A stretch of 64,000 bases of DNA from a virus, in IMG/VR virus record IMGVR_UViG_3300045135_000745, positions 1 to 64,000 of that record. One strand, given 5' to 3'. Below, in pieces: positions 1 to 64,000 of the stretch. Under the pieces are notes generated by a model. It saw nothing but the letters and a program-made list of their open reading frames with translations, searched no databases and was not told the DNA's origin. The position numbers were made by a program, and so were the translations under genes. Every line of letters starts with the position of its first letter. Within the stretch, counting starts at the first letter, position 1.

Positions 1-136
1 ACAATTTTAACGTATAACCGTCGTCTTGTAAACACATTTTTACATTATTACAAAAATATTTTACGTATGACCGACCATTCTCGTCGATCACTTCTACACG
101 GTTTACGTCGGGAAAGTTATATGTTTTGGTAGGCAT
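1..136 (-). CDS. Hypothetical protein, 3' part cut by window edge
   Basis: The frame starts at an ATG at 134-136 and stays open for 45 codons to the window edge, so only the N-terminal part is visible. It begins MPTKTYNFPDVNRVEVID and contains GRSYVKY followed by LQDDGYTLKL. Short proteins with a VEVID...GR.Y...LQDDG.TLK pattern recur, from memory, as uncharacterised proteins in marine T4-like phages. It overlaps the end of the primase-like gene by about 20 bases, which suggests co-transcription. The function is unknown. The ribosome site is weak. Confidence 0.6.
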   Translation of the reverse strand, partial: MPTKTYNFPDVNRVEVIDENGRSYVKYFCNNVKMCLQDDGYTLKL

Positions 137-1049
137 ATTCAAGCGCTCGGTCAGCTTCAAGGTTCAATGGACGATTCTCATACCAATTACCATGTTCAGC
201 ATCAAATTGTTTACATAGTTCAGCGATCTGTGTTGCGGTGATCGGATATTCTTTCTCAAGTGCACGTGCTGCGATGGCTACCATCATGGAATACATTTTT
301 GAATACCAACCAGTTTCTGTAATGGATACATATTCAGCGGCAAGTTTCTTAGGCCAGAATGGACAGTCATGATAACCAGACCAATAGATGTTGGTATTCT
401 GCATCATCGACTTACGGTGGTTAACGACTTGCTCTGCTAGCTCAGGAGGTAGTCGATCGAGAAACGTGTTACCACTCTTAGCCCTATCTACGTAGGGGTA
501 ACGGGCAAGAAGATTGTCAACGTCAATAGGATTGCCATCCCCACTGAATATAAAATTATCAGCCTCATCATATGTTGCAGGGATGTAATACATTCGGCTG
601 AGGTCTTTACATTGTTTATCTCCTGACTCGTCAAGGGAAGATTGGAGTGCGAACCAGAAGTGTTTGATTTCTGCCACTGGTATATGGCGATCAAGTTCGA
701 ATACGAGTCGGAACTTTTTCTTAGTAGGGCGACTGCTTGCAGTGCTGTAGCAAACAAAGCGCCAATCACCAACAAGTTTACGTACAAAATCATTTAGTTC
801 TCCATCAACCTCAATGTCATCAACATCAACAGCACACCAGCCTGCCCAAGCAGTAACGTTCTTGTTGGCCCGAGTAGTACCAGCTTCATATACAGCTGGT
901 GATATAAGTTCCGCATCTTTCTTACCTTTCTTTTGTTGCTGTGACAGACCGTAGAGCAACTTTTCCACCTCATCAAAGGTGGAAAAGTTCATGCGCTTGT
1001 CTGTTTTATTATCGAACTGGCTCTTAAAGAGCGTGAGAGATACTGCCAT
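117..1049 (-). CDS. Archaeo-eukaryotic primase (AEP)-like protein
   Basis: A 310-residue protein when started at the ATG at 1049, which has GAGG five bases upstream. The longer frame from 1109 overlaps the upstream gene more and lacks such a site. The sequence shows AVDVDDIEV, a hydrophobic-DxD pattern like the metal site of AEP primases, then a CYSTASSRPTKKKFRLVFEL stretch and a DLSRMYYIPATY stretch like later motifs of plasmid and phage primase-polymerases. T4 itself uses a DnaG-type primase (gp61), so this would be an additional or substitute priming enzyme. Its position two genes from gp43 fits a DNA-metabolism role. The family call is from motif memory; activity is inferred. Confidence 0.55.
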   Translation of the reverse strand: MAVSLTLFKSQFDNKTDKRMNFSTFDEVEKLLYGLSQQQKKGKKDAELISPAVYEAGTTRANKNVTAWAGWCAVDVDDIEVDGELNDFVRKLVGDWRFVCYSTASSRPTKKKFRLVFELDRHIPVAEIKHFWFALQSSLDESGDKQCKDLSRMYYIPATYDEADNFIFSGDGNPIDVDNLLARYPYVDRAKSGNTFLDRLPPELAEQVVNHRKSMMQNTNIYWSGYHDCPFWPKKLAAEYVSITETGWYSKMYSMMVAIAARALEKEYPITATQIAELCKQFDAEHGNWYENRPLNLEADRALEYAYQNI

Positions 1050-1437
1050 GGTTGCCCTCATGTGATGGTGCTGTCCAGCCCGAAGGCTTGATAAGATCCG
1101 GTAGTCCAAATGGGTTAGGACGACCAGGTTTTACCCCAGGTGACTTAGCCATATTTGCTTCATAAACTTTGTCCCATGCGGCGTTAGCATCTACACCAAA
1201 CACGTCCAAAGTACCAATAGCAAATACACATAGATCGATAAGACCATCTACGACTTCTTCTGCATCTTTATCAAAGAGTGCAGCGTCAATGGTTTCATTC
1301 ATTTCTTCCATACACATCTTGAGACGGAAGCGAAGATACTTAGACATAACCTCTTTATCATTTTTGTTCTTTTGGAACCATTCGTGTACACCAAACTTGT
1401 GATGCATCATATTAATATCGTGTGCCCAATCAGACAT
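1024..1437 (-). CDS. MazG-like / PRA-PH nucleotide pyrophosphohydrolase
   Basis: A 137-residue all-alpha protein with the MazG/HisE-type metal motif: EE at 44-45, E at 48, then E61 and D64 in AEEVVDGLIDLC. Enzymes of this superfamily hydrolyse nucleoside triphosphates, or related substrates such as ppGpp in some proposals, to monophosphate and pyrophosphate. MazG homologues are common in marine T4-like phages. GGAG precedes the start, and a sigma70-like promoter lies 26-54 bases upstream. The C-terminus (PGRPNPFGLPDL onward) extends past the core domain. The gene overlaps the downstream primase-like gene by 26 bases, so the two are probably one transcription unit. Confidence 0.75.
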   Translation of the reverse strand: MSDWAHDINMMHHKFGVHEWFQKNKNDKEVMSKYLRFRLKMCMEEMNETIDAALFDKDAEEVVDGLIDLCVFAIGTLDVFGVDANAAWDKVYEANMAKSPGVKPGRPNPFGLPDLIKPSGWTAPSHEGNHGSISHAL

Positions 1438-1462
1438 AATTTACTCCATTGTTAATAATCAT

Positions 1463-1491
1463 ATTATACTTCATTCGAAGCCGTTTGTAAT
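1463..1491 (-). promoter_or_regulatory. Sigma70-like promoter for the MazG-like gene
   Basis: On the minus strand ATTACA and TATAAT are separated by 17 bases. The -10 box ends 26 bases before the start at 1437. It differs by one base in the -35 box from the TTTACA-N17-TATAAT set found upstream of gp44, gp45 and uvsY in this window. Confidence 0.7.
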
Positions 1492-1496
1492 CCCTG

Positions 1497-3992
1497 TTAT
1501 CCAAAGATATCTTCCATGGTTACTTGTTCTTCAGAACTCCAACCGATAGCAGCAAGAATAGGTTCAAGTGGCTCTAAGAACGTTTTGTTGAACTGCTTAT
1601 CGTAATCCATATATTTGTGTAAGTTTAGCTCTGGTGGCAAGTAATCCGGAAAGGCGATTACATTCTCTTTAATAGGATTAGGCATCTTAAGATAGGCGAA
1701 CTTGATCTTTTCACCGTCCTTAATAAGTTCGTACTTATTAGCCAACTTCTTTTCTTTTACGTAATGGTTGTAGAGCAGCGATGCCCGCACGTGGATCGGG
1801 GTGCCTTTACCGTAGATCATACGTTGATCTGCCCACTTGCCAACATCACTAACGCCACGAGGGAATGCAGCGGTATGCGGATCTAGTCCACGGAACTCTT
1901 TCTTAAAGTCCTGAATGAACCGCTGCGTGCCTTGTTTGTCACCGGCGATCATAAGCTTGAATGCGTCTTTGAACTTACCACGTACAACTTCGGGGGTACT
2001 AGACTTAACAGCTTCAATGCCCATGATCTTCATCTTGGGTTCTGCGTACTGGACACCCTCAGAGTTGTGCACGTTTAGGATGTACCGCTTCTTCGCCTGC
2101 CAGATGCCACGGTCAGCAATAACCTCCCGCTCCATTACCATACGCTTCTGATAAGCACCCATGTGGTCGAATAGCTCGTCCATAGAATTCTCGAACATCT
2201 TATTAAAGTGATCGTCACACACTTCGGCCAGAAACTTGGTGGGATCTTTCGGCTGAAACTTATCGACCATAGCAGAGAAGTTAACATATACAGAGTCGGT
2301 ATCAATAGCAATCACATAGTCTTTATCAGTGCCAAGGATCTTATTCAGCTCACGGTTGACTACACGCTCGCACCATTTAATAACAAACTGACCGGTTAGG
2401 GTAATACCTTCGGCAATACGTAGGTCGAAGTAGCGGTAATACTGATTACCAAGAGCACCGAACAGTGAGTTCAGCATAATCTTAATAGCCATCTGCCGGT
2501 TCTCAAGCTGGTTAATCTCACGTTCTAGTGCTTTAGTCGGCGTCTTCTGGTACTCAGACTGCTTAGCAAGCATTTCCTTTTTAGCTACCTTACGCTCTGC
2601 ATAGTAGTCCACAATGATACGTGGCATAACACCTTCCACGTCTTTGCGGTAGGAAGAGCCGTTGGCTGCAACACTTACGTCCTTACGCGCTGAAGGGTTG
2701 TTAAGATAGTGGTCTACGCCGCTAGTTAGCTGATCACCAGGCTGCGTCATAAGAGTTTCGGGTGACATGTTCCACTGTGCAATAATGTTTGGATAAAGTG
2801 AGTTAAGGTCAAAGCTAACCACCCAGTTGTGCATACCAATCTGTGGCTCTTTCACGTACCCGCCCGCGAACTTAACATCGATGCGTTCACTCTTGGCTTT
2901 ATGTGGGATCGCAACCTTTTTAGAGTTTAGCTCACGATATACAATAGAATCCCAGATAGAAGTAGTACCGAACGCATCAGAGTAGTTCACCCCAGCTCTG
3001 TACGAGATAGTAAGACAGAGCGTAATAAGATCCATCTTTTCGTCGATACGATCCACCAACTCAACGTCCTTGATGTTATAGTCAATGTACAGCTGATGGT
3101 TTTCTTTGTAGAGATTCTGAAGGCTGCCGTACTCTTCATACGATAGCTTCTTTTCACCGAGTACAACATAGCCAATGTGATCCAGCTTATAGCTTTCCTG
3201 AGCACCATAGCTGTAGCCGAACTTCTGGAACAGATCGTAGTAGTCTAGCTGGGCGATACCTTTAATGTCGTACATATCCATGTTTTTATTCTTAAACTGA
3301 ACCGCACGATGTTCAACCAAACCCCAAGGCGACAGTGACTTAGCTGCTTTTTCATCACCCAGACGAGCAATGCGATTGGTGATGTACGGCATATCGAAGA
3401 AGCGTACGTTCCAGCCAGTAATAGCATCGGGATAGTCTTTCTTCCACCAGGTGATAAACTTGACAAGTAGTTCTACTTCAGATGCACACTTATGATATTG
3501 GACAATCAGATGTTTATGAGGGGATTTCTCATGGTCCCAGTCGCCGCATGCCCATACATGGTATACATTTGACTTACTGGACTTAGCAGTGATAGCCGTA
3601 ATCGGATGTGCAGCTTCGTCTGGGGTAGGGAAACCATCCTCGGAGTGAACCTCGATATCGAGATTGACCACGTTCACCATAGACCGGTTGAACTTAATCT
3701 CACCAGGAAACTTGGATGTAATAAACTGGTGAATGTAGTTGGTATTACCCCAGAACTTAAAGCCAATCACATCTTCATACTGTTTCATGAAGTCGCGGGC
3801 ATCACCCATGCTATCAAACTGTACAGGTCCAACAGGCGTACCCTCCATGGTCTTCCAGTCAGTAGGTTGATCGGTCTTTACATAAAGGGTAGGTTTAAAT
3901 TTATATTTCTGAGTAATGGCACTGCCATTGTCGGTGTATCCGCGGTAAAGGATTTGATTACCGTATCGGGTTACGTTAGTGTAAAAAGTCAT
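1497..3992 (-). CDS. 43: DNA polymerase, family B (T4 gp43)
   Basis: The replicative polymerase with 3'-5' proofreading exonuclease. The start at 3992 gives 831 residues and has a strong GGAGG site; an in-frame ATG 60 bases upstream lacks one and would overlap the promoter. Exo I is seen as NLDIEVHS (about 112-116). Polymerase motif A is [11 protein letters not shown] near 395. The [18 protein letters not shown] block is motif B. Motif C is [11 protein letters not shown] near 565, with the two catalytic aspartates intact. Length is a little below T4 gp43 (898). It acts with clamp gp45 and loader gp44/62, all encoded in this window. Confidence 0.97.
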
Positions 3993-4013
3993 AGCGCCTC
4001 CATAATTAAGTAT

Positions 4014-4042
4014 ATTATACCATACGTAGAAGCTACTGTATA
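4014..4042 (-). promoter_or_regulatory. Sigma70-like promoter for gp43
   Basis: TATACA-N17-TATAAT on the minus strand, ending 22 bases upstream of the gp43 start. The -35 box is preceded by GGGGG (4043-4047 complement), as in the GGGGG-TTTACA plus-strand promoters elsewhere in the window. The promoter overlaps the last codons of the upstream QueC-like gene. Confidence 0.7.
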
Positions 4043-4668
4043 CCCCCATCATAAGAACCGAATGCCCAATATCTTTCTTTACACCACCAACATTCTCTAC
4101 ACGGCTTTTTTGTGCTAATAATGCAGCTATTAGTAATATCAGACAATTGTTTTAATCCTAATTTATTGTACTGGGCCGCTATAAACTTTTTATCCACACT
4201 CTTCCATGGCACTAATATATCGTCCCAAGTAATATTAGATAGCGCTTCACCCGCCATGGATCCAACATGATCAATTGGCCTAGGATCTTTATCCATGCCT
4301 TGACTAGTACCAAATATTATATGATGTACATCATGTCTTTGTTCGAAGTATTTTCTTGCAGGCTTTAAATAATAATATTTAGTTTGATCCCCTTGCTGCA
4401 TGGGGTAAATGAAGGGATTATGTATGATAGCATCCGGACTTGCAGATCGAACCCAGTCAACCACATTTTGAACAGCTGTAATGGAATCAAGCTCGGGTTG
4501 AGTTACTTCATATCCATGTAGCGGAAATATCTCTACATCCAATTTTGACATTAGATATAATATAAGGGCAGAGTCTGCTCCACCAGAAAGATAGAGTAGA
4601 ACTTTTCGAATATCTTTTGGAAATTTATCAAAAAAGTCTACTGTCGTTTCATTGTGTTCTAAAATCAT
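4033..4668 (-). CDS. QueC-like PP-loop ATPase
   Basis: A 211-residue protein with the N-type ATP-pyrophosphatase loop SGGADS at 28-33. A C-terminal zinc-type set follows: C182, then C190-x2-C193-x2-C196. This Cys arrangement closely resembles QueC (7-cyano-7-deazaguanine synthase), whose length (about 230) also fits. QueC makes preQ0 by ATP-dependent amidation and nitrile formation; some phages use it for DNA base modification. No other preQ0 gene (FolE, QueD, QueE) and no DNA transglycosylase is seen here, so substrate and product remain open. It overlaps the upstream hydroxylase-like gene by ATGA (4665-4668), implying translational coupling. Confidence 0.65.
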
Positions 4669-5336
4669 TTTAATATATTAGCTACAATGTGTATACGATG
4701 TTCTCTTGAAGCATTAACTGCTGTATGATAATGTGTGGTGTCTACCATATAGCTAACCCCCCGTTGTAGGTGTCTCATTTCATCATTTACTATCATAAAG
4801 CAGCCTTTTTGGGTTTTAATCGGATAGTGTAGTCTTGGTTGTGCATCCAAATGCCACGAGAGACAGTGGGATCTGGGCTGTATCATTACTCGTAGTCTTC
4901 CAATCTTATATCGGGACTGTAGTTCTGTTGCAATATCCATGAAGACTGTACCCCGAAAAATATCAGAATATGAAGTAAACGACTCTTCAGCTATAGGCTT
5001 ATCATAGAAATGTGGGATCCATTTTTTAAATCCATCTGGCATAACTTGCTCTTTAGTTCGGGAAAGATCCGCAACTAAACTGCCATACGAATAATACGGA
5101 TCAGCCTCGTGACCTGGCACATTCGTGATATGGAGTTGATCTTTTTTGGGGTTATTAATATCAACAATTTTTTTTAGAGAATTTAGAATATCATCGGGAT
5201 CATATCTCGATAAGTCGTCTGTGATGGTGTACAGCTTAGAATCGGGGTCACCTGACATATGTTCGATAAAGCCAGACATATTTTCATCTACTACGTTTTT
5301 CTGTAACCATCCAGCTTTTTCATTATTTTCTTTCAT
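4665..5336 (-). CDS. Aspartyl/asparaginyl beta-hydroxylase-like 2OG-Fe(II) oxygenase
   Basis: A 223-residue protein whose C-terminal half shows the Asp/Asn-hydroxylase pattern: WHLDAQPRLHYPI with H162-x-D164, R168 and H170, then H189 in MRHLQRG, H202/H204 in THYHTAVN, and R214 in HRIHIVAN. These match the Fe(II) and 2-oxoglutarate binding positions of that double-stranded beta-helix family. The N-terminal 80 residues are not recognised. The stop overlaps the start of the QueC-like gene by ATGA, so the two are probably made in step. The substrate may be a protein side chain or a small molecule; nothing in the sequence decides. Confidence 0.7.
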   Translation of the reverse strand: MKENNEKAGWLQKNVVDENMSGFIEHMSGDPDSKLYTITDDLSRYDPDDILNSLKKIVDINNPKKDQLHITNVPGHEADPYYSYGSLVADLSRTKEQVMPDGFKKWIPHFYDKPIAEESFTSYSDIFRGTVFMDIATELQSRYKIGRLRVMIQPRSHCLSWHLDAQPRLHYPIKTQKGCFMIVNDEMRHLQRGVSYMVDTTHYHTAVNASREHRIHIVANILK

Positions 5337-5544
5337 TATGATACTTTCTCATTACGTTACGGTTTTCTACAAGTTCCATTAAATGGCCTTGGGCCTCAAT
5401 AGCTGTTAAAAATTCATATCCATCTTCAACATGGTTAATAATGTTCCAGAACATTTCTTTATCAAGATTACGATCCATAGTATAGTCAGCTACTGCCGCC
5501 ATAATATAATCGAATTCGCTTAAGTTTAAGTTATCGTCAGACAT
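5323..5544 (-). CDS. Small hypothetical protein
   Basis: 73 residues starting MSDDNLNLSEF, acidic, with no recognised domain. The start at 5544 is preferred to the ATG at 5559 because the latter sits inside the stem of a hairpin. A late box at 5579-5586 and a G-rich run just upstream serve it. The end overlaps the start of the hydroxylase-like gene by 14 bases, so it is probably the first gene of a late-read unit with the hydroxylase and QueC-like genes. Unknown function. Confidence 0.6.
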   Translation of the reverse strand: MSDDNLNLSEFDYIMAAVADYTMDRNLDKEMFWNIINHVEDGYEFLTAIEAQGHLMELVENRNVMRKYHNERK

Positions 5545-5546
5545 AC

Positions 5547-5578
5547 AAAAAACCCCCATGCTTGGTATGGCACAGGGG
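5547..5578 (-). terminator. Intrinsic terminator overlapping a late promoter and leader
   Basis: Minus strand: CCCCTGTG (5578-5571) pairs with CATGGGGG (5560-5553), with two G-T pairs and a 10-base loop, followed by TTTTTT. It terminates read-through from the 5588-6014 genes. The late box TATAAATA lies immediately upstream, so late transcripts would start inside the 5' arm and could not form the full stem. Confidence 0.7.
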
Positions 5579-5586
5579 TATTTATA
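5579..5586 (-). promoter_or_regulatory. T4-type late promoter box
   Basis: Exact TATAAATA on the minus strand, 35 bases from the start at 5544. Late transcription by T4-like phages uses gp55, which is encoded in this window. Confidence 0.7.
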
Positions 5587-5587
5587 A

Positions 5588-5821
5588 TTAGTCTTTTGTA
5601 GAAACGAAAGAATACATCTCTTTGGCTTTTGTCATCAACTCTTCAGTTGAATACATCTTATAAGCATCTTTGAGTTGTTCTTCAACGTCTTCACGGACTT
5701 TCTTGCCTTCGACCACCATGTTCTCATAGAACTGGATATTCATATGGTACTGCTGGTCCATGTAATCCTTTGCAAGCTGTAGCATATCTGCACGGATTTC
5801 AAATGGGTTCTTATTTGCCAT
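5588..5821 (-). CDS. Small hypothetical protein (MANKNPFEIR type)
   Basis: 77 residues from the ATG at 5821, with AAAGG eight bases upstream; the GTG at 5830 is less likely. It begins MANKNPFEIRADMLQLAKDY. It is rich in helix-formers and charged residues, so probably a small alpha-helical protein. Similar small proteins occur, from memory, in marine T4-like phages without known function. It overlaps the end of the upstream 5811-6014 gene by 11 bases, and an intrinsic terminator follows its stop, so the pair forms a short unit. Confidence 0.65.
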   Translation of the reverse strand: MANKNPFEIRADMLQLAKDYMDQQYHMNIQFYENMVVEGKKVREDVEEQLKDAYKMYSTEELMTKAKEMYSFVSTKD

Positions 5822-6014
5822 CGGTTTCACCTTTCATAACAAGTGCAAGTTTCTCAACTGCCTCATCCATAGTATTAAGTTGATCTTTATAAAAATTCAT
5901 AGTGTAGGCATTGAGTGCTTTAGAATAAGTTTTCCAGCCCACTACTTTAAGACCGACGAATTCATCATAGAATGTTTTATTGTGGTCCATTAGTTGTTTG
6001 TAGTTTAAAATCAT
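5811..6014 (-). CDS. Small hypothetical protein
   Basis: 67 residues, predicted mostly helical (ALNAYTMNFYKDQLNTMDEAVEKLA), with a heptad-like pattern vaguely reminiscent of phasin helices; that resemblance is too weak to name a function. AGGAG precedes the start. It is the first gene after the UUCG hairpin at 6044-6061 and overlaps the next gene by 11 bases. Confidence 0.6.
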   Translation of the reverse strand: MILNYKQLMDHNKTFYDEFVGLKVVGWKTYSKALNAYTMNFYKDQLNTMDEAVEKLALVMKGETDGK

Positions 6015-6043
6015 TTTAGTTCTCCTGTGTGTGATGTTGTAAA

Positions 6044-6061
6044 GTAGGCCCGAAGGCCTAC
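6044..6061 (-). terminator. UUCG-loop hairpin, probable terminator
   Basis: Minus strand GTAGGCC-TTCG-GGCCTAC, a 7-bp GC-rich stem with a UUCG tetraloop followed by only TTT. It lies five bases after the stop of the 6067-6243 gene, the position of an intrinsic terminator. The short T tract makes it a weak one or a processing stem. Confidence 0.6.
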
Positions 6062-6066
6062 CGTTG

Positions 6067-6243
6067 TTATTTTGCCTTTAAAGCATCTCTTAGCTTTGCG
6101 CAGCGCGCTGCTTCTTCAAGGTAACCAAGTCGCTGAAGTTCTCCGGCTGCTCTGGCATATCCGATAATTTCAAAAGTTCTGAACAGAGACTTCCGAAGAT
6201 TACCGAATGGATTCACAACATAATTCATTGCTAATGCAGTCAT
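6067..6243 (-). CDS. Small basic hypothetical protein after DUF1127
   Basis: 58 residues from the ATG at 6243, which lies one base beyond the DUF1127 stop (TAATATG), with AAAGG 14 bases upstream. The stretch ARAAGELQRLGYLEEAARCAKL is like the C-terminal half of some DUF1127-type proteins from alphaproteobacteria, so it may be a second, divergent member; this is weak. It is basic with a hydrophobic N-terminus. A UUCG hairpin follows it. Confidence 0.5.
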   Translation of the reverse strand: MTALAMNYVVNPFGNLRKSLFRTFEIIGYARAAGELQRLGYLEEAARCAKLRDALKAK

Positions 6244-6244
6244 A

Positions 6245-6478
6245 TTACACCCAACCTTTAAGATTTCGGTTGACGTTGTTATGAACAACATCATGGATTT
6301 CACCTCTGGTGAGACCTATATCGTTTAGCTCGCGGTCAGTAAGAGCACGAAGCTCTTTTATAGCTTGGACCGCTTCACGGTGTTGTTGATACTTAGTTCT
6401 TAAATCCACCAGAGTATTTAGAATTCCTCTCACTGGATTCTGTAAGTAGTTCTGGATTGTTAGTATGTGATGTGTCAT
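6245..6478 (-). CDS. DUF1127 family protein
   Basis: 77 residues from the ATG at 6478. The C-terminal part AIKELRALTDRELNDIGLTRGEI is the DUF1127 (YjiS-like) signature: a short Arg/Lys-rich helical domain with L.D.EL.DIGL.R. In bacteria, above all alpha- and gammaproteobacteria, small DUF1127 proteins have been linked to RNA binding and phosphate or carbon control; that link is general knowledge and not shown here. It overlaps the Hsp20 gene by 86 bases in another frame. Its presence in a phage is unusual and may mark gene capture from the host. Confidence 0.7.
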   Translation of the reverse strand: MTHHILTIQNYLQNPVRGILNTLVDLRTKYQQHREAVQAIKELRALTDRELNDIGLTRGEIHDVVHNNVNRNLKGWV

Positions 6479-6908
6479 TATCGACCTCGTTGTTTCCAAT
6501 TGAAATTTTACGAGGACGCTGATCTTCTGGGATTACATACTTCAACTGAATTGCTAGAATGCCATCCTGAATATCTGCTCCGTGCACCTGCACGTGTTCA
6601 GACAATCGAAAGGTGCGTTTGAATTTCTTAGTGGAAATACCACGGTGAATATACTCGCGACCCTTTGATACATGATCACCTGTTACGGTAAGAGTTCTAT
6701 CATGTAGCTCAATATCAATACCATCTTTACTGAAACCAGCAACAGCAAGTTCAATCAGATAATCTGATTCGCCATTCTTCAGAATATTGTGAGGAGGATA
6801 GTTATCGTATGCATGTTTTGTAACGTGATCAAGTTCTTTAAAAAGATGATCAAATCCTACAAAGGCTGCAGGTGGAAATGCGGTTGTGTTGATTCGTCTG
6901 CTTGTCAT
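6393..6908 (-). CDS. Small heat shock protein, Hsp20 family
   Basis: 171 residues from the ATG at 6908, supported by AGGAG. An alpha-crystallin domain spans roughly 35-135: YLIELAVAGFSKDGIDIEL, LTVTGDH, YIHRGISTKKFKRTFRLSEHV and ILAIQLKYVIPEDQRPRKI. This is the IbpA/Hsp20 pattern, with an Ile-rich C-terminal anchor. Hsp20 genes are a recurrent auxiliary gene in marine T4-like phages, thought to help protein folding during virion assembly. The last 30 residues are polar and overlap DUF1127. The gene has its own late box. Confidence 0.9.
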   Translation of the reverse strand: MTSRRINTTAFPPAAFVGFDHLFKELDHVTKHAYDNYPPHNILKNGESDYLIELAVAGFSKDGIDIELHDRTLTVTGDHVSKGREYIHRGISTKKFKRTFRLSEHVQVHGADIQDGILAIQLKYVIPEDQRPRKISIGNNEVDNDTSHTNNPELLTESSERNSKYSGGFKN

Positions 6909-6938
6909 TTCATTCTCCTTTTCAAGCAAGAATATTTC

Positions 6939-6972
6939 GAGCCAGGTTATCCTGCGCTCAATCGTATTTATA
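6939..6972 (-). promoter_or_regulatory. Late promoter with 5' leader stem-loop for hsp20
   Basis: TATAAATA on the minus strand (6972-6965), then, six bases on, a stem-loop (6959-6939): GAGCGCAGG and CCTGGCTC pair with one bulged base around an ATAA loop. The stem starts close to the expected transcription start, so the late mRNA would begin with a hairpin. Confidence 0.65.
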
Positions 6973-7002
6973 AAAAGTTACTCGTTACGTACTGTAATAA
7001 AT

Positions 7003-7422
7003 TTATTTATTGCCGATGTTATATTTCGGACACAGTTCCCATTCATTTTTTTCTTTAAATGGAATAATCTTAATTTGGCGTAATGGAGCACAGTCTAATC
7101 CTCCGCCAGCGGCTAACTTAATCAAGCCCCAGTCAGAAAGCAATGTAGCAATCGTATTTCGGCGCTGTACATCGTTGAGCTCTAGATTAGATTTCTTACC
7201 ATCAAGGAGGAATAGTTCCTTGAAGTGTACGATAAAATATCTGCCTTGTTTGTGCAGGATGTGACAAGACTGGAATAGCTTCTTGTCTTTACGAGATGCC
7301 ACACCGATGCGTGTTAATGTCTCGCGAACCTTTAGAAAGTCATCTGGCTCATCCAGAATGATTTCTAACATATCTTGTGGTGTCCAATGGACGTTATTAT
7401 TTTTTTCTACCACGTCAATCAC
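7003..7422 (-). CDS. regA: RegA translational repressor
   Basis: 139 residues, closely following T4 RegA along its length: DEPDDFLKVRETLTRIG, KDKKLFQSCHILHKQG, YFIVHFKELFLLDGK, DVQRRNTIATLLSDWGLI and a C-terminal EWELCPKYNIGN. RegA binds translation-initiation regions of early mRNAs, including in T4 those of gp44, gp45 and regA itself, and blocks ribosome loading. Here it is separated from the clamp genes by gp62 and neighbours. A late box lies 47 bases upstream of the start. Confidence 0.95.
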   Translation of the reverse strand: MIDVVEKNNNVHWTPQDMLEIILDEPDDFLKVRETLTRIGVASRKDKKLFQSCHILHKQGRYFIVHFKELFLLDGKKSNLELNDVQRRNTIATLLSDWGLIKLAAGGGLDCAPLRQIKIIPFKEKNEWELCPKYNIGNK

Positions 7423-7468
7423 CTTTTATTAATTATGAGGAATTTCGAATAAATTCTCTAAGCTTTTC

Positions 7469-7476
7469 TATTTATA
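7469..7476 (-). promoter_or_regulatory. T4-type late promoter box upstream of regA
   Basis: Exact TATAAATA on the minus strand, 47 bases before the regA start. The leader contains GAATTT-ATTCG-AAATTC, a possible small stem-loop. A late promoter for an early-type regulator is unexpected, so this may be supplementary. Confidence 0.5.
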
Positions 7477-7480
7477 AAAT

Positions 7481-7954
7481 TTATTTTTTATAAGCTGCTA
7501 GAAACTTATCCTCATAAACCATTTCAAATCCATCAATAGGTTTAAAACCTTGTTTACCGGACTCGATATAATAACCACCTTCAACTATATTTCTTATAGC
7601 ATGATTTTTTGCATGGGTTTTGGATTTGGGTGCAATATCATAATCGCTAAGATCATTAAGTGCTAGTGCAATATTCATATCACTATTTAAGTCGCGAACA
7701 TCCATTTCAAATACGTTTGGATGATTTCCCACCAGATTATACTCAATGCCCACAATAAATCTATCATCGAATAGGCCTCGTAAAAAATCTATGGTTTTAC
7801 CGTCATAAGATCCGTATTCTAAAATTACCCCAGAAGGTAACAAAATATTAGATAAAATTTTAGATAATTGGTCTATATAATATTCGTGCCATATATTAGT
7901 ATATTCTTTACCACGATCGACCCAATACGTAGGATCAGTTTCAATTACCTCCAC
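7481..7954 (-). CDS. Class I methyltransferase-like protein
   Basis: 157 residues. VILEYGSYDGKTIDFL looks like the SAM-binding motif I (E.G...G), with the following FIVGIEYN as the acidic end of strand 2. DMNIALALNDLSDYD and the C-terminal GFEMVYEDKFLAAYKK fit the rest of a compact Rossmann methyltransferase. No substrate motif is visible. It overlaps the gp62 gene by 14 bases, placing it in the clamp-loader unit. T4 has no clear counterpart at this point. A non-enzymatic Rossmann protein cannot be excluded. Confidence 0.6.
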   Translation of the reverse strand: MEVIETDPTYWVDRGKEYTNIWHEYYIDQLSKILSNILLPSGVILEYGSYDGKTIDFLRGLFDDRFIVGIEYNLVGNHPNVFEMDVRDLNSDMNIALALNDLSDYDIAPKSKTHAKNHAIRNIVEGGYYIESGKQGFKPIDGFEMVYEDKFLAAYKK

Positions 7955-8327
7955 GTCTTCCGCCTTTACTTATTTTTTGTTTTAAGATTTTCATTTGTTC
8001 GGTAGAAAGAAGTGTTAACACCTGTCTAGCTTTTTCATTGCTATAACCATAATATTCTTTTACTACTTCAACATCAGATACTACATCAGCTTTATCCCAT
8101 TTAGAAAAGCGTTTTCGTTTTCTAATGATATTGAGTAGAAAATGAAATTGTAGCTTTTTGTCGACGTGGTGATGCTTGTTCATCTCATTGGCTGCCAGTA
8201 CGGAATCATTAAAGTATGACAGCGACCGGTTAATAGTGTAAGGGACATAGCCTTTCTCAGCCAAGTCATCGATCATAATATCTTTTTTGCTAGTGTTAAT
8301 AGCATTCACATATTCAAAAGGATTCAT
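7941..8327 (-). CDS. 62: Clamp loader small subunit (T4 gp62)
   Basis: 128 residues, shorter than T4 gp62 (187) but like the short gp62 of marine T4-like phages. The start MNPFEYVNAINTSKKDIM is the typical N-terminus. KKLQFHFLLNIIRKRKRFSKW and the C-terminal LSTEQMKILKQK fit. It would form a 4:1 complex with gp44 to load clamp gp45. It is coupled to glutaredoxin by an ATGA overlap (8324-8327). The call rests on sequence pattern plus synteny with gp44 and gp45. Confidence 0.85.
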   Translation of the reverse strand: MNPFEYVNAINTSKKDIMIDDLAEKGYVPYTINRSLSYFNDSVLAANEMNKHHHVDKKLQFHFLLNIIRKRKRFSKWDKADVVSDVEVVKEYYGYSNEKARQVLTLLSTEQMKILKQKISKGGRRGGN

Positions 8328-8596
8328 TCTATTCCACTATCAATAGAAGGCCACATAATACGCTCAATACGATCTTCGATAACAGACTTTGTAAGAGCAG
8401 AGGAGTCGCCTCGTTGGATGTTCGTAGTGCCGAAGTACAACTGCGGTACGGTGGTGTAACCACGTGACTCGAAGTACTCTCTGGCTTTATCATTGTATTG
8501 TATATTAATTTCCTGATAAGAGAAACCCCATTTTTCCAGGTTTTTCTTAAGATTTTTACAATAAAAGCATTTATCTTTCGTGTAAATTGTTAGCAT
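8324..8596 (-). CDS. Glutaredoxin
   Basis: 90 residues with a thioredoxin fold: MLTIYTKDKCFYCKNL carries the dithiol active site C10-F-Y-C13, TVPQLYFG holds the cis-proline, and RGDSSAL follows. It would reduce disulphides with glutathione; T4-like phages use such proteins with ribonucleotide reductase, though no reductase lies in this window. AGGAGG precedes the start. Translation is coupled to gp62 by ATGA. Confidence 0.9.
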   Translation of the reverse strand: MLTIYTKDKCFYCKNLKKNLEKWGFSYQEINIQYNDKAREYFESRGYTTVPQLYFGTTNIQRGDSSALTKSVIEDRIERIMWPSIDSGIE

Positions 8597-8604
8597 AATA
8601 CCTC

Positions 8605-9219
8605 CTAAAAAGCTGTCACAGCCTGAATTACAGTTTGCATCCGCATAACATCCATTGCAATATCGTGACGCGGATCGTGAACAACAAAGTGTTCATCAAG
8701 GCCTTCGGGAATAAAATTATTCTTAAGACCAGAATCAAAACTAAGACCCTCGATAAAACTAATAGTATCACGAACAAGCCACCAGTCATATGGGTCAGGA
8801 TTACCGGTAGCCTTCATCAGTGAAGACATAAACACTGGATCAAATGTATTTCGACGTGTAAAAACCTTTTCAAGGTTCGTAGGTCTATTTACAATCATCC
8901 AAGAATTCAAATCAGCAATAGAAACATCCTCTTTAGGATTTGGCTTCAAGGCTTTTTGAGCTTCAGCGTTTTGTTCTGACCACCATTGTAGTGTGCTCTT
9001 ACAGATCTTACGGCGATATGTTTTCACCTGATCAGCAACATCAAACTTAAGATATTTAGTATTACTAAGCAATTCATCATATGTATATGGCATATGTGTA
9101 AATCGTTTTTCACTATAGTTCAAGGTGGCAATTGAAACGACGACCCCATCAACTGGGTCTTGTGACATAGTTTCAAAGTCATAAATTAGACAGTTATCTA
9201 GTCCAGAATAAGCAGTCAT
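8605..9219 (-). CDS. dexA: 3'-5' exonuclease (T4 DexA-like)
   Basis: 204 residues of the DnaQ/RNase T-like fold, near T4 DexA in length (227). Exo I is LIYDFETMS (D14, E16). TFDPVFMSSLMK is the Exo II region. HDPRHDIAMDVMRMQTV carries the Exo III His and Asp. T4 DexA degrades DNA ends during host DNA breakdown. AGGAG precedes the start. The start overlaps the stop of a 33-codon frame by ATGA. Confidence 0.88.
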   Translation of the reverse strand: MTAYSGLDNCLIYDFETMSQDPVDGVVVSIATLNYSEKRFTHMPYTYDELLSNTKYLKFDVADQVKTYRRKICKSTLQWWSEQNAEAQKALKPNPKEDVSIADLNSWMIVNRPTNLEKVFTRRNTFDPVFMSSLMKATGNPDPYDWWLVRDTISFIEGLSFDSGLKNNFIPEGLDEHFVVHDPRHDIAMDVMRMQTVIQAVTAF

Positions 9220-9317
9220 TGTAATACTCCTACGATTGCGCTGTGCAGTAATCTGAACAGCTGTGCATCATTATAAATTAATAGCCAGAGTAGTACTAGT
9301 CCAATAACTGTTTTCAT
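9216..9317 (-). CDS. 33-residue hydrophobic peptide between gp44 and dexA
   Basis: A short frame that exactly fills the gap between gp44 and dexA. Its ATG (9317-9315) overlaps the gp44 stop as ATGA and its TGA (9218-9216) overlaps the dexA ATG as ATGA. The product starts MKTVIGLVLLWLLIYND, a membrane-spanning stretch, followed by a mildly basic tail ending in VGVLQ. Double ATGA coupling is hard to explain by chance, so I call it a real small membrane protein. Function unknown. Confidence 0.7.
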   Translation of the reverse strand: MKTVIGLVLLWLLIYNDAQLFRLLHSAIVGVLQ

Positions 9318-10252
9318 TGGATCTGTACCTCACTCATAATTTCTGTCATACAAGCCACTAGGTTAAGTTCATGGTCTGCGACGAATGCTGATTTGTACTG
9401 ATAGTCAGCAAGAATAAGGACGAGCTGTGGAATAGACTGTGGCTGTACTTTCTCGTACATCTGATCGTAGATACCACGGATAATAGCTGTGGTATCAATG
9501 TCCATATGATTAACTACCCACTTACGCATGCTCTTAAAGTCTTTGGAGCGAAGAGCGGTAAAAAGATCATCAAAGCCAGTTACAGTAGCATAGGTAACAG
9601 TACCAGTAATACCACCACTGCTGCTACCCCAGCGCTGTCCTTCGTTTAGTACACGACGCCAATCCGGTGCGTGCTTCATAATAAGATCTGCAACAGCTTT
9701 CTTCTCATACGTTACACCTTCATCCTCAAGGATAGTGGTAAAGCGGTCAAAGAAAGATCCTGCAAGACCCGCGATTTCTGTCTTAGTAGCATTGAACTCG
9801 TACACGCCACACCGGCTGTGTAGTGGTTCGATGATACGGTTCTTAAAGTTACAGGTAAGAATAAATCGGCAGTTGTCTGAAAACTGTTCGATAAAACCAC
9901 GGAGCGCTGGCTGTGTAGACTGTGGATTTAGATAATCTGCTTCGTCCAAGATGATTACTTTGTAACCACCTGAAAAGGAAACCGTGGAGGCAAACTGTTT
10001 AATCTTACCACGAAGCGTATCGATGTTGCCTTCTTCGGATCCATTGATAATGATGTAGTCTAAGCCCAGTTCATTACACAGTGCCTTTGCTACCGTGGTT
10101 TTACCGAGACCGGCAGTGCCGGTGAACAACATATTCTGTAGCTCACCGCCATCTACCATACTCTGAAACACATCCTTTAGTCGGGTCGGCAGGATAGTTT
10201 CAGCGATTGTTTTAGGACGATATTTTTCTACCCATAAAAAGTCTTTAGACAT
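9314..10252 (-). CDS. 44: Clamp loader ATPase subunit (T4 gp44)
   Basis: 312 residues of AAA+ type, close to T4 gp44 (319). It begins LWVEKYRPKT, the clamp-loader N-terminal signature. Walker A is GTAGLGKT (45-52), Walker B ILDEAD (101-106), and SRC (146-148) carries the arginine finger. The C-terminal collar domain follows. It loads gp45 with gp62. A TTTACA-N17-TATAAT promoter and GGAG site lie upstream. Confidence 0.97.
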   Translation of the reverse strand: MSKDFLWVEKYRPKTIAETILPTRLKDVFQSMVDGGELQNMLFTGTAGLGKTTVAKALCNELGLDYIIINGSEEGNIDTLRGKIKQFASTVSFSGGYKVIILDEADYLNPQSTQPALRGFIEQFSDNCRFILTCNFKNRIIEPLHSRCGVYEFNATKTEIAGLAGSFFDRFTTILEDEGVTYEKKAVADLIMKHAPDWRRVLNEGQRWGSSSGGITGTVTYATVTGFDDLFTALRSKDFKSMRKWVVNHMDIDTTAIIRGIYDQMYEKVQPQSIPQLVLILADYQYKSAFVADHELNLVACMTEIMSEVQIQ

Positions 10253-10278
10253 AGTAACTCCAGTTCAATTGATTGTTC

Positions 10279-10307
10279 ATTATATAATAGGTTGGAGTGA
10301 TTGTAAA
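10279..10307 (-). promoter_or_regulatory. Sigma70-like promoter for gp44
   Basis: TTTACA-N17-TATAAT on the minus strand; the -10 box ends 27 bases before the gp44 start. Confidence 0.8.
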
Positions 10308-10311
10308 TAGC

Positions 10312-10497
10312 CTATTCGTCTTTATCTAGTTCAGCTTGTTCACAGAGTGCCATAAGTTGTGCGCACTGATCACGAAGTTGACCGATGGTAGTAAGCTCTT
10401 CGCCACGGAATCCCCCACGTTGTACAATAGTATCAATGACTGCAATTGTACTGCGAGCAATACGGTTAGAAAGATCTGTAATTGGTTGAGTGCTCAT
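10312..10497 (-). CDS. Small hypothetical protein
   Basis: 61 residues from the ATG at 10497, supported by GGAG. The sequence is helical (IARSTIAVIDTIVQRGGF...LRDQCAQLMALCEQAE) with an acidic C-terminus. No domain is recognised. It lies upstream of gp44; the gp44 promoter overlaps its stop region, so gp44 can be expressed independently of it. Confidence 0.55.
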   Translation of the reverse strand: MSTQPITDLSNRIARSTIAVIDTIVQRGGFRGEELTTIGQLRDQCAQLMALCEQAELDKDE

Positions 10498-10531
10498 ATT
10501 AAGCTCCGTAAGTTGATGTTTTTTCCAAGGC

Positions 10532-10549
10532 AATCCAAAAATTTGGATT
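10532..10549. repeat. Inverted repeat between divergent genes
   Basis: AATCCAAA-AA-TTTGGATT, an 8-bp perfect inverted repeat between the minus-strand 61-residue gene and the plus-strand endonuclease gene. It sits directly upstream of the endonuclease late box. It could be an operator or a chance palindrome; neither transcript shows a T tract after it. Confidence 0.45.
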
Positions 10550-10551
10550 AT

Positions 10552-10592
10552 TATAAATAGTTGTGTATCGCGGAACTGCCATTCCCATACAC
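10552..10592 (+). promoter_or_regulatory. Late promoter with leader stem-loop for the HNH gene
   Basis: TATAAATA at 10552-10559 on the plus strand. A stem-loop follows at 10563-10592: GTGTAT pairs with ATACAC, and inside it GGAA pairs with TTCC. The ribosome site (AAGGA) lies beyond the stem, so it is not sequestered. Confidence 0.65.
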
Positions 10593-10614
10593 TCTAAACA
10601 TAAAGGAAATAACT

Positions 10615-11085
10615 ATGTCCAGCAAAAGTAAATATCATTGGCATCATATTGTCCCTAAACATGTTGGAGGAAGTGATGATCCCTCTAACCTTATATATCT
10701 TTCTATAGAAGATCACGCCGAAGCTCATAAAGTTCTTTATGAAAAATATGGTAGATGGCAAGATCTAGTGGCTTGGAAATCATTATCTAAACAAATTACC
10801 CATGCAGAAGCTATAAAAATGTCCCAAAAGTTAAGAGATACTTCTTATATGCAAACAAAAGAATATAAAGAAAAAATCTCTAAAGCAAATAAAGGTAAAA
10901 CTCCTTGGAATAAAAATAAAAAAAATGCCCAATGTTTCGAATCTATATCCGGATCAAATCATTATAGTGCTATAGGATGTACATTTAAAGGTAAAACCTA
11001 TAAAACTATAAAAGATGCAATGAAAGATACTGGCCTAAGCAAATACAAATTAGACCAGCACCCAGATTTTATACGCCATAAGTAG
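10615..11085 (+). CDS. HNH homing endonuclease
   Basis: 156 residues from the ATG at 10615, which has AAGGA; an in-frame ATG at 10561 lies inside the leader. The N-terminus carries an HNH motif: HWHHIVPKHVGG, DPSNLIYLS and DHAEAHKVLYEKYG. The middle is Lys/Asn-rich (KISKANKGKTPWNKNKK), and the C-terminus has a NUMOD-like DNA-binding repeat (GKTYKTIKDAMKDTGLSKYKL). Such free-standing enzymes cut cognate intron-less or gene-less alleles and spread by repair. It is one of only three plus-strand genes, is AT-richer than its neighbours, and its 3' end overlaps the gp45 stop by 17 bases, all pointing to insertion. Confidence 0.88.
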   Translation: MSSKSKYHWHHIVPKHVGGSDDPSNLIYLSIEDHAEAHKVLYEKYGRWQDLVAWKSLSKQITHAEAIKMSQKLRDTSYMQTKEYKEKISKANKGKTPWNKNKKNAQCFESISGSNHYSAIGCTFKGKTYKTIKDAMKDTGLSKYKLDQHPDFIRHK

Positions 11086-11758
11086 ACGACTTCTCTAAAG
11101 CTATCCAATAATTTACATTCTTTTCTGTGTGTGTAAATCTGGACATAAGTTTCGAAGATAGACCGACACTGTAGTCACCGGGCAAGATCTTCATGTTCTG
11201 AATATTAATAATGAAGTTAAAGTCTTCACTCTCGTATGTACCCGCCAATTCAATGGTGAATGTATTAGACGTGGCATTCTCTGGATCGAACACAGTAAGT
11301 GCAATGGATCCATCAGCTGCTGTAACAGACACAGATGTATGTCCAAGAGCAGATGCTGCACGTTTGATCTTATTGAGCGTGTCCTGATCAAGGGTAAAGC
11401 TTACCTCGAAATCATTCATCGCAGATGCTTTTTCAAGCATAGATGGATTCGGTGCGGTAAGCATATCGGTGTCTGTGAAGAAATACTTGATCTTGGATCG
11501 ACCAGTAGCATCACCAACAACCGCGTATTTTTCTTCGATCTTGATCTGTGGTTCGTCCACAAGAGATAGTACACCAAGGAACTCATTGAGATCATAGATG
11601 CCAAAGTCCGAGGGAAGATCCATATCAATGGTAGCGCTGGACAAGATGTTGCGTGCCTCAGAGATCGTAGATACAACATTACCTGTCTGGAATACGATGT
11701 TACTGTTGATCCCAGAGAAGTTTTTAAGCACTTGTGTAGTGTATTCTGTAAGTTTCAT
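11069..11758 (-). CDS. 45: Sliding clamp (T4 gp45)
   Basis: 229 residues against 228 in T4, starting MKLTEYTTQVLKNFSGINSN. The two-domain trimeric clamp fold fits, including DFGIYDLNEFLGVLSL and YWIALEKSS near the C-terminus. It tethers gp43 and, in T4, also activates late promoters with gp55 and gp33. GAGG precedes the start, and a sigma70-like promoter lies upstream within the 3' end of gp46. The last codons overlap the plus-strand HNH gene. Confidence 0.95.
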   Translation of the reverse strand: MKLTEYTTQVLKNFSGINSNIVFQTGNVVSTISEARNILSSATIDMDLPSDFGIYDLNEFLGVLSLVDEPQIKIEEKYAVVGDATGRSKIKYFFTDTDMLTAPNPSMLEKASAMNDFEVSFTLDQDTLNKIKRAASALGHTSVSVTAADGSIALTVFDPENATSNTFTIELAGTYESEDFNFIINIQNMKILPGDYSVGLSSKLMSRFTHTEKNVNYWIALEKSSTYGV

Positions 11759-11783
11759 AGTTCATCCTCTTCATGATGTAGAT

Positions 11784-11812
11784 ATTATAACACAGTTTAA
11801 GCTGCTTGTAAA
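11784..11812 (-). promoter_or_regulatory. Sigma70-like promoter for gp45
   Basis: TTTACA-N17-TATAAT on the minus strand, with its -35 end inside the last codons of gp46; the -10 box ends 26 bases before the gp45 start. Confidence 0.8.
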
Positions 11813-13533
11813 CCGTAGTTTTTCATTTGGCTGAAATTTTTCTCTTTAAAGAATTCTAGCTTGTTTTTAAACTTATTCTCTAGGATCTCGCCCTTATGAG
11901 AAATAACAAACACATTGCTGTCATCGTCAAGTGAGTACAGAATCTTCATAAGATTTTCTACACCGTCGTGGTCCAGTGACGAATCAAATGTCTCGTCCAG
12001 CACCAGTAAGTTAGTAGCAACCGAATTTTTCATCTTAGCGATCTGGCGCCATGTAAACAGTAATGCTAGGTCGATACGTTGCTTTTCACCCTCAGAGAAT
12101 GAATCATAGGAGAATGCATCACGGTGGCGTGACTTAATAGTTTCTTGAAAGCTTTCGTCTAAATTGAAATGCACAAAGAAATCCAGGATCTGTAGGTACT
12201 TGTTTACAAGGTTGTTAATAACAGGCACGTATTGTTTGATCACCTTGGTCTTGATGCCTGTGTCCTTCAGCATCTCGCTCATTACAGTGTTGTAAGACTG
12301 TTCTTCATTTAACTTAAGGCGTTCTTCCATAAACCGATCTTTATCAGTAGTCATCTCGCCAAGCTCTTCGTTCGCTCGCGCGAGGTCACCCGTGCGCGAA
12401 GAAAGTCTAGTAATATCATCATTAAGACTCTTAATGGTGTTTTGAAGTCGTGCCACGGTTTGGCTGTTAGACTGGATAAGACTTTGCTTTTTACGAATAG
12501 CTTCAGCTGACTCGTTGAACTGTGTAATCGTATCCTCTACAACGTGTGCTTCTTCATCTACTTTTTGGATACCATCTCGTAAAGCAGCGGCTCTTTCCTT
12601 CGCGGCTTGTAACTTGGTTTGACGTAATTCTTCGGCAATTTCTTGTTCACACGTCGGGCATGATTGAGTATCTTCATAGAACTTTGCATCCTTAACCACT
12701 GATTTAATGGAAGATGAAAAATCGGCTTTAAATTGTAGGAGAGAGTGGCGACGGTCATGGGCCTTTTTAAGGGCTTCTTCTGTTTTACCACTTTCTTGTT
12801 CGATGAAAGTGGATGCCTCTGCAGACGCGTTGATAAGTTCCGCGATCTCTTTTTCGGTTTGAATGATCTGATCTTTTTTCGCATTAATCTCCTCCTCATT
12901 CATAGCAGTAATATCACGGATGTACTTACGCTGCGAATCAATCTGATTCTTCTTAAGATCTAGCTGATACGAAATATCTTTTTGCTTCTCTTTTACGATA
13001 GCATTCTTTTCCTTAATAAGGGTGTTCATTTTAGAAAAGACATTAATGTCCAGAAGATCCTCGATCACCTCACGTCGATGTTGTGCACTCAACTGCATGA
13101 AAGGAATAAAGGAAGAACTACCAAGAACAACGATCTGGTGAAAGCTTTTATGGTTAAGCTTCAGGATGTTTTGTTCGAGAATCTTCTGGTACTCGAGAGC
13201 TTTGGAATCTTGGTTGATGAGATTACCATTTTTCCAAATCTCGAAGATCTGTGGCTTAAGGCCACGTACAATCTTAAACTCAGCACTGCCAACTTGAAAT
13301 ACAATCTCTACAAGACAATTCTTATTGTTGATTGTATTAACGAGCTGGGGCTTATTAATATTACGGTGTGCCTTACCAAACAGTGCATACGACATAGCAT
13401 CCAGTAAGGTAGACTTACCAGCACCGTTGTGACCAACGATGAGTGTGGACTTATGGCTAGTAAGATTGATCTCAGTCCAGTTGTCACCGGTGCTCATGAA
13501 GTTGCGCCAGCGTAATGTTTTAAATATAATCAT
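11797..13533 (-). CDS. 46: Recombination nuclease ATPase subunit (T4 gp46, SbcC/Rad50-like)
   Basis: 578 residues against 560 in T4. Walker A is GHNGAGKST (34-42). Long coiled coils flank the zinc hook CPTC (292-295). The ABC signature is FSEGEKQ (from 479) and Walker B is LLVLDE (509-514). With gp47 it resects DNA ends for recombination-dependent replication and host DNA degradation. The start overlaps the gp47 stop as ATGA (13530-13533). Confidence 0.96.
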   Translation of the reverse strand: MIIFKTLRWRNFMSTGDNWTEINLTSHKSTLIVGHNGAGKSTLLDAMSYALFGKAHRNINKPQLVNTINNKNCLVEIVFQVGSAEFKIVRGLKPQIFEIWKNGNLINQDSKALEYQKILEQNILKLNHKSFHQIVVLGSSSFIPFMQLSAQHRREVIEDLLDINVFSKMNTLIKEKNAIVKEKQKDISYQLDLKKNQIDSQRKYIRDITAMNEEEINAKKDQIIQTEKEIAELINASAEASTFIEQESGKTEEALKKAHDRRHSLLQFKADFSSSIKSVVKDAKFYEDTQSCPTCEQEIAEELRQTKLQAAKERAAALRDGIQKVDEEAHVVEDTITQFNESAEAIRKKQSLIQSNSQTVARLQNTIKSLNDDITRLSSRTGDLARANEELGEMTTDKDRFMEERLKLNEEQSYNTVMSEMLKDTGIKTKVIKQYVPVINNLVNKYLQILDFFVHFNLDESFQETIKSRHRDAFSYDSFSEGEKQRIDLALLFTWRQIAKMKNSVATNLLVLDETFDSSLDHDGVENLMKILYSLDDDSNVFVISHKGEILENKFKNKLEFFKEKNFSQMKNYGLQAA

Positions 13534-14591
13534 GCTATTTCCAGCGCCTGTGCTTCAGTCAATAGGTTACGCATATTCAATTTTAGCTTATCCTTATCCA
13601 AATCCGTATCCACTGCATCCACATAATCGTCGAGCATCTCTGCAGTGTCTTCCACAGATACGGCTTCATCCTCTACATTTTCGCCCATGAACTCGTTAAA
13701 GTTCTCGGCGATTTTAAGATCGTGAATCTTTTCATGCTGTATTCTATCGATAAATCGGTCGAATGTAAATAGGTCAGACTTATTAATAACAACAACTTTT
13801 ACAAATTTACCCTCGAGATAGCTAGTATCGTGCATGCTATAATCATATTTGCTATCATCATAATTGATGCGTTCAAAAAGTGTGTAAGGGTTTACAATCT
13901 TTTCTAGCTCACGGGTTGCCGTGTCAAGTACATGAAATCCCTTTTCATCACCACAGTCATTCCAGGTAAACTCCATCTGGGTGCCAAGATAATGAATGTT
14001 ATCCTGTTGTGAGCCAACATGGAAGTGGCCCGAAAGCACTTTTTCAAAGCGGGAGAATATTTTATGATTAAGCCCATGATGGGATTGTACGCCACGTAGA
14101 ACATCGAAGCCCTGTAGTTCTAGGTGTCCGCCGAGCCAATCTGCTTTACATGTATTAATAAACTCCATAGAATGTTCTTCATTCTCTTGACAAATCCAAG
14201 GGAGCAACGCCAGTTTGAATCCATTTAGATCCAGAACTGTTGGTTCCATATGAATAGTAATCTCACCCATATAGTGACCAAGCAACTCTTTGAGTGCATT
14301 GAGTTCGTTAGTGTTCTTATAGAATGTATCATGGTTGCCAGGAATTACATCCATATGGATATGGTGTTTTCTTAGATTAGCAAGGAAAGACTTTCTAAAA
14401 CGATATAGAGCTTTAAAATTAATAAACTTTCGATTATCGAAAACATCACCAAGATGTACGATACGTTTAATACCATGTTCGACCAAATAAGGAAAGAAAA
14501 CATCGTTATAAAATTTCTCTGCATTATCTAGAAATATATCAGAGCTGTTGCGAATTCCCGCGTGGGTATCCGAAATAATTGCTACCTTCAT
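13530..14591 (-). CDS. 47: Recombination nuclease subunit (T4 gp47, SbcD/Mre11-like)
   Basis: 353 residues, near T4 gp47 (339). Metallophosphoesterase motifs are intact: ISDTHAG (D8, H10), HLGDVFDNR (D49), PGNHDTF (from 84) and, further on, VLSGHFHVGS. It is the nuclease partner of gp46. It is coupled by ATGA to gp55 upstream (14588-14591) and gp46 downstream. The C-terminal 60 residues are acidic. Confidence 0.96.
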   Translation of the reverse strand: MKVAIISDTHAGIRNSSDIFLDNAEKFYNDVFFPYLVEHGIKRIVHLGDVFDNRKFINFKALYRFRKSFLANLRKHHIHMDVIPGNHDTFYKNTNELNALKELLGHYMGEITIHMEPTVLDLNGFKLALLPWICQENEEHSMEFINTCKADWLGGHLELQGFDVLRGVQSHHGLNHKIFSRFEKVLSGHFHVGSQQDNIHYLGTQMEFTWNDCGDEKGFHVLDTATRELEKIVNPYTLFERINYDDSKYDYSMHDTSYLEGKFVKVVVINKSDLFTFDRFIDRIQHEKIHDLKIAENFNEFMGENVEDEAVSVEDTAEMLDDYVDAVDTDLDKDKLKLNMRNLLTEAQALEIA

Positions 14592-15190
14592 TTAAAGATT
14601 TCTCCAAGGTCGGAGTCAGAACTATTGGCTGCCATATCACGTTTTTTACGTTCTTTCTTTTTTTCTTCTTTTGCAATAGAATCAAAGTACGTATCTTTTT
14701 CTTTCAGCTGGTCGATCTTACCCTTAAGCTGATCAACAAACATATGTGCAGCTGCAATAGAAGCTTCATCTGCGTCTGCTAGAGCAAAGTCATCAAATGG
14801 ACTTTGGGAAATATACTTCATCTTAATATCTTGCTGCTTTTTTTCTTTCGCAATACGACGAAGGAAAGCATACCAGCAGATCTGAGTAAAGTATGCAAAG
14901 GCGTTAGGATTACCTGAGCGGGTAGCTGCTTCAATGTTGTAATTGTGAATGGCTTTTAAGCAGTTCTCAATGGCATCCATAACCATTTCTTCCCGGTAGG
15001 TGTACCGGATAAAGTTAGATTTATGAGAAAGGCCTTCAGCAATCTTCATAAAAGATGTGGCAACGTAGTCAGTGACTTTAGGAATCTCTGTACCATTCGC
15101 TTCGGCCTGTTTCACCGAACGAACATACTCTACAACTGCATTACTGAAGCCACGGTTGTTGACATAATGTGGTTTATCTTTAGGCTTCAT
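14588..15190 (-). CDS. 55: Late sigma factor (T4 gp55)
   Basis: 200 residues against 185 in T4. The helical core YTYREEMVMDAIENCLKAIHNYN, PNAFAYFTQICWYAFLRRIAKEKKQ is the sigma-region-2-like segment that reads the late box. The C-terminal DLGEIFK resembles the clamp-binding tail of gp55. It explains the TATAAATA boxes found in this window. It is expressed from a TTTACA-N17-TAGAAT promoter and is the first gene of the gp55-47-46 unit. Confidence 0.93.
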   Translation of the reverse strand: MKPKDKPHYVNNRGFSNAVVEYVRSVKQAEANGTEIPKVTDYVATSFMKIAEGLSHKSNFIRYTYREEMVMDAIENCLKAIHNYNIEAATRSGNPNAFAYFTQICWYAFLRRIAKEKKQQDIKMKYISQSPFDDFALADADEASIAAAHMFVDQLKGKIDQLKEKDTYFDSIAKEEKKKERKKRDMAANSSDSDLGEIFK

Positions 15191-15215
15191 AATATACTCC
15201 TAGCATATATTTCCT

Positions 15216-15244
15216 ATTCTAACATAGGATCAGAGGATTGTAAA
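15216..15244 (-). promoter_or_regulatory. Sigma70-like promoter for gp55-47-46
   Basis: TTTACA-N17-TAGAAT on the minus strand, 26 bases before the gp55 start. Confidence 0.75.
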
Positions 15245-15270
15245 TAAAAATTATTTTGCTTTTTTATCAT

Positions 15271-15328
15271 TTAGGGGGTTTACATATCTGTAAATTCCGG
15301 TATAATATAAAAGACTTTTATGGGAGGG
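15271..15328 (+). promoter_or_regulatory. GGGGG-TTTACA promoter element A, antisense to LSm-like/uvsW genes
   Basis: Plus strand: TTAGGGGG, TTTACA (15279-15284), 16 bases, TATAAT (15301-15306), then the perfect 15-base palindrome ATAAAAGACTTTTAT (15307-15321) and GGGAGGG (15322-15328). No plus-strand gene follows; a transcript would run into the 3' end of the minus-strand LSm-like gene. The element is matched, with covariation in the palindrome, at 37270-37329. Confidence 0.6.
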
Positions 15329-15336
15329 TCGATATA

Positions 15337-15744
15337 TTAGTGTAATTTCGGTTTGAACTTGATAATCCGTTCGTCTTTTTTTTTATCCTCGTCTTCCATT
15401 TTATCGAGGAAGTCTTCTGTCGTTTGAGGTTGATCTTCCCGATCTTCTTTCTGAAAGATCTCGATATGTTTTACATATTGATCTATTACTTTCTGATGTG
15501 GATTCGTAATGCATATTACAGAATCTGTATTAAGTAATAGGATATGAGAAGTATCGTAAACATGCATCATAAAAGGTCTAAAGGTATAATACCTAAATCC
15601 ATTCTCAAAATCTTCCTGAGAGATTAAACTATAAGCTGCCCGTATAACAAACACTTCGCCTTCTTCTTCTGTGTACTGCACATCAACAAGATCGCAAAGA
15701 ATTTCTTCTCCACCAAATAACTTCATCTGTTTCACGTTAGTCAT
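15337..15744 (-). CDS. LSm/Sm-like hypothetical protein
   Basis: 135 residues. The N-terminal KQMKLFGGEEILCDLVDV resembles strand 1-2 of an LSm fold (hydrophobic-G-EEI...V), with beta-rich sequence to residue 85 and an acidic/basic low-complexity tail (EDREDQPQTTEDFLDKMEDEDKK). Proteins with this start occur near uvsW in marine T4-like phages; no role is known. It overlaps the end of uvsW by ATGA (15741-15744) and so is translated with it. Confidence 0.6.
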   Translation of the reverse strand: MTNVKQMKLFGGEEILCDLVDVQYTEEEGEVFVIRAAYSLISQEDFENGFRYYTFRPFMMHVYDTSHILLLNTDSVICITNPHQKVIDQYVKHIEIFQKEDREDQPQTTEDFLDKMEDEDKKKDERIIKFKPKLH

Positions 15745-17243
15745 TTAAGATCCACTTCATAGATTTTATAATCGAATTCCTGTTTAACGTACATTTTTAC
15801 TCGTTCTGCTGAGTGCTCTAGTGTGTAGTTCTTACGACCTTTCCAATGTAAATCATCAGCAATGTCGTATAGTTTAGCTATTGATCCGTCATCTGATTTT
15901 CTGAGTCCTCGTCCGATAGATTGTAGAACTCTGATTTGAGACTTGGACGGGGATGCAAATACGATATTATGCAGATTACGAATATTAATCCCAGTGGAGA
16001 AAGTGCCAAGACTAGCAACAATAATTGCATTCTTTTGTCCTTCTACAATCTTACGAATTGCTTCACGATCACTCGTATCAGTATCTCCAGAGACAAAAAA
16101 TACCTTTCTGTTTTCATGTGCTTTATCACGGATTAAATCGAATAGTGGTTTACCGTGCTTTTCTACAAAGTTAAATAGTACAAGAGTATTACCATCAAGA
16201 TCCAAAGCGAGATTAGAAATGAGCTTATTACGAGACTCGTTTCGAACAATGTAATCCAGTTCAGCTTGGTAATCTTGCTTACCCCAGTTTTGACGTACTT
16301 CAAGAGGGTGTTTAAGTAGTAGTACGTTGATCTTAAGCTTAGCAAGGGTATCTTCATCCTGTAGCTTCTTTGTGGTTGTCACATTATATATCTTCCCAAA
16401 AAGCCCCTGTAATACGAGTTCGTGAGTTTGAGAACCGTCGAGTGTACCTGTTGTTCCCCAACGATATTCGGCTTCTTTGCACTTATCCATAATAGTGGTG
16501 AGCGACTTAGATTTGAATCCATGACATTCATCACCAACGACAGCACCAAATTGTTCAAACCATTGCGGCGGAAGTTTATAGATGGATTGCCATGTTGAAA
16601 TGACAATGTCCTTGTCGGTCTGCTTATCTCGTCCAGAATAAATCCTGTGGACGCAGTCTTCGACTGGCATGCCGTAGTCTGCGAAGTCGTTATACATTTG
16701 CTCAACGAGCGAAGTTGTTGGTACAATAACGAGGACTTTCCGTTCTGCCTTCCTGAGAGAAAGCAAATATCTTTGTACGAGTGTGTAGATGATAAGCGAT
16801 TTACCAGATCCCGTCGGTGAGATAAGCACGGCTCTTTTTCTATGTAGTCCTTCACAGACCGCATCAAACTGATAGTCTCGGATTCCAATTGGTTTACCTC
16901 TTGCATGTAGTTCTAATCCATCAATAAAGCTTTTAATTTCATCAGGGTTAATGTCAACAGTAGCATCGGGTCTACCGTAGTAGTTATTATGTTCCACCTC
17001 GATTGTATAATTACGAGGTTTGGCAAACTCTGCAAGGAACGGATATAGACCAACAGGTAGTTCCATTTTTTGGATATTGAATAGGCGGATTTTACCGTCC
17101 CACACCCGGTTCTTATATGCAGGCATGAATTTATAACCGGGTACATAGAAAGAGAAGAATTCACTTAATTCATTCGCTATACCGTAGTCACACGCCACGT
17201 GCATTACAGAATGATTTTTATTTTTTATTTTTAAATTGTTCAT
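15741..17243 (-). CDS. uvsW: UvsW recombination helicase
   Basis: 500 residues, matching T4 UvsW (503). SF2 motifs are present: Walker A SPTGSGKS (142-149), DECH (238-241), TGTL, LVLFNFVEKHG, GTFSTGINI and QSIGRGLRKS. UvsW unwinds branched DNA and R-loops, shifting T4 from origin- to recombination-dependent replication. The N-terminal 100 residues form the extra UvsW domain. The upstream region is shared with a plus-strand late promoter pointing away. Confidence 0.95.
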   Translation of the reverse strand: MNNLKIKNKNHSVMHVACDYGIANELSEFFSFYVPGYKFMPAYKNRVWDGKIRLFNIQKMELPVGLYPFLAEFAKPRNYTIEVEHNNYYGRPDATVDINPDEIKSFIDGLELHARGKPIGIRDYQFDAVCEGLHRKRAVLISPTGSGKSLIIYTLVQRYLLSLRKAERKVLVIVPTTSLVEQMYNDFADYGMPVEDCVHRIYSGRDKQTDKDIVISTWQSIYKLPPQWFEQFGAVVGDECHGFKSKSLTTIMDKCKEAEYRWGTTGTLDGSQTHELVLQGLFGKIYNVTTTKKLQDEDTLAKLKINVLLLKHPLEVRQNWGKQDYQAELDYIVRNESRNKLISNLALDLDGNTLVLFNFVEKHGKPLFDLIRDKAHENRKVFFVSGDTDTSDREAIRKIVEGQKNAIIVASLGTFSTGINIRNLHNIVFASPSKSQIRVLQSIGRGLRKSDDGSIAKLYDIADDLHWKGRKNYTLEHSAERVKMYVKQEFDYKIYEVDLK

Positions 17244-17260
17244 AATGGTATATATGGTTA

Positions 17261-17268
17261 TATAAATA
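17261..17268 (+). promoter_or_regulatory. T4-type late promoter for the 17298 gene
   Basis: Exact TATAAATA on the plus strand, 30 bases before the ATG at 17298, followed by GGAGG. Confidence 0.75.
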
Positions 17269-17297
17269 CTACTGCTGTTACATACGGAGGATACAGT

Positions 17298-17651
17298 ATG
17301 CCTATATTAGTTCAAGATGAGTATAAAAATGAAAGCGGAACTACCTATAACACTTTAGAAGAATTTACTGATTTTTTTAATGCCAAGCGCGATTCATTTT
17401 TTACTATTGCTAATTCCTTAAATATTGAAGGATGGGATGGTGAGACTTATTCAGCTTCAGTTGCTAATATAACTACTGAGTCCTTTGATGATGAAGCACA
17501 AGTATATATTAGAGTTACAGAGTGGCCAGATCTGGATACATATAATGCCTATCGAAATGCTGTAACAGAAATGGATTTTGATACAGGCGATCTTGCTAGC
17601 TTAAAAAACGGAACACTAGGTTTAGAAAAAGTAACCACAATTTTGGATTAA
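17298..17651 (+). CDS. Late-expressed hypothetical protein, plus strand
   Basis: 117 residues, acidic, starting MPILVQDEYKNESG. The segment VYIRVTEWPDLDTYNAYRN could belong to a ferredoxin-like dimeric alpha-beta barrel fold, but I do not recognise a family. GGAGG and a perfect late box upstream make it a genuine gene. It lies on the plus strand between uvsW and uvsY and its TAA overlaps the uvsY stop. Plus-strand placement suggests it arrived or inverted independently of the neighbours. Confidence 0.75.
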   Translation: MPILVQDEYKNESGTTYNTLEEFTDFFNAKRDSFFTIANSLNIEGWDGETYSASVANITTESFDDEAQVYIRVTEWPDLDTYNAYRNAVTEMDFDTGDLASLKNGTLGLEKVTTILD

Positions 17652-18094
17652 CCACCTGCTTCAAACATACGCCACTTGATCATATTACCTATGGTCTGAT
17701 GCCGCCATTTGATATTATCGACTATTTCTATTAAAGTCTCTACTACGATCTTCCATTGCTGAATCTTAAGTTCCGATCTCTGAATATCAGTATCCGAATC
17801 GTAGTAGTAATCCATCTCCCCTTTCAGTACACGCAGACCTTCGAACGGATCGAACTCCCATCCCCGGGATTCGATCTGTTCTTTTGTCATCTTCCCGTTA
17901 TAGTAGAGCCACTTGTCTTTGAGTAGGGTCTTCTGTTCCATCTCTGCGCGCTTTAGTTGTAGCTTAGCCTCAGATAGCAGCGGTAGGTACTTTGCGTGCA
18001 ACATAGGGGATTGACGAGATGCTTCGTCAAGTGAACTGTTATCGATCTTAGAATCTTTTTCCCACATCTGTAGGATGGTGTCGAGGTACTTCAT
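17648..18094 (-). CDS. uvsY: Recombination mediator UvsY
   Basis: 148 residues from the ATG at 18094 (GGAG upstream), near T4 UvsY (137). Landmarks are DEASRQSPMLHAKYLPLLSEAK, KDKWLYYNGKM and the C-terminal IKWRMFEAGG, equivalent to the T4 end MRAFEAGK. UvsY loads UvsX recombinase on gp32-coated single-stranded DNA. A TTTACA-N17-TATAAT promoter lies upstream, overlapping the 3' end of the tube-like gene. Confidence 0.92.
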   Translation of the reverse strand: MKYLDTILQMWEKDSKIDNSSLDEASRQSPMLHAKYLPLLSEAKLQLKRAEMEQKTLLKDKWLYYNGKMTKEQIESRGWEFDPFEGLRVLKGEMDYYYDSDTDIQRSELKIQQWKIVVETLIEIVDNIKWRHQTIGNMIKWRMFEAGG

Positions 18095-18120
18095 ACTATA
18101 CTCCAAATTGCTTTACTGCA

Positions 18121-18149
18121 ATTATATCACATTAATCGGTAATTGTAAA
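18121..18149 (-). promoter_or_regulatory. Sigma70-like promoter for uvsY
   Basis: TTTACA-N17-TATAAT on the minus strand, 27 bases before the uvsY start; it overlaps the last codons of the 18132-18644 gene. Confidence 0.8.
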
Positions 18150-18644
18150 TCCTGTGTAAGCGAACGTGATAGGAAAGGTCACGTACTGTACAGCATCTGC
18201 TGTTGACTGGAAGTTTACTGTACCGATACTAATAGGGAAAGTGTCTTTATATCTGATAGTATCTATCGTGTTATTATGACTACTCAGTACCATAAGACTG
18301 ATATCGTAAGTGGTTACGTCTTCATCGTTAGGATTTAGTGCACTGGGTGTTTTGTATTTGGCCTCTACAGTGCTCTTTAACCATGTGTGCATCTCTTTGT
18401 ACACGTTCATGTTCTCGTCCATGATTGCGTCAATCGTAAGTGTGCCGTACTCTAACTTATCACCAGGAAGCTGTGCGTTGGTACCACGGAAAGGTGCAAC
18501 TGCTGGTGCTACAGAGAGATCGGGATGCTGTACCGATTGTGCAAAGAATTCTAAGTTCTTAAATCTTTTTCGAAGAACTACCACCTTAAAGCCAGTGGGC
18601 TGTAAGAAGTTCTGGGATTCTAATGTAGATTCTGTAGTAGCCAT
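18132..18644 (-). CDS. Tail-tube-like structural protein (gp19 paralogue)
   Basis: 170 residues. The pattern FAQSVQHPDLSVAPAVAPFRGTNAQLPGDK..YGTLTIDAIMDENMNVYKEMHTWL parallels gp19 at 24296-24820 (LCEAAQLPGS...VPFRGRQLKIAGDRTFDTWTPTIINDTDFAVRNSMERWM), so it has the tube fold. T4 tube-related baseplate proteins (gp48, gp54) cap the tube start; this could be such an initiator or another tube-associated protein. It has its own late box 25 bases upstream. It lies far from the other tail genes, between uvsY and gp23. Confidence 0.7.
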   Translation of the reverse strand: MATTESTLESQNFLQPTGFKVVVLRKRFKNLEFFAQSVQHPDLSVAPAVAPFRGTNAQLPGDKLEYGTLTIDAIMDENMNVYKEMHTWLKSTVEAKYKTPSALNPNDEDVTTYDISLMVLSSHNNTIDTIRYKDTFPISIGTVNFQSTADAVQYVTFPITFAYTGFTITD

Positions 18645-18668
18645 GATTCATCCTCTGTTGCTTACGTG

Positions 18669-18676
18669 TATTTATA
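18669..18676 (-). promoter_or_regulatory. T4-type late promoter for the tube-like gene
   Basis: Exact TATAAATA on the minus strand, 25 bases before the start at 18644, leaving a very short leader with GAGG. Confidence 0.75.
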
Positions 18677-18700
18677 TGAAAAAAATCTGAAAAAAATGCA

Positions 18701-18745
18701 TTTAGGGGGTTTACATTTCAAATGAAAAACCTTATATTAGTACTA
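18701..18745 (+). promoter_or_regulatory. GGGGG-TTTACA promoter B for the 18763 gene
   Basis: Plus strand TTTAGGGGG-TTTACA (18710-18715)-N17-TATATT (18733-18738), followed by the palindrome TAGTACTA (18738-18745). It shares the GGGGG block with elements A and C but drives a real gene with an AGGAG site. Confidence 0.75.
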
Positions 18746-18762
18746 TCAAAAGGAGATACAAC

Positions 18763-18984
18763 ATGATGCAGTTCGAAACAACCGGCAACACCTTTACCGC
18801 TACCAACTCTATTAAACCGGTAACCATTCGTATGATGGAAGAAACAGATTTTCTTTTAGACATGCCACAAGGTGATCTCTACAACGATTTCAAAATTGTT
18901 GATCAGTGGTTTGAAACATTCGAAGAAGCCAAACGCTGGGCAGAGACATACGTAGGCATGAAGATAAACACTAAGGACTTTTAA
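18763..18984 (+). CDS. Small early-type hypothetical protein, plus strand
   Basis: 73 residues starting MMQFETTGNTFTATNS, with AGGAG seven bases upstream; a second ATG follows directly. The sequence contains KPVTIRMMEETDFLLDMPQGDLYNDF and an amphipathic C-terminal helix (WFETFEEAKRWAETYVGM). No domain recognised. It is isolated in a minus-strand genome, with its own sigma70-like promoter and its own intrinsic terminator, so it is a self-contained cassette, perhaps an early host-interaction gene. Confidence 0.7.
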   Translation: MMQFETTGNTFTATNSIKPVTIRMMEETDFLLDMPQGDLYNDFKIVDQWFETFEEAKRWAETYVGMKINTKDF

Positions 18985-19008
18985 ATAGAATAAGAACCGT
19001 GCACTGAT

Positions 19009-19036
19009 TAAAAAAAAGAGACGCCGAAGCGTCTCT
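19009..19036 (-). terminator. Strong intrinsic terminator after gp23
   Basis: Minus strand AGAGACGC-TTCG-GCGTCTCT, an 8-bp stem with UUCG loop, followed by eight T. It lies 56 bases past the gp23 stop and ends the major capsid transcript. Confidence 0.92.
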
Positions 19037-19054
19037 AGTTATACTCGTTAAAGT

Positions 19055-19084
19055 GGGAGAGGTTTCATCCTCTCCCTTTTTTTT
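19055..19084 (+). terminator. Strong intrinsic terminator for the plus-strand gene
   Basis: Plus strand GGGAGAGG-TTTCAT-CCTCTCCC followed by eight T. It ends the transcript of the 18763-18984 cassette before it runs into gp23. With the minus-strand terminator 20 bases away it forms a converging pair. Confidence 0.92.
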
Positions 19085-19091
19085 ATCTGAC

Positions 19092-20405
19092 TTACGCGAG
19101 GATATTGTCCACCCGAAAGATGCGATAATACTGGTTAGTCTTAGCTGTTGCAAGACCGTCCGCAGGAGTTGAACCAACGAATGGGTTAGAAGCCATGCCG
19201 TAGCGTGTCTTGAAACCAATTTTAGGCTGGAACGTTTCCTCAGCAACGGCGCGAACCATTGTAAGCGGTACGTATGGGCAGTAGAACACACCGGCGTCAT
19301 ATGGGTTTGTACCCTTATAGCCAACGTTGATGTAATCTGTAGCAGCATATGGATCGATATAGATCTTCATGCGACCGTTCAGCGTACCTGCGAAGGTGTT
19401 GCCTGTATCGTCTACGTTAAGTGCTGTTGACATTGCAGGAGCATAGTCAAGCATACCTGAAGCTGCAAGTGCAGATGCTACATCTGAAGACACGATAGCA
19501 AAGTTACCTTTACCACGACGTGTTTCTTTTGCGATTACGTTAGCTTCACGCTCGAGCTGAAGGATAAGACCTTTGATCTTCTCTACGCTCCAACGACCAT
19601 CAGCGTCTGTCGAAAGATCGAAGATACCGTTGATAGCTGTGTTTGCAGTAGAAGCACCAGTCTTAGCTTGGCTGTTGATTGTGCGAATAACTTCACGGTT
19701 GATTTCCGCAAGGATCTCGGTTGAAAGAATGTTCGCAAGCTCTGTTTCAGCGTCAAGACCGTGAATCGCTTTAAGATCCTGTGCAAGCTCGAGGCTGTAC
19801 TCTGCTTTCAATGCACGTGATTTCGCTGTCACAGTCGCTTTTTCGATTGTGAAGCCCATCTCGTTGAAAGTAGAAGCTGATGCGCCAAGCGCTTCTGCGT
19901 CTGCAGTTGGCATACCCGAAGCAACAGTTGGACCTGTACGGTCGTTGTCGATTGAGCTATCTGAGTTAGAGTCTGTAAGACCTGAAAGACCTGATGGACC
20001 GCCAGTTTGTGTTACAGATGAGTCACCTGAGAATGCTGTGTTTGCTTCGTTGAAGAGTGCTTCAGTCGAACCAGTTGCACCAGCACCGTAACGTGACTTC
20101 ATTGCAAAGATCAAGCCTGTTGGGCCAGTCATTGGCTGAACACCAGCAACGTCATATGCCATCATGTTCGGCATCGCGCGGCGAACAAGTGAGATAAGAA
20201 CTGGGTTCCAGTTAGCTGCTGAAGAGGTGTTGTTACCTGGAGCAGCTTCGTTAAGCATTGCTGCTTGACCGGACTGCTGAGCAAACTCTTTTTCTTGGTT
20301 TTCAAGAACAACAGCTGTAACCGCACGCTTGTGTGCGTCTTTAATTTCAGTACCTTCGTTGAGTACTGGGGCCCATTTCTGGGTTAAACGATCATAAGTT
20401 TCCAT
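19092..20405 (-). CDS. 23: Major capsid protein (T4 gp23)
   Basis: 437 residues, in the range of marine T4-like gp23. It starts METYDRLTQKWAPVLNE and contains NWNPVLISLVRRAMPNMMAYDVAGVQPMTGPTGLIFAM, a hallmark gp23 stretch, plus NREVIRTINSQAK and the C-terminal QYYRIFRVDNIL. The N-terminal roughly 60 residues are probably removed by gp21 protease. AGGAG precedes the start. The insertion with SGLSGLTDSNSDSSIDNDRTG near 140 is Ser/Asp-rich. No separate gp24 vertex gene is in the window. Confidence 0.97.
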   Translation of the reverse strand: METYDRLTQKWAPVLNEGTEIKDAHKRAVTAVVLENQEKEFAQQSGQAAMLNEAAPGNNTSSAANWNPVLISLVRRAMPNMMAYDVAGVQPMTGPTGLIFAMKSRYGAGATGSTEALFNEANTAFSGDSSVTQTGGPSGLSGLTDSNSDSSIDNDRTGPTVASGMPTADAEALGASASTFNEMGFTIEKATVTAKSRALKAEYSLELAQDLKAIHGLDAETELANILSTEILAEINREVIRTINSQAKTGASTANTAINGIFDLSTDADGRWSVEKIKGLILQLEREANVIAKETRRGKGNFAIVSSDVASALAASGMLDYAPAMSTALNVDDTGNTFAGTLNGRMKIYIDPYAATDYINVGYKGTNPYDAGVFYCPYVPLTMVRAVAEETFQPKIGFKTRYGMASNPFVGSTPADGLATAKTNQYYRIFRVDNILA

Positions 20406-20428
20406 CTCTGGATCTCCTAAGTTAGTTA

Positions 20429-21370
20429 TTAGTATTGGGTTTTTCTAAGGGCTTTGAGATAGTGCTCCATTGACTCTGAAATTTCTTCTTGAACTTCGTC
20501 GCCAGTTTCTACAGTATCTTCAATGAGTGAATCAGTAGTTGCTTTTGCTCTTTTGAAATAAGCTTCTTTGATTGTAGCAACTTTGTTTGCGAATGTTTCT
20601 TCGTCAACAAAATCTACATCTTCAGAAAGCTTAACAAGCTTTTCAACTTCTGTTTCTGCAAGACCGTTTGCTGCCTCACGAATTACTTCGTAACGCTTGA
20701 AAGATTCTAGTTCTTCTTTCATTTCGATCATTGCTTCAGTCTGAGTGTTCAGTTTTTCTTCAAGCGAAGAATTCTGTTCAGCCAGATCATCAACTAGGTC
20801 TACTTTGGAATCAGGAACTGCAATGTATGACTCGGTGAAGAGTGTTTGCAGTTTATCCATGAACTCTTCTGCGATCTCGGTACGGATACCGTTCTGGATT
20901 GCAAGTTCATTTTCTTTCATCCAATTTTCAACTACATAGTTCAGGTAACCGTCGACCTTCTCAACCATATCGGCTTTGAATGTGTCTACTTCTTCCTGAA
21001 GTGCGGTAGCATAATTTTCTTCGAGACGCTCGACCTCTTCTGACAGCTTTGATTTCATCGCTGCTTCGAAGATGATTGCGGCTTTGCCTTTAAAGCCTTC
21101 GGATAAAGTTGCTTCTTCATCCATAAGAGCTTCTAAGTCTTCTGAGAAATCCATGTCTTCAGCTTGTAAGCCAGAAGCTTTACCACCTGTTTTAAGATCA
21201 GATTTATCAGAGTTAGACTTGTCACCCTTACGCTTTGCTGCAGTTTTACCTGCACCTTCAGCTGCTTTAGTAGCAGCTACAGATTGCTCTTCAGCATTCT
21301 TTGGATCGTGAGCCTCAACAACATTCTCGTCATCATTGAGTTCAATATCCTGATTGGTTTGATCAGTCAT
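20429..21370 (-). CDS. 22: Prohead scaffold core protein (T4 gp22)
   Basis: 313 residues, acidic and helical, starting MTDQTNQDIELNDDENVVE. A low-complexity, Ala/Lys/Ser-rich N-terminus is followed by long coiled-coil segments (DLAEQNSSLEEKLNTQTEAMIEMKEEL). T4 gp22 (269) is the main scaffold, degraded by gp21 during maturation. Position between gp21 and gp23 is canonical. Identification is from synteny and composition rather than motifs. Confidence 0.88.
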   Translation of the reverse strand: MTDQTNQDIELNDDENVVEAHDPKNAEEQSVAATKAAEGAGKTAAKRKGDKSNSDKSDLKTGGKASGLQAEDMDFSEDLEALMDEEATLSEGFKGKAAIIFEAAMKSKLSEEVERLEENYATALQEEVDTFKADMVEKVDGYLNYVVENWMKENELAIQNGIRTEIAEEFMDKLQTLFTESYIAVPDSKVDLVDDLAEQNSSLEEKLNTQTEAMIEMKEELESFKRYEVIREAANGLAETEVEKLVKLSEDVDFVDEETFANKVATIKEAYFKRAKATTDSLIEDTVETGDEVQEEISESMEHYLKALRKTQY

Positions 21371-21379
21371 ATGACTCTC

Positions 21380-22036
21380 CTATTTGTTTTTCAGTAACGA
21401 GAGGAAATTCTTGAACTCGCGAACTTGTGCCTCGTAAAGGTCCGCTCTCGGAGTCGTTTTAATTTCTGTCTCTATTCTTTCAATTTCTTGAGCTTCGATA
21501 ACGCCGTTATTCCAGATCCATTCTACACCTTCCATAATCCCATTAACGAAAGCTTGAGGTGCTGATGGATCTTGAACGATATCTACGGTGTTTAACATGA
21601 AGTCATCCTTGACATACATAACGCCGTTTCTCTGTTCAAGACTTCCCATACCACGAGTTGATACACCTAGTTGGACACCGCCCTCAAGTAAGCCCTTAAC
21701 GATCTTACCCATTGGAGTTTCCAAAATACGTGCCTTACCCATCACATTATTACCTTCCATTCTTAGGTCGGTAATGAGATGGGATACCTTATCCAAGTTA
21801 ATTGTAGGTCCGTCTGGGTGGTTCAGTTCACCTACCGCACGACCGGACTTAACTTGGTCTGTTACGTACTTATCTACCGCTTGTTCCATAATAGCTTTTG
21901 GGTAGATACGTCCGTTTCTATTCTTACCTTCGGCTTGAGCAAAGACGCCTTCAATGACATGAGTCTTTGTACCGTCTTCTTTCTTCTCGACGATACATTG
22001 AACATCCGCCTCTGTAAATTCTGTGATCAGCTTCAT
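21380..22036 (-). CDS. 21: Prohead protease (T4 gp21)
   Basis: 218 residues, T4 gp21 being 212. GELNHPDGPTINLDKVSH carries the catalytic His (H73) and GVQLGVSTRGMGS the catalytic Ser (S126) of the herpesvirus-like prohead protease fold. It cleaves scaffold and capsid precursors. It overlaps the downstream-named gp68-position gene by ATGA (22033-22036). Confidence 0.95.
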   Translation of the reverse strand: MKLITEFTEADVQCIVEKKEDGTKTHVIEGVFAQAEGKNRNGRIYPKAIMEQAVDKYVTDQVKSGRAVGELNHPDGPTINLDKVSHLITDLRMEGNNVMGKARILETPMGKIVKGLLEGGVQLGVSTRGMGSLEQRNGVMYVKDDFMLNTVDIVQDPSAPQAFVNGIMEGVEWIWNNGVIEAQEIERIETEIKTTPRADLYEAQVREFKNFLSLLKNK

Positions 22037-22254
22037 CGTTTGCCTCCGGCCATTTTTACGAAATCAGTTGCAGCTTTCTTTGCATCATTAAGAGAATTGT
22101 AAGTGTCCAATTTCTCCATGTCGATGTAAGCCACAAATTTATTCTTTTCTTTATGTACCATTACATTATGCTTGCCGACTTTTGCATCATAGACATGCTC
22201 ACCGGGTGGCATACCTTTTTTCATAGCTTCACGAATTTGAGCAAAAGTTTTCAT
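22033..22254 (-). CDS. Small head-region protein at gp68 position
   Basis: 73 residues, basic, starting MKTFAQIREAMKKGMPPGEHVYDAKVG. It lies between gp67-like and gp21, where T4 has gp68 (prohead core, 141 residues), and is coupled to gp21 by ATGA. Sequence alone does not prove homology with gp68; HVYDAKVGKHNVMVHKEKNKFVAYID suggests a small beta domain. Expressed from a perfect late box. Confidence 0.6.
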   Translation of the reverse strand: MKTFAQIREAMKKGMPPGEHVYDAKVGKHNVMVHKEKNKFVAYIDMEKLDTYNSLNDAKKAATDFVKMAGGKR

Positions 22255-22282
22255 ATGTTACACTTTTATTTGTATATTCACG

Positions 22283-22300
22283 TTTATTTATATAAATAAA
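22283..22300. promoter_or_regulatory. Palindromic late box pair
   Basis: TTTATTTATATAAATAAA is a perfect 18-base palindrome containing TATAAATA on both strands (minus 22292-22285, plus 22291-22298). The minus copy is 31 bases before the gp68-position gene. The plus copy has no gene ahead and would read into gp67-like and gp20 in antisense. Confidence 0.6.
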
Positions 22301-22320
22301 TTTTTTTAAATCAATTAAAT

Positions 22321-22635
22321 TTAAACTTCTTCTAGGTCTTCATCGGATTCTAGATCCGCCATTGCGGTCTCTAGCTCTTCATCTGATACTTCTAGATCAA
22401 CGTCATCCTCGTCAACTTCCATAGTTTCGTCACCAAGATCTTCGTCATCGACGGTATCTTCTTCTGGTGAGTACATCGCTTGAGCTACTGCAATCTTCTC
22501 TTGTTCAATAGCATCGCCAACACGTTGACCAATAGCATCGTTCCAAATAACATTAGCTTTTTCGAATTCGGATTGTGTAATATAGTCAATCATATCAGAG
22601 AGTGGATTTTGTTCTGTTTGTACTTCTTCAGTCAT
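22321..22635 (-). CDS. Acidic prohead core protein at gp67 position
   Basis: 104 residues with a very acidic C-terminal half (DDEDLGDETMEVDEDDVDLEV and on). T4 gp67 (80 residues) is likewise a small acidic prohead core protein directly downstream of gp20, and gene order 20-67-68-21-22-23 is kept. The N-terminal half, PLSDMIDYITQSEFEKANVIWNDA, is helical. Assignment rests on order and composition. Confidence 0.7.
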   Translation of the reverse strand: MTEEVQTEQNPLSDMIDYITQSEFEKANVIWNDAIGQRVGDAIEQEKIAVAQAMYSPEEDTVDDEDLGDETMEVDEDDVDLEVSDEELETAMADLESDEDLEEV

Positions 22636-22644
22636 AATAACCCC

Positions 22645-24231
22645 TTATTTGGCCACTTTTAAGTTAATAGTATGTGATGATTTTGCCGGATTTTCTTCTT
22701 TAGAAGATTGTGCTGTTTGGGCAGCTTGATCGTTTTCGTAATCGTTAATTTCTTCTTCTGCTGGAGCTTCTTTATCTACTTGCGCAGTCATTTGTTTAAT
22801 TTCATCGTCATCGAAACGAAGAATATTTTTCATAACCCATTCTTTAGAGAAGTACTCACCAACGTAGTTCTGTACTTGATCGAGCGACTGTAGCTTCTCT
22901 CTTAGCAGTTCTGCTTCTTTTAACTCGGTAAAATGATTGTCCCGAGTGAATTCAAATTTTAAATCGTTTGAAAAAGTTTCCCAATCTTCTTCAGTAATAA
23001 TGTTTTTAAGAATAAGCTGACGCTTTAGCATTTCTCTGAACATCATAGAAAAACGTAAACGAAGACGATCAATAAACTTCTGGAACTTAAGCTCGTCACG
23101 TGTGATCTCACTCGATCTTCCCAGTGAGAACTGCGACTCTTGCTCAAGACGATTCACTGGAACGTTTAACGATCTATATAGTCTTTTTTGAAAGTAAAGA
23201 ATATCGTCGATCTGACCTAAGTTCTCACCGCCGGGTAGCGTACTGATCTCTGTACCACGACCACCTTCGCGGCGGGGCAGCCAGAAGTCTTCGAGCATAG
23301 ACATATGCTTGCGGTCATCTTTTACTTCACCAGTAGCAGCATCGTAGACCAGCTTGTTACGATAGCGTGCCATAATACCTTTCATGTACTCTTCAGACTT
23401 ACCCTTCGGTAAGTTACCAACATCAATGTAAAAGATACGACGCTCGGGCGCACGGGCGAGGCGGTAGATCACAAGAGAATCTTCCATCATACGCAATTGG
23501 TTAATAGGCTTAAGTGCTTTATGAAGATATGAAACTACATTCTTTTGTGTAGAATCTAAAAGACCTGATGTGGTGTAGATCACAGAATCTTTTGTAAGTT
23601 TAATACCAGAGTTCTGTTGACCCGGTTTTTCTTGATAGATGTAATACTCGTTTTGACCCTCGATAACAGTAGCACCGGTGATCGGGTCTTTCTTACGAAT
23701 AACTTCTTTTACTTTACGAACCTTAGCAGCATCGACGGGACGAATATCCTGGATGCCTTTCTTAGGATTCTTTTCATCAACTACAAGATGGTATACTCTT
23801 CTACCATCAATGTACCATGATCTAAAAATATCATGACCCATATTCCCAAATTTAAGCATATAAAGGATATCGTCAAATTCTTCTACAATTTTATTCTTGA
23901 TGGACTTAGATAACTCAGTGTCATCCAAGTTTACTTTAACTGACATTTCATCGCCGCCAGAAACTGCTTCATTAGTAATATCTTCAATTGCGGCATCAAC
24001 TTCTGGATGTTGTGCAACACCACGATATTTTTGAATAAGAGAAGAATTATCTTTGGACTTATCACCATGAATATCTACGTATTGACCATAGTGGGATCCT
24101 GATGCGGTTACATAACCTGCACCATCCTCATCCACTTTAGGAACGATAGATTTTAAGTTCTTTTCTTTTGTTTCTTGACTTTTAGATCTGCTGATTTCAA
24201 ATCCAAAAAGCTTCAAAGTGTTATCGGCCAT
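22645..24231 (-). CDS. 20: Portal protein (T4 gp20)
   Basis: 528 residues, T4 gp20 being 524. Marker stretches include GVAQHPEVDAAIEDITNEAV, DGRRVYHLVVDEKNPKKGI, YLHKALKPINQLRMMEDSLV, YRLARAPERRIFYIDVGNLP and LGRSSEITRDELKFQKFIDRLR, the conserved gp20 region used in environmental surveys. It forms the dodecameric DNA gateway, docks terminase gp17 and nucleates prohead assembly. Confidence 0.97.
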   Translation of the reverse strand: MADNTLKLFGFEISRSKSQETKEKNLKSIVPKVDEDGAGYVTASGSHYGQYVDIHGDKSKDNSSLIQKYRGVAQHPEVDAAIEDITNEAVSGGDEMSVKVNLDDTELSKSIKNKIVEEFDDILYMLKFGNMGHDIFRSWYIDGRRVYHLVVDEKNPKKGIQDIRPVDAAKVRKVKEVIRKKDPITGATVIEGQNEYYIYQEKPGQQNSGIKLTKDSVIYTTSGLLDSTQKNVVSYLHKALKPINQLRMMEDSLVIYRLARAPERRIFYIDVGNLPKGKSEEYMKGIMARYRNKLVYDAATGEVKDDRKHMSMLEDFWLPRREGGRGTEISTLPGGENLGQIDDILYFQKRLYRSLNVPVNRLEQESQFSLGRSSEITRDELKFQKFIDRLRLRFSMMFREMLKRQLILKNIITEEDWETFSNDLKFEFTRDNHFTELKEAELLREKLQSLDQVQNYVGEYFSKEWVMKNILRFDDDEIKQMTAQVDKEAPAEEEINDYENDQAAQTAQSSKEENPAKSSHTINLKVAK

Positions 24232-24255
24232 GCTTTATCCTATCGTTTGGTAGGA

Positions 24256-24273
24256 CTGGGCGTTTCCGCCCAG
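24256..24273 (-). other. GAAA-loop stem between gp19 and gp20
   Basis: On the minus strand CTGGGCG-GAAA-CGCCCAG, a 7-bp GC-rich stem with a GNRA tetraloop, between the gp19 stop and gp20 start. No T tract follows, so it is more likely an mRNA processing or stability stem, lowering portal relative to tube output, than a full terminator. Confidence 0.6.
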
Positions 24274-24295
24274 CCTGATCTTATATATCCACTTA

Positions 24296-24820
24296 TTAAG
24301 AAGTGGTTCCTGACTCCCAGTACTGAACTTGGAACTCAACTTGGAATCTTTCGATATCGTCGTTTGCACCATAACTCAGATCAATTGGGGAAACGTTAGT
24401 TGGGAAGCATCCACGGAATGTGTATGTCTTTAGGACTGATTCGTCTCTATCCAATTGTTCAACCAGAAGGTCTGCCTGATAATCAACCGGGTTAGTTAGA
24501 CCAGTGTTAGCTGCGTGAGCATTAACACCATTCATCCAACGTTCCATTGAATTGCGTACTGCAAAGTCAGTGTCGTTGATAATTGTAGGTGTCCACGTAT
24601 CAAATGTACGATCGCCTGCAATCTTTAACTGACGCCCACGGAATGGAACAGTAATTACACCCATAATTGACCCAGGAAGCTGTGCTGCTTCACAAAGGAA
24701 TGACGTAACTTCTACGTCACCCCCTGCATATGCTGGGAAGTTAATAGTGGCTTTAAACAGATTAGGTCTAGCGCCACCGCCTCTTAGTTTGGCTTTAAAA
24801 TCGTCTACTGCGAGAACCAT
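24296..24820 (-). CDS. 19: Tail tube protein (T4 gp19)
   Basis: 174 residues against 163 in T4. It starts MVLAVDDFKAKLRGGGARPNLF, a typical gp19 N-terminus, and has AQLPGSIMGVITVPFRGRQLKIAGDRTFDTW and the C-terminal RFQVEFQVQYWES. It stacks as hexamers inside the sheath. It is co-transcribed after gp18; a GAAA-loop stem follows. Confidence 0.95.
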   Translation of the reverse strand: MVLAVDDFKAKLRGGGARPNLFKATINFPAYAGGDVEVTSFLCEAAQLPGSIMGVITVPFRGRQLKIAGDRTFDTWTPTIINDTDFAVRNSMERWMNGVNAHAANTGLTNPVDYQADLLVEQLDRDESVLKTYTFRGCFPTNVSPIDLSYGANDDIERFQVEFQVQYWESGTTS

Positions 24821-24840
24821 TTTTTATCTCCTGCGCTTTC

Positions 24841-26580
24841 TTATACCGAACCCACGACTTCTTCGAAGTCCACACCCGTTCTAACTGCGACAAAGTTAAG
24901 TGTCACGAAGTTAATTGAACGTGCGGGCTTGATGAAGATCGAGCATACGAATTCGTTTCTGTCTATAACTGCCGGGGTGTTGTTTGTTTCATCTGCAACA
25001 ACACGGAAGTCGGTGATACCACGTCTACCTTGGATCTCTCTGAGGAAAGGTTCGACAATGTTCGTAAACTCTGCACGAGTGAATTCATCGTTGAATTCGA
25101 AGAGTACGTTACGAGCCGCAATGGCAATTGCTCTTTCAAGAACCAGGAACAGACGGCGTACGTTAATACGATCGAATGCTGAAGGTCTTGCCATGTGAGT
25201 TTTATCACCGTAGAGCAAGATACCTTGTCCAGGAATATTTGCGATTGGGTTTACGCCATTCCTATAGAGAAGATCTCTTTCTGTTTTATTTGGGGAATAA
25301 AGTGTTTTAGTTACACCCAAATATACACCACGTCTTTGACCCGCTGGGGAATACCAAGCTGCAGTGTTATTGTCTGACGCTGCCATAATACCTGCAGTTG
25401 AAGATGCTGCTGGGATGCTAATGTACTGGTCGTTGTACTTATCATATACTCTCAGGTAGTTGTTATCCACGAAGAGATAAGAAGAGTAAGTGAAAGTTTT
25501 AGCAGTAGTAATAACATCATTATTAACATCATTCGATGTTACGACGTCTGAACGTGCAGGTGAAGCTACAACAACACAGTCTTTACGAGTACCTTGAGCA
25601 ATAGAAACTAGGTCGTTAACGACTGTGGTTTGAGCTGCTCTAGAACCCATACCTGGAGCGATTAAGAAATCGACTTGGATATTATCCTTGTCTTCGAATC
25701 TATCGAAACCAGTTGCGTATTCACCTTCATCAAATGCTGCGGAGTTAGCACCGCCTGCTAATGATAAGGTCTTAACTGCTGGTGTTGCAAGTTGATAATC
25801 TTTAGCATCTTCTACATCAGTACCAACGTTTGTATTCCAGTCAGAGTCTGTAAGATCACCAAAACCGGCAAGCCAAACGTAACGTGATCTGTTATTGATA
25901 ACGTCCACGATATAGTTAGATGTGCCATCTGCGGATTTAGCATCTGATGCTACCGAAACGAATGGGAATGATTCAAGAATCGTCCCCTTTGTCCCGGTAA
26001 ACGCGCCATCTTGGTCAATAACCACAACGTGAGCTTCATCGTTTGATGCGCCTCGGTCTGATGCGTACGTAGATGTAGTAGGCGCGCCGTCGAAGTTATC
26101 TTCGTATGTCCAACCTGTAAATGCTGGATCGTCTGCGCTGTCAACGGCTGTAAGCCATTGTACTTGTAGCGAGTTACCCAGTGTACCTGGATATTTAGCG
26201 ATGAATGTGTGTTCATCGGAATCCAATGCAGCTTGCTGGAAATCAAAAGATTCTTGCTTTTTGACTCTTGCTGCTGAAGCCGCTCTAGCGTCGTACCCGT
26301 TAAGACTTTCGCCCACGCCTTGGGTAGCTTCTCTAACCACGTAGAGTGAATTTGCATATCTTAAGAAATATGCTGCTGAGTGGAAGTCGATAGAATTTGT
26401 TTTGCTTGGGCTACCGAAAGTAGATACAAGACCCGCTTCGTCAGATACTAAAATTGGTTCATCGACTGGACCCCAATTAAAGTTACCTACGAAAGCGCCG
26501 GTTGTTGAACCAACATTAGGAACAACACCAGTAAGGTCAATCTCTTTGACGGTAATTGCCGGAGATTCTGATACTGCCAT
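24841..26580 (-). CDS. 18: Contractile tail sheath protein (T4 gp18)
   Basis: 579 residues (T4 gp18, 659). SPAITVKEIDLTGVVPNVGSTTGA is the standard sheath start. AWYSPAGQRRGVYLGVTKTLYSP and NRLRRLFLVLERAIAIAARNVLFE-like C-terminal sequence (INVRRLFLVLERAIA) are the handshake domain. The middle insertion domains are the variable part. A late box sits 62 bases upstream, starting the 18-19-20 transcript. Confidence 0.96.
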   Translation of the reverse strand: MAVSESPAITVKEIDLTGVVPNVGSTTGAFVGNFNWGPVDEPILVSDEAGLVSTFGSPSKTNSIDFHSAAYFLRYANSLYVVREATQGVGESLNGYDARAASAARVKKQESFDFQQAALDSDEHTFIAKYPGTLGNSLQVQWLTAVDSADDPAFTGWTYEDNFDGAPTTSTYASDRGASNDEAHVVVIDQDGAFTGTKGTILESFPFVSVASDAKSADGTSNYIVDVINNRSRYVWLAGFGDLTDSDWNTNVGTDVEDAKDYQLATPAVKTLSLAGGANSAAFDEGEYATGFDRFEDKDNIQVDFLIAPGMGSRAAQTTVVNDLVSIAQGTRKDCVVVASPARSDVVTSNDVNNDVITTAKTFTYSSYLFVDNNYLRVYDKYNDQYISIPAASSTAGIMAASDNNTAAWYSPAGQRRGVYLGVTKTLYSPNKTERDLLYRNGVNPIANIPGQGILLYGDKTHMARPSAFDRINVRRLFLVLERAIAIAARNVLFEFNDEFTRAEFTNIVEPFLREIQGRRGITDFRVVADETNNTPAVIDRNEFVCSIFIKPARSINFVTLNFVAVRTGVDFEEVVGSV

Positions 26581-26641
26581 GACTCTTTCCCTTTGAGTTT
26601 GAATGATATGTTTTTCATGATACGATTATATTCATTACTTC

Positions 26642-26649
26642 TATTTATA
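26642..26649 (-). promoter_or_regulatory. T4-type late promoter for gp18
   Basis: Exact TATAAATA on the minus strand between gp17 stop and gp18 start. Confidence 0.8.
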
Positions 26650-26661
26650 AGAAATTATATT

Positions 26662-28278
26662 TTAGAAATGCTGATGGTCGTAGTCGATAGCCCAAGGCTT
26701 ACCTCGGTCTTCTTCTTTCTGTAATTCATTAATTGCATCAGATCCATCATCAATGAATCCGAATGGTACCATATCATTTTCAATCTGTGCCATCTTATCC
26801 TTGAACATCATTTCTTTTAAATTAATATCTGTCATATCACCAAACATTTCAGTAGTAGCAAAGTAACCAAACATAACTAAATTCATTATCAAGTCGTCAT
26901 GGTTACCATCTGACGCTTCATAGGATTGTCCTTTGGCAATAAAAGTAGAACACTCTAAGATGGTATTAGTATCGTGTATTTGAAGTTTTTCATTCTCAAT
27001 AATATCTTTAATGCCAGAACACCCCAGACGCTTTACCTTACGGGTCATTTCAATACCTATACCGTCCGATTTAAGTGCAGATGATACATGCATATTTTCA
27101 TATTCTAATTCGTGATATAAGCCCCGGGTAACTAGCACACCCTGATCATTAGATTCAACAATCACATACGCTTGATTGTAAGAAGTTGCATACTTATAAA
27201 TAATATCAGGGAAGAGTATTGGAGAGATAGAATTACATCGATAAACCGCGACTTGTTCAAACGGTCTACACGTTACATCGATCACGTTAAAAGTAGAATA
27301 ATCCTGTCCTCTTCCCTTACTTACATCTACACATACAATATATTCGTGGTCTTTCTGGGTCTCTTTATAGACTAGTAAGTGTCCGCCTTCAAGGATCTTA
27401 ATAGGCTCGATTGATTTCATTCTCATAAGAGCTTCTGCGCCAATTAAGGTATCCCCAGTACCGAAAAACGTATTGCCAAATTCCTGGTCGAATTGAAGCT
27501 GTGATGTGTTGTTAATCGTTTCTATTTTCCAAGCTTCATCGCGACCGGGAACATCCCACCAATCCACTCTGAATGGTTTATAAGCATTGGTCCCCTGTAA
27601 AGCACCTTGCCAGATAGTATAGAATTGGTTACCGATACCATTGGCTGTTGAAGTAATAATAACCTTTGTATCTTTACCAGACGAAACAACGGGATAGGTT
27701 GATGTATAGAACTCTGTAGCATTTTCAACGAATGCAAATTCGTCGAGATATAGCAGGTTAACCGATTGGCCACGAATAGAGCTACCAGATGTAGCAGCAG
27801 CAAAAATCTTAGAGTTATTACTAAACTCAATCGAACCTTTGTTGAGTGCCTTTGTTCCTGGCTGTAAGAAAAACGGTAAGTTTTCTAGCATCAAGGTAAT
27901 ACGTGAAAGCATTTCCCTCGCAGTTGCGCCTTTGTTTGCTAGAATAGCAATATTCTTTTCCGAATGGAAAATTGCATACCAAAGCAGATAAGCGACAGAG
28001 GAAATAGATTTACCGGACTGGCGACAAGCGAGAACGATAGAGAATCGATTATCATTGAAGTGCTGGAACATCTTCTCTTGATAAGGATATAGCTTAAAGT
28101 TAACTAGACCTTTATCAAGCGAGATAATCTTACAGTAAGTAACTGCAAAATATGCAGGATCGTTCATACACTTTTGGTATTCAAGGATAGTTTCTTGACT
28201 CCATCCTTGAACGATGCCATCACGTTTCACATTCGGATTACCTAAGTAACCCTCATTACCATTTACAATATTATTCAT
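26662..28278 (-). CDS. 17: Terminase large subunit (T4 gp17)
   Basis: 538 residues (T4 610). Walker A ACRQSGKS (84-91) and Walker B LLYLDE (175-180) form the packaging ATPase; ITSTANG is the coupling motif region. The RuvC-like nuclease domain shows VCVDVSKGRGQDYS (D318), then VESND and DGNHDDLIMNLVM with metal-binding Asp residues. It cuts concatemers and pumps DNA through gp20. It overlaps gp16 by eight bases. Confidence 0.97.
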   Translation of the reverse strand: MNNIVNGNEGYLGNPNVKRDGIVQGWSQETILEYQKCMNDPAYFAVTYCKIISLDKGLVNFKLYPYQEKMFQHFNDNRFSIVLACRQSGKSISSVAYLLWYAIFHSEKNIAILANKGATAREMLSRITLMLENLPFFLQPGTKALNKGSIEFSNNSKIFAAATSGSSIRGQSVNLLYLDEFAFVENATEFYTSTYPVVSSGKDTKVIITSTANGIGNQFYTIWQGALQGTNAYKPFRVDWWDVPGRDEAWKIETINNTSQLQFDQEFGNTFFGTGDTLIGAEALMRMKSIEPIKILEGGHLLVYKETQKDHEYIVCVDVSKGRGQDYSTFNVIDVTCRPFEQVAVYRCNSISPILFPDIIYKYATSYNQAYVIVESNDQGVLVTRGLYHELEYENMHVSSALKSDGIGIEMTRKVKRLGCSGIKDIIENEKLQIHDTNTILECSTFIAKGQSYEASDGNHDDLIMNLVMFGYFATTEMFGDMTDINLKEMMFKDKMAQIENDMVPFGFIDDGSDAINELQKEEDRGKPWAIDYDHQHF

Positions 28279-28642
28279 CTTTTAATCGTGGTGTAATATC
28301 CACCACGTTATTCTCCACCTGTTTAGCATTTGCATCTTGAAGCATACGCTGTAAATCTGTTGTTGAGCCAATATAAACATTATTAGTAGTTTGCCCGGCG
28401 GGTAACTGGGGTTGTTCCTTAACGTTAATATCTTTATGCTTCTTATTCAGATCCATAAGCTTATCGTTAACATCGGCGACGTTTTTAATAAGCCCAGACA
28501 ATACTTCGAATGCACGCGGGTGCTCGCTTTCGCGTGCGACCTCAATCATATCTTCTAGAGCATTTCGACCTTTGTTAATTAGATCGAATAAAGTGTCTCT
28601 CGAGTATTCATAGTCATTTTTAATTCTATCAGAATCAGACAT
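28271..28642 (-). CDS. 16: Terminase small subunit (T4 gp16)
   Basis: 123 residues from the ATG at 28642, the first start that avoids a long overlap with gp15; the longer frame adds 29 unlikely residues. T4 gp16 is 164. Helical core YEYSRDTLFDLINKGRNALEDMIEVARESEHPRAFEVLSGLIKNVADVNDKLMDL, of which the ESEHPRAFEVL stretch is characteristic. It recognises DNA and regulates gp17. The stop is inside the gp17 start region. Confidence 0.88.
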   Translation of the reverse strand: MSDSDRIKNDYEYSRDTLFDLINKGRNALEDMIEVARESEHPRAFEVLSGLIKNVADVNDKLMDLNKKHKDINVKEQPQLPAGQTTNNVYIGSTTDLQRMLQDANAKQVENNVVDITPRLKDE

Positions 28643-29489
28643 AATTTGGCCATCCAGATTTATCACTATCACCATCCTCCATACTATATATTGACGTGGT
28701 AAATCCATAGTCGCTATCGGGTGATGCATCTAATGGATTAGGTTCTACCACAATTCTAGATGAAGGGCTATAAAGGGCAAAGGCCCCATCAGAGTCAATC
28801 GTATCGTGCAGTAAAGTACCATCCGAATCCCGGGCAGCATTCGACGTATAAAGATCCACAATAGATTTTCTAATAATCGCCGTTTCAGTAATCGGACCGT
28901 AGAAGTTAGCCGTCATGGAAAAATCTAAAACGTATTGTATAATACGCCTTTGATCCAAAGACCCCTCATATGCATCCGAGTAACTAATGCCATTAAGTGT
29001 AATGGGAACATCTTCTTTAATATCACTATAATCGGCAAAAGGCTTAATAGTCAAAGTATATTGTGGTGCAAAGTTCGGAAGGATCTGTTCTATAATCTGC
29101 AGAGCATCGTCCTGGGTCTTTGCATATACGTTTAACTGGAACCCAATAATATATGGTGTAAATGTGTAAATTTTATTACGAGTATTACCACTACCTTTGT
29201 TAAGGTTGTTAACTTTTTGCAACTGTCGTTGCGAGTCATACTGATAGGAAGTAATTTCAAAAGACATACGAGGTAACTTAATAGCTACTTTTGTGTCATT
29301 CTGTAGATCTGGATTCTCACGAATACGATCTAAGAAGCTAGTGCTTGGTGCATACGACAGCGGTACACGAGCTTGACTAATAACTTTGTTTGTATTATCT
29401 GTGCGAACTACGTAGATGTTATTAAAGAGTGAGCCAAACATAGCCACGCTTTTGCGGATTCTTTCGTGATAAAAATGGCTGCCTAACAT
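28635..29489 (-). CDS. 15: Tail terminator / sheath stabiliser (T4 gp15)
   Basis: 284 residues (T4 272). The start MLGSHFYHERIRKSVAMFGSLFNNI is a gp15 signature, followed by DTKVAIKLPRMSFEI. gp15 caps the tail and joins it to the neck. Gene order 13-14-15-16-17 is preserved. ATG overlaps the gp14 stop. Confidence 0.93.
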   Translation of the reverse strand: MLGSHFYHERIRKSVAMFGSLFNNIYVVRTDNTNKVISQARVPLSYAPSTSFLDRIRENPDLQNDTKVAIKLPRMSFEITSYQYDSQRQLQKVNNLNKGSGNTRNKIYTFTPYIIGFQLNVYAKTQDDALQIIEQILPNFAPQYTLTIKPFADYSDIKEDVPITLNGISYSDAYEGSLDQRRIIQYVLDFSMTANFYGPITETAIIRKSIVDLYTSNAARDSDGTLLHDTIDSDGAFALYSPSSRIVVEPNPLDASPDSDYGFTTSIYSMEDGDSDKSGWPNYV

Positions 29490-30406
29490 TACTGTGGATC
29501 TCCAAACGGATTGCTTTCACTGAAGTCTAAGAAACCCATGTCTGTGTCAGTGGTATCAAAGAAGTCATTCTTTTCGTTTTCTGCTAATTGATTCACTTCA
29601 GACACCGCCGTGGCAGAAGCGATAGAAAGAAGAGGGTCTACAATAGATCCTGATGAATCTTTATCTTCAGTACCGATGATCTGTCTACCGGTTACAAACG
29701 TATGATAGTTACCGTCATCTGCACCCACATGAATAAGGTGCAAGATATTATCTGAATCAGAGAACGCTGCAACTTCGCCTGATACGATTGTTCCAGTTGA
29801 CAGTGTCTGATTGACAGTCTCACCGATCGACCATCCAAACGAAGCGCTATCAAGTGTGACGAGATACTTGTAAGCATAGTCACGTTCAACCGTATCAATA
29901 GCATCTACACCGGTATCAAGATTTTCACCGCTGTACTCAAAGAGTTCACAACGTAACTTATAAGTAGGTAGGTTACTGAGCTGATAGAAAGGTTGTTCGT
30001 GCTCTACAGCCATAATCTGGAACATAGAATTTGATAGTGGCAGATAAATTACGTCGCCCTCAAGCGGTCTAATTGCCTGAATCTCGTTGTCGTACCTTGC
30101 CACAGTTTGTGACCAGCGCTTGCGAGCTACAATGAAAGTAGCTTGGTCACGAATCTCTACCCCAAACTTAGTGAAAAGATCTCCTTCACCGTCAAAACCT
30201 TCCGTGTTCTCTATGTACATCTCTACTTTATAAGAAGAGTTGAAGCTTGATTGGATATCTTCACCGAGGATTTTATCTTCAGTTACTAAATCTCTTGGCA
30301 GATAATAAACGTCTTGACCATAGATCTTAAGAGATTCTATGATAATATCTTCGTATAGATTTTGTTCTGATTTAACCTTTTGGCTAAAGTAGTGGTTAGT
30401 TGCCAT
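29489..30406 (-). CDS. 14: Neck protein (T4 gp14)
   Basis: 305 residues (T4 256). MATNHYFSQKVKSEQNLYEDIIIESLKIYGQDVYYLPR is the gp14 start pattern, with VARYDNEIQAIRPLEGDVIYLPLSNSMFQI further on. It helps close the filled head for tail joining. It follows gp13 by four bases. Confidence 0.93.
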   Translation of the reverse strand: MATNHYFSQKVKSEQNLYEDIIIESLKIYGQDVYYLPRDLVTEDKILGEDIQSSFNSSYKVEMYIENTEGFDGEGDLFTKFGVEIRDQATFIVARKRWSQTVARYDNEIQAIRPLEGDVIYLPLSNSMFQIMAVEHEQPFYQLSNLPTYKLRCELFEYSGENLDTGVDAIDTVERDYAYKYLVTLDSASFGWSIGETVNQTLSTGTIVSGEVAAFSDSDNILHLIHVGADDGNYHTFVTGRQIIGTEDKDSSGSIVDPLLSIASATAVSEVNQLAENEKNDFFDTTDTDMGFLDFSESNPFGDPQ

Positions 30407-30410
30407 TTTC

Positions 30411-31166
30411 TTATCCTACGAAGAAGTCTGCGGGCATCTCAAAGTCCATGCGAATCTTTTCTCTTAGACGCTCAATCTCTTGTAGTGCGTCTTCGAAGAT
30501 CTGTCTACCGTTAAGTGTCACACCACCAGGCATCTGCATTCCTTCAAACTTAATTAGGTTTGCACCCCATTGGTGTTTAATTAAGGCGGTGGTATATTCT
30601 TTTAACCACATATCATTCCATACTTTAGAGTGTGCACTAGAATCTACAGTCTTAAATGCTTCATATACAATATAATCTCCCGCCTCTACGTCTTTATCAT
30701 TAAAGTCGCCATGAAGATATAATCGGTTCATTTTACGGGAATAGGTAGTCTGTGGTTCTCCATTAAGCTTCATATCCAGAAGTGAAAGGTATTGGTTAAG
30801 CTGCTCATAGTACGCCAAGTCACCCGAAAAGTTTTGCATATCTGCAATATCATTTAACATCATCTGATATTTAATATCAAAGAAGTTAAATGAAGTATTA
30901 AAACTCGATGAAATACGGAACATCCTACTTACGTAGATCACATCATTTGGAACAGTGACATATTCATTCGATACGTCACTGTCACCTACAAGCTGTGATA
31001 CATATGTTCTATATGTTGCATCACTATGAAACTCTTGCCAGTACTGTAGGGCTTCATCGACACGGTCCTCTAGTTGATCAATATCCACATTGATCTCGAT
31101 AACCGGATCACCAAGTCTTCTTAAACAGTAATCAATGAGACCTTGTCTGCTAGATGGATTCGCCAT
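30411..31166 (-). CDS. 13: Neck protein (T4 gp13)
   Basis: 251 residues (T4 309). LIDYCLRRLGDPVIEINVDIDQLEDRVDEALQYW is the gp13 signature; EYTTALIKHQWGANLIKFEGMQMPGG near the C-terminus also matches. It is the head-completion partner of gp14. Two overlapping late boxes lie upstream. Confidence 0.93.
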   Translation of the reverse strand: MANPSSRQGLIDYCLRRLGDPVIEINVDIDQLEDRVDEALQYWQEFHSDATYRTYVSQLVGDSDVSNEYVTVPNDVIYVSRMFRISSSFNTSFNFFDIKYQMMLNDIADMQNFSGDLAYYEQLNQYLSLLDMKLNGEPQTTYSRKMNRLYLHGDFNDKDVEAGDYIVYEAFKTVDSSAHSKVWNDMWLKEYTTALIKHQWGANLIKFEGMQMPGGVTLNGRQIFEDALQEIERLREKIRMDFEMPADFFVG

Positions 31167-31187
31167 GGTTTGTTTCCTATTTTATAC

Positions 31188-31201
31188 TATTTATATTTAT
31201 A
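31188..31201 (-). promoter_or_regulatory. Two overlapping late boxes for gp13
   Basis: TATAAATATAAATA on the minus strand contains two TATAAATA copies sharing two bases, 22-28 bases before the gp13 start. The downstream gene set 13-14-15-16-17 would be read from here. Confidence 0.75.
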
Positions 31202-31652
31202 CCGGTTTAGTTGGCCAGTTAACAGTAGTGGGAAATCCTTCTTGCTGCGGTACATCTCGAAGCGCTTGACAATAATCAATCCATTCTTGGGATGGATTCA
31301 TATCACTTCTAAATCTCCAATCAGTTTCAGCTAAAAAAGCATCCCGCTGACCTCTGACAGCTTCCCCGGCAGCTTCGTTTCTTATAACTAATTCTTCTGC
31401 TGAAAGATCTGTTACGGTCCAACCTAGTTCCCATACCTCATCATTTAATGTAGGTAAATCATTTTCTTTTATTTTTTGAGTATTAGGATTATAAGAAGGT
31501 TGGTTTAATATTGTAACCGGAAATACGTTAAATTCAGCTAATGCTTCATTAGTAGGTTCCGGGGGAAATGAGGTATTAGGATAATCTGCTTTAAGATCTT
31601 TCAATGTATAAGGATATACAGTTTCTTCAGCAGTATGTTTTACATAAGTCAT
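31197..31652 (-). CDS. Tail-fibre assembly chaperone-like protein
   Basis: 151 residues. The C-terminal half AVRGQRDAFLAETDWRFRSDMNPSQEWIDYCQALRDVPQQEGFPTTVNWP follows the phage tail assembly chaperone pattern (R..LL..TDW...W..YRQ.LRD.P.Q.GFP..V.WP). The N-terminal part, containing TILNQPSYNPNTQKIKE, fits the usual target-mimic domain. Such proteins help fold or attach fibre tips; the position just downstream of the fibre genes agrees. Confidence 0.75.
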   Translation of the reverse strand: MTYVKHTAEETVYPYTLKDLKADYPNTSFPPEPTNEALAEFNVFPVTILNQPSYNPNTQKIKENDLPTLNDEVWELGWTVTDLSAEELVIRNEAAGEAVRGQRDAFLAETDWRFRSDMNPSQEWIDYCQALRDVPQQEGFPTTVNWPTKPV

Positions 31653-31667
31653 TTGTGTCCCTATCGA

Positions 31668-32315
31668 TTAAAAGGATAAAGTTATAATATTCCATGCGTT
31701 TGCTTCATTAAATAATACACTTGCAGATGTAACTGTATAGTTACCCGTATAACCAGTATTCTCTGTATTTAATGTTGCAGCGCAATGTATATAATTTAAA
31801 TCTAAATTAAAATCTTGATAGCTTAAATTCATATTTGAAGTTCGTGCCTGATAAGCGCCTTGTCCAGCCATTACTATATGAGGTAATGTGGAATTTACTG
31901 GGATAGTAGTAGAAAATGTTTGAGTGCTATTTCCGGTATAAACATTTGTAACCCCAGTAACTTTTTTATTAAATCTATACAATGCATTACATTGTCTTCG
32001 GTCAAAATTACCTGAGCCTATAGCATTAAAAGCTTGTGCTTCTGTACCATTACAAATTCTATATCCAAGTTTAATGGTTTCTATATAAGAACCGCTCCAA
32101 GGACTACCTGTACGAGCATTTATCTGTGTGATACCAGATGCAAATGTGCAGTTAAACGCATAACCACCTATAAAAGAGATTAATAAATCCCCATCTTGTG
32201 GGGCTTCAGATAATGTGGGTGCAGTAGAAGTTCCTATAACTGCACTTACAAGACTACCAGTTATAGCGCCACCACCAACACCCCCGGCGCCTGCAGCTTT
32301 TTTATATAAAAACAT
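31668..32315 (-). CDS. Putative fibre tip / receptor-binding protein
   Basis: 215 residues. A Gly-rich start (MFLYKKAAGAGGVGGGAI) leads to a beta-rich body with SGSYIETIKLGYRICNGTEAQAF and many aromatic and Asn/Thr residues, ending AWNIITLSF. No family is recognised. It lies between a fibre protein and the assembly chaperone, where T4-like phages place adhesins. The role is inferred from context; four Cys residues are notable. Confidence 0.5.
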   Translation of the reverse strand: MFLYKKAAGAGGVGGGAITGSLVSAVIGTSTAPTLSEAPQDGDLLISFIGGYAFNCTFASGITQINARTGSPWSGSYIETIKLGYRICNGTEAQAFNAIGSGNFDRRQCNALYRFNKKVTGVTNVYTGNSTQTFSTTIPVNSTLPHIVMAGQGAYQARTSNMNLSYQDFNLDLNYIHCAATLNTENTGYTGNYTVTSASVLFNEANAWNIITLSF

Positions 32316-32788
32316 TATCCATTTCCTACTAATACACCATAATAGGTATTATCCATTTTCCACATCGATATAGCAGTATATCCAGTCGCAGCCATATCAG
32401 GAGCTGTTCCACCATTATTTAACCAAGTCATAGTTGGCCAAGTTACGGTATATGCACCCGCATTTAGTAGCAATAATATCGACTGCCCATTATCCCATAA
32501 TAAAGGCGAAATCGTAGTGTTAGCATTCAAGGTATATCGGTGTATCCCTCCTTGATCGGGGTTAACTGAGAGTGTTCCTCCCCATGTGAATCCAAATACT
32601 GTTTCAGTTAAATAAGTAACAGTATCACCGCTGCTGAGGATTCCTGCGGGTAAATGATCGGCGATGTTTGCAGTCGTTACAGCACTAGTAGGTAAGCTAT
32701 TCGCAATATTTTCAGTGGTAATAATTGATTGAGGCAAAATTGCCGTAGAAAAAGTTTGACTAAATCTATCTGATAATCTTCGTGGCAT
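32315..32788 (-). CDS. Fibre-like virion protein
   Basis: 157 residues. An N-terminal stretch with LPQSIITTENIANSLPTSAVTTANIADHLP is a short imperfect repeat (TTENIAN/TTANIAD). The C-terminal domain GIHRYTLNANTTISPLLW and GAYTVTWPTMTWLNNGGTAPDMA resembles the beta-sandwich ends of many marine phage fibres. It shares one base with the 32315 start of the next gene. Likely a distal fibre component. Confidence 0.6.
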   Translation of the reverse strand: MPRRLSDRFSQTFSTAILPQSIITTENIANSLPTSAVTTANIADHLPAGILSSGDTVTYLTETVFGFTWGGTLSVNPDQGGIHRYTLNANTTISPLLWDNGQSILLLLNAGAYTVTWPTMTWLNNGGTAPDMAATGYTAISMWKMDNTYYGVLVGNG

Positions 32789-32798
32789 ATTCTACCCC

Positions 32799-34256
32799 TT
32801 ATGCGCTATAGATCGTTTTTAGTGCGGTACCGCTTGAATTGTAAATTATTAAACTGTCGTTGCTATGTACAATACCAGGATTTGAGTATACTTGCCATGT
32901 AGTACCATCGTATATGAATTGAACTTGTGCACCAGAAATGTCTAAAAGATAATCATCAGCAACCGATTCGATAGTTTGTCCATTTCTTGCTACTGTCAAA
33001 TTATTTGATGCCCAACTTCCGCCATCTCCCACAATAACCTGATCACCAGTACTTGGTGTGGCTGGAAGAGTTAATGTCCATGCACCACCAGTAGTATCTG
33101 CAATAATACCTTCACCGGCAGCAGCAGTATATGTTGTAGTTTTTTTGGTAAAAGTAATACCGCCACCACCACCACCACCAGAGCCCCAACTAAATGAACC
33201 ATCACCGTCAGAAAGAAGTGCTTGACCTGCTGTACCATTACCCGAAACATTTAGTTCATTAGCACCAACTACATTAGCCGCAATCTGAGCATTAATAGAG
33301 GTAGTACCAGAACCAGTTAAATCACCAGATAATGTAATTGTCTGGTTTCCGGTCAAATATGATCCTGCTGGTTGAATTCCTGCTTCAGCTAATGTATTAT
33401 TAACCCAAGCGCTTCCATTCCATTTTAAAATTTCACCAGACGTATTGCTTGTAATAGTAGTATTCGATAAACCGTCTAATGTGTGGTTATGAGATGTTTG
33501 AGAGAAAGAGCTTGCCTGAATACCATCCAATGTATCGGCATCAAGACCTGAACCTGAACCATCTACCGTTTTTATAAGTGTTAGGATTTCAGAAGCTGTT
33601 TGATCGCCAGTTGCCCCGGCTTCGATACCTGCAAGCTTAGAAGCTTCAGTCGATGTATATCCCTGATAGCCGGTAGCATAGGTAATTGCTAATGTGCCGC
33701 TAGTTGTAACAGGACTTCCTGATATTGCAAACCCGGTTGGAACAGTTGCCGAGACGGAGGTAACCGTGCCTGTATTTGTTGTATAACCACTAGGATTTGT
33801 TGCAAGATAAAAAGCGGTTGCATGATTTCCATCAAGCAAGTCAGCATCAAGACCAGAAGCAGCACCATCAACAGTTTTGATCGCAGTAAGGATTTCTGAG
33901 GCAGTCTGATCGGCAGTAGCACCTGCTTCAATACCCGCTAATTTAGAAGCTTCAGTGGATGTATATCCCTGATAGCCTGCTGAATATGTAATAGAAAAAG
34001 TACCGCTTGTAGTAATCGGGCTTCCTGATATTGCAAAGCCAGTCGGAACAGTAGTTGCTACTGATGTAACTGTACCGGTATTTGTTGTATAACCCGCGCC
34101 GTTTGTTAATTGATTATTGTTTGTCGGAATTGTAGGGGTATTAGTAAAGTTATTATAATCTAAGTAGTATGAAGAAGCTTGCCCATTAAGCTTCACGGCA
34201 CCAGTAGAATCTATGTAATTATTAATTTGGGATAAGTCAAAAGATCTTGAACTCAT
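32799..34256 (-). CDS. Tail fibre protein with two-copy internal repeat
   Basis: 485 residues. Two 88-residue repeats lie at 56-143 and 158-245 (GTVTSV.TVPTGFAISGSP...GLDAD.LDG). A collagen-free Gly run (GSGGGGGGG) follows near 365, then a beta-rich C-terminal domain. It ends LIIYNSSGTALKTIYSA, a motif shared with the ends of two other fibre proteins (34267 and 45375 genes). GTVTSV and LDADTLDG segments are usual in long, trimeric phage fibres. Predicted virion surface protein. Confidence 0.8.
   Translation of the reverse strand: MSSRSFDLSQINNYIDSTGAVKLNGQASSYYLDYNNFTNTPTIPTNNNQLTNGAGYTTNTGTVTSVATTVPTGFAISGSPITTSGTFSITYSAGYQGYTSTEASKLAGIEAGATADQTASEILTAIKTVDGAASGLDADLLDGNHATAFYLATNPSGYTTNTGTVTSVSATVPTGFAISGSPVTTSGTLAITYATGYQGYTSTEASKLAGIEAGATGDQTASEILTLIKTVDGSGSGLDADTLDGIQASSFSQTSHNHTLDGLSNTTITSNTSGEILKWNGSAWVNNTLAEAGIQPAGSYLTGNQTITLSGDLTGSGTTSINAQIAANVVGANELNVSGNGTAGQALLSDGDGSFSWGSGGGGGGGITFTKKTTTYTAAAGEGIIADTTGGAWTLTLPATPSTGDQVIVGDGGSWASNNLTVARNGQTIESVADDYLLDISGAQVQFIYDGTTWQVYSNPGIVHSNDSLIIYNSSGTALKTIYSA
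33522..34091 (-). repeat. Internal duplication in fibre gene
   Basis: Two coding units of 264 bases (34091-33828 and 33785-33522), offset 306 bases, encode nearly identical 88-residue segments. The nucleotide sequences differ at many synonymous sites, so the duplication is old or maintained by selection. Confidence 0.8.
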
Positions 34257-34266
34257 TTTCTATACC

Positions 34267-34920
34267 TTATGTTGTCGGGCTGTACATAGTTTTTAAAGCT
34301 GTACCACTAGAATTATAAATCGTTAAAGTTTGAACCCCAGCAAAATTAGAACTAGTAATATCATTATAAGTTGCAACATTAAATGTTGTAAATGCTATAA
34401 CTTGTAAGTCATCTCCAGCAGTTGCGCCACTATTTAAAACAATACTAGTTCCGTTTGATGCTGTATAATCATCCCCAGGTCTTAAAACAATACCGTTTAA
34501 AGAAACTATAATACTACCAACGGTATAACTTAACGTAGCGGCATTATCATCAGCCCCGGTAAAAGTAGTTTGTCCCCCGGTAGCAGTATATTCATATATT
34601 GTTAATGTCTGACTTGCTGCGTCAGCAAATGATAAATTACCAGCACCGTCAGTTTTTATAACTTGACCGTTAGAACCATCTGAGGTGGGTAATGTAAATG
34701 TATTAACGAATGAGGTAAGATTTGCATCATATGCTTGAATAGTAGACCCAATCTTATTATCAATAAGATCTGAATCTACAAAATTCTTAATTATGTTTGA
34801 GGAATTTTTATAGTAAAGTCTACCATCAGCATAGTTGAGGGCAACTTCGCCATATTCTAGATCACCAGTTCCTGGTGCATTACTAGATACAGATGATTTT
34901 TTAAGTAGGACTTTTGCCAT
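34267..34920 (-). CDS. Fibre-like virion protein with YNSSGTALKT tail
   Basis: 217 residues. The start MAKVLLKKSSV and GDLEYGEVALNYADGRLYYKNSS are the common N-terminus of marine phage tail fibres (baseplate-proximal end). The central segment PGDDYTASNGTSIVLNSGATAGDDLQVIAF is a recurrent beta repeat in fibre stalks. It ends TIYNSSGTALKTMYSPTT. A late box with a 12-bp leader hairpin lies upstream. It probably precedes the 485-residue protein in the same fibre. Confidence 0.7.
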   Translation of the reverse strand: MAKVLLKKSSVSSNAPGTGDLEYGEVALNYADGRLYYKNSSNIIKNFVDSDLIDNKIGSTIQAYDANLTSFVNTFTLPTSDGSNGQVIKTDGAGNLSFADAASQTLTIYEYTATGGQTTFTGADDNAATLSYTVGSIIVSLNGIVLRPGDDYTASNGTSIVLNSGATAGDDLQVIAFTTFNVATYNDITSSNFAGVQTLTIYNSSGTALKTMYSPTT

Positions 34921-34950
34921 AGTAATTCCTTAAAAAAGGGTTTAGTTTAG

Positions 34951-34992
34951 AGTCTGGAATATAAAAATATCCCAGACTTTCAGTTATTTATA
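34951..34992 (-). promoter_or_regulatory. Late promoter with 12-bp leader hairpin
   Basis: TATAAATA (34992-34985) is followed within seven bases by AGTCTGGGATAT-TTTT-ATATTCCAGACT (34978-34951), a 12-bp stem with one G-T pair. The expected late transcript start coincides with the stem base. The fibre gene starts at 34920. Confidence 0.7.
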
Positions 34993-34993
34993 A

Positions 34994-36577
34994 TTAGAAT
35001 GTGCCGCCATCAATAGTGGCAAGAGCAACTGCACCAGCGGTAACTGTAAACTCATTTGCATCAAAACTTGCAACACCCTTGTTAGAAGAGCTAGCAAGCT
35101 CTGCTGCAAAAGTGATTGTACCAGCGCCATCGTCATATGTAATGTCGAGACCTTCGCCTTCGGCAAAAGTGCTGCTAACAAGGTGATCTTCAAGAACTTC
35201 TTTCCAATCAACCCCAGCAAACTCAAGTGATGTAGAACCTGTCATATTCAGGGTCTTGTTCATCTCCCATTCATCGTTTGCACCGTTGAATGTAAAGGTA
35301 GCTTTCGTGCCTGAGTAAAGCGCTCCACCGATTGTAATACCAGCACCATCCGCTGCGGCAGCGTTACCAGCTGAATCGGCAAGAACCATATTTAAATCAT
35401 TGATGGAAACTGTAGTTGAGTTAACTGTTGTCGTAGTACCTTGTACTGTAAGACTACCACGAATAATAACGTCACCGCCATCAGAATCAATTGGGTTTGG
35501 ATCGAGGTAAAGAACGCCAGTTGTAGATGCGACAGTATTATCAAGGATCCTAATATTATCAACATCAATCTGGGTTAAGCCAGCAATAGTTGTTGATGTT
35601 GCACCTAAAGCAATATTAGTAGAACCAATAGTTAAACTGGAGTTAGCGAGTTCAGCGTTAGCAACACCGCCATTTTTAATCGTAACTAAACCAGATGAAA
35701 CCGCAAAGTTATCTGAGCTAAATTGTGCAATACCTTTTGCCGAGGTAGAAGCATTATCACCAGCAACTGTAACAGTATTATCAGTTACCGTTGTAGTAAT
35801 ACCAGAGCCACCTGTGAAGGTCAGAGTATCCGAAGAGGTAACAGTGTCTGTACCAGTATCACCAGCAATAGCTAAATCCGTGGAGATCGAAGCTGTGCCC
35901 GCTGCTGTTAAACGACCTTGCTGATCAACCGTAAATGTCGGAATAGCAGTTGAAGAACCATAAGACCCAGCAGTTACTGCTGTATTATCCAGGTCAATAG
36001 TAATAGTGTTATTAGTAACTGTAGTTGTAATACCAGTATCACCGGAGAATGTGACAGTCTCTTGACCGGCAACTGCATCAGGTGTACCACCATCTGCTGC
36101 TAAAGTAAAGATGGTTGAGCCACCAGCAAACTGGTCGTCAACATATTTTTTAGTAGCAGCATCCTGATTTGATGTAGGATCAACCACGTTAGTAATTTTA
36201 GAAGTAGCAACGTCTACTGCCCCGGAACCATTAGGGCTAAGTACGATATTACCATTCGTATCTGTTGAGCTGATCGTATTACCATTCAGATCAAGGTTAT
36301 CGACTTTTAAGTTATCGATCTTACTTGATGCATCGACGATAATTGCACTGGAGGCTGTAAGCGTACCAGCGACATGATCAAGCATATTAGTAAAATATTC
36401 ACCGCCGACTACGACGATTGATGTTGCGTTACCTGAGCCATCGTCACCCTTACCAAAAAACAGGCGGTCGCCTGAATTGGCCTGAGTGCCTGTTCCCATT
36501 GCATAGGCTATCTCGGCCGTTTTCAGGGAGCCTGGTGCCGAGGTGCCCGTAGATCTTTTGATTCTAATTACGGCCAT
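34994..36577 (-). CDS. Large fibre/structural protein
   Basis: 527 residues. MAVIRIKRSTGTSAPGSLKTAEIAYAMGTG is a marine phage fibre N-terminus. Repeated blocks follow: ETVTFSGDTGITTTVTNNTITIDL and DTLTFTGGSGITTTVTDNTVTVAG, and SSDNFAVSSGLVTIKNGG with SFDANEFTVTAGAVALATIDGG. It ends ATIDGGTF, resembling the FNGGNF end of the 36577-36849 product. Its start overlaps that gene stop as TAATG. Probably a long trimeric stalk. Confidence 0.75.
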   Translation of the reverse strand: MAVIRIKRSTGTSAPGSLKTAEIAYAMGTGTQANSGDRLFFGKGDDGSGNATSIVVVGGEYFTNMLDHVAGTLTASSAIIVDASSKIDNLKVDNLDLNGNTISSTDTNGNIVLSPNGSGAVDVATSKITNVVDPTSNQDAATKKYVDDQFAGGSTIFTLAADGGTPDAVAGQETVTFSGDTGITTTVTNNTITIDLDNTAVTAGSYGSSTAIPTFTVDQQGRLTAAGTASISTDLAIAGDTGTDTVTSSDTLTFTGGSGITTTVTDNTVTVAGDNASTSAKGIAQFSSDNFAVSSGLVTIKNGGVANAELANSSLTIGSTNIALGATSTTIAGLTQIDVDNIRILDNTVASTTGVLYLDPNPIDSDGGDVIIRGSLTVQGTTTTVNSTTVSINDLNMVLADSAGNAAAADGAGITIGGALYSGTKATFTFNGANDEWEMNKTLNMTGSTSLEFAGVDWKEVLEDHLVSSTFAEGEGLDITYDDGAGTITFAAELASSSNKGVASFDANEFTVTAGAVALATIDGGTF

Positions 36578-36849
36578 TAGAAGTTGCCTCCGTTAAATGT
36601 AGTATTCGTATTTGTTAATTCAACTTTGGATTCAAAGTTTTGTGTTCCATCATTATATACTAGTAACGCGCCATCGGTAACGCCTGTGATATCGATACCA
36701 GCAAGAGAACCGAGTTCAATATCTCCAGAGGTGACTCTTCGCACAATTCTAACCGGCGTACCCACGGTAACTTTTTTAATGGTAGTTTGACTACCGGTAA
36801 CAGCTGTACGACTAACACTGCTTTGACCTGTAGTAATTCTAATTGCCAT
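36577..36849 (-). CDS. Small fibre-associated structural protein
   Basis: 90 residues starting MAIRITTGQSSVSRTAVTGSQTT. GSLAGIDITGVTDGALLVYNDGTQNFES is a segment seen repeatedly in marine phage fibre proteins (ITGVTDGALLVYN). It ends TNTTFNGGNF. GAGGT precedes the start, and TAATG coupling links it to the 527-residue protein. It could be an adaptor between baseplate and fibre. Confidence 0.6.
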   Translation of the reverse strand: MAIRITTGQSSVSRTAVTGSQTTIKKVTVGTPVRIVRRVTSGDIELGSLAGIDITGVTDGALLVYNDGTQNFESKVELTNTNTTFNGGNF

Positions 36850-36851
36850 TC

Positions 36852-37208
36852 TTACCTCGTGACCGACGGTGTTACTTCAAGATTTCCTTCCAATACTCTT
36901 TCAATGATAGTGTTTCCGGCACTATCATTATAAGAGATTTCCACATCATAAACCCAACGTCCAGGCTTCATAGCATCCGTCTGGGCGTTGGTTAATTCTA
37001 AAACTAATTTTCCGAGGGGTCTATTAACTTCTGTAAGGGTAGCAGTGAAATTTACCGTATTATCGCTATCTGCGTTATACGATCTTTTCGCCTTAGCTGC
37101 TGCACTAAAGCCATTCAAATTTTTTACAGATCCATCTTTATCGAGTAGTTCTAACTCGATTGCTACATCGGCGCCTTGGTCGATAGTGAATTCTTCGAAT
37201 TGAGCCAT
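36852..37208 (-). CDS. Ig-/BppU-like structural protein
   Basis: 118 residues. DQGADVAIELELLDKDGSVKNLNGFSAAAKAKRSY and RWVYDVEISYNDSAGNTIIERVLEGNLEVTPSVTR follow the beta-sandwich pattern of baseplate upper-protein N-terminal domains (D..G..L.G......Y.v......I..Gtv.v.p.VTR). It is the first gene of the fibre module, behind a late box, with GAGG upstream of the start. A baseplate-fibre connector role is inferred. Confidence 0.6.
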   Translation of the reverse strand: MAQFEEFTIDQGADVAIELELLDKDGSVKNLNGFSAAAKAKRSYNADSDNTVNFTATLTEVNRPLGKLVLELTNAQTDAMKPGRWVYDVEISYNDSAGNTIIERVLEGNLEVTPSVTR

Positions 37209-37233
37209 AGTATCCTCTTGAATATCTTACCAT

Positions 37234-37241
37234 TATTTATA
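37234..37241 (-). promoter_or_regulatory. T4-type late promoter for the fibre module
   Basis: Exact TATAAATA on the minus strand, 26 bases before the start at 37208. Confidence 0.8.
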
Positions 37242-37269
37242 ATAGTTTTCATTTGAAGATTTAGATATA

Positions 37270-37329
37270 TTAGGGGGATTTACAAACTAATGTTTATTGG
37301 TATAATAGAATAGGCTTATTCGGAGGGGG
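37270..37329 (+). promoter_or_regulatory. GGGGG-TTTACA promoter element C, antisense to the radical SAM gene
   Basis: Plus strand TTAGGGGGA-TTTACA (37279-37284)-N16-TATAAT (37301-37306), then an imperfect palindrome GAATAGGCTTATTC (37308-37321) and GGAGGGGG (37322-37329). Spacing from TTTACA to the G-rich block equals element A. It overlaps the stop and last codons of the minus-strand radical SAM gene at 37316; no plus-strand gene follows. Confidence 0.6.
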
Positions 37330-38329
37330 TTATATAACTATCAAGTAACCAAGTAGAAATCTGATTGTTAATCAGATGATCAATCTTATCATAATTGTAG
37401 TTTGACCGAGGTAATCTATCTAATTCTTCTTTTAGCGTATTGTAGATCTTTTTCAACTTTTCTAATGATAGATTCCAAATAGCACAGTGCTCCGGATATC
37501 GAATAGTATTGTACCAAAGCTTGACGTGGTGCTTGTGAGTCCATCTCGCAAACTCTACCATCTCATCCCAATTTTGTCGCATTGGATTAACCATAATGGA
37601 AAGATCCCGGTTACCCTCTTTACAGTACTTATTAAAGATCTCGAAGTTTTTAAATAACATCTGTAGATCGCCGTTAATACGGATCTCAGCATAACGTTCA
37701 GGAATAAGACTATCAATGGAGATGTTGATATGGATGTTGCACATATCTAGGATTTTCTGAACACGCTTATTATACACTGTGCCATTTGTAGCGATATTAA
37801 CTTTTAATCCTGGATTTAGTTCAGCAACATCTTCACAGATATCAAGAACAATCTTCTGTGCAAATGGTTCACCACCATTGAATCGTAATTCTTCCAGGTG
37901 TGGTATAAACTCTCTTAGCTGCTCACGGAATGATTCATCATAGATCTGTGGTAAAGGCGGTAGCTTATCACGATTCTTACGAATGCCAGAAGATAGTACA
38001 CCAGAACACATAACACATTCTAGGTTACATTGGTTACTCAGTTCCAGTTCCATGAGACTGGGATATTCTTTTACAGTAAACTGATCGTAAGCCTTTGCAA
38101 GCGGCCAAACGCCATTGTCAATATCTTTCTTACACTCTGCACACTTACCGAGAAACACGTCATTAGCAATATTATCTCTGATTCGTTGATAGTGCTCGCC
38201 AAACCAAATATCACGAATAGATCTTTCTGGTGACCAACGATCAATAGCACCAACAGTAAGCCAGCAAGGTGCAACTGTACCAAATACAGTAAAGTACATG
38301 TTATTGACTGGTGCTTTACATATAGGCAT
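37316..38329 (-). CDS. Radical SAM protein with N-terminal twitch/SPASM-like domain
   Basis: 337 residues. The N-terminal region has Cys residues at 4, 22, 63 and 66 (PCWLTVGA, GKCAECKK), as in N-terminal twitch domains that hold an extra Fe-S cluster. The radical SAM motif is C101-x3-C105-x2-C108 (CNLECVMC), with the SAM-binding GGE at 152-154 (LRFNGGEPF) and VNIATNGTVYN after it. Such enzymes cleave SAM to a 5'-deoxyadenosyl radical; twitch/SPASM members often modify peptides or sugars. The substrate is unknown. GGAG lies upstream; it overlaps the next rSAM gene by 14 bases. Confidence 0.85.
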   Translation of the reverse strand: MPICKAPVNNMYFTVFGTVAPCWLTVGAIDRWSPERSIRDIWFGEHYQRIRDNIANDVFLGKCAECKKDIDNGVWPLAKAYDQFTVKEYPSLMELELSNQCNLECVMCSGVLSSGIRKNRDKLPPLPQIYDESFREQLREFIPHLEELRFNGGEPFAQKIVLDICEDVAELNPGLKVNIATNGTVYNKRVQKILDMCNIHINISIDSLIPERYAEIRINGDLQMLFKNFEIFNKYCKEGNRDLSIMVNPMRQNWDEMVEFARWTHKHHVKLWYNTIRYPEHCAIWNLSLEKLKKIYNTLKEELDRLPRSNYNYDKIDHLINNQISTWLLDSYITPSE

Positions 38330-39449
38330 AAATTAATTCACTCCATGCAGGATAAACTTCTTTAAAATCCTCTTGTCTGATTTTATCTAAGAATTCGGTT
38401 TCTTTTATAAAATTTTGATCCCATGATATATCACTCATCATGAAAAGAATGATTGCTTTGAATCTAGGATCTGACCCGTGTTTATTTAAGATTTCAATTT
38501 TAATCTTGGAATGTAGATTCTTAATACAAAGCCATCCAGGACCATGGAGTATATTGTTTACTGTCAGAATATCATTATCATCTGCCCAATCGAATAATTC
38601 GTGAAGATCCCATATATTATAATTGTTAATTGTTGGATGTAGTTTCAAATCAATATCATCATACGATCTAAGTTTTAAAATATTTTTTTCAATAGTTTTC
38701 CAATTAGCCGCGTGACGTTGATATTCTAATCTTTCTCCTATATCGTCAATACTGACTAATACCTTTACCTCTTTAAACTTTAGTAAACCATTAATCATGG
38801 ATTGATTTAAAATGCTACCGTTCGTAGTAATAAGAACTGTAATATTTTTTGCATATTCTGATTGAGAAATTATCTCTATCATTCTTTTTGATTCAGGACT
38901 TACGAATGGTTCACCGCCAGTGAATTCAATCTGTTCTAAATGTGGTAATACTTTATCGAAGAAATACTTTTCGTTTTTAGTACCAAGAATCTTATTTGAC
39001 AAATAATAATCTTCATCTTCTCTAACAAATCCGCGGAAAACTTTATCCTCTTTTAGTATTAAACTACTGTAAGAGTAATCACACATTCTACATTTAAAAT
39101 TACAGACATTACTCAATTTCAAATCAAAAAATTTGGGCGTATCTGCTTCTAATGTATATTTTTTTTCTTCCAAATAAACATCATTATAGATTTGTCTTAA
39201 ACTTCTAAATCCGGCTTTCTCTTCTTCCCAGCAAGATGAACATTCTGCGATCTTTTTATTATCTAAAAATGCTTGCCTGATCTTCTTGAAATCGTTACCG
39301 TTCCAGATCCCTTCATAAGTGTCGTCTTTCAAAGATCCGGTGGGGTAATTGAATTGACTACGCTTTTCTGCAAACTTACAGCATGGACGCACCAATCCTT
39401 CATTATCAGATGTGATACCAATCCATGGCATTACACAAAAATTATTCAT
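38316..39449 (-). CDS. Radical SAM protein with N-terminal twitch/SPASM-like domain
   Basis: 377 residues from the ATG at 39449. N-terminal cluster domain: C5, C23-C24 (GLVRPCCKF), C70 and C73 (AECSSCW). Radical SAM core: C116-x3-C120-x2-C123 (CNFKCRMC), then LEQIEFTGGEPFVSP with the GGE motif and VLITTNGSIL. It has the same domain order as the 37316-38329 product but is diverged, so they are paralogues or partners. The stop lies in the start region of that gene and its start overlaps the SPASM-only gene, indicating one transcript. Confidence 0.87.
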   Translation of the reverse strand: MNNFCVMPWIGITSDNEGLVRPCCKFAEKRSQFNYPTGSLKDDTYEGIWNGNDFKKIRQAFLDNKKIAECSSCWEEEKAGFRSLRQIYNDVYLEEKKYTLEADTPKFFDLKLSNVCNFKCRMCDYSYSSLILKEDKVFRGFVREDEDYYLSNKILGTKNEKYFFDKVLPHLEQIEFTGGEPFVSPESKRMIEIISQSEYAKNITVLITTNGSILNQSMINGLLKFKEVKVLVSIDDIGERLEYQRHAANWKTIEKNILKLRSYDDIDLKLHPTINNYNIWDLHELFDWADDNDILTVNNILHGPGWLCIKNLHSKIKIEILNKHGSDPRFKAIILFMMSDISWDQNFIKETEFLDKIRQEDFKEVYPAWSELIYAYM

Positions 39450-39840
39450 CGTTTTTCTTTGTACAGTATTTCTCACATTGTCTTATAATCCGGTTAGGAC
39501 TATCCCAAGATTCTGGCAACGTTTTTGTAAACCATTCACTTCCTATAATTTCCTCTAACCCCACGTTATGGATATTATATTTTTCTTTATTGGTATAATA
39601 TTGCATTAGTGTATTATCTGCAAAAGTTTCATGCTGGATGATATTACGATCCCCGATTTGATTGCTGATATTATTTTCTCTTACCGGTCTATCTTCTGGC
39701 ACATCAAGTTTATCGAACATATAAATCACGTTTGCTAAATAACAGCATGGTAATACTTGTCCATCGGGATTAATTAGCAATCTTTTCGATTCCATCCACT
39801 GGCATCTGACGTTCATCTTATTTTCATTCAGTTGCTTCAT
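39442..39840 (-). CDS. Stand-alone SPASM/twitch-like protein
   Basis: 132 residues from the ATG at 39840 (the frame opens further upstream but overlaps the neighbour more). It has RCQWMESKRLLINPDGQVLPCCYLAN and a C-terminal CEKYC: the layout of a SPASM/twitch auxiliary Fe-S domain, but with no CxxxCxxC radical SAM core. EEIIGSEWFTKTLPESW matches the neighbour at 39824-40261. It may be a cluster-bearing partner for the adjacent radical SAM enzymes or the remnant of a fused enzyme. Confidence 0.65.
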   Translation of the reverse strand: MKQLNENKMNVRCQWMESKRLLINPDGQVLPCCYLANVIYMFDKLDVPEDRPVRENNISNQIGDRNIIQHETFADNTLMQYYTNKEKYNIHNVGLEEIIGSEWFTKTLPESWDSPNRIIRQCEKYCTKKNDE

Positions 39841-40261
39841 TTTTTCTCGGCCTGGATTTGTTAGGATGGTAATGTTCCGCATTAACCGAACAATATTTTT
39901 TACAAAGTCTATGTGTTAGATTTTCATCGTCCCAAGATTCTGGCAATGTCTTAGTAAACCATTCGTGATTTAAAATATCTTCTAATGAATTATTGTGAAG
40001 ATTTAATTTATCTTTATCCTTAAAATATTCTATAGCCAGATATGGATTTCTACTTTTATCGTTTCTAACAGCATCTTTTTTAAATTTCCCGCCACCATAT
40101 ACCATTTCATCTGGAAAATCTTTTTCAAGATCCGGACCGAAAAAATTCACCATTGAAAAAGAATTAGCAAGATAGCAACATGGATACACTTGACCATCGA
40201 TGTTTACTAATGCATTATTCTTTGCCATCCATTCACAGCGTATTTTTTGTCGATTCTTCAT
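39824..40261 (-). CDS. Stand-alone SPASM/twitch-like protein, paralogue
   Basis: 145 residues, clearly homologous to the 39442-39840 product: IRCEWMAKNNALVNIDGQVYPCCYLAN, LEDILNHEWFTKTLPESWDDENLTHRLCKKYC. The Cys set (C-x..CC..C-x3-C) is conserved; a radical SAM core is absent. Tandem duplication kept both copies intact, arguing for function. It overlaps the radical SAM gene at 40233 by 29 bases and the paralogue by 17. Confidence 0.7.
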   Translation of the reverse strand: MKNRQKIRCEWMAKNNALVNIDGQVYPCCYLANSFSMVNFFGPDLEKDFPDEMVYGGGKFKKDAVRNDKSRNPYLAIEYFKDKDKLNLHNNSLEDILNHEWFTKTLPESWDDENLTHRLCKKYCSVNAEHYHPNKSRPRKNEATE

Positions 40262-41018
40262 ATATAATCCTCATATGTTCATCGTCATATAGATGCCAAG
40301 TCTTCCAATAGAAATCGCTGTTTTTTAGACTCGTCTTTTCTAAGACCTTTTCCATTCCAGTTTTATCGATGAATTTAAACTGTTGATTTTTATAGAATCT
40401 ATTCGATTGAACATAGAAGATATCTTCAGCCCCATAGTCTTTAACCATCTGAGCAATATTGTAAAGATCTTTTTCGTTGTGTTTAAAAGTTACTGTAAAC
40501 ACCTGACTTAAACCACCTGCTGCTGAGAAGGTTTCCATATTCTCTAATATCAAATCCAAATTAGTATCTTGACGATATAAAGAATGCTGGTCCTGTGTAA
40601 TACCTTCGACTGCCCACATAACGGTAATTCTTTTTTTACCTAATAAACCAAACTCCCACCACCAATCCGGATTTCTAAAACTTCCGTTTGTATTAACCAA
40701 TACGTTGGCTGATGAATAATCCATGATATATTTAACAATTTCAAATATATCTTTATTCATAATGGGATCACCCCAAGTACCACATATGTCAAAATGGTTA
40801 ATGTGCTGGAGAGTCTTTCTAGGAAACATCTTCTTAAATTCTTCAAAAGACCATTGCACTAAAGGTAACCAATCTGCTTTAACTAATCCGTTTGCATTTG
40901 TTCTATGACACTGCGGACATTTCGCATTACAATATGTAGAAAGATCCAACCACATCCCCAATTTCTTTTTTTCGTACTGGGTATTATAATTTTCAATCTG
41001 TGGTAATAAATCTTCCAT
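40233..41018 (-). CDS. Radical SAM protein
   Basis: 261 residues from the ATG at 41018 (GGAAAG upstream). The core motif is C30-x3-C34-x2-C37 (CNAKCPQC). The usual GGE is replaced by CGTWGDP near 80, as in some radical SAM subfamilies. VLVNTNGSFRNPDWWWEFG and VMWAVEGITQDQHSLYRQ continue the barrel. The C-terminus is short, with few Cys, so a SPASM domain is not fused; the two stand-alone SPASM-like proteins directly downstream might supply it. Substrate unknown. Confidence 0.82.
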   Translation of the reverse strand: MEDLLPQIENYNTQYEKKKLGMWLDLSTYCNAKCPQCHRTNANGLVKADWLPLVQWSFEEFKKMFPRKTLQHINHFDICGTWGDPIMNKDIFEIVKYIMDYSSANVLVNTNGSFRNPDWWWEFGLLGKKRITVMWAVEGITQDQHSLYRQDTNLDLILENMETFSAAGGLSQVFTVTFKHNEKDLYNIAQMVKDYGAEDIFYVQSNRFYKNQQFKFIDKTGMEKVLEKTSLKNSDFYWKTWHLYDDEHMRIIYEESTKNTL

Positions 41019-41679
41019 AATCTTTCCATTCATGTGGCTTATTCGTACTTCGAGTAAAGTGAACCATCTTTATATCTTGATGAAAGTCATTACCGTCGTA
41101 AAGTTTGTTCCCGGTAATTTCGAAATATTTATCCTCGATTTTTTGAGTGCTAATATCTGGATCACTTATCCATCGGGTAAACCAAGCATCTGGCATAAGT
41201 GTTACGTCCATTCCGTATAGACTATCCTGGACAAACATGAATTCACCATTCACTGGGCCAATGGTTAAACCAGCTTTAATATAGTAGTTTGTATAGTATG
41301 GAATATCGCTCATAAACTTTTCATAAATGTGTCGAGTTCTACTTGGCCAAAACTTATAAAATCCACCAGCCATTTTAAATGGTGTTCCATTAAAGTTCCA
41401 CCAATATGGAATAGAAACAAATTCATTCTTTGCACATGGATAATTAATCACTTCATGGTAGTCGTGAATCAGTAGCTTATCGATATCCATTACAATTACA
41501 GGTTCGTCGATATCCATACCGAAGACTTGTAACTTATTCCATTGCAGCGGAACCCACTTATGAAAAGGTTCACGAATCCAATGGACGTCGTGACCTTCTA
41601 ATTTACTGTTAATATAATCTTCATATTCAGGACCGTACTTTGTTCCGATCCTCACACAGAATACTTTCAAAGGAACCAT
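40993..41679 (-). CDS. Glycosyltransferase-like protein (GT-A type)
   Basis: 228 residues. LKVFCVRIGTKYGPEYEDYI starts a Rossmann-like fold; VPLQWNKLQVFGMDIDEPVIVMDIDKLLI holds a D-x-D (MDID), which binds metal and nucleotide sugar in GT-A enzymes. NGEFMFVQDSLY and IKMVHFTRSTNKPHEW resemble the acceptor and C-terminal His region. It is similar in layout to the 43134-43781 product. Possible targets are fibre proteins or host surface glycans. It overlaps the radical SAM gene by 26 bases. Confidence 0.65.
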   Translation of the reverse strand: MVPLKVFCVRIGTKYGPEYEDYINSKLEGHDVHWIREPFHKWVPLQWNKLQVFGMDIDEPVIVMDIDKLLIHDYHEVINYPCAKNEFVSIPYWWNFNGTPFKMAGGFYKFWPSRTRHIYEKFMSDIPYYTNYYIKAGLTIGPVNGEFMFVQDSLYGMDVTLMPDAWFTRWISDPDISTQKIEDKYFEITGNKLYDGNDFHQDIKMVHFTRSTNKPHEWKDYGRFITTD

Positions 41680-42539
41680 TCCATTTTTTTATTAATGCAG
41701 TGATATAGCTTTGCGTGCGGATCACAAGCATTTACATTCTTTTTCTTTTCGTCTACAATATAATGCCATGGACCATTTAGATATTCAATTGGGATATCTT
41801 TCGAATGAACAAGATAAGAGAACAAAGTTTCATTATCATAACCGAATACGCGCCGAATGTTGTATGGGTACATGGAATCTTCGTCGGTCTTTAGCTCTGT
41901 CATAAGATCCAAATTCTCACGGAAGTTCTCGAAGTAACCTAGCTTCTTGATAGTCTCGGATGATGCAACCATAATACCCGTATTAAACACATCGTTATCT
42001 GGTTCATATCCTTCTTCCAATAGCATTGCATGAGCATTCCAATACTTAGTGGAAGGATTACGAATACACGTATTATAGTTTTTAGGATCTACAGTCTTAC
42101 CCCAGTGCGCAAGCGCATTCGAGTTCGCGCACCCGAACTTATTCTCAATATCATGAGCTGCAAAGATACAATCAGTGGTATTCGGTACAACGTCAAAATC
42201 CAAATAACATACAGCATCGTACTCGGCTGCCATATTACGCATTGTCCAATGCTTATAAAAGTTCACGATATCGTAATGTGAAACCTCTGGATAGTCAGTC
42301 TCAAACATTTCTATAAAGTCTTGATATTCTTTATCCCATTCGTATAAACGATAATCAGCACCAATAGCTTTAGCATACTGTTTATGACGTTCTATGATCT
42401 TATCATAGTTATTTAATAAAGCCAACTTTGTCTGCAGGCTTTTATCTGTCTGAACCTGTACATCGTTTTCAAACCAACCGGGATTATCTAACTTATCTTC
42501 GGGAATGTCTATGAATACGCTATAAACTATTTTCTTCAT
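41667..42539 (-). CDS. Glycosyltransferase-like protein (GT-A type)
   Basis: 290 residues. KKIVYSVFIDIPEDKLD, then HYDIVNFYKHWTMRNMAAEYDAVCYLDFDVVPN: the YLDFDV is a D-x-D metal/sugar-nucleotide site. FNTGIMVASSETIKKLGYF and DETLFSYLV-like sequence (NETLFSYLV) fit the rest of a GT-A fold. The acceptor is unknown. It overlaps its neighbours by 4 and 13 bases, which argues for tight co-expression with the radical SAM genes downstream. Confidence 0.7.
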   Translation of the reverse strand: MKKIVYSVFIDIPEDKLDNPGWFENDVQVQTDKSLQTKLALLNNYDKIIERHKQYAKAIGADYRLYEWDKEYQDFIEMFETDYPEVSHYDIVNFYKHWTMRNMAAEYDAVCYLDFDVVPNTTDCIFAAHDIENKFGCANSNALAHWGKTVDPKNYNTCIRNPSTKYWNAHAMLLEEGYEPDNDVFNTGIMVASSETIKKLGYFENFRENLDLMTELKTDEDSMYPYNIRRVFGYDNETLFSYLVHSKDIPIEYLNGPWHYIVDEKKKNVNACDPHAKLYHCINKKMEWFL

Positions 42540-43159
42540 TTGCCGATTACCATATGTCTATTAAAGTCGCCTAAATTTAATGTGCCAGTATAAGCAACAT
42601 AATCTAGATTTAAATCAACAGCAAACAATTCTGCATCTGGCCAACAATTAATATGTGCATCTAAAGCAGTATAGTCATTTGTCTGAAAACAAATCCACGT
42701 GTCTTTCGGCTTATTCTTGATAATGCTTATAAGATCTTCCTGCTCCATATGCTCACAACTTGTATTAATAATAGCCGTGTATGGAGAGTAATCAGGCTTT
42801 TCATTTACATCTAATGTTTCGAATGCAATATCCTGATCATGGAATAGTTCCCAGCCGTAGAAGTCACACATTGGGTCCATATCGCTAGATGTAATATTCA
42901 TACTGGCATTCGGCCATAGCTTTCGCAGCTGATAAGCCATCATACCGTACCAACCACCTACTACAAGAAGATTACCATTTGGGTTGTTATAATGCTTATA
43001 GAATTCTTTCGCTAGCCACTCTTTACCTTCCCAGTGATTCTTATCCACTGAGTGCACAAGATCTTTAATACGAAATAGATCGTCGACCCCGTACATAGAT
43101 TCATCATAAACTTTTTCGCAGAGCTTAAGAACTCTATTTAAGATCGTCGAGTCCAACAT
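42536..43159 (-). CDS. Class I SAM methyltransferase-like protein
   Basis: 207 residues. GNLLVVGGWYGMMAYQL is motif I of a Rossmann methyltransferase, MNITSSDMDPMC the acidic end of strand 2 and AIINTSCEHMEQEDL the strand-4 region. Proteins with this SCEHM pattern appear, from memory, in other marine phages beside sugar-modifying genes. It could methylate a sugar or protein group. ATGA overlap with the glycosyltransferase at 42536-42539. Confidence 0.65.
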   Translation of the reverse strand: MLDSTILNRVLKLCEKVYDESMYGVDDLFRIKDLVHSVDKNHWEGKEWLAKEFYKHYNNPNGNLLVVGGWYGMMAYQLRKLWPNASMNITSSDMDPMCDFYGWELFHDQDIAFETLDVNEKPDYSPYTAIINTSCEHMEQEDLISIIKNKPKDTWICFQTNDYTALDAHINCWPDAELFAVDLNLDYVAYTGTLNLGDFNRHMVIGK

Positions 43160-43781
43160 TAATCTCCTCGAATGTCAATACACATGGGTCATAATCTACT
43201 TCAGGCTGATACTTCTTGGATTGAATGTATTTTTTATCGAAGACAAAATTATTTACACTAAAATCTTCATGTACCAGATATCGGTCGATCCCCACATATT
43301 TACGCATGAAATAATCACGGAAACCTGACTCGTTAAAGTGTGTCCAGTATTCTTGCATAGCTTCATTTGAAGCGTCCCAAGTCATTACTGAGCTGTTAAT
43401 ACGTACATCGTAGTTAGCTAGTCGATCGTATAACTTACCTTGCTTCCAGTGTGAATGCACAAGGGTAAGTTTTTCCCAATCACGTGGATCATCGTGAATG
43501 AGCGGATCCTTTAAAATCTTCACATCTAAGTCAAAGAAATATGTTTTACCTTTAAACGGCATCTCCAGATCAAATAAACGTAGTTTGTTCCACACGCCTT
43601 TTAAAGTTGGCCGCCCCAGAGGCGGTATAATGTTTACCTCAGGGTCAATATCTGTTGGATCGTCGGTATAACAGAAGAATTGGAATTCTGCTTTTGTTAA
43701 TCTTTTAATATCATGATAAAGCTTGTTTACGAAGTCTGCACTATACTTCGGGCCAAACTTCACACAGATCACATTATACAT
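43134..43781 (-). CDS. Glycosyltransferase-like protein (GT-A type)
   Basis: 215 residues. YNVICVKFGPKYSADFVNKLYHDI and GVWNKLRLFDLEMPFKGKTYFFDLDVKIL; FFDLDV is the D-x-D site. The start and the order WNKLRLF...DxD match the 40993 product (CVRIGTKYGPEY...WNKLQVF...DID), so the two are probably distant paralogues. It heads the accessory island, 3 bases after the coiled-coil gene, so it is in the same transcript as upstream virion genes. Confidence 0.68.
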   Translation of the reverse strand: MYNVICVKFGPKYSADFVNKLYHDIKRLTKAEFQFFCYTDDPTDIDPEVNIIPPLGRPTLKGVWNKLRLFDLEMPFKGKTYFFDLDVKILKDPLIHDDPRDWEKLTLVHSHWKQGKLYDRLANYDVRINSSVMTWDASNEAMQEYWTHFNESGFRDYFMRKYVGIDRYLVHEDFSVNNFVFDKKYIQSKKYQPEVDYDPCVLTFEEINVGLDDLK

Positions 43782-43783
43782 TA

Positions 43784-44422
43784 TTATTCCCTTGCAGAGA
43801 TATAGATCTTAAATAATTCCCATAAAGATTTTGATTTTCTAACTGATAACTTAAGCTGTTTATCTTTAGATTTACCGATAATAGGATCTTCAAGAATAGC
43901 AATCTTAGCATTAAATACAAAATCATCATCTCGATCTTTGGAATCTATAATTGATAAAAGATCTTTAGCATTAATCTCAGAGGATTTTGGACCGGCTGTA
44001 ACGAATTTATCCTGAAGCTTTTTTCTAAGTTCAGAAAATTCTTCTTGAACTTCTTCAAACTTTTTCAGTTTTTCTTGCTCTGCATATTGGTCTAAGTCAC
44101 GATATCTTTTTTCTGCATAAGAATCGATATCTTCGTAGGCTTTTTGAATTTTAGATTGTTCAGCGGCCCAACGACGATCGATTTCATCATTAATCATTTT
44201 TTCAAATACATCAGACTCAACCTTTAAAGCTGCTTGAGTATTTTTCTCAATCTCTTCTAAGGTTAATTCCTGTAATAGATCGTTAAAATCGTTTGATGTG
44301 AAATCGACTTCTAAAATATAAGGAATTACTTTATCTTCTTCCTGATAAAGTAATTCAATAATCATATTATTCGGTAGATCTATAAATTTTGCGGAAATAA
44401 TTCTTTCGCTAAAAATAGCCAT
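43784..44422 (-). CDS. Coiled-coil hypothetical protein
   Basis: 212 residues. N-terminal 70 residues are beta-rich (ISAKFIDLPNNMIIELLYQEEDK), followed by a long charged helix (RWAAEQSKIQKAYEDIDSYAEKRYRDLDQYAEQEKLKKFEEVQEEF) with clear coiled-coil character, and a basic C-terminus. No family recognised. Placed between virion proteins and the sugar/radical SAM island, it may be a fibre-associated or assembly protein. Confidence 0.6.
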   Translation of the reverse strand: MAIFSERIISAKFIDLPNNMIIELLYQEEDKVIPYILEVDFTSNDFNDLLQELTLEEIEKNTQAALKVESDVFEKMINDEIDRRWAAEQSKIQKAYEDIDSYAEKRYRDLDQYAEQEKLKKFEEVQEEFSELRKKLQDKFVTAGPKSSEINAKDLLSIIDSKDRDDDFVFNAKIAILEDPIIGKSKDKQLKLSVRKSKSLWELFKIYISARE

Positions 44423-44442
44423 AATAAATTCACGTCCTTATA

Positions 44443-45372
44443 TTAAACTTGTGTAACTCTCAAATAGTATGTAGAGATTGTAGTTGCAGTACCGCTGGGA
44501 ACTTCTTGCGTGCGGTAATCATCCGTATTTACAAATCTAGTAAGATAGGTAGAACTATTTAGTTTAGTATCGGTCATAGCTGTACCGCGGTTATTACCTG
44601 TACCATTTATATTATATGAAATTTTAGTACCAGTAATTTCTGCAGCATAATAACGCATCATACTTTGTAATGCTGTTTCAAACGTTGCCGAAGGGGTTTG
44701 ATAAAGATTTGTACCAGATTTGGTATAACAAATAGGAAGCTGATGTCCTGCAGCGGCGGCAGAATTAACTCTATGTAAATAATAGTTTGTAATAGTAGTT
44801 GGCTGATCTTGAGTTTCCGGAATACCGGAAGCTGTATATGCCGCAGCATTTGCTCGAGTATCGGTAAACACCGGCGTTGCTGATACTAATGTAGCTCCAG
44901 CAACTGAAGAGGATGTTGAAATAAAATATGTGCCGGCTTGCGCTGTTCCTGTTGACCCTGTTGTAAGACTATCGATTGCTGGATAAATGAATGTGTCTGC
45001 AAAATCTGTTGCAGTCATTTCCCTTAAATCACCAGCATCATAGTATAATGGGTAGGAATAAGATGCGTCAGTCCACGATACTTCAGATGTATCATATGTT
45101 TGATTCATTTTAGAATAATTAACGGTTACAGTAGATACATCAGGGGTTTCAGCTGGTGTATCATAATCAACTGGATCAGTCGTGCCTGCCCCAGCTTGTA
45201 AACGAGTATCGGATATTGTCCCTAAAGAACCACCAGAAGCTACAACCGATAATGTTACAGATGGATTTAAACCGTAAAGTCTGATTGCCTCGGTTTGGAT
45301 TGCAGTGATTTCTCCAGCTGACATTTCTTTTAAATTGCTGCCGTCAAGTTTTAAAGGAGTTCTAACCGCCAT
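44443..45372 (-). CDS. Virion structural protein (cyanophage-type)
   Basis: 309 residues. MAVRTPLKLDGSNLKEMSAGEITAIQTEAIRLYGLNPSVTLSVV, then a related segment YYDAGDLREMTATDFADTFIYPAID: two similar LREM(S/T)A..I/F blocks suggest an internal duplication. The C-terminal part is beta-rich, ending TTISTYYLRVTQV. Similar proteins occur among structural genes of marine T4-like phages, from memory. Probably a fibre or baseplate-peripheral protein. Confidence 0.65.
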   Translation of the reverse strand: MAVRTPLKLDGSNLKEMSAGEITAIQTEAIRLYGLNPSVTLSVVASGGSLGTISDTRLQAGAGTTDPVDYDTPAETPDVSTVTVNYSKMNQTYDTSEVSWTDASYSYPLYYDAGDLREMTATDFADTFIYPAIDSLTTGSTGTAQAGTYFISTSSSVAGATLVSATPVFTDTRANAAAYTASGIPETQDQPTTITNYYLHRVNSAAAAGHQLPICYTKSGTNLYQTPSATFETALQSMMRYYAAEITGTKISYNINGTGNNRGTAMTDTKLNSSTYLTRFVNTDDYRTQEVPSGTATTISTYYLRVTQV

Positions 45373-45374
45373 AA

Positions 45375-45992
45375 TTAACTTCCTGCACCGTACAATGTTT
45401 TAAGAGCTGTTCCGCTACTGTTATATATTACTAGCGCTACCTCGTCTTTTAAGTTTGCGCGTGCAACGCCATCATTAGCAATTGATACCGCACCACCTGA
45501 AACTGTAAAATTAGTAGAGCTAAAGCTAGCAATACCTTTATTCGCAGTTGTTGCATCTTCTCCAGATATTACACCCGATGTAATATCTATACCTTCACCG
45601 GCACTAAAGTGTGCTCTTACCTCAGAAGCGCTTGGACCAGTATATGTAATTATCCCAGTTGCTGAACTATATGATAATGATCCATCACCTCCAGCATCTG
45701 TTACACTGATATGTGCTCTTACCTCAGAAGCGCTTGGACCAGTATATGTAATTATCCCAGTTGCTGAACTATATGATAATGATCCATCACCTCCAGCATC
45801 TGTTACTGAGATTTTACTTCTAACATCCAAATCGGAATCGATTAATGCATATACAGAATTAATAGCGCCCACAATATCAGAATCTACTGTGGTATTTAAT
45901 GCTGTTAAATCTCCAACCTCTAATGATAGTTGATTAAACTTATTAACCATTTCATTAAAGTTATCGGAGATATTAAGATGTTGTTTCGCCAT
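45375..45992 (-). CDS. Fibre-like virion protein with exact internal repeat
   Basis: 205 residues. The start NISDNFNEMVNKFNQLSLEVGDL is helical. Two identical 31-residue-plus segments (SVTDAGGDGSLSYSSATGIITYTGPSASEVRAH) lie in tandem, encoded by a 95-base perfect repeat. Then GEGIDITSGVISGEDATTANKGIASFSSTNFTVSGG, a usual fibre stalk module. It ends VIYNSSGTALKTLYGAGS, the motif shared with two fibre proteins 11-13 kb away. Confidence 0.75.
   Translation of the reverse strand: MAKQHLNISDNFNEMVNKFNQLSLEVGDLTALNTTVDSDIVGAINSVYALIDSDLDVRSKISVTDAGGDGSLSYSSATGIITYTGPSASEVRAHISVTDAGGDGSLSYSSATGIITYTGPSASEVRAHFSAGEGIDITSGVISGEDATTANKGIASFSSTNFTVSGGAVSIANDGVARANLKDEVALVIYNSSGTALKTLYGAGS
45610..45806 (-). 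repeat. Perfect 95-base tandem repeat in fibre gene
   Basis: Bases 45610-45704 and 45712-45806 are identical, with a period of 102 bases (34 codons), so the frame is kept. Full identity at synonymous sites implies a recent duplication or ongoing conversion. Confidence 0.9.
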
Positions 45993-46195
45993 TATAGTTT
46001 CTCTATGATCTGGGTTAGCATGGATTTGATATCATTAACATCTTGTTTCAACTGTTCAATTTCCTGCTTCTGCCTGTTACGATTCTCTTTTGCTTTCCTA
46101 GCCATATTAATTTCAGAGGTATTTATATTAATAATTGCACCGGTTTTCGGATCTCTTCCAAATCCCGGCGCGTTATCAGCTTTTAGTATTTTCAT
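45992..46195 (-). CDS. Small coiled-coil virion-associated protein
   Basis: 67 residues. DNAPGFGRDPKTGAIININTSE followed by a coiled coil (KAKENRNRQKQEIEQLKQDVNDIKSMLTQIIEK). Proteins with G(F/Y).RDP.TGAIIN and a C-terminal coil are widespread in marine T4-like phages near structural genes. It shares one base with its two neighbours at each end (TAATG-like joints). The role is unknown; trimeric coil assembly is plausible. Confidence 0.7.
   Translation of the reverse strand: MKILKADNAPGFGRDPKTGAIININTSEINMARKAKENRNRQKQEIEQLKQDVNDIKSMLTQIIEKL
46120..46127 (-). promoter_or_regulatory. Possible internal late box
   Basis: Exact TATAAATA on the minus strand within the 45992-46195 gene, 128 bases before the fibre gene at 45992. 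If active, it would drive that gene, the coiled-coil gene and the accessory island. Confidence 0.4.
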
Positions 46196-49100
46196 TATAC
46201 TGCCAATGCGATTGTTCTAATATCCTTAAACACTGGCACCTTCGCTTGATTTTCTGAAACCATAACAATTTTTATTTGTAATTGATTGAAAGCATCCAGT
46301 GTACCAGTATTACCTCCAATCAGATATTCATATTCTCTGAATACTTCCGGATTTTCATCACTGATTAGTCCTGACGTAGAAGTAATTGCTGTCCATGAAA
46401 GGTCGGAGATATTATCATCACCGGAAGCTACTCTATAATACACGTCGAATGAAGCTGCATTAGGCTTATTAGCAGTAATGAATAACTTCATACCAACAGC
46501 ATCTTGCGCTAGAGTAATAACTTTACTTATATGCTTAGCAACTGATGAACCACCCTTCGGATCTGTTTCTGCTACGTAGTTAATTGGTACGTTAAATCCT
46601 GCAGCAGGTGAAGCTGCCGGCTTATCAATAATATTATTAATAGCAAGAACCGAAGCTCTTTGCATATCAATAACTGGTGAAACTTTTTTATCTGTTGTCT
46701 GAAGACCTATTTTCAGATTAAAGCTTTTTGCGCCGCTGAGATATGTAGTTTCATTATTACCATTTGCGATCATCTGAGGAGCATCGAATGCAATATTTTT
46801 ACCAATAGTCATAGGCGTATAAGTTGAAGCTTGCTGATAAGCAGTTTCTGTACCAGCAATCGATTGTGCCGTAGTGGTTTTAATCGATGCAGTAATAGAT
46901 GTTTCAGTAGGTCTTAAAGTTGCAAGACTGATATTAGCAATATCCATCAAAATGTTTTGGTCTGCTAAGATAGCTGATCCGCCACCAATTTCTGCAGAAG
47001 TAGCATCAGAATCTGCTTCAAATTGATAACCAGTTGCATCTACTACTGTAATAGTTCTAGCGCCATTAATGGAAGAAGCACTAATGCCAGCCATGTCTGT
47101 TGCGCCTGAGATATTAACCGTATCGCCAACTGCAAATCCATGATTAGGTTGATACACCGAGATTGTTGCATCAGCAGAATCAACTGATAATGGATCTTCA
47201 GTTAATAGTTTCTGTGGAACAGAAGCGTTGTTAAGAACAACCTCACCGTAACTGGTATTGAATGCTGCAGTGTAGATATGTATTTTCATATCTTCCCACT
47301 GAGTAGCTGTCCAAGTTGAGTTATTCTGAGATTTAAACAAGGAGCCTAAGAATGGCTGCTTAACAACTTTCTTATCTGTTGTACCTAATACATAATCACC
47401 AACTTTAGAAATAAAGACTCTATACGTCGGAACAGAAGAAATAAGAACGAAGCAGTATTCCTTATTAGGATTCAAATAAACCGGTTCTTCGAATTCGAAT
47501 GTAGTTGCTACGCTCGCATCATCCGATACTGTAATTTCAGATGGGAATTTAAATACTGTTGAACCTCCGATAACCTCAGAAGTCGGATACCCGTTTTCAA
47601 TAGCACGAATTTGACCCCAAACTGGAGCAGTGCCAGTATCTTTTTCTGCAAAATACACATCAACTTTTGTAGCAAATACGCCATTAGTATTAGAAATAAA
47701 GAATGATTGTGCTAATGGATCCGATCTATTGTGGGCCAGTAATCCATTCGCAAAATATGTATTGTTACCATCTAAGATAAAGTTATAGACTGTCTGTTCT
47801 GGCTCATCAGAGAATACCTCTAATGATTCAACCAGCATCCAAGAACCGTCTTCCATAAGGATTTCATCACCAACCTGAAGATCTTTAACATCTAAGAAAC
47901 CCATTTCAGGGAACTGATACGCAAAAGTTTCAGCAGAGTATGATCTCCAGCCATTCTTGGTAAAGAGCGGGTGTTCGGGGGTCATGAATGGACCATTACC
48001 ATTAATACCAATGAAATCTCTTCCATCTAATGCTGGATGGTCAAATTCAAGAACAGTATTGATAGCGCCATCTTGACCCAGAAGTTTTTCACCGATCTCA
48101 ACATCTTCAATCTTTTTCTTAGTGCCATCAGCCATAGTGATAAGAGTCCCGGCAATAAAGCAAGAACGTTCAATAGGAGGCGCTGGCGGTCTTGGTGGTG
48201 GCGGGGGCGGAGTAACCACTGGCGGCGGTGGCGGATTAGTTGTAGTTCCAATAACCCTACTAGACGAACTACTAGTAGTTCTTTGGCTACTAACAACCTC
48301 CAATACTCTAGTGCTTAAAACATCTCTTTGTCTTGTCTGTAGCGTACCAGCAGCAGTAAAAACTTGTCTTCCATAGGAGGTAGAAAATTCGATATTATTA
48401 AGATCAGTTATGTCAATTAGTTCAAAGTCTCTGCTACCAGTTCTAAATCTAAAGTTAGCTGTCGACGGAATAAAGAATGAACCTTCTATATTGCCATTAG
48501 CATCAGCAATTAAAGATGAAGAACCTTCTGGATGGCCAAGTGCAGTATTTTCAGTATTACCGAATGTAGTCGTATCATCAGAAGCACGAGTAAAGGTTTC
48601 TGCCCTACACCAATCTGATACATCAATACCGTCAAAGAATGGGAATACTTCAGTATCAGGTCTAAACCCTTGGCCTCTGAAATATACTTTTCTCGATCTC
48701 ATGAATGGGATAGAAACTCCTTGGACTAATCTATCACCGACGATCTCTGTGATAGTAGTTTCACCTACAATTCTATTATTACCGGTGGTGGTAGAAGACC
48801 ATGAGTTTCGAATAGTTTCTGTACCACCAGTACCGAAATCTCCAGCAGTATTATTAACAGAAGTGCTAGAACCACCGCTAGAACTTAATGTGATGGTGTT
48901 TGTAACCGACCCAACTTGCAATTGATCTAGCGGAGTACCTCCCCAATTCCACTGATGGGCATTCCAAAGGTTTGCCCCGGAAGTATCTAATTGAGTTTGA
49001 TTTACAATCGCATCTGGTTGATACTCTTGTTCAATCCAGTTATCGCTCGCTGGTGAAAGTGCAATATTACCGTCGAATCTAATAGTCCAATATGGAAGAA

Positions 49101-51840
49101 CATTTTCTGTGCCACTGGCCTGCGATTGATTGATATATGACTCGTGGGCATATTTAAGGTAAATATTATCACCCTTTTTAATCACGCCAGAGTTCTCGCT
49201 ATTATCAGAATCATAAAGAAGATCTATAGCATCTGTATTACCACGCGGACGCATAGCTTTATTTTCTGGATCGATTGCAGCAGCGTAATCTAGATCATCT
49301 GTTGCAGAAAAGAAGTGATTAGAAAAGTTATCTACGAAAAATCCAGATTTGGTTCGATTATTACCATCAGAATCCAATACCGCTAAATTAGCCGTATCAA
49401 GCTCGAGCAAACTTAATGAGGTGACTTCTTCTAAAGAATTAAGTCTTTTTTCTAACAAACCGATATCAGCCATAGTATAATGCTTATGTTCGATTTGTTT
49501 CGAAACTAGATCTTTATTATCTAGTACATAAGGATTAAACTGAATTCTATATAATTCAAGCGAGTTATCTGGATGCGGAACGAATTCAGGCGTTAAAGAT
49601 TCATCGCCATTTATAACAAAAAGATTTGCTTTAGTATCAATTACTAGCTTAGAATACACCTTATTATAATAAGAAATATCAGCCTGAATAGCATCATTTG
49701 GCTGAGGAAGCTCGTGAACGATAGCTCCTGATCCGAAAGTACCAGAAGAATTTACTACCGGTCTAAAGTCAAGTACGTTTCTAAGAGGGATTGTAGATCC
49801 TACGGCATTAATATGGGATGGGATATCAGTATAATCTACTTGACCGGTATATGAGTTAACTGAGAAGAAATCACCAGAAACCCCATGTGAGAAATAATCG
49901 TATTTAACAACAACATCGTAGGTTGGAACAGATTGGCCTGACTTAAGAACAAGACGACCTAAACCATAATAGTTATCTCTCTGTCCATTATCGAGAATAA
50001 ATCTAGATCTCACACTATTACCGCTGACGCTATCTCTTGTTACCGATGTAAATGAATATACGTCTGGCTTAGATAAATTAGCGAAGATTGTGCCATTACC
50101 ATCAGAATCCCAATCACCTGTACCGATAGTGTCTGTCTGGTCTTCATTTAAGGTTTTAGAACGGATTGAACCATTAGCTTTATTGACGTATGCCATAACT
50201 TCAATACTAGAAGCACCGCCAAGTCCTGAAATAGTAGCGTTTGTAGTACCAACGCCAGTAATAGTAGCACCAGTTACTACCGCACCACTATCGGCAGAAA
50301 TAACCCAGTCGTTTGTATTTGCAAACGTTTCGCCGGATGCTGAAAGGGTTAATGTTGCACTACCTGCAGTAACTGACGCCGTGAATCGTCTTTGCGTTGA
50401 AAGAGAGATATCAGTCATATTAGACGGACGAATTCTAGGAAGTGCGAATAATAACGAATTAGTTTTAGGATCCTTTAGAACCGCTTGACCTAATTCTAAA
50501 ACCAAGTTCATAAAGTCTGTACCGCTTGTGCCGATACTTCTTACGCTTCTAAAGTTCTGCCCAGAGTTCATAGAAATTTGAAACAGGTGAAGTCTATGGT
50601 AACCTGAGTTATCTTCATCAACTGCTCTAACACGAGCCGTACCAATAGTACTTCCCCCATAATCTACAGCATTACGAAGATTGACGGTTGAGAAGTCATT
50701 AATATTCGGAAGGCCTTCACTGGTTGAACCATCTACAAGAACATAGTTACCTAAAGTAAATGCAGCTACTTCGTTATTAACTGTTGTGGTGGTTCTAGGT
50801 TTATCAACAGTAATAGTTCTAGAACTATGGGTTTCTACTCTATAACCATCAATATAAGCTAAACCTGGTTGTACGGAAATATCAATTTTGCTAGTATCAT
50901 CGGTATTGTCAGAGAAGTTTAATTTAAAGGGTTTTACAATATAATCACCAGACTCTTCAGAAGTTCTGGTTGCCAGCATTTCTGCGATTATATTATAGTT
51001 TTCTTCTTGGGCCGGTTTTTTAACCTCTAAAATATCATCACCATTAAGTACCCCAACGAAAACAAAATTATCCGCTGAGTCTATCGTGGAATCTAAAGTC
51101 AATGTTAAATTGATTTTAAATCTATCAGCGCCGGGAGAAGAGGTGTTAGGTAATGGACCTGAGTTATCGTATAATGTGTTATCGTCGTTTGCGGTAACAA
51201 TAGATTCGGTTACTTTAAATCCAAAATTATCTGTATTAGTATCTGAGTTTTCGTATTTCTTAGCAAGGATAGTTTGTTTTGGGGAAAATACGAATCTACC
51301 ATCTACGTAGTATACCCCTTCATTATTGGTAAGGAATACGCCTTCCCCTAAAGCTGGGTTTGCTGTAGTATTGGTAGTCTGTACTGTTAAAGTAACAGCA
51401 CCATTTGTAATATTTTCACCTGGAGTAAATCTTAAATTAGATCCATTTGCGTTAATATATCTTACGTAAATTGTTCCAGGGTCAGATGCTGTGGCTTCCT
51501 CAACGTGAGTAACAACAGCGGTCACGCCACTTGTAGAACCGGTAAACGTGGTATTTAAAATAGTAGATGTATCAGCCGGGAGAGCATTAATTGTCTGATT
51601 TAATTTTGCAAATTGGGAACCTGATGCAATAAATCCACCAGACTGAACAATAGCACCTTCTTTAAAGATGTTATCCCCGAACCGAGTAATCTCTTTTTGA
51701 ATAATAGTTTGTAGCTGTGTAAGCTCTCGTGCTTGAACCGCTCTACCATTATTAAATAAGATTCTATGAAACCCAGCACTGTCAGAGAAATCATCTCTGT
51801 ATGTTTCTAGGAAAGTATTCTGAATTACTTGATCTACCAT
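46195..51840 (-). CDS. Giant virion protein with embedded Hint (intein-like) domain
   Basis: 1,881 residues. The N-terminus FHRILFNNGRAVQARELTQLQTIIQKEI resembles DUF4815-type large structural proteins of T4-like marine phages. Long beta-rich regions follow, then a Pro-rich hinge (PPPPPVVTPPPPPPRPP) and a Hint domain at 1227-1371. After it DPLAQSFFISNTNGVFATKVDVYFAEKD and NPNKEYCFVLIS form the receptor- or baseplate-facing module normally continuous with the upstream part. It lies directly after gp8, near the place of T4 gp9/gp10. It is probably a peripheral baseplate or short-fibre protein. A late box lies upstream inside gp8. Confidence 0.8.
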   Translation of the reverse strand: MVDQVIQNTFLETYRDDFSDSAGFHRILFNNGRAVQARELTQLQTIIQKEITRFGDNIFKEGAIVQSGGFIASGSQFAKLNQTINALPADTSTILNTTFTGSTSGVTAVVTHVEEATASDPGTIYVRYINANGSNLRFTPGENITNGAVTLTVQTTNTTANPALGEGVFLTNNEGVYYVDGRFVFSPKQTILAKKYENSDTNTDNFGFKVTESIVTANDDNTLYDNSGPLPNTSSPGADRFKINLTLTLDSTIDSADNFVFVGVLNGDDILEVKKPAQEENYNIIAEMLATRTSEESGDYIVKPFKLNFSDNTDDTSKIDISVQPGLAYIDGYRVETHSSRTITVDKPRTTTTVNNEVAAFTLGNYVLVDGSTSEGLPNINDFSTVNLRNAVDYGGSTIGTARVRAVDEDNSGYHRLHLFQISMNSGQNFRSVRSIGTSGTDFMNLVLELGQAVLKDPKTNSLLFALPRIRPSNMTDISLSTQRRFTASVTAGSATLTLSASGETFANTNDWVISADSGAVVTGATITGVGTTNATISGLGGASSIEVMAYVNKANGSIRSKTLNEDQTDTIGTGDWDSDGNGTIFANLSKPDVYSFTSVTRDSVSGNSVRSRFILDNGQRDNYYGLGRLVLKSGQSVPTYDVVVKYDYFSHGVSGDFFSVNSYTGQVDYTDIPSHINAVGSTIPLRNVLDFRPVVNSSGTFGSGAIVHELPQPNDAIQADISYYNKVYSKLVIDTKANLFVINGDESLTPEFVPHPDNSLELYRIQFNPYVLDNKDLVSKQIEHKHYTMADIGLLEKRLNSLEEVTSLSLLELDTANLAVLDSDGNNRTKSGFFVDNFSNHFFSATDDLDYAAAIDPENKAMRPRGNTDAIDLLYDSDNSENSGVIKKGDNIYLKYAHESYINQSQASGTENVLPYWTIRFDGNIALSPASDNWIEQEYQPDAIVNQTQLDTSGANLWNAHQWNWGGTPLDQLQVGSVTNTITLSSSGGSSTSVNNTAGDFGTGGTETIRNSWSSTTTGNNRIVGETTITEIVGDRLVQGVSIPFMRSRKVYFRGQGFRPDTEVFPFFDGIDVSDWCRAETFTRASDDTTTFGNTENTALGHPEGSSSLIADANGNIEGSFFIPSTANFRFRTGSRDFELIDITDLNNIEFSTSYGRQVFTAAGTLQTRQRDVLSTRVLEVVSSQRTTSSSSSRVIGTTTNPPPPPVVTPPPPPPRPPAPPIERSCFIAGTLITMADGTKKKIEDVEIGEKLLGQDGAINTVLEFDHPALDGRDFIGINGNGPFMTPEHPLFTKNGWRSYSAETFAYQFPEMGFLDVKDLQVGDEILMEDGSWMLVESLEVFSDEPEQTVYNFILDGNNTYFANGLLAHNRSDPLAQSFFISNTNGVFATKVDVYFAEKDTGTAPVWGQIRAIENGYPTSEVIGGSTVFKFPSEITVSDDASVATTFEFEEPVYLNPNKEYCFVLISSVPTYRVFISKVGDYVLGTTDKKVVKQPFLGSLFKSQNNSTWTATQWEDMKIHIYTAAFNTSYGEVVLNNASVPQKLLTEDPLSVDSADATISVYQPNHGFAVGDTVNISGATDMAGISASSINGARTITVVDATGYQFEADSDATSAEIGGGSAILADQNILMDIANISLATLRPTETSITASIKTTTAQSIAGTETAYQQASTYTPMTIGKNIAFDAPQMIANGNNETTYLSGAKSFNLKIGLQTTDKKVSPVIDMQRASVLAINNIIDKPAASPAAGFNVPINYVAETDPKGGSSVAKHISKVITLAQDAVGMKLFITANKPNAASFDVYYRVASGDDNISDLSWTAITSTSGLISDENPEVFREYEYLIGGNTGTLDAFNQLQIKIVMVSENQAKVPVFKDIRTIALAV
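47728..48162 (-). other. Hint / bacterial intein-like (BIL) domain
   Basis: Residues 1227-1371 of the giant protein, 145 residues, the size of an intein without endonuclease. Block A starts at C1227 (CFIAGTLITMADGTKKKIED). Block B has T1287-x-x-H1290 (MTPEHPLF). Block F is YNFILDGNNTYFANG and block G ends LLAHN (H1370, N1371). The next residue is R1372, not Cys, Ser or Thr, so ordinary intein splicing should not work; this is the layout of A-type BIL domains, which cleave or splice by a variant path. The flanks read ERS before and RSD after. Confidence 0.85.
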
Positions 51841-51856
51841 TCGTTAATCCGTTTTC

Positions 51857-53200
51857 TTATAATTGTATGATAACTTTCAGATCTTCAGTTTGTGCTGATG
51901 ATCTTTCAATTGCGGCTCTGTTATCGATGTAAAATATTTCACCTTTGAACTTATTTATATCACCAGAATTGGCTGTAGTTCCGATAACACCCGAACCAGA
52001 GCCATTAGTTTCTGAAACTGCTTCACCAGCTTGGAACGCTGTGAATCCGGTATCAACTGTTTGGTGATAATAAATGGTATCCGAATCAAATTTATCCACA
52101 TAAGCTAATGCACCGGATGTACCACCTTCAATAATTTTATCAGCGGTAAATCCAGTAGCTACAGAAGAAAGAACCATATAATTTAGAGCTGAACCGGTTT
52201 CGGTTGTAAGCTTGGCATCAGCTGAGTCCAGAGGATTACGAATAATACCAACTTGTCTAAAGTCTTGACCGATAATAAAGTCTTCATTTTCTGCACCGGA
52301 TGGCTTAGAGTTAAACATAATTGCTGTTGACTTAAGATCTAAAATAGGATTAGCGCCAAAGCCGGAAGGAGTAGAAAGATTTACTCTTGCCGCCGCGCCT
52401 GTGCCACCACCGCCAGTGAATACCACATTTGCTTGATTGTAATCATGACCTGGTCGATATAGTAAACTAGCAGCAGAATCTTTCATTTCTACCTTAACAA
52501 CTGCACCGCCGCTAATAGTGGCAATTGCTTGAGCGCTGTCGCCGTCACCGACAATAGAAACAGATGGGGTAGAAGTATAACCTGTACCACCAGAAGTTAC
52601 TGTAATATTTGCGATTGTTCCAAATACTGCTGCATTCTGGATACCGTATTGTTCTTGATCAACAGCAGGATCAGTTGGTCCAGCCGAATCAACTAAACGT
52701 ACCGGCATATAGTTTGCTGAAAGGTAATTATTTGCAAGTGAAGCACCGACTGTATAAAGAAATTTCCAAACATAACCATCGGCAGTTTTAAATGGAGTGG
52801 TAAGAACACCAGATGGCTTAACTGTAGACTGTACGGCTGCACCGGTAGAATTCTTACCTTGTTCCAGACAAATATAAACTTGGTTTTCATCCGTAATAAC
52901 ATAATAGGCATTAGTAGGATAAGCCACTTGATTGTTATTCCATCCACTATAAATTGTACCAGAAGTCCAGTTATATCTTGGTACCACGTATGAAACATCT
53001 TCAGCTCTTTTTACAGATTGTAAATTTAATCTAAAGTTTCTTTCTTCAAGAGCACTATTAACAGGATTTGGCGCGGCATCCGCTGAATCCCATTGTTGAG
53101 ATCTACCGATACCAATATAATAATGTTGAGCAGAATCTGCAACATCATTTAGGATTTCTTGAATAAATCTTCTTTTGAAGCTATCTGTGATAATTGCCAT
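51857..53200 (-). CDS. 8: Baseplate wedge protein (T4 gp8)
   Basis: 447 residues (T4 334). Matches to T4 gp8 in order: HYYIGIGRSQQWDSADAAPNPVNS, VVPRYNWTSGTIY, YICLEQGKN, DGYVWKFLYTV, DFRQVGIIRNPLD and the C-terminal GEIFYIDNRAAIERSSAQTEDLKVII (T4: GEMIYMENRPPI..DQTEEINIL). An insertion near 190-290 (TVTSGGTGYTSTPSVSIVG) accounts for the extra length. It forms part of the wedge with gp6, gp7 and gp53. Confidence 0.88.
   Translation of the reverse strand: MAIITDSFKRRFIQEILNDVADSAQHYYIGIGRSQQWDSADAAPNPVNSALEERNFRLNLQSVKRAEDVSYVVPRYNWTSGTIYSGWNNNQVAYPTNAYYVITDENQVYICLEQGKNSTGAAVQSTVKPSGVLTTPFKTADGYVWKFLYTVGASLANNYLSANYMPVRLVDSAGPTDPAVDQEQYGIQNAAVFGTIANITVTSGGTGYTSTPSVSIVGDGDSAQAIATISGGAVVKVEMKDSAASLLYRPGHDYNQANVVFTGGGGTGAAARVNLSTPSGFGANPILDLKSTAIMFNSKPSGAENEDFIIGQDFRQVGIIRNPLDSADAKLTTETGSALNYMVLSSVATGFTADKIIEGGTSGALAYVDKFDSDTIYYHQTVDTGFTAFQAGEAVSETNGSGSGVIGTTANSGDINKFKGEIFYIDNRAAIERSSAQTEDLKVIIQL
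51952..51959 (-). promoter_or_regulatory. Possible late box for the giant protein
   Basis: Exact TATAAATA on the minus strand, inside gp8 coding sequence, 112 bases before the start at 51840. Confidence 0.45.
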
Positions 53201-53212
53201 ATTTTTATCCTA

Positions 53213-54214
53213 TTATGCTACTGTTACTTCGCCTTGGTTACCAATCAGATACCAGTTAGTGCCGTCCCAAACGACCTGACATCCATCATATTGTGCTAAG
53301 GCAAACGTAGTACCCTGAGCGAAATTTGCGGGAGTAACAGTTGCCGTACCCGCTCCTTTATTTGTAAAAATCTTGTATTCGCCAACTACCGTACCATTAG
53401 CAAGAGAAACTGCTAAAGCTGATCCGCTGTTACAGATTATATATGTTGCTGAAGTTGATGCTGCACCCGATGTAGTAATAGTTGAAGAAGTGTAAGCTGC
53501 TTTTGCAATCTCAACTGAACCAGTACCTTTACCAGCTAATTTCATTGTTACATTAGTATCAGTACCAGATGCAGTAATAGTTGGTTTACCGGATGCCGCC
53601 GCATTTGCTAAACTAATTTCATTAGCGGCGGAAGCTGTTGCAGTAACTTTAATTAATTCAGCACCATTTGTATCATTAATTGATGTTGTAATACGTGGGG
53701 CTGTAATAGCAGGAGTAGTAAGGGTTTTATTCGTTAATGTCGCAGCATGGTCAGCAAATACAATAGTATCACTATCTAAAAGATCTGGGAAGTTAATAAT
53801 TAAATCTGTACCAGAATCAACTACACCTTCATAATGGAAGTGATAATAACCAGTTCCTTCAACGCCGTGTAATCTTAAATCACCATCAATTTTTGTATCA
53901 TGTAAATGCTTTTTATAAAGACTCTGTTCTGCAGTCGTCGTGACGACCTCACCGGATGAATCTGGGAAATTAATGGTATTATCTTTTGTAGGATTAGTAA
54001 CGGTAATCACTGTTTCGAAGTCATCAGCTGATGTGCCTTCAAATACAATATTATTATTTGTAAGGGTAATACCAGTAGAAAGAACATCGCTGTCGCCACC
54101 AAGCTTGCGATAGATCTCTACGAAATTTTCATTGATCTTCTGTCCAGCACTACGTAGTGTATCGCCAGTTCCATCGTTAGCTGTCGTACCAGTACTAATG
54201 TTCTGTCTTGTCAT
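53213..54214 (-). CDS. Fibre-like virion protein
   Basis: 333 residues. The start NISTGTTANDGTGDTLRSAGQKINENFVEIYRKLGG is the DGTGD.LR.A..KIN.NF.E.Y motif common at the baseplate-anchoring end of T4-like virion proteins. Next come DSSGEVVTTTAEQSLYKKHL and TLTNKTLTTPAI, fibre stalk modules, and a C-terminal domain AQYDGCQVVWDGTNWYLIGNQGEV usual in marine fibres. A late box with a small leader hairpin precedes it. Confidence 0.75.
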   Translation of the reverse strand: MTRQNISTGTTANDGTGDTLRSAGQKINENFVEIYRKLGGDSDVLSTGITLTNNNIVFEGTSADDFETVITVTNPTKDNTINFPDSSGEVVTTTAEQSLYKKHLHDTKIDGDLRLHGVEGTGYYHFHYEGVVDSGTDLIINFPDLLDSDTIVFADHAATLTNKTLTTPAITAPRITTSINDTNGAELIKVTATASAANEISLANAAASGKPTITASGTDTNVTMKLAGKGTGSVEIAKAAYTSSTITTSGAASTSATYIICNSGSALAVSLANGTVVGEYKIFTNKGAGTATVTPANFAQGTTFALAQYDGCQVVWDGTNWYLIGNQGEVTVA

Positions 54215-54246
54215 GATTAATTCCTGTTGAGTTTAATCTATTTATA
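54215..54246 (-). promoter_or_regulatory. Late promoter whose leader hairpin presents the ribosome site
   Basis: TATAAATA (54246-54239), then GATTAA...TTAATC pairing (6 bp) with the AGGA ribosome site in the loop, ending directly at the ATG at 54214. Confidence 0.6.
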
Positions 54247-54253
54247 TAAAAAG

Positions 54254-55237
54254 TTAGGGCAAATCTAAATACTGAAAGGTATTATTAGTAGAATCCAAGT
54301 AGTCGAAATTGGACTGATCCATCGTTTCGACTGAGTTAGAGAAGTCGACTGATACGATAATACCATCAGAATCCTGATCGAATCTTGAGGAGTTTTCATC
54401 TTGGAATTCAATGAAGCTATTATACTGATCATCAAACTGTGCCAGTGTGACAGATCCACCAAGATCTGATATAGATTTATATGGATCAATTCTTTCAGAA
54501 TAAAGATCTGAATCGGCATCATCGGCAATAATAAGTGATAGAGGTTCGAATGTCAACGAAGCAATGGATGCGGTATTTTCGAACGAAACCACGCCAGCAT
54601 TTGAATCCAAAATTGAAATCGGCATATCACCGATACCAAGATTAACTGTACCTTCTACAACAATATCGCCAGCAAGATAAAAACCTGACGGATGAACGAA
54701 TCTTTTAAATAGGGTTTCCCATTTAGCTAAAGAAACCCCGGATCGAATCAAAATAGAATGAATCTGATATCTTTTATCATCCTGAATATATTTCAATGAG
54801 TCTGGGCCAAGTCTAGATTCATTAACAATAAACATATTGTTTTTAGGATATACAATATCTACTTCTTCGTCGAAAAATCCTCGGAAGAATAGTTTTGCAG
54901 AATTAGCGCTGCCTTTTTCTCTATAAAAATTGGCAAATAGTTTGGCAATCAATCTTGGGTTAATATTAAAGTCAGTTGAGTTTAATCCGAGGCCGATCTC
55001 ATCAAAGATCTTATCTAACTGGGAAAGTAAAGTAGTATTTAGATCTCTGGCTTGATATAATGAATTTAGTAAGTATGTAAACCCTTGGTCATCTTTTTCC
55101 ATATAGTCATAATATGATTCCAGAAATTCTACAAGATTTGGATACTCCGTAGGAAAGTGTTCGGGTAAAACTTCTCTTACCTTACTCGTATGGAAATTAA
55201 CTGGAACGCGATTTAAATGACTTATATTATGAGACAT
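54254..55237 (-). CDS. Baseplate protein downstream of gp6 (gp7 position)
   Basis: 327 residues. MSHNISHLNRVPVNFHTSKVREVLPEHFPTEYPNLVEFLESYYDYME, then LFANFYREKGSANSAKLFFRGFFDEEVDIVYPK and YQIHSILIRSGVSLAKWETLFKRFVHPSGFYLAGDIV. The EF...YPNLV.FLE.YY.Y and KGS..S...FFR patterns recur in marine T4-like baseplate proteins. T4 has the much larger gp7 here, and homology to it is not shown. The C-terminal 110 residues are acidic, Asp/Ser-rich. Start shares one base with the gp6 stop. Confidence 0.65.
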   Translation of the reverse strand: MSHNISHLNRVPVNFHTSKVREVLPEHFPTEYPNLVEFLESYYDYMEKDDQGFTYLLNSLYQARDLNTTLLSQLDKIFDEIGLGLNSTDFNINPRLIAKLFANFYREKGSANSAKLFFRGFFDEEVDIVYPKNNMFIVNESRLGPDSLKYIQDDKRYQIHSILIRSGVSLAKWETLFKRFVHPSGFYLAGDIVVEGTVNLGIGDMPISILDSNAGVVSFENTASIASLTFEPLSLIIADDADSDLYSERIDPYKSISDLGGSVTLAQFDDQYNSFIEFQDENSSRFDQDSDGIIVSVDFSNSVETMDQSNFDYLDSTNNTFQYLDLP

Positions 55238-57072
55238 TAGAGAGAAACCTCGATACGTTCATAATCGATCTGTGCTGAAGAGAATGAATTCACTGTATCT
55301 AAACTTAATTTAAAATTTCTCAGAGGACGAACAGTACTTTGGTTTGCAGGGATTGCTGAAATCTTAATAAATGTATCTGAACCGACAATAGCTACTGGTG
55401 CAAATCCAATAATACTAACTTTACCAGCAGTAGCATTGTAAGATCCTGCATTCGTAACCAATACCAGACCTTCGCCTTGGGTAACAACCTGTAATGTATT
55501 TGTTCCTAATTTATTGCGAAGAATACAAGTTCTACCTTGATAGGTAAATGCATTCGAAGTAATAACATATTGTGTCGTAGAAGGAGCAGATAGTGCAACT
55601 GGGAAATTCACAGTATATGGATTTGATTGTGCTAAAATTGGAGTAAATCTTCTTTGTACTTTTACATCCATTCTTGAGTTTAGAATAGCTTCAGATAAGT
55701 CATCGATATCAGCAATAATAGCAGATCTTCTAAAGATCTTATTAAATTCATTAAGATTAGTAGTAAAGTAATTTGATACTAATGTGTTTACTTGATTTTC
55801 AATAGAAGCTACGGTAGTGCTGGTCTTTGACGGGTTAAAGTTAAAGAACGTAGATGTTTCGATATAACATGTTTGGGCTTCTTCGAAAACTGGATCGATT
55901 GACATAATGCCACGGTTAGCAGATAGATCATTTGTAATATCATCCTGAACCGCAGTCTTAACTGCTGCAGTTGTACCAGTCTTATAATCGAGAGCAACGT
56001 AAACTTTACCATAGTTTGGTGGTTCATTATCTTCGCCACCCCATGCGGTAACGTCATTCAAATAGTTACCATAGTTTGCTGTGATAAGAGCAATGTAATC
56101 TTCTGCAGTAACTAATCTGTTTTGTGCAGCAAATTTAATAGGTGCATTTTGTTTGATCGAAGAAATTGATTCTTTATCAGCACCGCCAGCTGATCTAGTA
56201 ACTGTAAGAGATGTAAGAGGATAAGACGAAGAACCTACCGTTACATCTGACTGAGGAACAAACAATCTTGCGTTGTTAGCTGCAGTAGAATTAGTTGAAA
56301 GATAGGTAACTACGATATATTGTCCTGCTGAAGGTTTTTCACCAATAATACTTCCATCACCAAAGTATAATTCGTAATATCCATTTGGCGCTTCTCTTAA
56401 ACCATAAAACTTAGAAGTAGCATCAATTGACAAAGCCGAAGAATATGGTAGATATGTATTGTATACGCTAGAATTTCTATTAGCATATACCCTAACTACT
56501 GCAGTAGAAGTATCCATGTTTTCATCAGGAATAACATAAATTGGATTGTCTACCGAACTAACAGCAAATGATTTTGTTTTTAATGTGCCTTCATAGATTG
56601 GAATATCTGTACTACCTGAAGCAGTTTCAAATCTGTAAATGCCATTACCATCGTCTGTAGCAATATAAGAATTAGTTGTGTAAAAAGTATAAGCAACGTC
56701 ATCTACAGTAGTATTAAATCTTGTATTCGAAGGCAGTGTAACGGAAACTGGACGGACCGCATCACTAATGTTTAAAGATAAGTTAACAACCGCTGATGCA
56801 GCAGTTTTAGATCTCGGTGTATAACCAAGACTTTCTGCAATTGCTAGTACAGAACCTCTTAACTGAGCAGTGTTTAAAAATGATTCGTTTAAAGCAAAGT
56901 TAGCAAGTAAACCATTATAGTGAGTGTTGTAAGCTAACACATCTAAGATAGTATCAAGAGCAGAAGCATCGAAGTCGTAGTCGGCAAAAGCATCAGTCGA
57001 TACAAAGTGCGTTCTTAAAGCTTCTTTGATTCTAGCAAAATCGAGTTGAGTGGATTCTATACTAGTTGCCAT
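55237..57072 (-). CDS. 6: Baseplate wedge protein (T4 gp6)
   Basis: 611 residues (T4 660). FARIKEALRTHFVSTDAFADYDFDASALDTILDVLAYNTHYNGLLANFALNESFLNTAQLRGSVLAIAESLGYTPRSKTAASA is the gp6/baseplate-J-like opening; FVPQSDVTVG, RLVTAEDYIALI and LNEFNKIFRRSAIIADIDDLSEAILNS are later gp6 landmarks. It dimerises to make the inner ring of the baseplate with gp25 and gp53. Confidence 0.95.
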   Translation of the reverse strand: MATSIESTQLDFARIKEALRTHFVSTDAFADYDFDASALDTILDVLAYNTHYNGLLANFALNESFLNTAQLRGSVLAIAESLGYTPRSKTAASAVVNLSLNISDAVRPVSVTLPSNTRFNTTVDDVAYTFYTTNSYIATDDGNGIYRFETASGSTDIPIYEGTLKTKSFAVSSVDNPIYVIPDENMDTSTAVVRVYANRNSSVYNTYLPYSSALSIDATSKFYGLREAPNGYYELYFGDGSIIGEKPSAGQYIVVTYLSTNSTAANNARLFVPQSDVTVGSSSYPLTSLTVTRSAGGADKESISSIKQNAPIKFAAQNRLVTAEDYIALITANYGNYLNDVTAWGGEDNEPPNYGKVYVALDYKTGTTAAVKTAVQDDITNDLSANRGIMSIDPVFEEAQTCYIETSTFFNFNPSKTSTTVASIENQVNTLVSNYFTTNLNEFNKIFRRSAIIADIDDLSEAILNSRMDVKVQRRFTPILAQSNPYTVNFPVALSAPSTTQYVITSNAFTYQGRTCILRNKLGTNTLQVVTQGEGLVLVTNAGSYNATAGKVSIIGFAPVAIVGSDTFIKISAIPANQSTVRPLRNFKLSLDTVNSFSSAQIDYERIEVSL

Positions 57073-57073
57073 A

Positions 57074-57517
57074 TTATCTTAGCCTTACTACTGTTGTTTC
57101 GAATGTAACGATCTCTGAGGTGTTAACTATTTGGAACTCGACTTTTACACGAGCCGTATTATTATCTGGTTGTACATCCGGTTTAATTGATATGAGCTTT
57201 GCTCTTGGTTCAAAGTTTTCGATAGCAGCAGTGATATATTCTGTTAATACAAAATTCGTTTCATCATTTGCTAGTTCAAACAAAAGATCATTTAGGCCAC
57301 CACCGAAATAAGGATTAAATGGTTTCTCGCCTGGAGTAGTTAACAAAAGATTCTTCACTGCTTGTTTAACAGCTGCTGCATCGGTTTTCTTATATACGTC
57401 ACCATTTGGCTTTTTCGTAAATGTAAGATCGAGATCTGAATAGACTTTATTTCTAGAAGTCGTAAGACTCCTAGTTTGTAGATCTCCGTCTTCTGCAGCG
57501 AAATACTTTCTAACCAT
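57074..57517 (-). CDS. 25: Baseplate wedge protein (T4 gp25)
   Basis: 147 residues (T4 132). The lysozyme-like gp25 fold with its conserved EPR motif: AIENFEPRAKLISIKPDV. VYSDLDLTFTKKPNGDVYKKTDAAAVKQAVKNLLLTTPGEKPFNPYFGGGLNDLLFE is the standard N-terminal part. It nucleates sheath assembly at the inner wedge. It ends one base before the gp6 start. Confidence 0.96.
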   Translation of the reverse strand: MVRKYFAAEDGDLQTRSLTTSRNKVYSDLDLTFTKKPNGDVYKKTDAAAVKQAVKNLLLTTPGEKPFNPYFGGGLNDLLFELANDETNFVLTEYITAAIENFEPRAKLISIKPDVQPDNNTARVKVEFQIVNTSEIVTFETTVVRLR

Positions 57518-57538
57518 TTTCTTTCCTAGAGTTTAGTA

Positions 57539-57546
57539 TATTTATA
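57539..57546 (-). promoter_or_regulatory. T4-type late promoter for gp25-gp6
   Basis: Exact TATAAATA on the minus strand, 22 bases before gp25, followed by AGGAAAG. Confidence 0.75.
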
Positions 57547-57554
57547 CTAGTTTC

Positions 57555-60284
57555 TTACCATAATCCATCTGCATATGCTTGTTTACCTAATTCACTACGA
57601 CCACCCACTGGACCATATAGATCTTGGTCTTCTTTAAACAATGCATATGATTTAGAAATATACATAGCCTCTTCTTTATTTGCAAGAGTCTTTAATTCCA
57701 CTGGATTGACTGTTACCCAGAACTGTTTGCCGTTAAATACGAAACTATATCCATTTGATTCCGCGTTCAGTTTATTATTACGTAAGAAGCTTTCTACTTC
57801 TGCATCGCTCTTGAACTTACCATCAAGGATTTCTGGATTACCTGTATATTTTGCAACAGGTGCTTCTTCTGCCGGTGGTACTTCTGGTTCAGGTCGTACT
57901 TCCGCCGGCGGTTCACCACCAGTTGCCGCAGATGGTTGCGTAGGGGTTCCTGGTGATGGTTCCACCGGATCTACGCCACCAGTTGCCGGATCACGCGGTG
58001 CTGGTATGGTTCTTAATTCGTCTTCACCATCTGTCACTTCCAGATCAGTTGGATCAACACCATCAAGTTTAACTGGAGATTTCTTATCACCAAACTTAAT
58101 AAACTCTTTACCTTGATTCGTATTGTTAAACTGTGTACTAGTTTTCATTTTAAAGTCTGCAGTAAAGTCTTCTTTTACTACTGGCATAATAACAATAATT
58201 TGGACATTGTGATCTTCGCCTTGTCCACGAGGATCTAATTCATCGTAGTCTAAAATAATTTCATCATAACGAATATTTGCTGATAACCATACTGCTAAAT
58301 CGAATGTTTTATCTTTATCGATAAGACCATTTGGTCCAATTACTTCATACACAACTGCACGACCTTGTGTTCGAAGATCGAGAATACCATCTGGGGTAAT
58401 CTTTTCTGTCGGTTCTTTTACATAAACGCCTTCGATGATTTCAATATTGTAACCTTTGAACATATCTTGGTTATCACGAATCCTTTGAACCATGTTAGCA
58501 TGAGGAATAAGGTTACGAACAAGTTGTTTCTTTTCTTCGAGTCTTAGATTCGGATCTAACTTACCAGGATCACCTTTACCGTAAACAAATTGTGATAGTG
58601 TGATACTACGAGTAAGTTTCGTAGTAGTTAGAATCTGGTCTGCACCGGCTGGATTAAATCTTGGATCAACTGAGATTGGGGCTTTTAGGTTTTGTTCGGG
58701 TTTAACTCTTGCCTTAGTATCCTTCGCACCAACCGCTGGGTTTCTACCTGTTACGGTTACCTTTTTAGGGTCTACCACCATTTTCACAGATGCTGGAACA
58801 GGATTATTATACTTTGGATTGATTGTACCGGCTGAAGCTTGATATTGCGCAAACTTGCCATTTTCCCTGTGCCCGACGTCACGCATCCGCGCACGAACTT
58901 CATTTGTATTTAAGATGCGTTTAGTGACGCTGCCTGTATCACGAGTTTTATCGTATGCACCTTTTAAATGGTCTCCTTTATCAACAAAGATCTTTTGGAT
59001 ACCATATCCACCCTTATAAAGATATTCTGCCATAACATCAGTAGTTGCTCTATTGGTTTGACCTTTGGTGTCAAAAGTTGCATCAGTTGAAGAAGTCTGA
59101 GATGCGCCACCGCCGCCAGAAGCTGCGGCAACGTTAGCTGCCAATGCCGAAGACGCTGTACCAAATAGGTCACCATGGAATGAAATGGCGTTCATTGTTT
59201 TAGTTGCCGTAACAGTTTTCGTATTAACAGTTTCTTCTGCCCAGATACTATGACCGGTAAACATATTATAGTTGTGCATAATCACACCGTCACCACCAAT
59301 ATTACCTGTAGCACCGAATACCGAAATATCTTCGGCGGCAATGTTAATATCAGGAGCTGATTGCGTGATTTGAACTTCAGACGACATAGCAATGCCACCT
59401 TTCATTGCCATAGTACCGCCACCTTCTGCAACGGTCTTATGATCACCTTTTGTGTATACATCTCTAAATCCTAGAGCAGCACTTGAATAGTTTTCTGTCA
59501 TAAAGTCTTGACGACTGCCAACAATAGAAGTATATTTGTTACCAAAGTAAAGATCTCTTGACGGACCGTTAATAGTTTTAGTTTCATCTTTTGCTTGAAC
59601 GTTAAATGAACCGCCAACGTTTACGTTAAAATCTCCACCAACGTTTAATGTAAGATCCCCACTAAAATGTAATTGACCGTCACCAGTAACTACCAGTTTA
59701 TGTCCACCGTGGTTAACTTCTACTTTACCGTCACCATGAGAAGATACGACAATTGTCCCATCAGGTCTCATATCAATGCCAGATCCGGTATTGTGTTTAA
59801 TTAGGATTCGAGAAGATTCTGGCGTATCGTTATATTCGATAACGTGACCGGATACAGTTTCGATAACTTGATTTAATGGATACTTAGCTGAAATGCCAGT
59901 TGTATATTGTGCAACATCAATACCACCAACTGTACCAGCAATATCGAGATAATGACTTGTATAATTTTGTTTGGCACTAAAGTTAATAGAAGTAGAATTT
60001 TCATATTCTGCCCTTGGCATCTGACCAGATAAGTCACCGAATGTCAAAGGCTTTTTCGGATAAGTTGTTTTACTTTCTTCCTCTTCTTCGCGAGCAGCTT
60101 CTTTTTTAGCTTCTCTTAAGATAGCGTCATCATATACTTCGATGTAACCTTTTTCAATAGAGTAAGCTCTTTCAGCATCAGTAAGTTTTGCACTTGCAGA
60201 TGTACCTTCAGCTAAATCACGAAGATCCTCGACTGCCTTTTCATCGGCGTCCGTCCAAGATCCGTATATATTCTTTCCTGCCAT
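57555..60284 (-). CDS. Hub needle-type beta-helix protein (gp5 C-terminal-like)
   Basis: 909 residues. N-terminal 90 residues are charged and helical. The segment HVIEYNDTPESSRILIKHNTGSGIDMRPDGTIVVSSHGDGKVEVNHG, then GDLTLNVGGDFNVNVGGSFNVQ, is the gp5/VgrG pattern: a short OB-like joint leading to the triple-stranded beta-helix spike. A long C-terminal extension follows with DARTQGRA-like folded parts and a Pro/Glu-rich linker (PSPGTPTQPSAATGGEPPAEV) before a last 80-residue domain. It probably forms or decorates the membrane-piercing spike. T4 keeps this helix on gp5 itself. Confidence 0.72.
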   Translation of the reverse strand: MAGKNIYGSWTDADEKAVEDLRDLAEGTSASAKLTDAERAYSIEKGYIEVYDDAILREAKKEAAREEEEESKTTYPKKPLTFGDLSGQMPRAEYENSTSINFSAKQNYTSHYLDIAGTVGGIDVAQYTTGISAKYPLNQVIETVSGHVIEYNDTPESSRILIKHNTGSGIDMRPDGTIVVSSHGDGKVEVNHGGHKLVVTGDGQLHFSGDLTLNVGGDFNVNVGGSFNVQAKDETKTINGPSRDLYFGNKYTSIVGSRQDFMTENYSSAALGFRDVYTKGDHKTVAEGGGTMAMKGGIAMSSEVQITQSAPDINIAAEDISVFGATGNIGGDGVIMHNYNMFTGHSIWAEETVNTKTVTATKTMNAISFHGDLFGTASSALAANVAAASGGGGASQTSSTDATFDTKGQTNRATTDVMAEYLYKGGYGIQKIFVDKGDHLKGAYDKTRDTGSVTKRILNTNEVRARMRDVGHRENGKFAQYQASAGTINPKYNNPVPASVKMVVDPKKVTVTGRNPAVGAKDTKARVKPEQNLKAPISVDPRFNPAGADQILTTTKLTRSITLSQFVYGKGDPGKLDPNLRLEEKKQLVRNLIPHANMVQRIRDNQDMFKGYNIEIIEGVYVKEPTEKITPDGILDLRTQGRAVVYEVIGPNGLIDKDKTFDLAVWLSANIRYDEIILDYDELDPRGQGEDHNVQIIVIMPVVKEDFTADFKMKTSTQFNNTNQGKEFIKFGDKKSPVKLDGVDPTDLEVTDGEDELRTIPAPRDPATGGVDPVEPSPGTPTQPSAATGGEPPAEVRPEPEVPPAEEAPVAKYTGNPEILDGKFKSDAEVESFLRNNKLNAESNGYSFVFNGKQFWVTVNPVELKTLANKEEAMYISKSYALFKEDQDLYGPVGGRSELGKQAYADGLW

Positions 60285-60304
60285 TTTTTACTCCGTTACC
60301 TCTA

Positions 60305-62701
60305 TCAAACTGCTGCTAACCAACTAGGAATGGCTGCACCTTTTTTAGCCCATTTACCACCTTGAGGTGTAATATCGATATGAATACCACTGCCATTCAT
60401 ATAGTTTGGACCGACTCCAATACCTGTTGCACCAAGAGCCTTACATGCTCTTATATATTGTAGTGCTTTAGCTGGTGGATTCTTACTAACGCCGGGAACG
60501 AGTCTGTCCTTACGATCCGCATCAGTATAAAGCCAAATATCTGCAGCGTATCCGTTATCATGTCTTACTGATCCAGTTCTTACCGCTTTTACAACATTTG
60601 GTAAAAACCAATCATCGCCTTCTTGGATACCGCCTTTAGCAATAGCTTCTGCTTTTGACATTTGACCGCCAGAATGAATGGTAACATATAGACCAGTTTC
60701 TTTTGCAGCTTGGTCTAGAATTTTCATCAGCGATTGTTGGATAAGCTGATTACGAATTTTATTTGCTGTAAACCAATCCATACCACCCTGATAAACTACC
60801 CGATCACTAATTGGTTTACCTAACTCATCACCTCTTGGCGTAGTTTGTGGAATAATATTTTCCACTTCGGATCTACCGTTAAGACTCTTAACTAGCTTTT
60901 CGACGTCAATACCTGGTTCTTCGGGATTACCGCCTGCACCTCTTTCTTGTTGTGCAGTTAATTGACCTTTACCGTAAATGTTAATACCAGGAAGGATTTC
61001 GATAAATTGCTTACAAAGCTTTCTTAATCCTTTGGCTTGTTCGACCGTAATTGAATCGGCAGTCAAAACCCCCGGCTCATTTCTAAAGACATTATATCCC
61101 CCAACGATAGCAACCTTTAAAGTAGTGTCTGTGCCAACTGGTTTGGATCTTTGGATTGTACCCATTGGCAAAATAATATAATGATAATAGTTTTGTGGAA
61201 TAATTGTATCTTTGTTTACTAAATCATCTTTGTAAGTTTCAGTCCAGCTAACTTCAATTTGTATAGGTTGTACTAGGGCACTAGATACTTCTGCACTGGC
61301 TTCTTCCAAATTATTCAGGATAGGGAATTTTTCTGATAGCTCTGCAATACCTGCTACGACATTAGTTGAAACAATCTGATTACCAGCAACTGCTAAACTA
61401 CTTCCTAAAGCAGTGCTAATATTTAATGCACCGATATCGGGAAGACCTGGTAAACTCGGTAATCCTGGTAAACCGGAAGTCAAATCACTAAGAGCCCCAC
61501 TAACTGCTCCACCAATTGCACCACTAACTGCAGAAGATAACCCACCGCTTAGCATAGAACTTACGCTACCAAAGCGCCCTTGTAAATCTGTAAGTTTACT
61601 TTCAAATCCACCAATATTGATGCCAATATCAAGACCCAAATTCGGTGTGGATTGTAAAAGATCCAAGGCGTCACCAACTGGCCCGTCAGTAAATTTTTTA
61701 ACAAGTCCCCCCGCAATGTTATCGATACCAGGAATAGAAGGAAGACCTAAACTTCCTTTTACTACATCAAGAGTTCCGTTTGCTTTATGTAAAATATCTG
61801 ATATTGGACCACCTGTAATTGACGGGATCATATCACTAAAGTTTCCTGTTAAATTATCAGCAAGACCGCCTAATTTGTCACCAACAATATCACCAAGGTT
61901 CGGGATCTTAAGATCTGGAATTTTCATTCCAGCTAAAACACCTCCAAGATTTGCGGTAGCCCCGCCGAGATCGCCTTTAATACCGTTTAGAGCAGCTACC
62001 ATTGTACCTTGAACTTCTTTCGAGGTTACTACTTCAACAGTTGGGATTACCTTTTTAGTTGCCTCTGAAATAGCTGAAACTGTTTCTGCCATAGCTGCTG
62101 GCGTAGGTAATGTTAATGCAATATTATTAAAATTAGCTTGTACATTAGAACCTACAATTGCATTTGCAATATCATTTGATGCACTTTCCAGCGCTGGCTT
62201 AACCTTTGCAGCAGCAATAGGAAGACCGTCTCCAACTTCAGATAAAGATTTTTGTAATCCTGGCATTGCCGCTTGGAGGTTTGTCTGAACAGTAGTAGCA
62301 GCTTTTAAAGAACTACGAACAGTTGGTTCAATATCTTTTGGAAAGTCGTTTAATGCAGATGCCATTCCCTTCAAGCCATTATTTAATTCTTCACCTGCTC
62401 TAGGGAGTGACGACTTTAAAGTGTCTAACTTTAATTCTAAGTCCGGTAGACTCGGTAGCTCGATATCACCCAAAGAAGGAACTCTAGGTAAAGCAAGCGC
62501 ACCTAAATCTGGAATACGTGGCTTTTGTTTTTCAAGAATCTTTGATACATCATTTAAAGCCGGAGCTGCTCGACCGACAAGATCCATATTCAAAGCTTTA
62601 AATTCATCTGCAGCTTTTGATATATTTAGTTCAATATCTGGTGTAGAGATCTTGGAGGCTAAACCTTCTAATTCTCTCGTTAATCCCGCTGTATCGATCA
62701 T
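60305..62701 (-). CDS. Baseplate-region protein with C-terminal M15-like peptidase domain
   Basis: 798 residues. The first 480 are low-complexity, aliphatic and Pro/Gly-rich with LP.LP.L repeats (IPDLGALALPRVPSLGDIELPSLPDL; GLPGLPSLPGLPDIG) and helical stretches. The C-terminal ~190 residues resemble M15 D,D-peptidases: TIHSGGQ, then RHDNGYAADIWL (H714, D721) and GIHIDI (H774, D776), the expected zinc ligands. It would cleave peptidoglycan cross-links during entry. Coupled by ATGA to the lysozyme-domain gene (62698-62701). Catalysis is inferred. Confidence 0.7.
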   Translation of the reverse strand: MIDTAGLTRELEGLASKISTPDIELNISKAADEFKALNMDLVGRAAPALNDVSKILEKQKPRIPDLGALALPRVPSLGDIELPSLPDLELKLDTLKSSLPRAGEELNNGLKGMASALNDFPKDIEPTVRSSLKAATTVQTNLQAAMPGLQKSLSEVGDGLPIAAAKVKPALESASNDIANAIVGSNVQANFNNIALTLPTPAAMAETVSAISEATKKVIPTVEVVTSKEVQGTMVAALNGIKGDLGGATANLGGVLAGMKIPDLKIPNLGDIVGDKLGGLADNLTGNFSDMIPSITGGPISDILHKANGTLDVVKGSLGLPSIPGIDNIAGGLVKKFTDGPVGDALDLLQSTPNLGLDIGINIGGFESKLTDLQGRFGSVSSMLSGGLSSAVSGAIGGAVSGALSDLTSGLPGLPSLPGLPDIGALNISTALGSSLAVAGNQIVSTNVVAGIAELSEKFPILNNLEEASAEVSSALVQPIQIEVSWTETYKDDLVNKDTIIPQNYYHYIILPMGTIQRSKPVGTDTTLKVAIVGGYNVFRNEPGVLTADSITVEQAKGLRKLCKQFIEILPGINIYGKGQLTAQQERGAGGNPEEPGIDVEKLVKSLNGRSEVENIIPQTTPRGDELGKPISDRVVYQGGMDWFTANKIRNQLIQQSLMKILDQAAKETGLYVTIHSGGQMSKAEAIAKGGIQEGDDWFLPNVVKAVRTGSVRHDNGYAADIWLYTDADRKDRLVPGVSKNPPAKALQYIRACKALGATGIGVGPNYMNGSGIHIDITPQGGKWAKKGAAIPSWLAAV

Positions 62702-63828
62702 ACTGTTACCCCAGTTGTTGCAAGCTGATTGTAAACATCTTCAGCATAAAATAATCTTTTCCCGTAAGCGCCAACACTATCTCTGCCACTTTGTCTTCTT
62801 GTTTCGTATGGTGCAAATTTCCATAATACTTTTTTACCAGTTTGGTCCTTTTTCCATTCTGCTACTGAGAATTCTGAAATCTCATAGTAAGCTTCGATCC
62901 GGTCTGCTGCCATAGCTGCAGTTGAAGCTTTCGGCCCCCAATCATCAAATTTAAGCCAACCTAATGTTTGTAATTCATGTACCACAAACGAAAGCTGACC
63001 CTTTAAATCTGGAACGTAATGTCCACCTTTGCTTGTCAAGAATAATTGCATACCGTTATTTTCTGCATACTTTCTTAAGGCGGTTCTTCTTTCGCCTAAC
63101 CATTGGGCAATACCAACAGCACCAATAGAATTCTCAACATCATATTGTAGCTTTGTACCAGACTCGGTCATGAAGTTACCAACAAATCCTGCGGCTAATT
63201 CCTTTGAGTTCGGTAAACCCATATCAGATCTAAAAACGTTTTCTAAGAAGTTGTATGCTTTTTCTGCATTACTACCACCCTCAAGTACATATGAATCATA
63301 TGACTTACCACCGTGTGATGTAGTACCGCCCGTATCTCTTGGCGGGATACCAGGGTCTGGGGTTGGATTAGTACGTGCTGCTTCAGCTCTAGGATCAGCT
63401 GCATCCGGGTCCACCATTCTCGCACCAGCTGATTCCAAGTTTACTTCACCAGCCACGGCAAGTCTTGTCTCCCCACCAGCACCTGTCACCAAATCAGGTT
63501 TCTTACCATCGACTCTTGGAATAGATCCAAGGACGAGAGGGAGCTGTGAGTGTTTGCCGTCTAAGAAAATACCAAATACTTGAGCATATGGTTGAATACC
63601 AACTGGCGTACCATTAATGCCGGATGTGCCACCCTGCGTTACGGGCGCGACCACCTGCGCCCACGGGAGAGCGCTCGGGGGAATGTCACTAGGGCTTGCA
63701 GAGTGAATACCATAGATTCGAACTCTAACTCGACCTTGTTTAATTGGATCATTTATCGATTCTACGACACCAACCCACCAACGGGTTTCATCGCCATAGA
63801 AATCGTTATAAAGTGTTTTTATGCTCAT
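62698..63828 (-). CDS. 5: Baseplate hub protein with OB fold and tail lysozyme domain (gp5 N-terminal-like)
   Basis: 376 residues. Residues 1-120 form a gp5-type OB domain: TRWWVGVVESINDPIKQGRVRVRIYGIHS, PWAQVVAPV and SQLPLVLGSIP. A Pro/Asp/Thr-rich linker follows. Residues about 180-376 match the phage tail lysozyme pattern AAGFVGNFMTESGTKL...GAVGIAQWLGERRTALRKYA, with E in MTES the probable catalytic acid. The beta-helix of T4 gp5 is missing here and appears in the 57555-60284 product. The start overlaps the upstream stop as ATGA. Confidence 0.82.
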   Translation of the reverse strand: MSIKTLYNDFYGDETRWWVGVVESINDPIKQGRVRVRIYGIHSASPSDIPPSALPWAQVVAPVTQGGTSGINGTPVGIQPYAQVFGIFLDGKHSQLPLVLGSIPRVDGKKPDLVTGAGGETRLAVAGEVNLESAGARMVDPDAADPRAEAARTNPTPDPGIPPRDTGGTTSHGGKSYDSYVLEGGSNAEKAYNFLENVFRSDMGLPNSKELAAGFVGNFMTESGTKLQYDVENSIGAVGIAQWLGERRTALRKYAENNGMQLFLTSKGGHYVPDLKGQLSFVVHELQTLGWLKFDDWGPKASTAAMAADRIEAYYEISEFSVAEWKKDQTGKKVLWKFAPYETRRQSGRDSVGAYGKRLFYAEDVYNQLATTGVTV

Positions 63829-64000
63829 TCGAGATTCTCTAATTTAACACAAGTTAAAGTAACATCATATCTTTCAATTCTGATATTATGTCTTACCGCA
63901 TAGATCATATGTTTGCCTGATTTAACTTTATCTGTAATATCATCTATTGAAGCGGACGGGGTAGGCGTTACGTTATTCAAAAATCTTAATTTAATTGTAT
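63825..64000 (-). CDS. Baseplate hub-region protein, C-terminal part only
   Basis: A frame open from the window edge to TGA at 63825-63827, 57 codons. It ends DKVKSGKHMIYAVRHNIRIERYDVTLTCVKLENLE. The SG...IYAVRH......Y...L.C pattern is typical for the C-terminus of tail hub proteins of the gp27/gpD type, and gp27 partners gp5, the next gene. The identity as gp27-like is inference because most of the gene lies outside. ATGA coupling to the gp5-like gene. Confidence 0.6.
   Translation of the reverse strand, partial: TIKLRFLNNVTPTPSASIDDITDKVKSGKHMIYAVRHNIRIERYDVTLTCVKLENLE

Follow-up and report, generated by a model that had tools for sequence, protein, structure and literature searches.

Nine open reading frames (ORFs) lie on the minus strand at positions 37316-43781 of the window, the 64,000-nucleotide stretch of viral DNA analysed here (IMG/VR record IMGVR_UViG_3300045135_000745). 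All nine were confirmed, and they overlap end to end, as the preliminary description had it. Consecutive ORFs share 26, 4, 13, 41, 29, 59, 35 and 14 nt if the longest-ORF starts are used; two of these overlaps are shorter if, as is probable, SP2 and rSAM2 start slightly downstream. By family, the products are three radical SAM proteins, two proteins that consist of a twitch only, three known or putative GT-A glycosyltransferases (GTs) and a predicted SAM-dependent transferase. Chance can be excluded because orthologous cassettes with the same gene order are present in many contigs.

The island belongs to the host recognition cluster of a T4 phage that resembles pelagimyophages. A gene for a VrlC-like baseplate protein (46195..51840, minus strand; phrog_358, PF16075) forms the 5′ border of this cluster and the neck genes gp13 and gp14 (29489..31166, minus strand; phrog_211, phrog_460) its 3′ border. 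Both defining features were found: location between VrlC and gp14, and tail fibre genes (fibre PHROGs at 32799-34920) together with glycosyltransferases (GT2 fold). The flanking genes are thus of virion type, as first described. Radical SAM cassettes and glycosyltransferases have been reported at this very site, among the fibre genes between VrlC and gp14 (PMC7029224), and the authors of that report favour O-chain modification. The kind and location of the island are therefore known, and the initial impression that it matches no described system does not hold. The available part of the report contains no gene-by-gene analysis and mentions neither an acceptor, a split enzyme nor a GT fusion.

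A late-type box, TATAAATA, is present on the minus strand directly downstream of the island (37234..37241), ahead of 36852-37208; the closest exact copy upstream is at 46120..46127 (minus strand). No exact TATAAATA was found between 46120 and 37234, in agreement with the claim that the island has no late box of its own. Reading together with the structural genes, also proposed then, fits the present lineage. However, in Pelagibacter phage Mosig and many relatives the GT cassette runs along the other strand, and late co-transcription is therefore not general. The Fe-S assembly genes PF01521 and PF01592, reported from other T4-like marine phages rich in radical SAM genes (PMC5332604), are missing from this fragmentary record.

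The glycosyltransferase core

GT2 (41667..42539, minus strand) belongs to the core of the cassette. Its structural model (pLDDT 95) matched XXYLT1 in Foldseek (7e-07) and also LARGE1, LgtC and the PBCV-1 capsid glycosyltransferase 2p72. With its invariant D114 and D116, GT2 combines a predicted GT-A (GT8-like) fold with a DxD motif, and the model confirms it as a GT-A glycosyltransferase. GT1 (43134..43781, minus strand) and GT3 (40993..41679, minus strand) are glycosyltransferase-like proteins in which DxD is likewise invariant (D84 and D86 in GT1, D65 and D67 in GT3); both gave weak matches to phrog_1962, 'glycosyltransferase' (E = 8.6e-05 for GT1). A PDB sequence search with GT1 gave nothing useful. 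MT (42536..43159, minus strand) is predicted to be a Rossmann-type SAM-dependent methyl- or aminobutanoyl-transferase, the family profile matches (CntL, E = 0.009; Methyltransf_25; Spermine_synth) all being weak. Pfam contains no match proper to GT1, GT2, GT3 or MT.

Radical SAM and twitch proteins

rSAM1 (37316..38329) and rSAM2 (38316..39476; start probably the ATG near 39449), both on the minus strand, are radical SAM proteins with an N-terminal twitch. The profile searches suggested in the preliminary description recovered both with PF04055 (47.8 and 43.2 bits; cutoff 29.5 bits) and gave four PF13186 (SPASM) matches above cutoff: rSAM1 (27.5 bits), rSAM2, SP1 (39824..40261, minus strand; 28.1 bits) and SP2 (39442..39882, minus strand, start probably near 39840; 27 bits). 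The same searches left the GTs unmatched and rSAM3 (40233..41033, minus strand) just below the PF04055 cutoff, at 27.9 bits. The CxxxCxxC motif of rSAM3 at residues 35-42 is invariant (C35, C39, C42), as expected of the radical SAM superfamily. The curated cutoff (170 bits) of NF033640, 'twitch domain-containing radical SAM protein', a name that carries no function, was passed confidently by rSAM2 (308.6 bits) and not by rSAM3 or rSAM1 (138.2 bits); rSAM1, similar in layout, is classed here only as a radical SAM protein with an N-terminal twitch.

rSAM3 contains no twitch and adjoins the stand-alone twitch genes. In its homologues (E down to 2e-20) the twitch is C-terminal in the same polypeptide; such fused proteins are found at loci L060-L100 and in CP220 gp083. 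A radical SAM core and a twitch that occupy separate adjacent genes here are thus fused elsewhere, and rSAM3 is one half of a predicted split enzyme. The initial count of three radical SAM, three GT-like and one methyltransferase-like protein stands; what were then called a 'plain' radical SAM protein and 'SPASM-only' proteins are better described as the halves of this enzyme. SP2 is orthologous to the usual twitch partner of rSAM3. SP1 (Cys 9, 28, 29, 120 and 124) is an extra stand-alone twitch subunit, on a branch of its own together with the L030 twitch; we rejected the idea that a second copy of rSAM3 was lost and left SP1 behind, since SP1 does not group with the first twitch of L107. GT3 is fused to a stand-alone twitch in eight relatives, in which the counterparts of Mosig twitch 00085 and GT3 00092 form a single polypeptide. 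No matches were obtained when viral contigs were scanned with rSAM3 as a single protein, and a PDB sequence search with the twitch profile gave nothing useful.

Peptides are frequent substrates of SPASM/twitch enzymes, and the rSAM3 profile weakly matches 5wgg, a radical SAM domain protein (E = 0.0017). The radical SAM enzymes might then act in a RiPP-like manner on a virion protein, cross-linking, epimerising or methylating its residues, while the GTs act elsewhere. We consider such peptide or protein modification alone improbable: the rSAM3 profile matched cytosylglucuronate decarboxylase, a sugar enzyme, equally well, no obvious small precursor gene was seen in the island, and the twitch-GT3 fusions link the radical step to glycan transfer.

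Virion modules are not the only setting of the rSAM1 family. A phage of a different type has a 56% homologue next to genes for ribonucleotide reductase and carbamoyltransferase and a GT25-like gene, and a metabolic role was suggested by Timms et al. for the radical SAM clusters of Campylobacter phage CP220 (PMC2853527). Both observations would suit an auxiliary metabolism of free small molecules, for example a modified nucleotide sugar or cofactor aiding host metabolism during infection. Two others make this explanation highly improbable, namely the near-obligate adjacency of a virion-type gene and the near absence of GT2 from cellular genomes, where it occurs in 3 contigs (MAGs) as against 224 viral contigs, at least two of the three having the same phage neighbours.

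Co-inheritance with a virion-type protein

Upstream of the cassette is a gene for a virion-type protein of 309 aa with 27% Ser+Thr (44443..45372, minus strand), the putative acceptor. It is separated from GT1 by a conserved linker gene (43784..44422, minus strand; 212 aa, with a charged middle whose length varies). A confident AlphaFold model of the 44443-45372 protein matched nothing in PDB or BFVD, and a PDB sequence search with it gave nothing useful. Among 50 non-redundant VrlC-anchored loci, cassette genes were present in 18 of the 18 that encode a 44443-type protein and in two of the 32 that do not (L160 and L230); the nominal Fisher p of 1e-11 overstates independence because the loci are related. 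In six loci the 44443-type protein is accompanied by other cassette GTs with no GT2 in view. Seen from GT2, the 44443-type protein was present in all 45 loci with VrlC in view, and the linker gene in 44 of them; loci found from the 44443-type protein have GT2 close by in nearly all cases, among them a minimal form (L131-L134) whose cluster contains no radical SAM genes. Searched against 50,697 phage records, GT2, MT and the 44443-type protein each match just Mosig, and HTVC008M, which has no cassette, lacks all three. The core (GT1, MT, GT2 and GT3) is thus tied to the adjacent virion-type protein, a link that is new here. By rank correlation of distances, GT2 agrees with the 44443-type protein (0.50) no better than with VrlC (0.50), and so there is no special co-evolution signal beyond shared ancestry.

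Radical SAM genes form an optional addition to this cassette. In the VrlC-anchored sample they were found in 13 of 20 cassette loci and in none of the 30 others. Homologues of the GT/MT core do stay in the virion module, in the company of the 44443-type protein, whereas the rSAM1 family is not confined to such modules.

Mosig (EXVC030M, 00084-00097) has the MT-GT2-GT3 order in common with the island (00090-00092), also has radical SAM and twitch in separate genes (00084, 00085), and encodes a 50.8% homologue of the 44443-45372 protein, Mosig_00097. It differs in the orientation of its cassette, in additional aminotransferase, carbamoyltransferase and nitroreductase genes, and in having no close rSAM1 or rSAM2 homologue among the genes compared. 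A term search of the Mosig and Melnitz papers, in the text available, found nothing about the cassette. The T4-related phages CP220 and CPt10 carry five radical SAM genes, along with sugar-transferase-like genes, near baseplate genes (PMC2853527). Their modules differ in containing an amidinotransferase, and no GT2 or MT homologue was found in them.

Possible acceptors and mechanism

Since the cassette almost always travels with the 44443-45372 protein, it probably decorates that protein with an unusual sugar. The preliminary description proposed modification of the adjacent fibre or baseplate proteins, or else an unusual sugar for the host envelope. A neighbouring virion protein is indeed probably modified, but the likeliest acceptor is on the VrlC side and not among the downstream fibres, which are exchanged among relatives in which the cassette is retained (L010 versus L014). 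We give about an even chance to the proposal that the cassette glycosylates and radically tailors the 44443-45372 protein. The cassette, an insertion into the host recognition cluster of this marine T4-like phage, would build a short glycan on the protein through GT2 together with GT1, GT3 and MT. Unreactive C-H positions of the glycan, or of the residue that bears it, would then be altered by the radical SAM enzymes as an optional outer layer. One of these enzymes would consist of two polypeptides, the rSAM3 core and the SP2 twitch subunit, with SP1 as a second such subunit, and would probably be in contact with GT3. In the full version, a split radical SAM enzyme would receive its auxiliary iron-sulfur domain from a separate subunit, itself open to fusion with a GT, and the resulting radical-enzyme/GT complex would attach a sugar modified at a C-H position to one dedicated virion protein. 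This version is tentative and rather unlikely to hold in every part.

The GT-A fold of GT2, near LgtC, LARGE1 and the PBCV-1 enzyme, is consistent with virion glycosylation. Virus-encoded GTs also modify the PBCV-1 capsid and the capsid and tail tube of mycobacteriophages; their acceptors are demonstrated, whereas the acceptor here is a candidate inferred from co-inheritance. We know of no radical SAM layer in those systems. None of the cassette proteins contains a membrane-helix-like segment (a 19-residue stretch with mean hydropathy ≥ 1.5), which also favours a virion acceptor and sets the cassette apart from GtrABC-type O-antigen converters, with their membrane-embedded flippase and transferases. 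The opposite orientation of the cassette in Mosig-type phages counts against the proposal.

Lipopolysaccharide is a substrate of LgtC-like folds too, and co-inheritance of a virion protein with a GT would also fit modification of a receptor to match the adhesin that the phage itself carries. The main rival is that the cassette decorates host lipopolysaccharide or another surface glycan recognised by the phage, so that superinfection is prevented or progeny do not re-adsorb to debris, and that the virion protein is the matching adhesin. Relatives with added sugar-type genes (aminotransferase, carbamoyltransferase, epimerase) would suit this, as does the same proposal made for pelagimyophage GTs of this region (PMC7029224). 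We regard host-surface modification as possible but doubtful: the cassette encodes neither a membrane protein nor a flippase and lacks a lipid-linked step, its place here in the structural operon would make it late for exclusion, and it is associated with one virion-type protein and not with the fibre sets, which vary.

That marine T4-like phages have GTs and radical SAM genes in their fibre region had been noted before, and these were left as probable host-envelope genes. The link between core and putative acceptor and the predicted split rSAM3/twitch enzyme are new here. From the twitch domains, split in some phages and fused in others, it would follow that a radical SAM enzyme may obtain its auxiliary cluster from a different protein, and that radical chemistry may be coupled to glycan transfer. 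Co-inheritance singles out one candidate acceptor, Mosig_00097, in a phage that is in culture, and virion glycosylation and host-surface modification can thereby be directly tested against each other.

Composition and place of the island

The nine overlapping genes of the preliminary description were all found on the minus strand at 37316-43781, with overlaps of 4-59 nt. Their claimed radical SAM and SPASM/twitch content was borne out by Pfam, which gave radical SAM in three ORFs and SPASM/twitch in four. rSAM2 (38316-39476) scored over the cutoff of NF033640 and is confidently assigned to these twitch radical SAM proteins; rSAM1 (37316-38329) fell under that cutoff. The radical SAM score of rSAM3 (40233-41033) was slightly under the Pfam cutoff, yet its CxxxCxxC motif is invariant. 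The Pfam search gave no match of their own for GT1 (43134-43781), MT (42536-43159), GT2 (41667-42539) and GT3 (40993-41679). The predicted GT2 model (mean pLDDT 95.1) matched GT-A enzymes of GT8-like type in the PDB, and DxD is invariant in GT1 and in GT3. MT is, judged from its sequence, at best a Rossmann SAM-dependent transferase. CntL, the staphylopine synthase, moves aminobutanoyl, not methyl. Because the MT profile was nearest to CntL (E 0.009) and Spermine_synth, MT might transfer aminobutanoyl from SAM instead of methyl.

The source virus record (79,884 bases) encodes a tail sheath and gp23, and the phage is therefore T4-like; the sheath is nearest to those of the Stenotrophomonas phage C48C1, HTVC008M, Mosig and Melnitz. 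As claimed, the island lies among virion genes, between a VrlC-like protein (46195-51840) and gp13/gp14 (29489-31166), and has no late box of its own: exact late-type boxes at 46120 and 37234 flank it, with none between. The VrlC-like protein holds a Hint/intein-like insert (PF05203, residues 1227-1265; PT-HINT, 1312-1371). The pelagimyophage 'host recognition cluster' occupies the same place, VrlC to gp13/gp14, and radical SAM gene cassettes and glycosyltransferases have been noted in it (PMC7029224). The site and general kind of cassette are known already, and a comparable enzyme set had been described.

The order GT1-MT-GT2-GT3-rSAM3-twitch-rSAM2-rSAM1 recurs in related contigs with unchanged flanks. 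The radical SAM genes vary by loss and gain: rSAM2 is missing from L013, L010 carries rSAM3 and twitch in two copies each, and one more radical SAM gene is present in L014. In IMG/VR, 224 relatives were detected with a GT2 profile. The collection of 84,980 cellular genomes gave three; each lies on a short MAG contig, and at least two of these contigs also bear the same phage genes.

A split radical SAM enzyme and a twitch-GT3 fusion

The domain content described for the 'plain rSAM' and 'SPASM-only' proteins holds; their standing as separate types does not, since rSAM3 core and twitch are fused in homologues. Joined as one query, rSAM3 and the stand-alone twitch protein SP1 (39824-40261) align in one piece to a single protein, gp083 of Campylobacter phage CP220. 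At about 12 phage loci, the rSAM3 homologue has 346-385 residues and a C-terminal twitch found by the SP profile (E 1e-5 to 2e-20), and short close homologues (~260 residues) adjoin a stand-alone twitch of roughly 100-145 residues. Core (00084) and twitch (00085) are also separate proteins in the Pelagibacter phage Mosig. SP1 is, by sequence, an extra twitch subunit, common to the related locus L030.

Homologues of 00085 and of 00092 (GT3) form one polypeptide in L063, L067, L070, L072, L083, L095, L096 and L119, in each case directly downstream of the 00084 homologue. The L063 polypeptide (13586-14671), which has counterparts in seven or more other loci, has an N-terminal twitch iron-sulfur domain and a C-terminal GT3. 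This Rosetta-stone evidence suggests that the twitch serves the radical SAM core it adjoins, and that the two proteins function together with GT3.

Co-inheritance with a virion-type protein

VrlC was in view in 45 loci of the GT2-anchored sample. The protein encoded at 44443-45372 was present in 45/45, the linker gene (43784-44422) in 44 and MT in 43; GT1 and GT3 each occurred in 37, and 29 of the loci had a radical SAM gene. The reverse search from 44443-45372 gave 20 loci, each with GT2 in view except L126, whose contig stops within MT, and L129, a short piece that bears GT1-type and MT-type genes. A minimal layout, in which the cluster is free of radical SAM genes, is among these loci. The minimal relatives L131, L132, L135, L138 and L195 retain the 44443-type and 43784-type proteins along with GT2-family genes on the opposite strand, before gp13; several have related radical SAM genes beyond gp14.

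In an independent VrlC-anchored sample (50 non-redundant loci), cassette genes were present in 18/18 loci with the 44443-type protein vs 2/32 without it (Fisher p 1e-11, nominal, as the loci are related). Of the 20 cassette loci, 13 had radical SAM genes of the island families; the remaining 30 loci had none. Mosig is the sole match among 50,697 phage records for the 44443-45372 protein, for GT2 and for MT; none of the three is present in HTVC008M, a phage with VrlC and fibres that has no cassette. The 44443-45372 protein is predicted confidently (pLDDT 95.7), and its model has no match in PDB or BFVD. From place and composition, we infer that it is a virion component. The literature searched, with partial coverage, yielded no report of a link between such a cassette and one virion-type protein of orphan fold, of radical SAM enzyme fission or of a twitch-GT3 fusion.

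Virion protein or host surface

The expectation that homologues stay in virion modules held for the GT2 loci with VrlC, which all keep 44443-45372, and did not hold throughout for the rSAM1 family. A 56% rSAM1 homologue in another phage type (L021:7256-8263) lies between ribonucleotide reductase genes; a NodU-type carbamoyltransferase gene adjoins it, and a GT25-like gene is close by. This context points to sugar chemistry, not to virions.

The chief rival to modification of a virion protein is modification of the host surface, matched to the phage's own adhesin, which predicts similar co-inheritance. Modification of a virion protein is favoured because the cassette has no membrane component, because it lies here in a structural operon, and because the tie to one protein is fixed while fibre sets vary; the inverted cassettes of Mosig-type phages and the lack of a specific co-evolution signal past shared ancestry count against it. 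The earlier guess of fibre/baseplate modification is kept as to a probable virion neighbour and narrowed to the co-inherited 44443-45372 as the likeliest acceptor. We see an even chance that the cassette modifies this adjacent virion-type protein: it would be glycosylated, and the radical SAM enzymes would add an optional tailoring layer.
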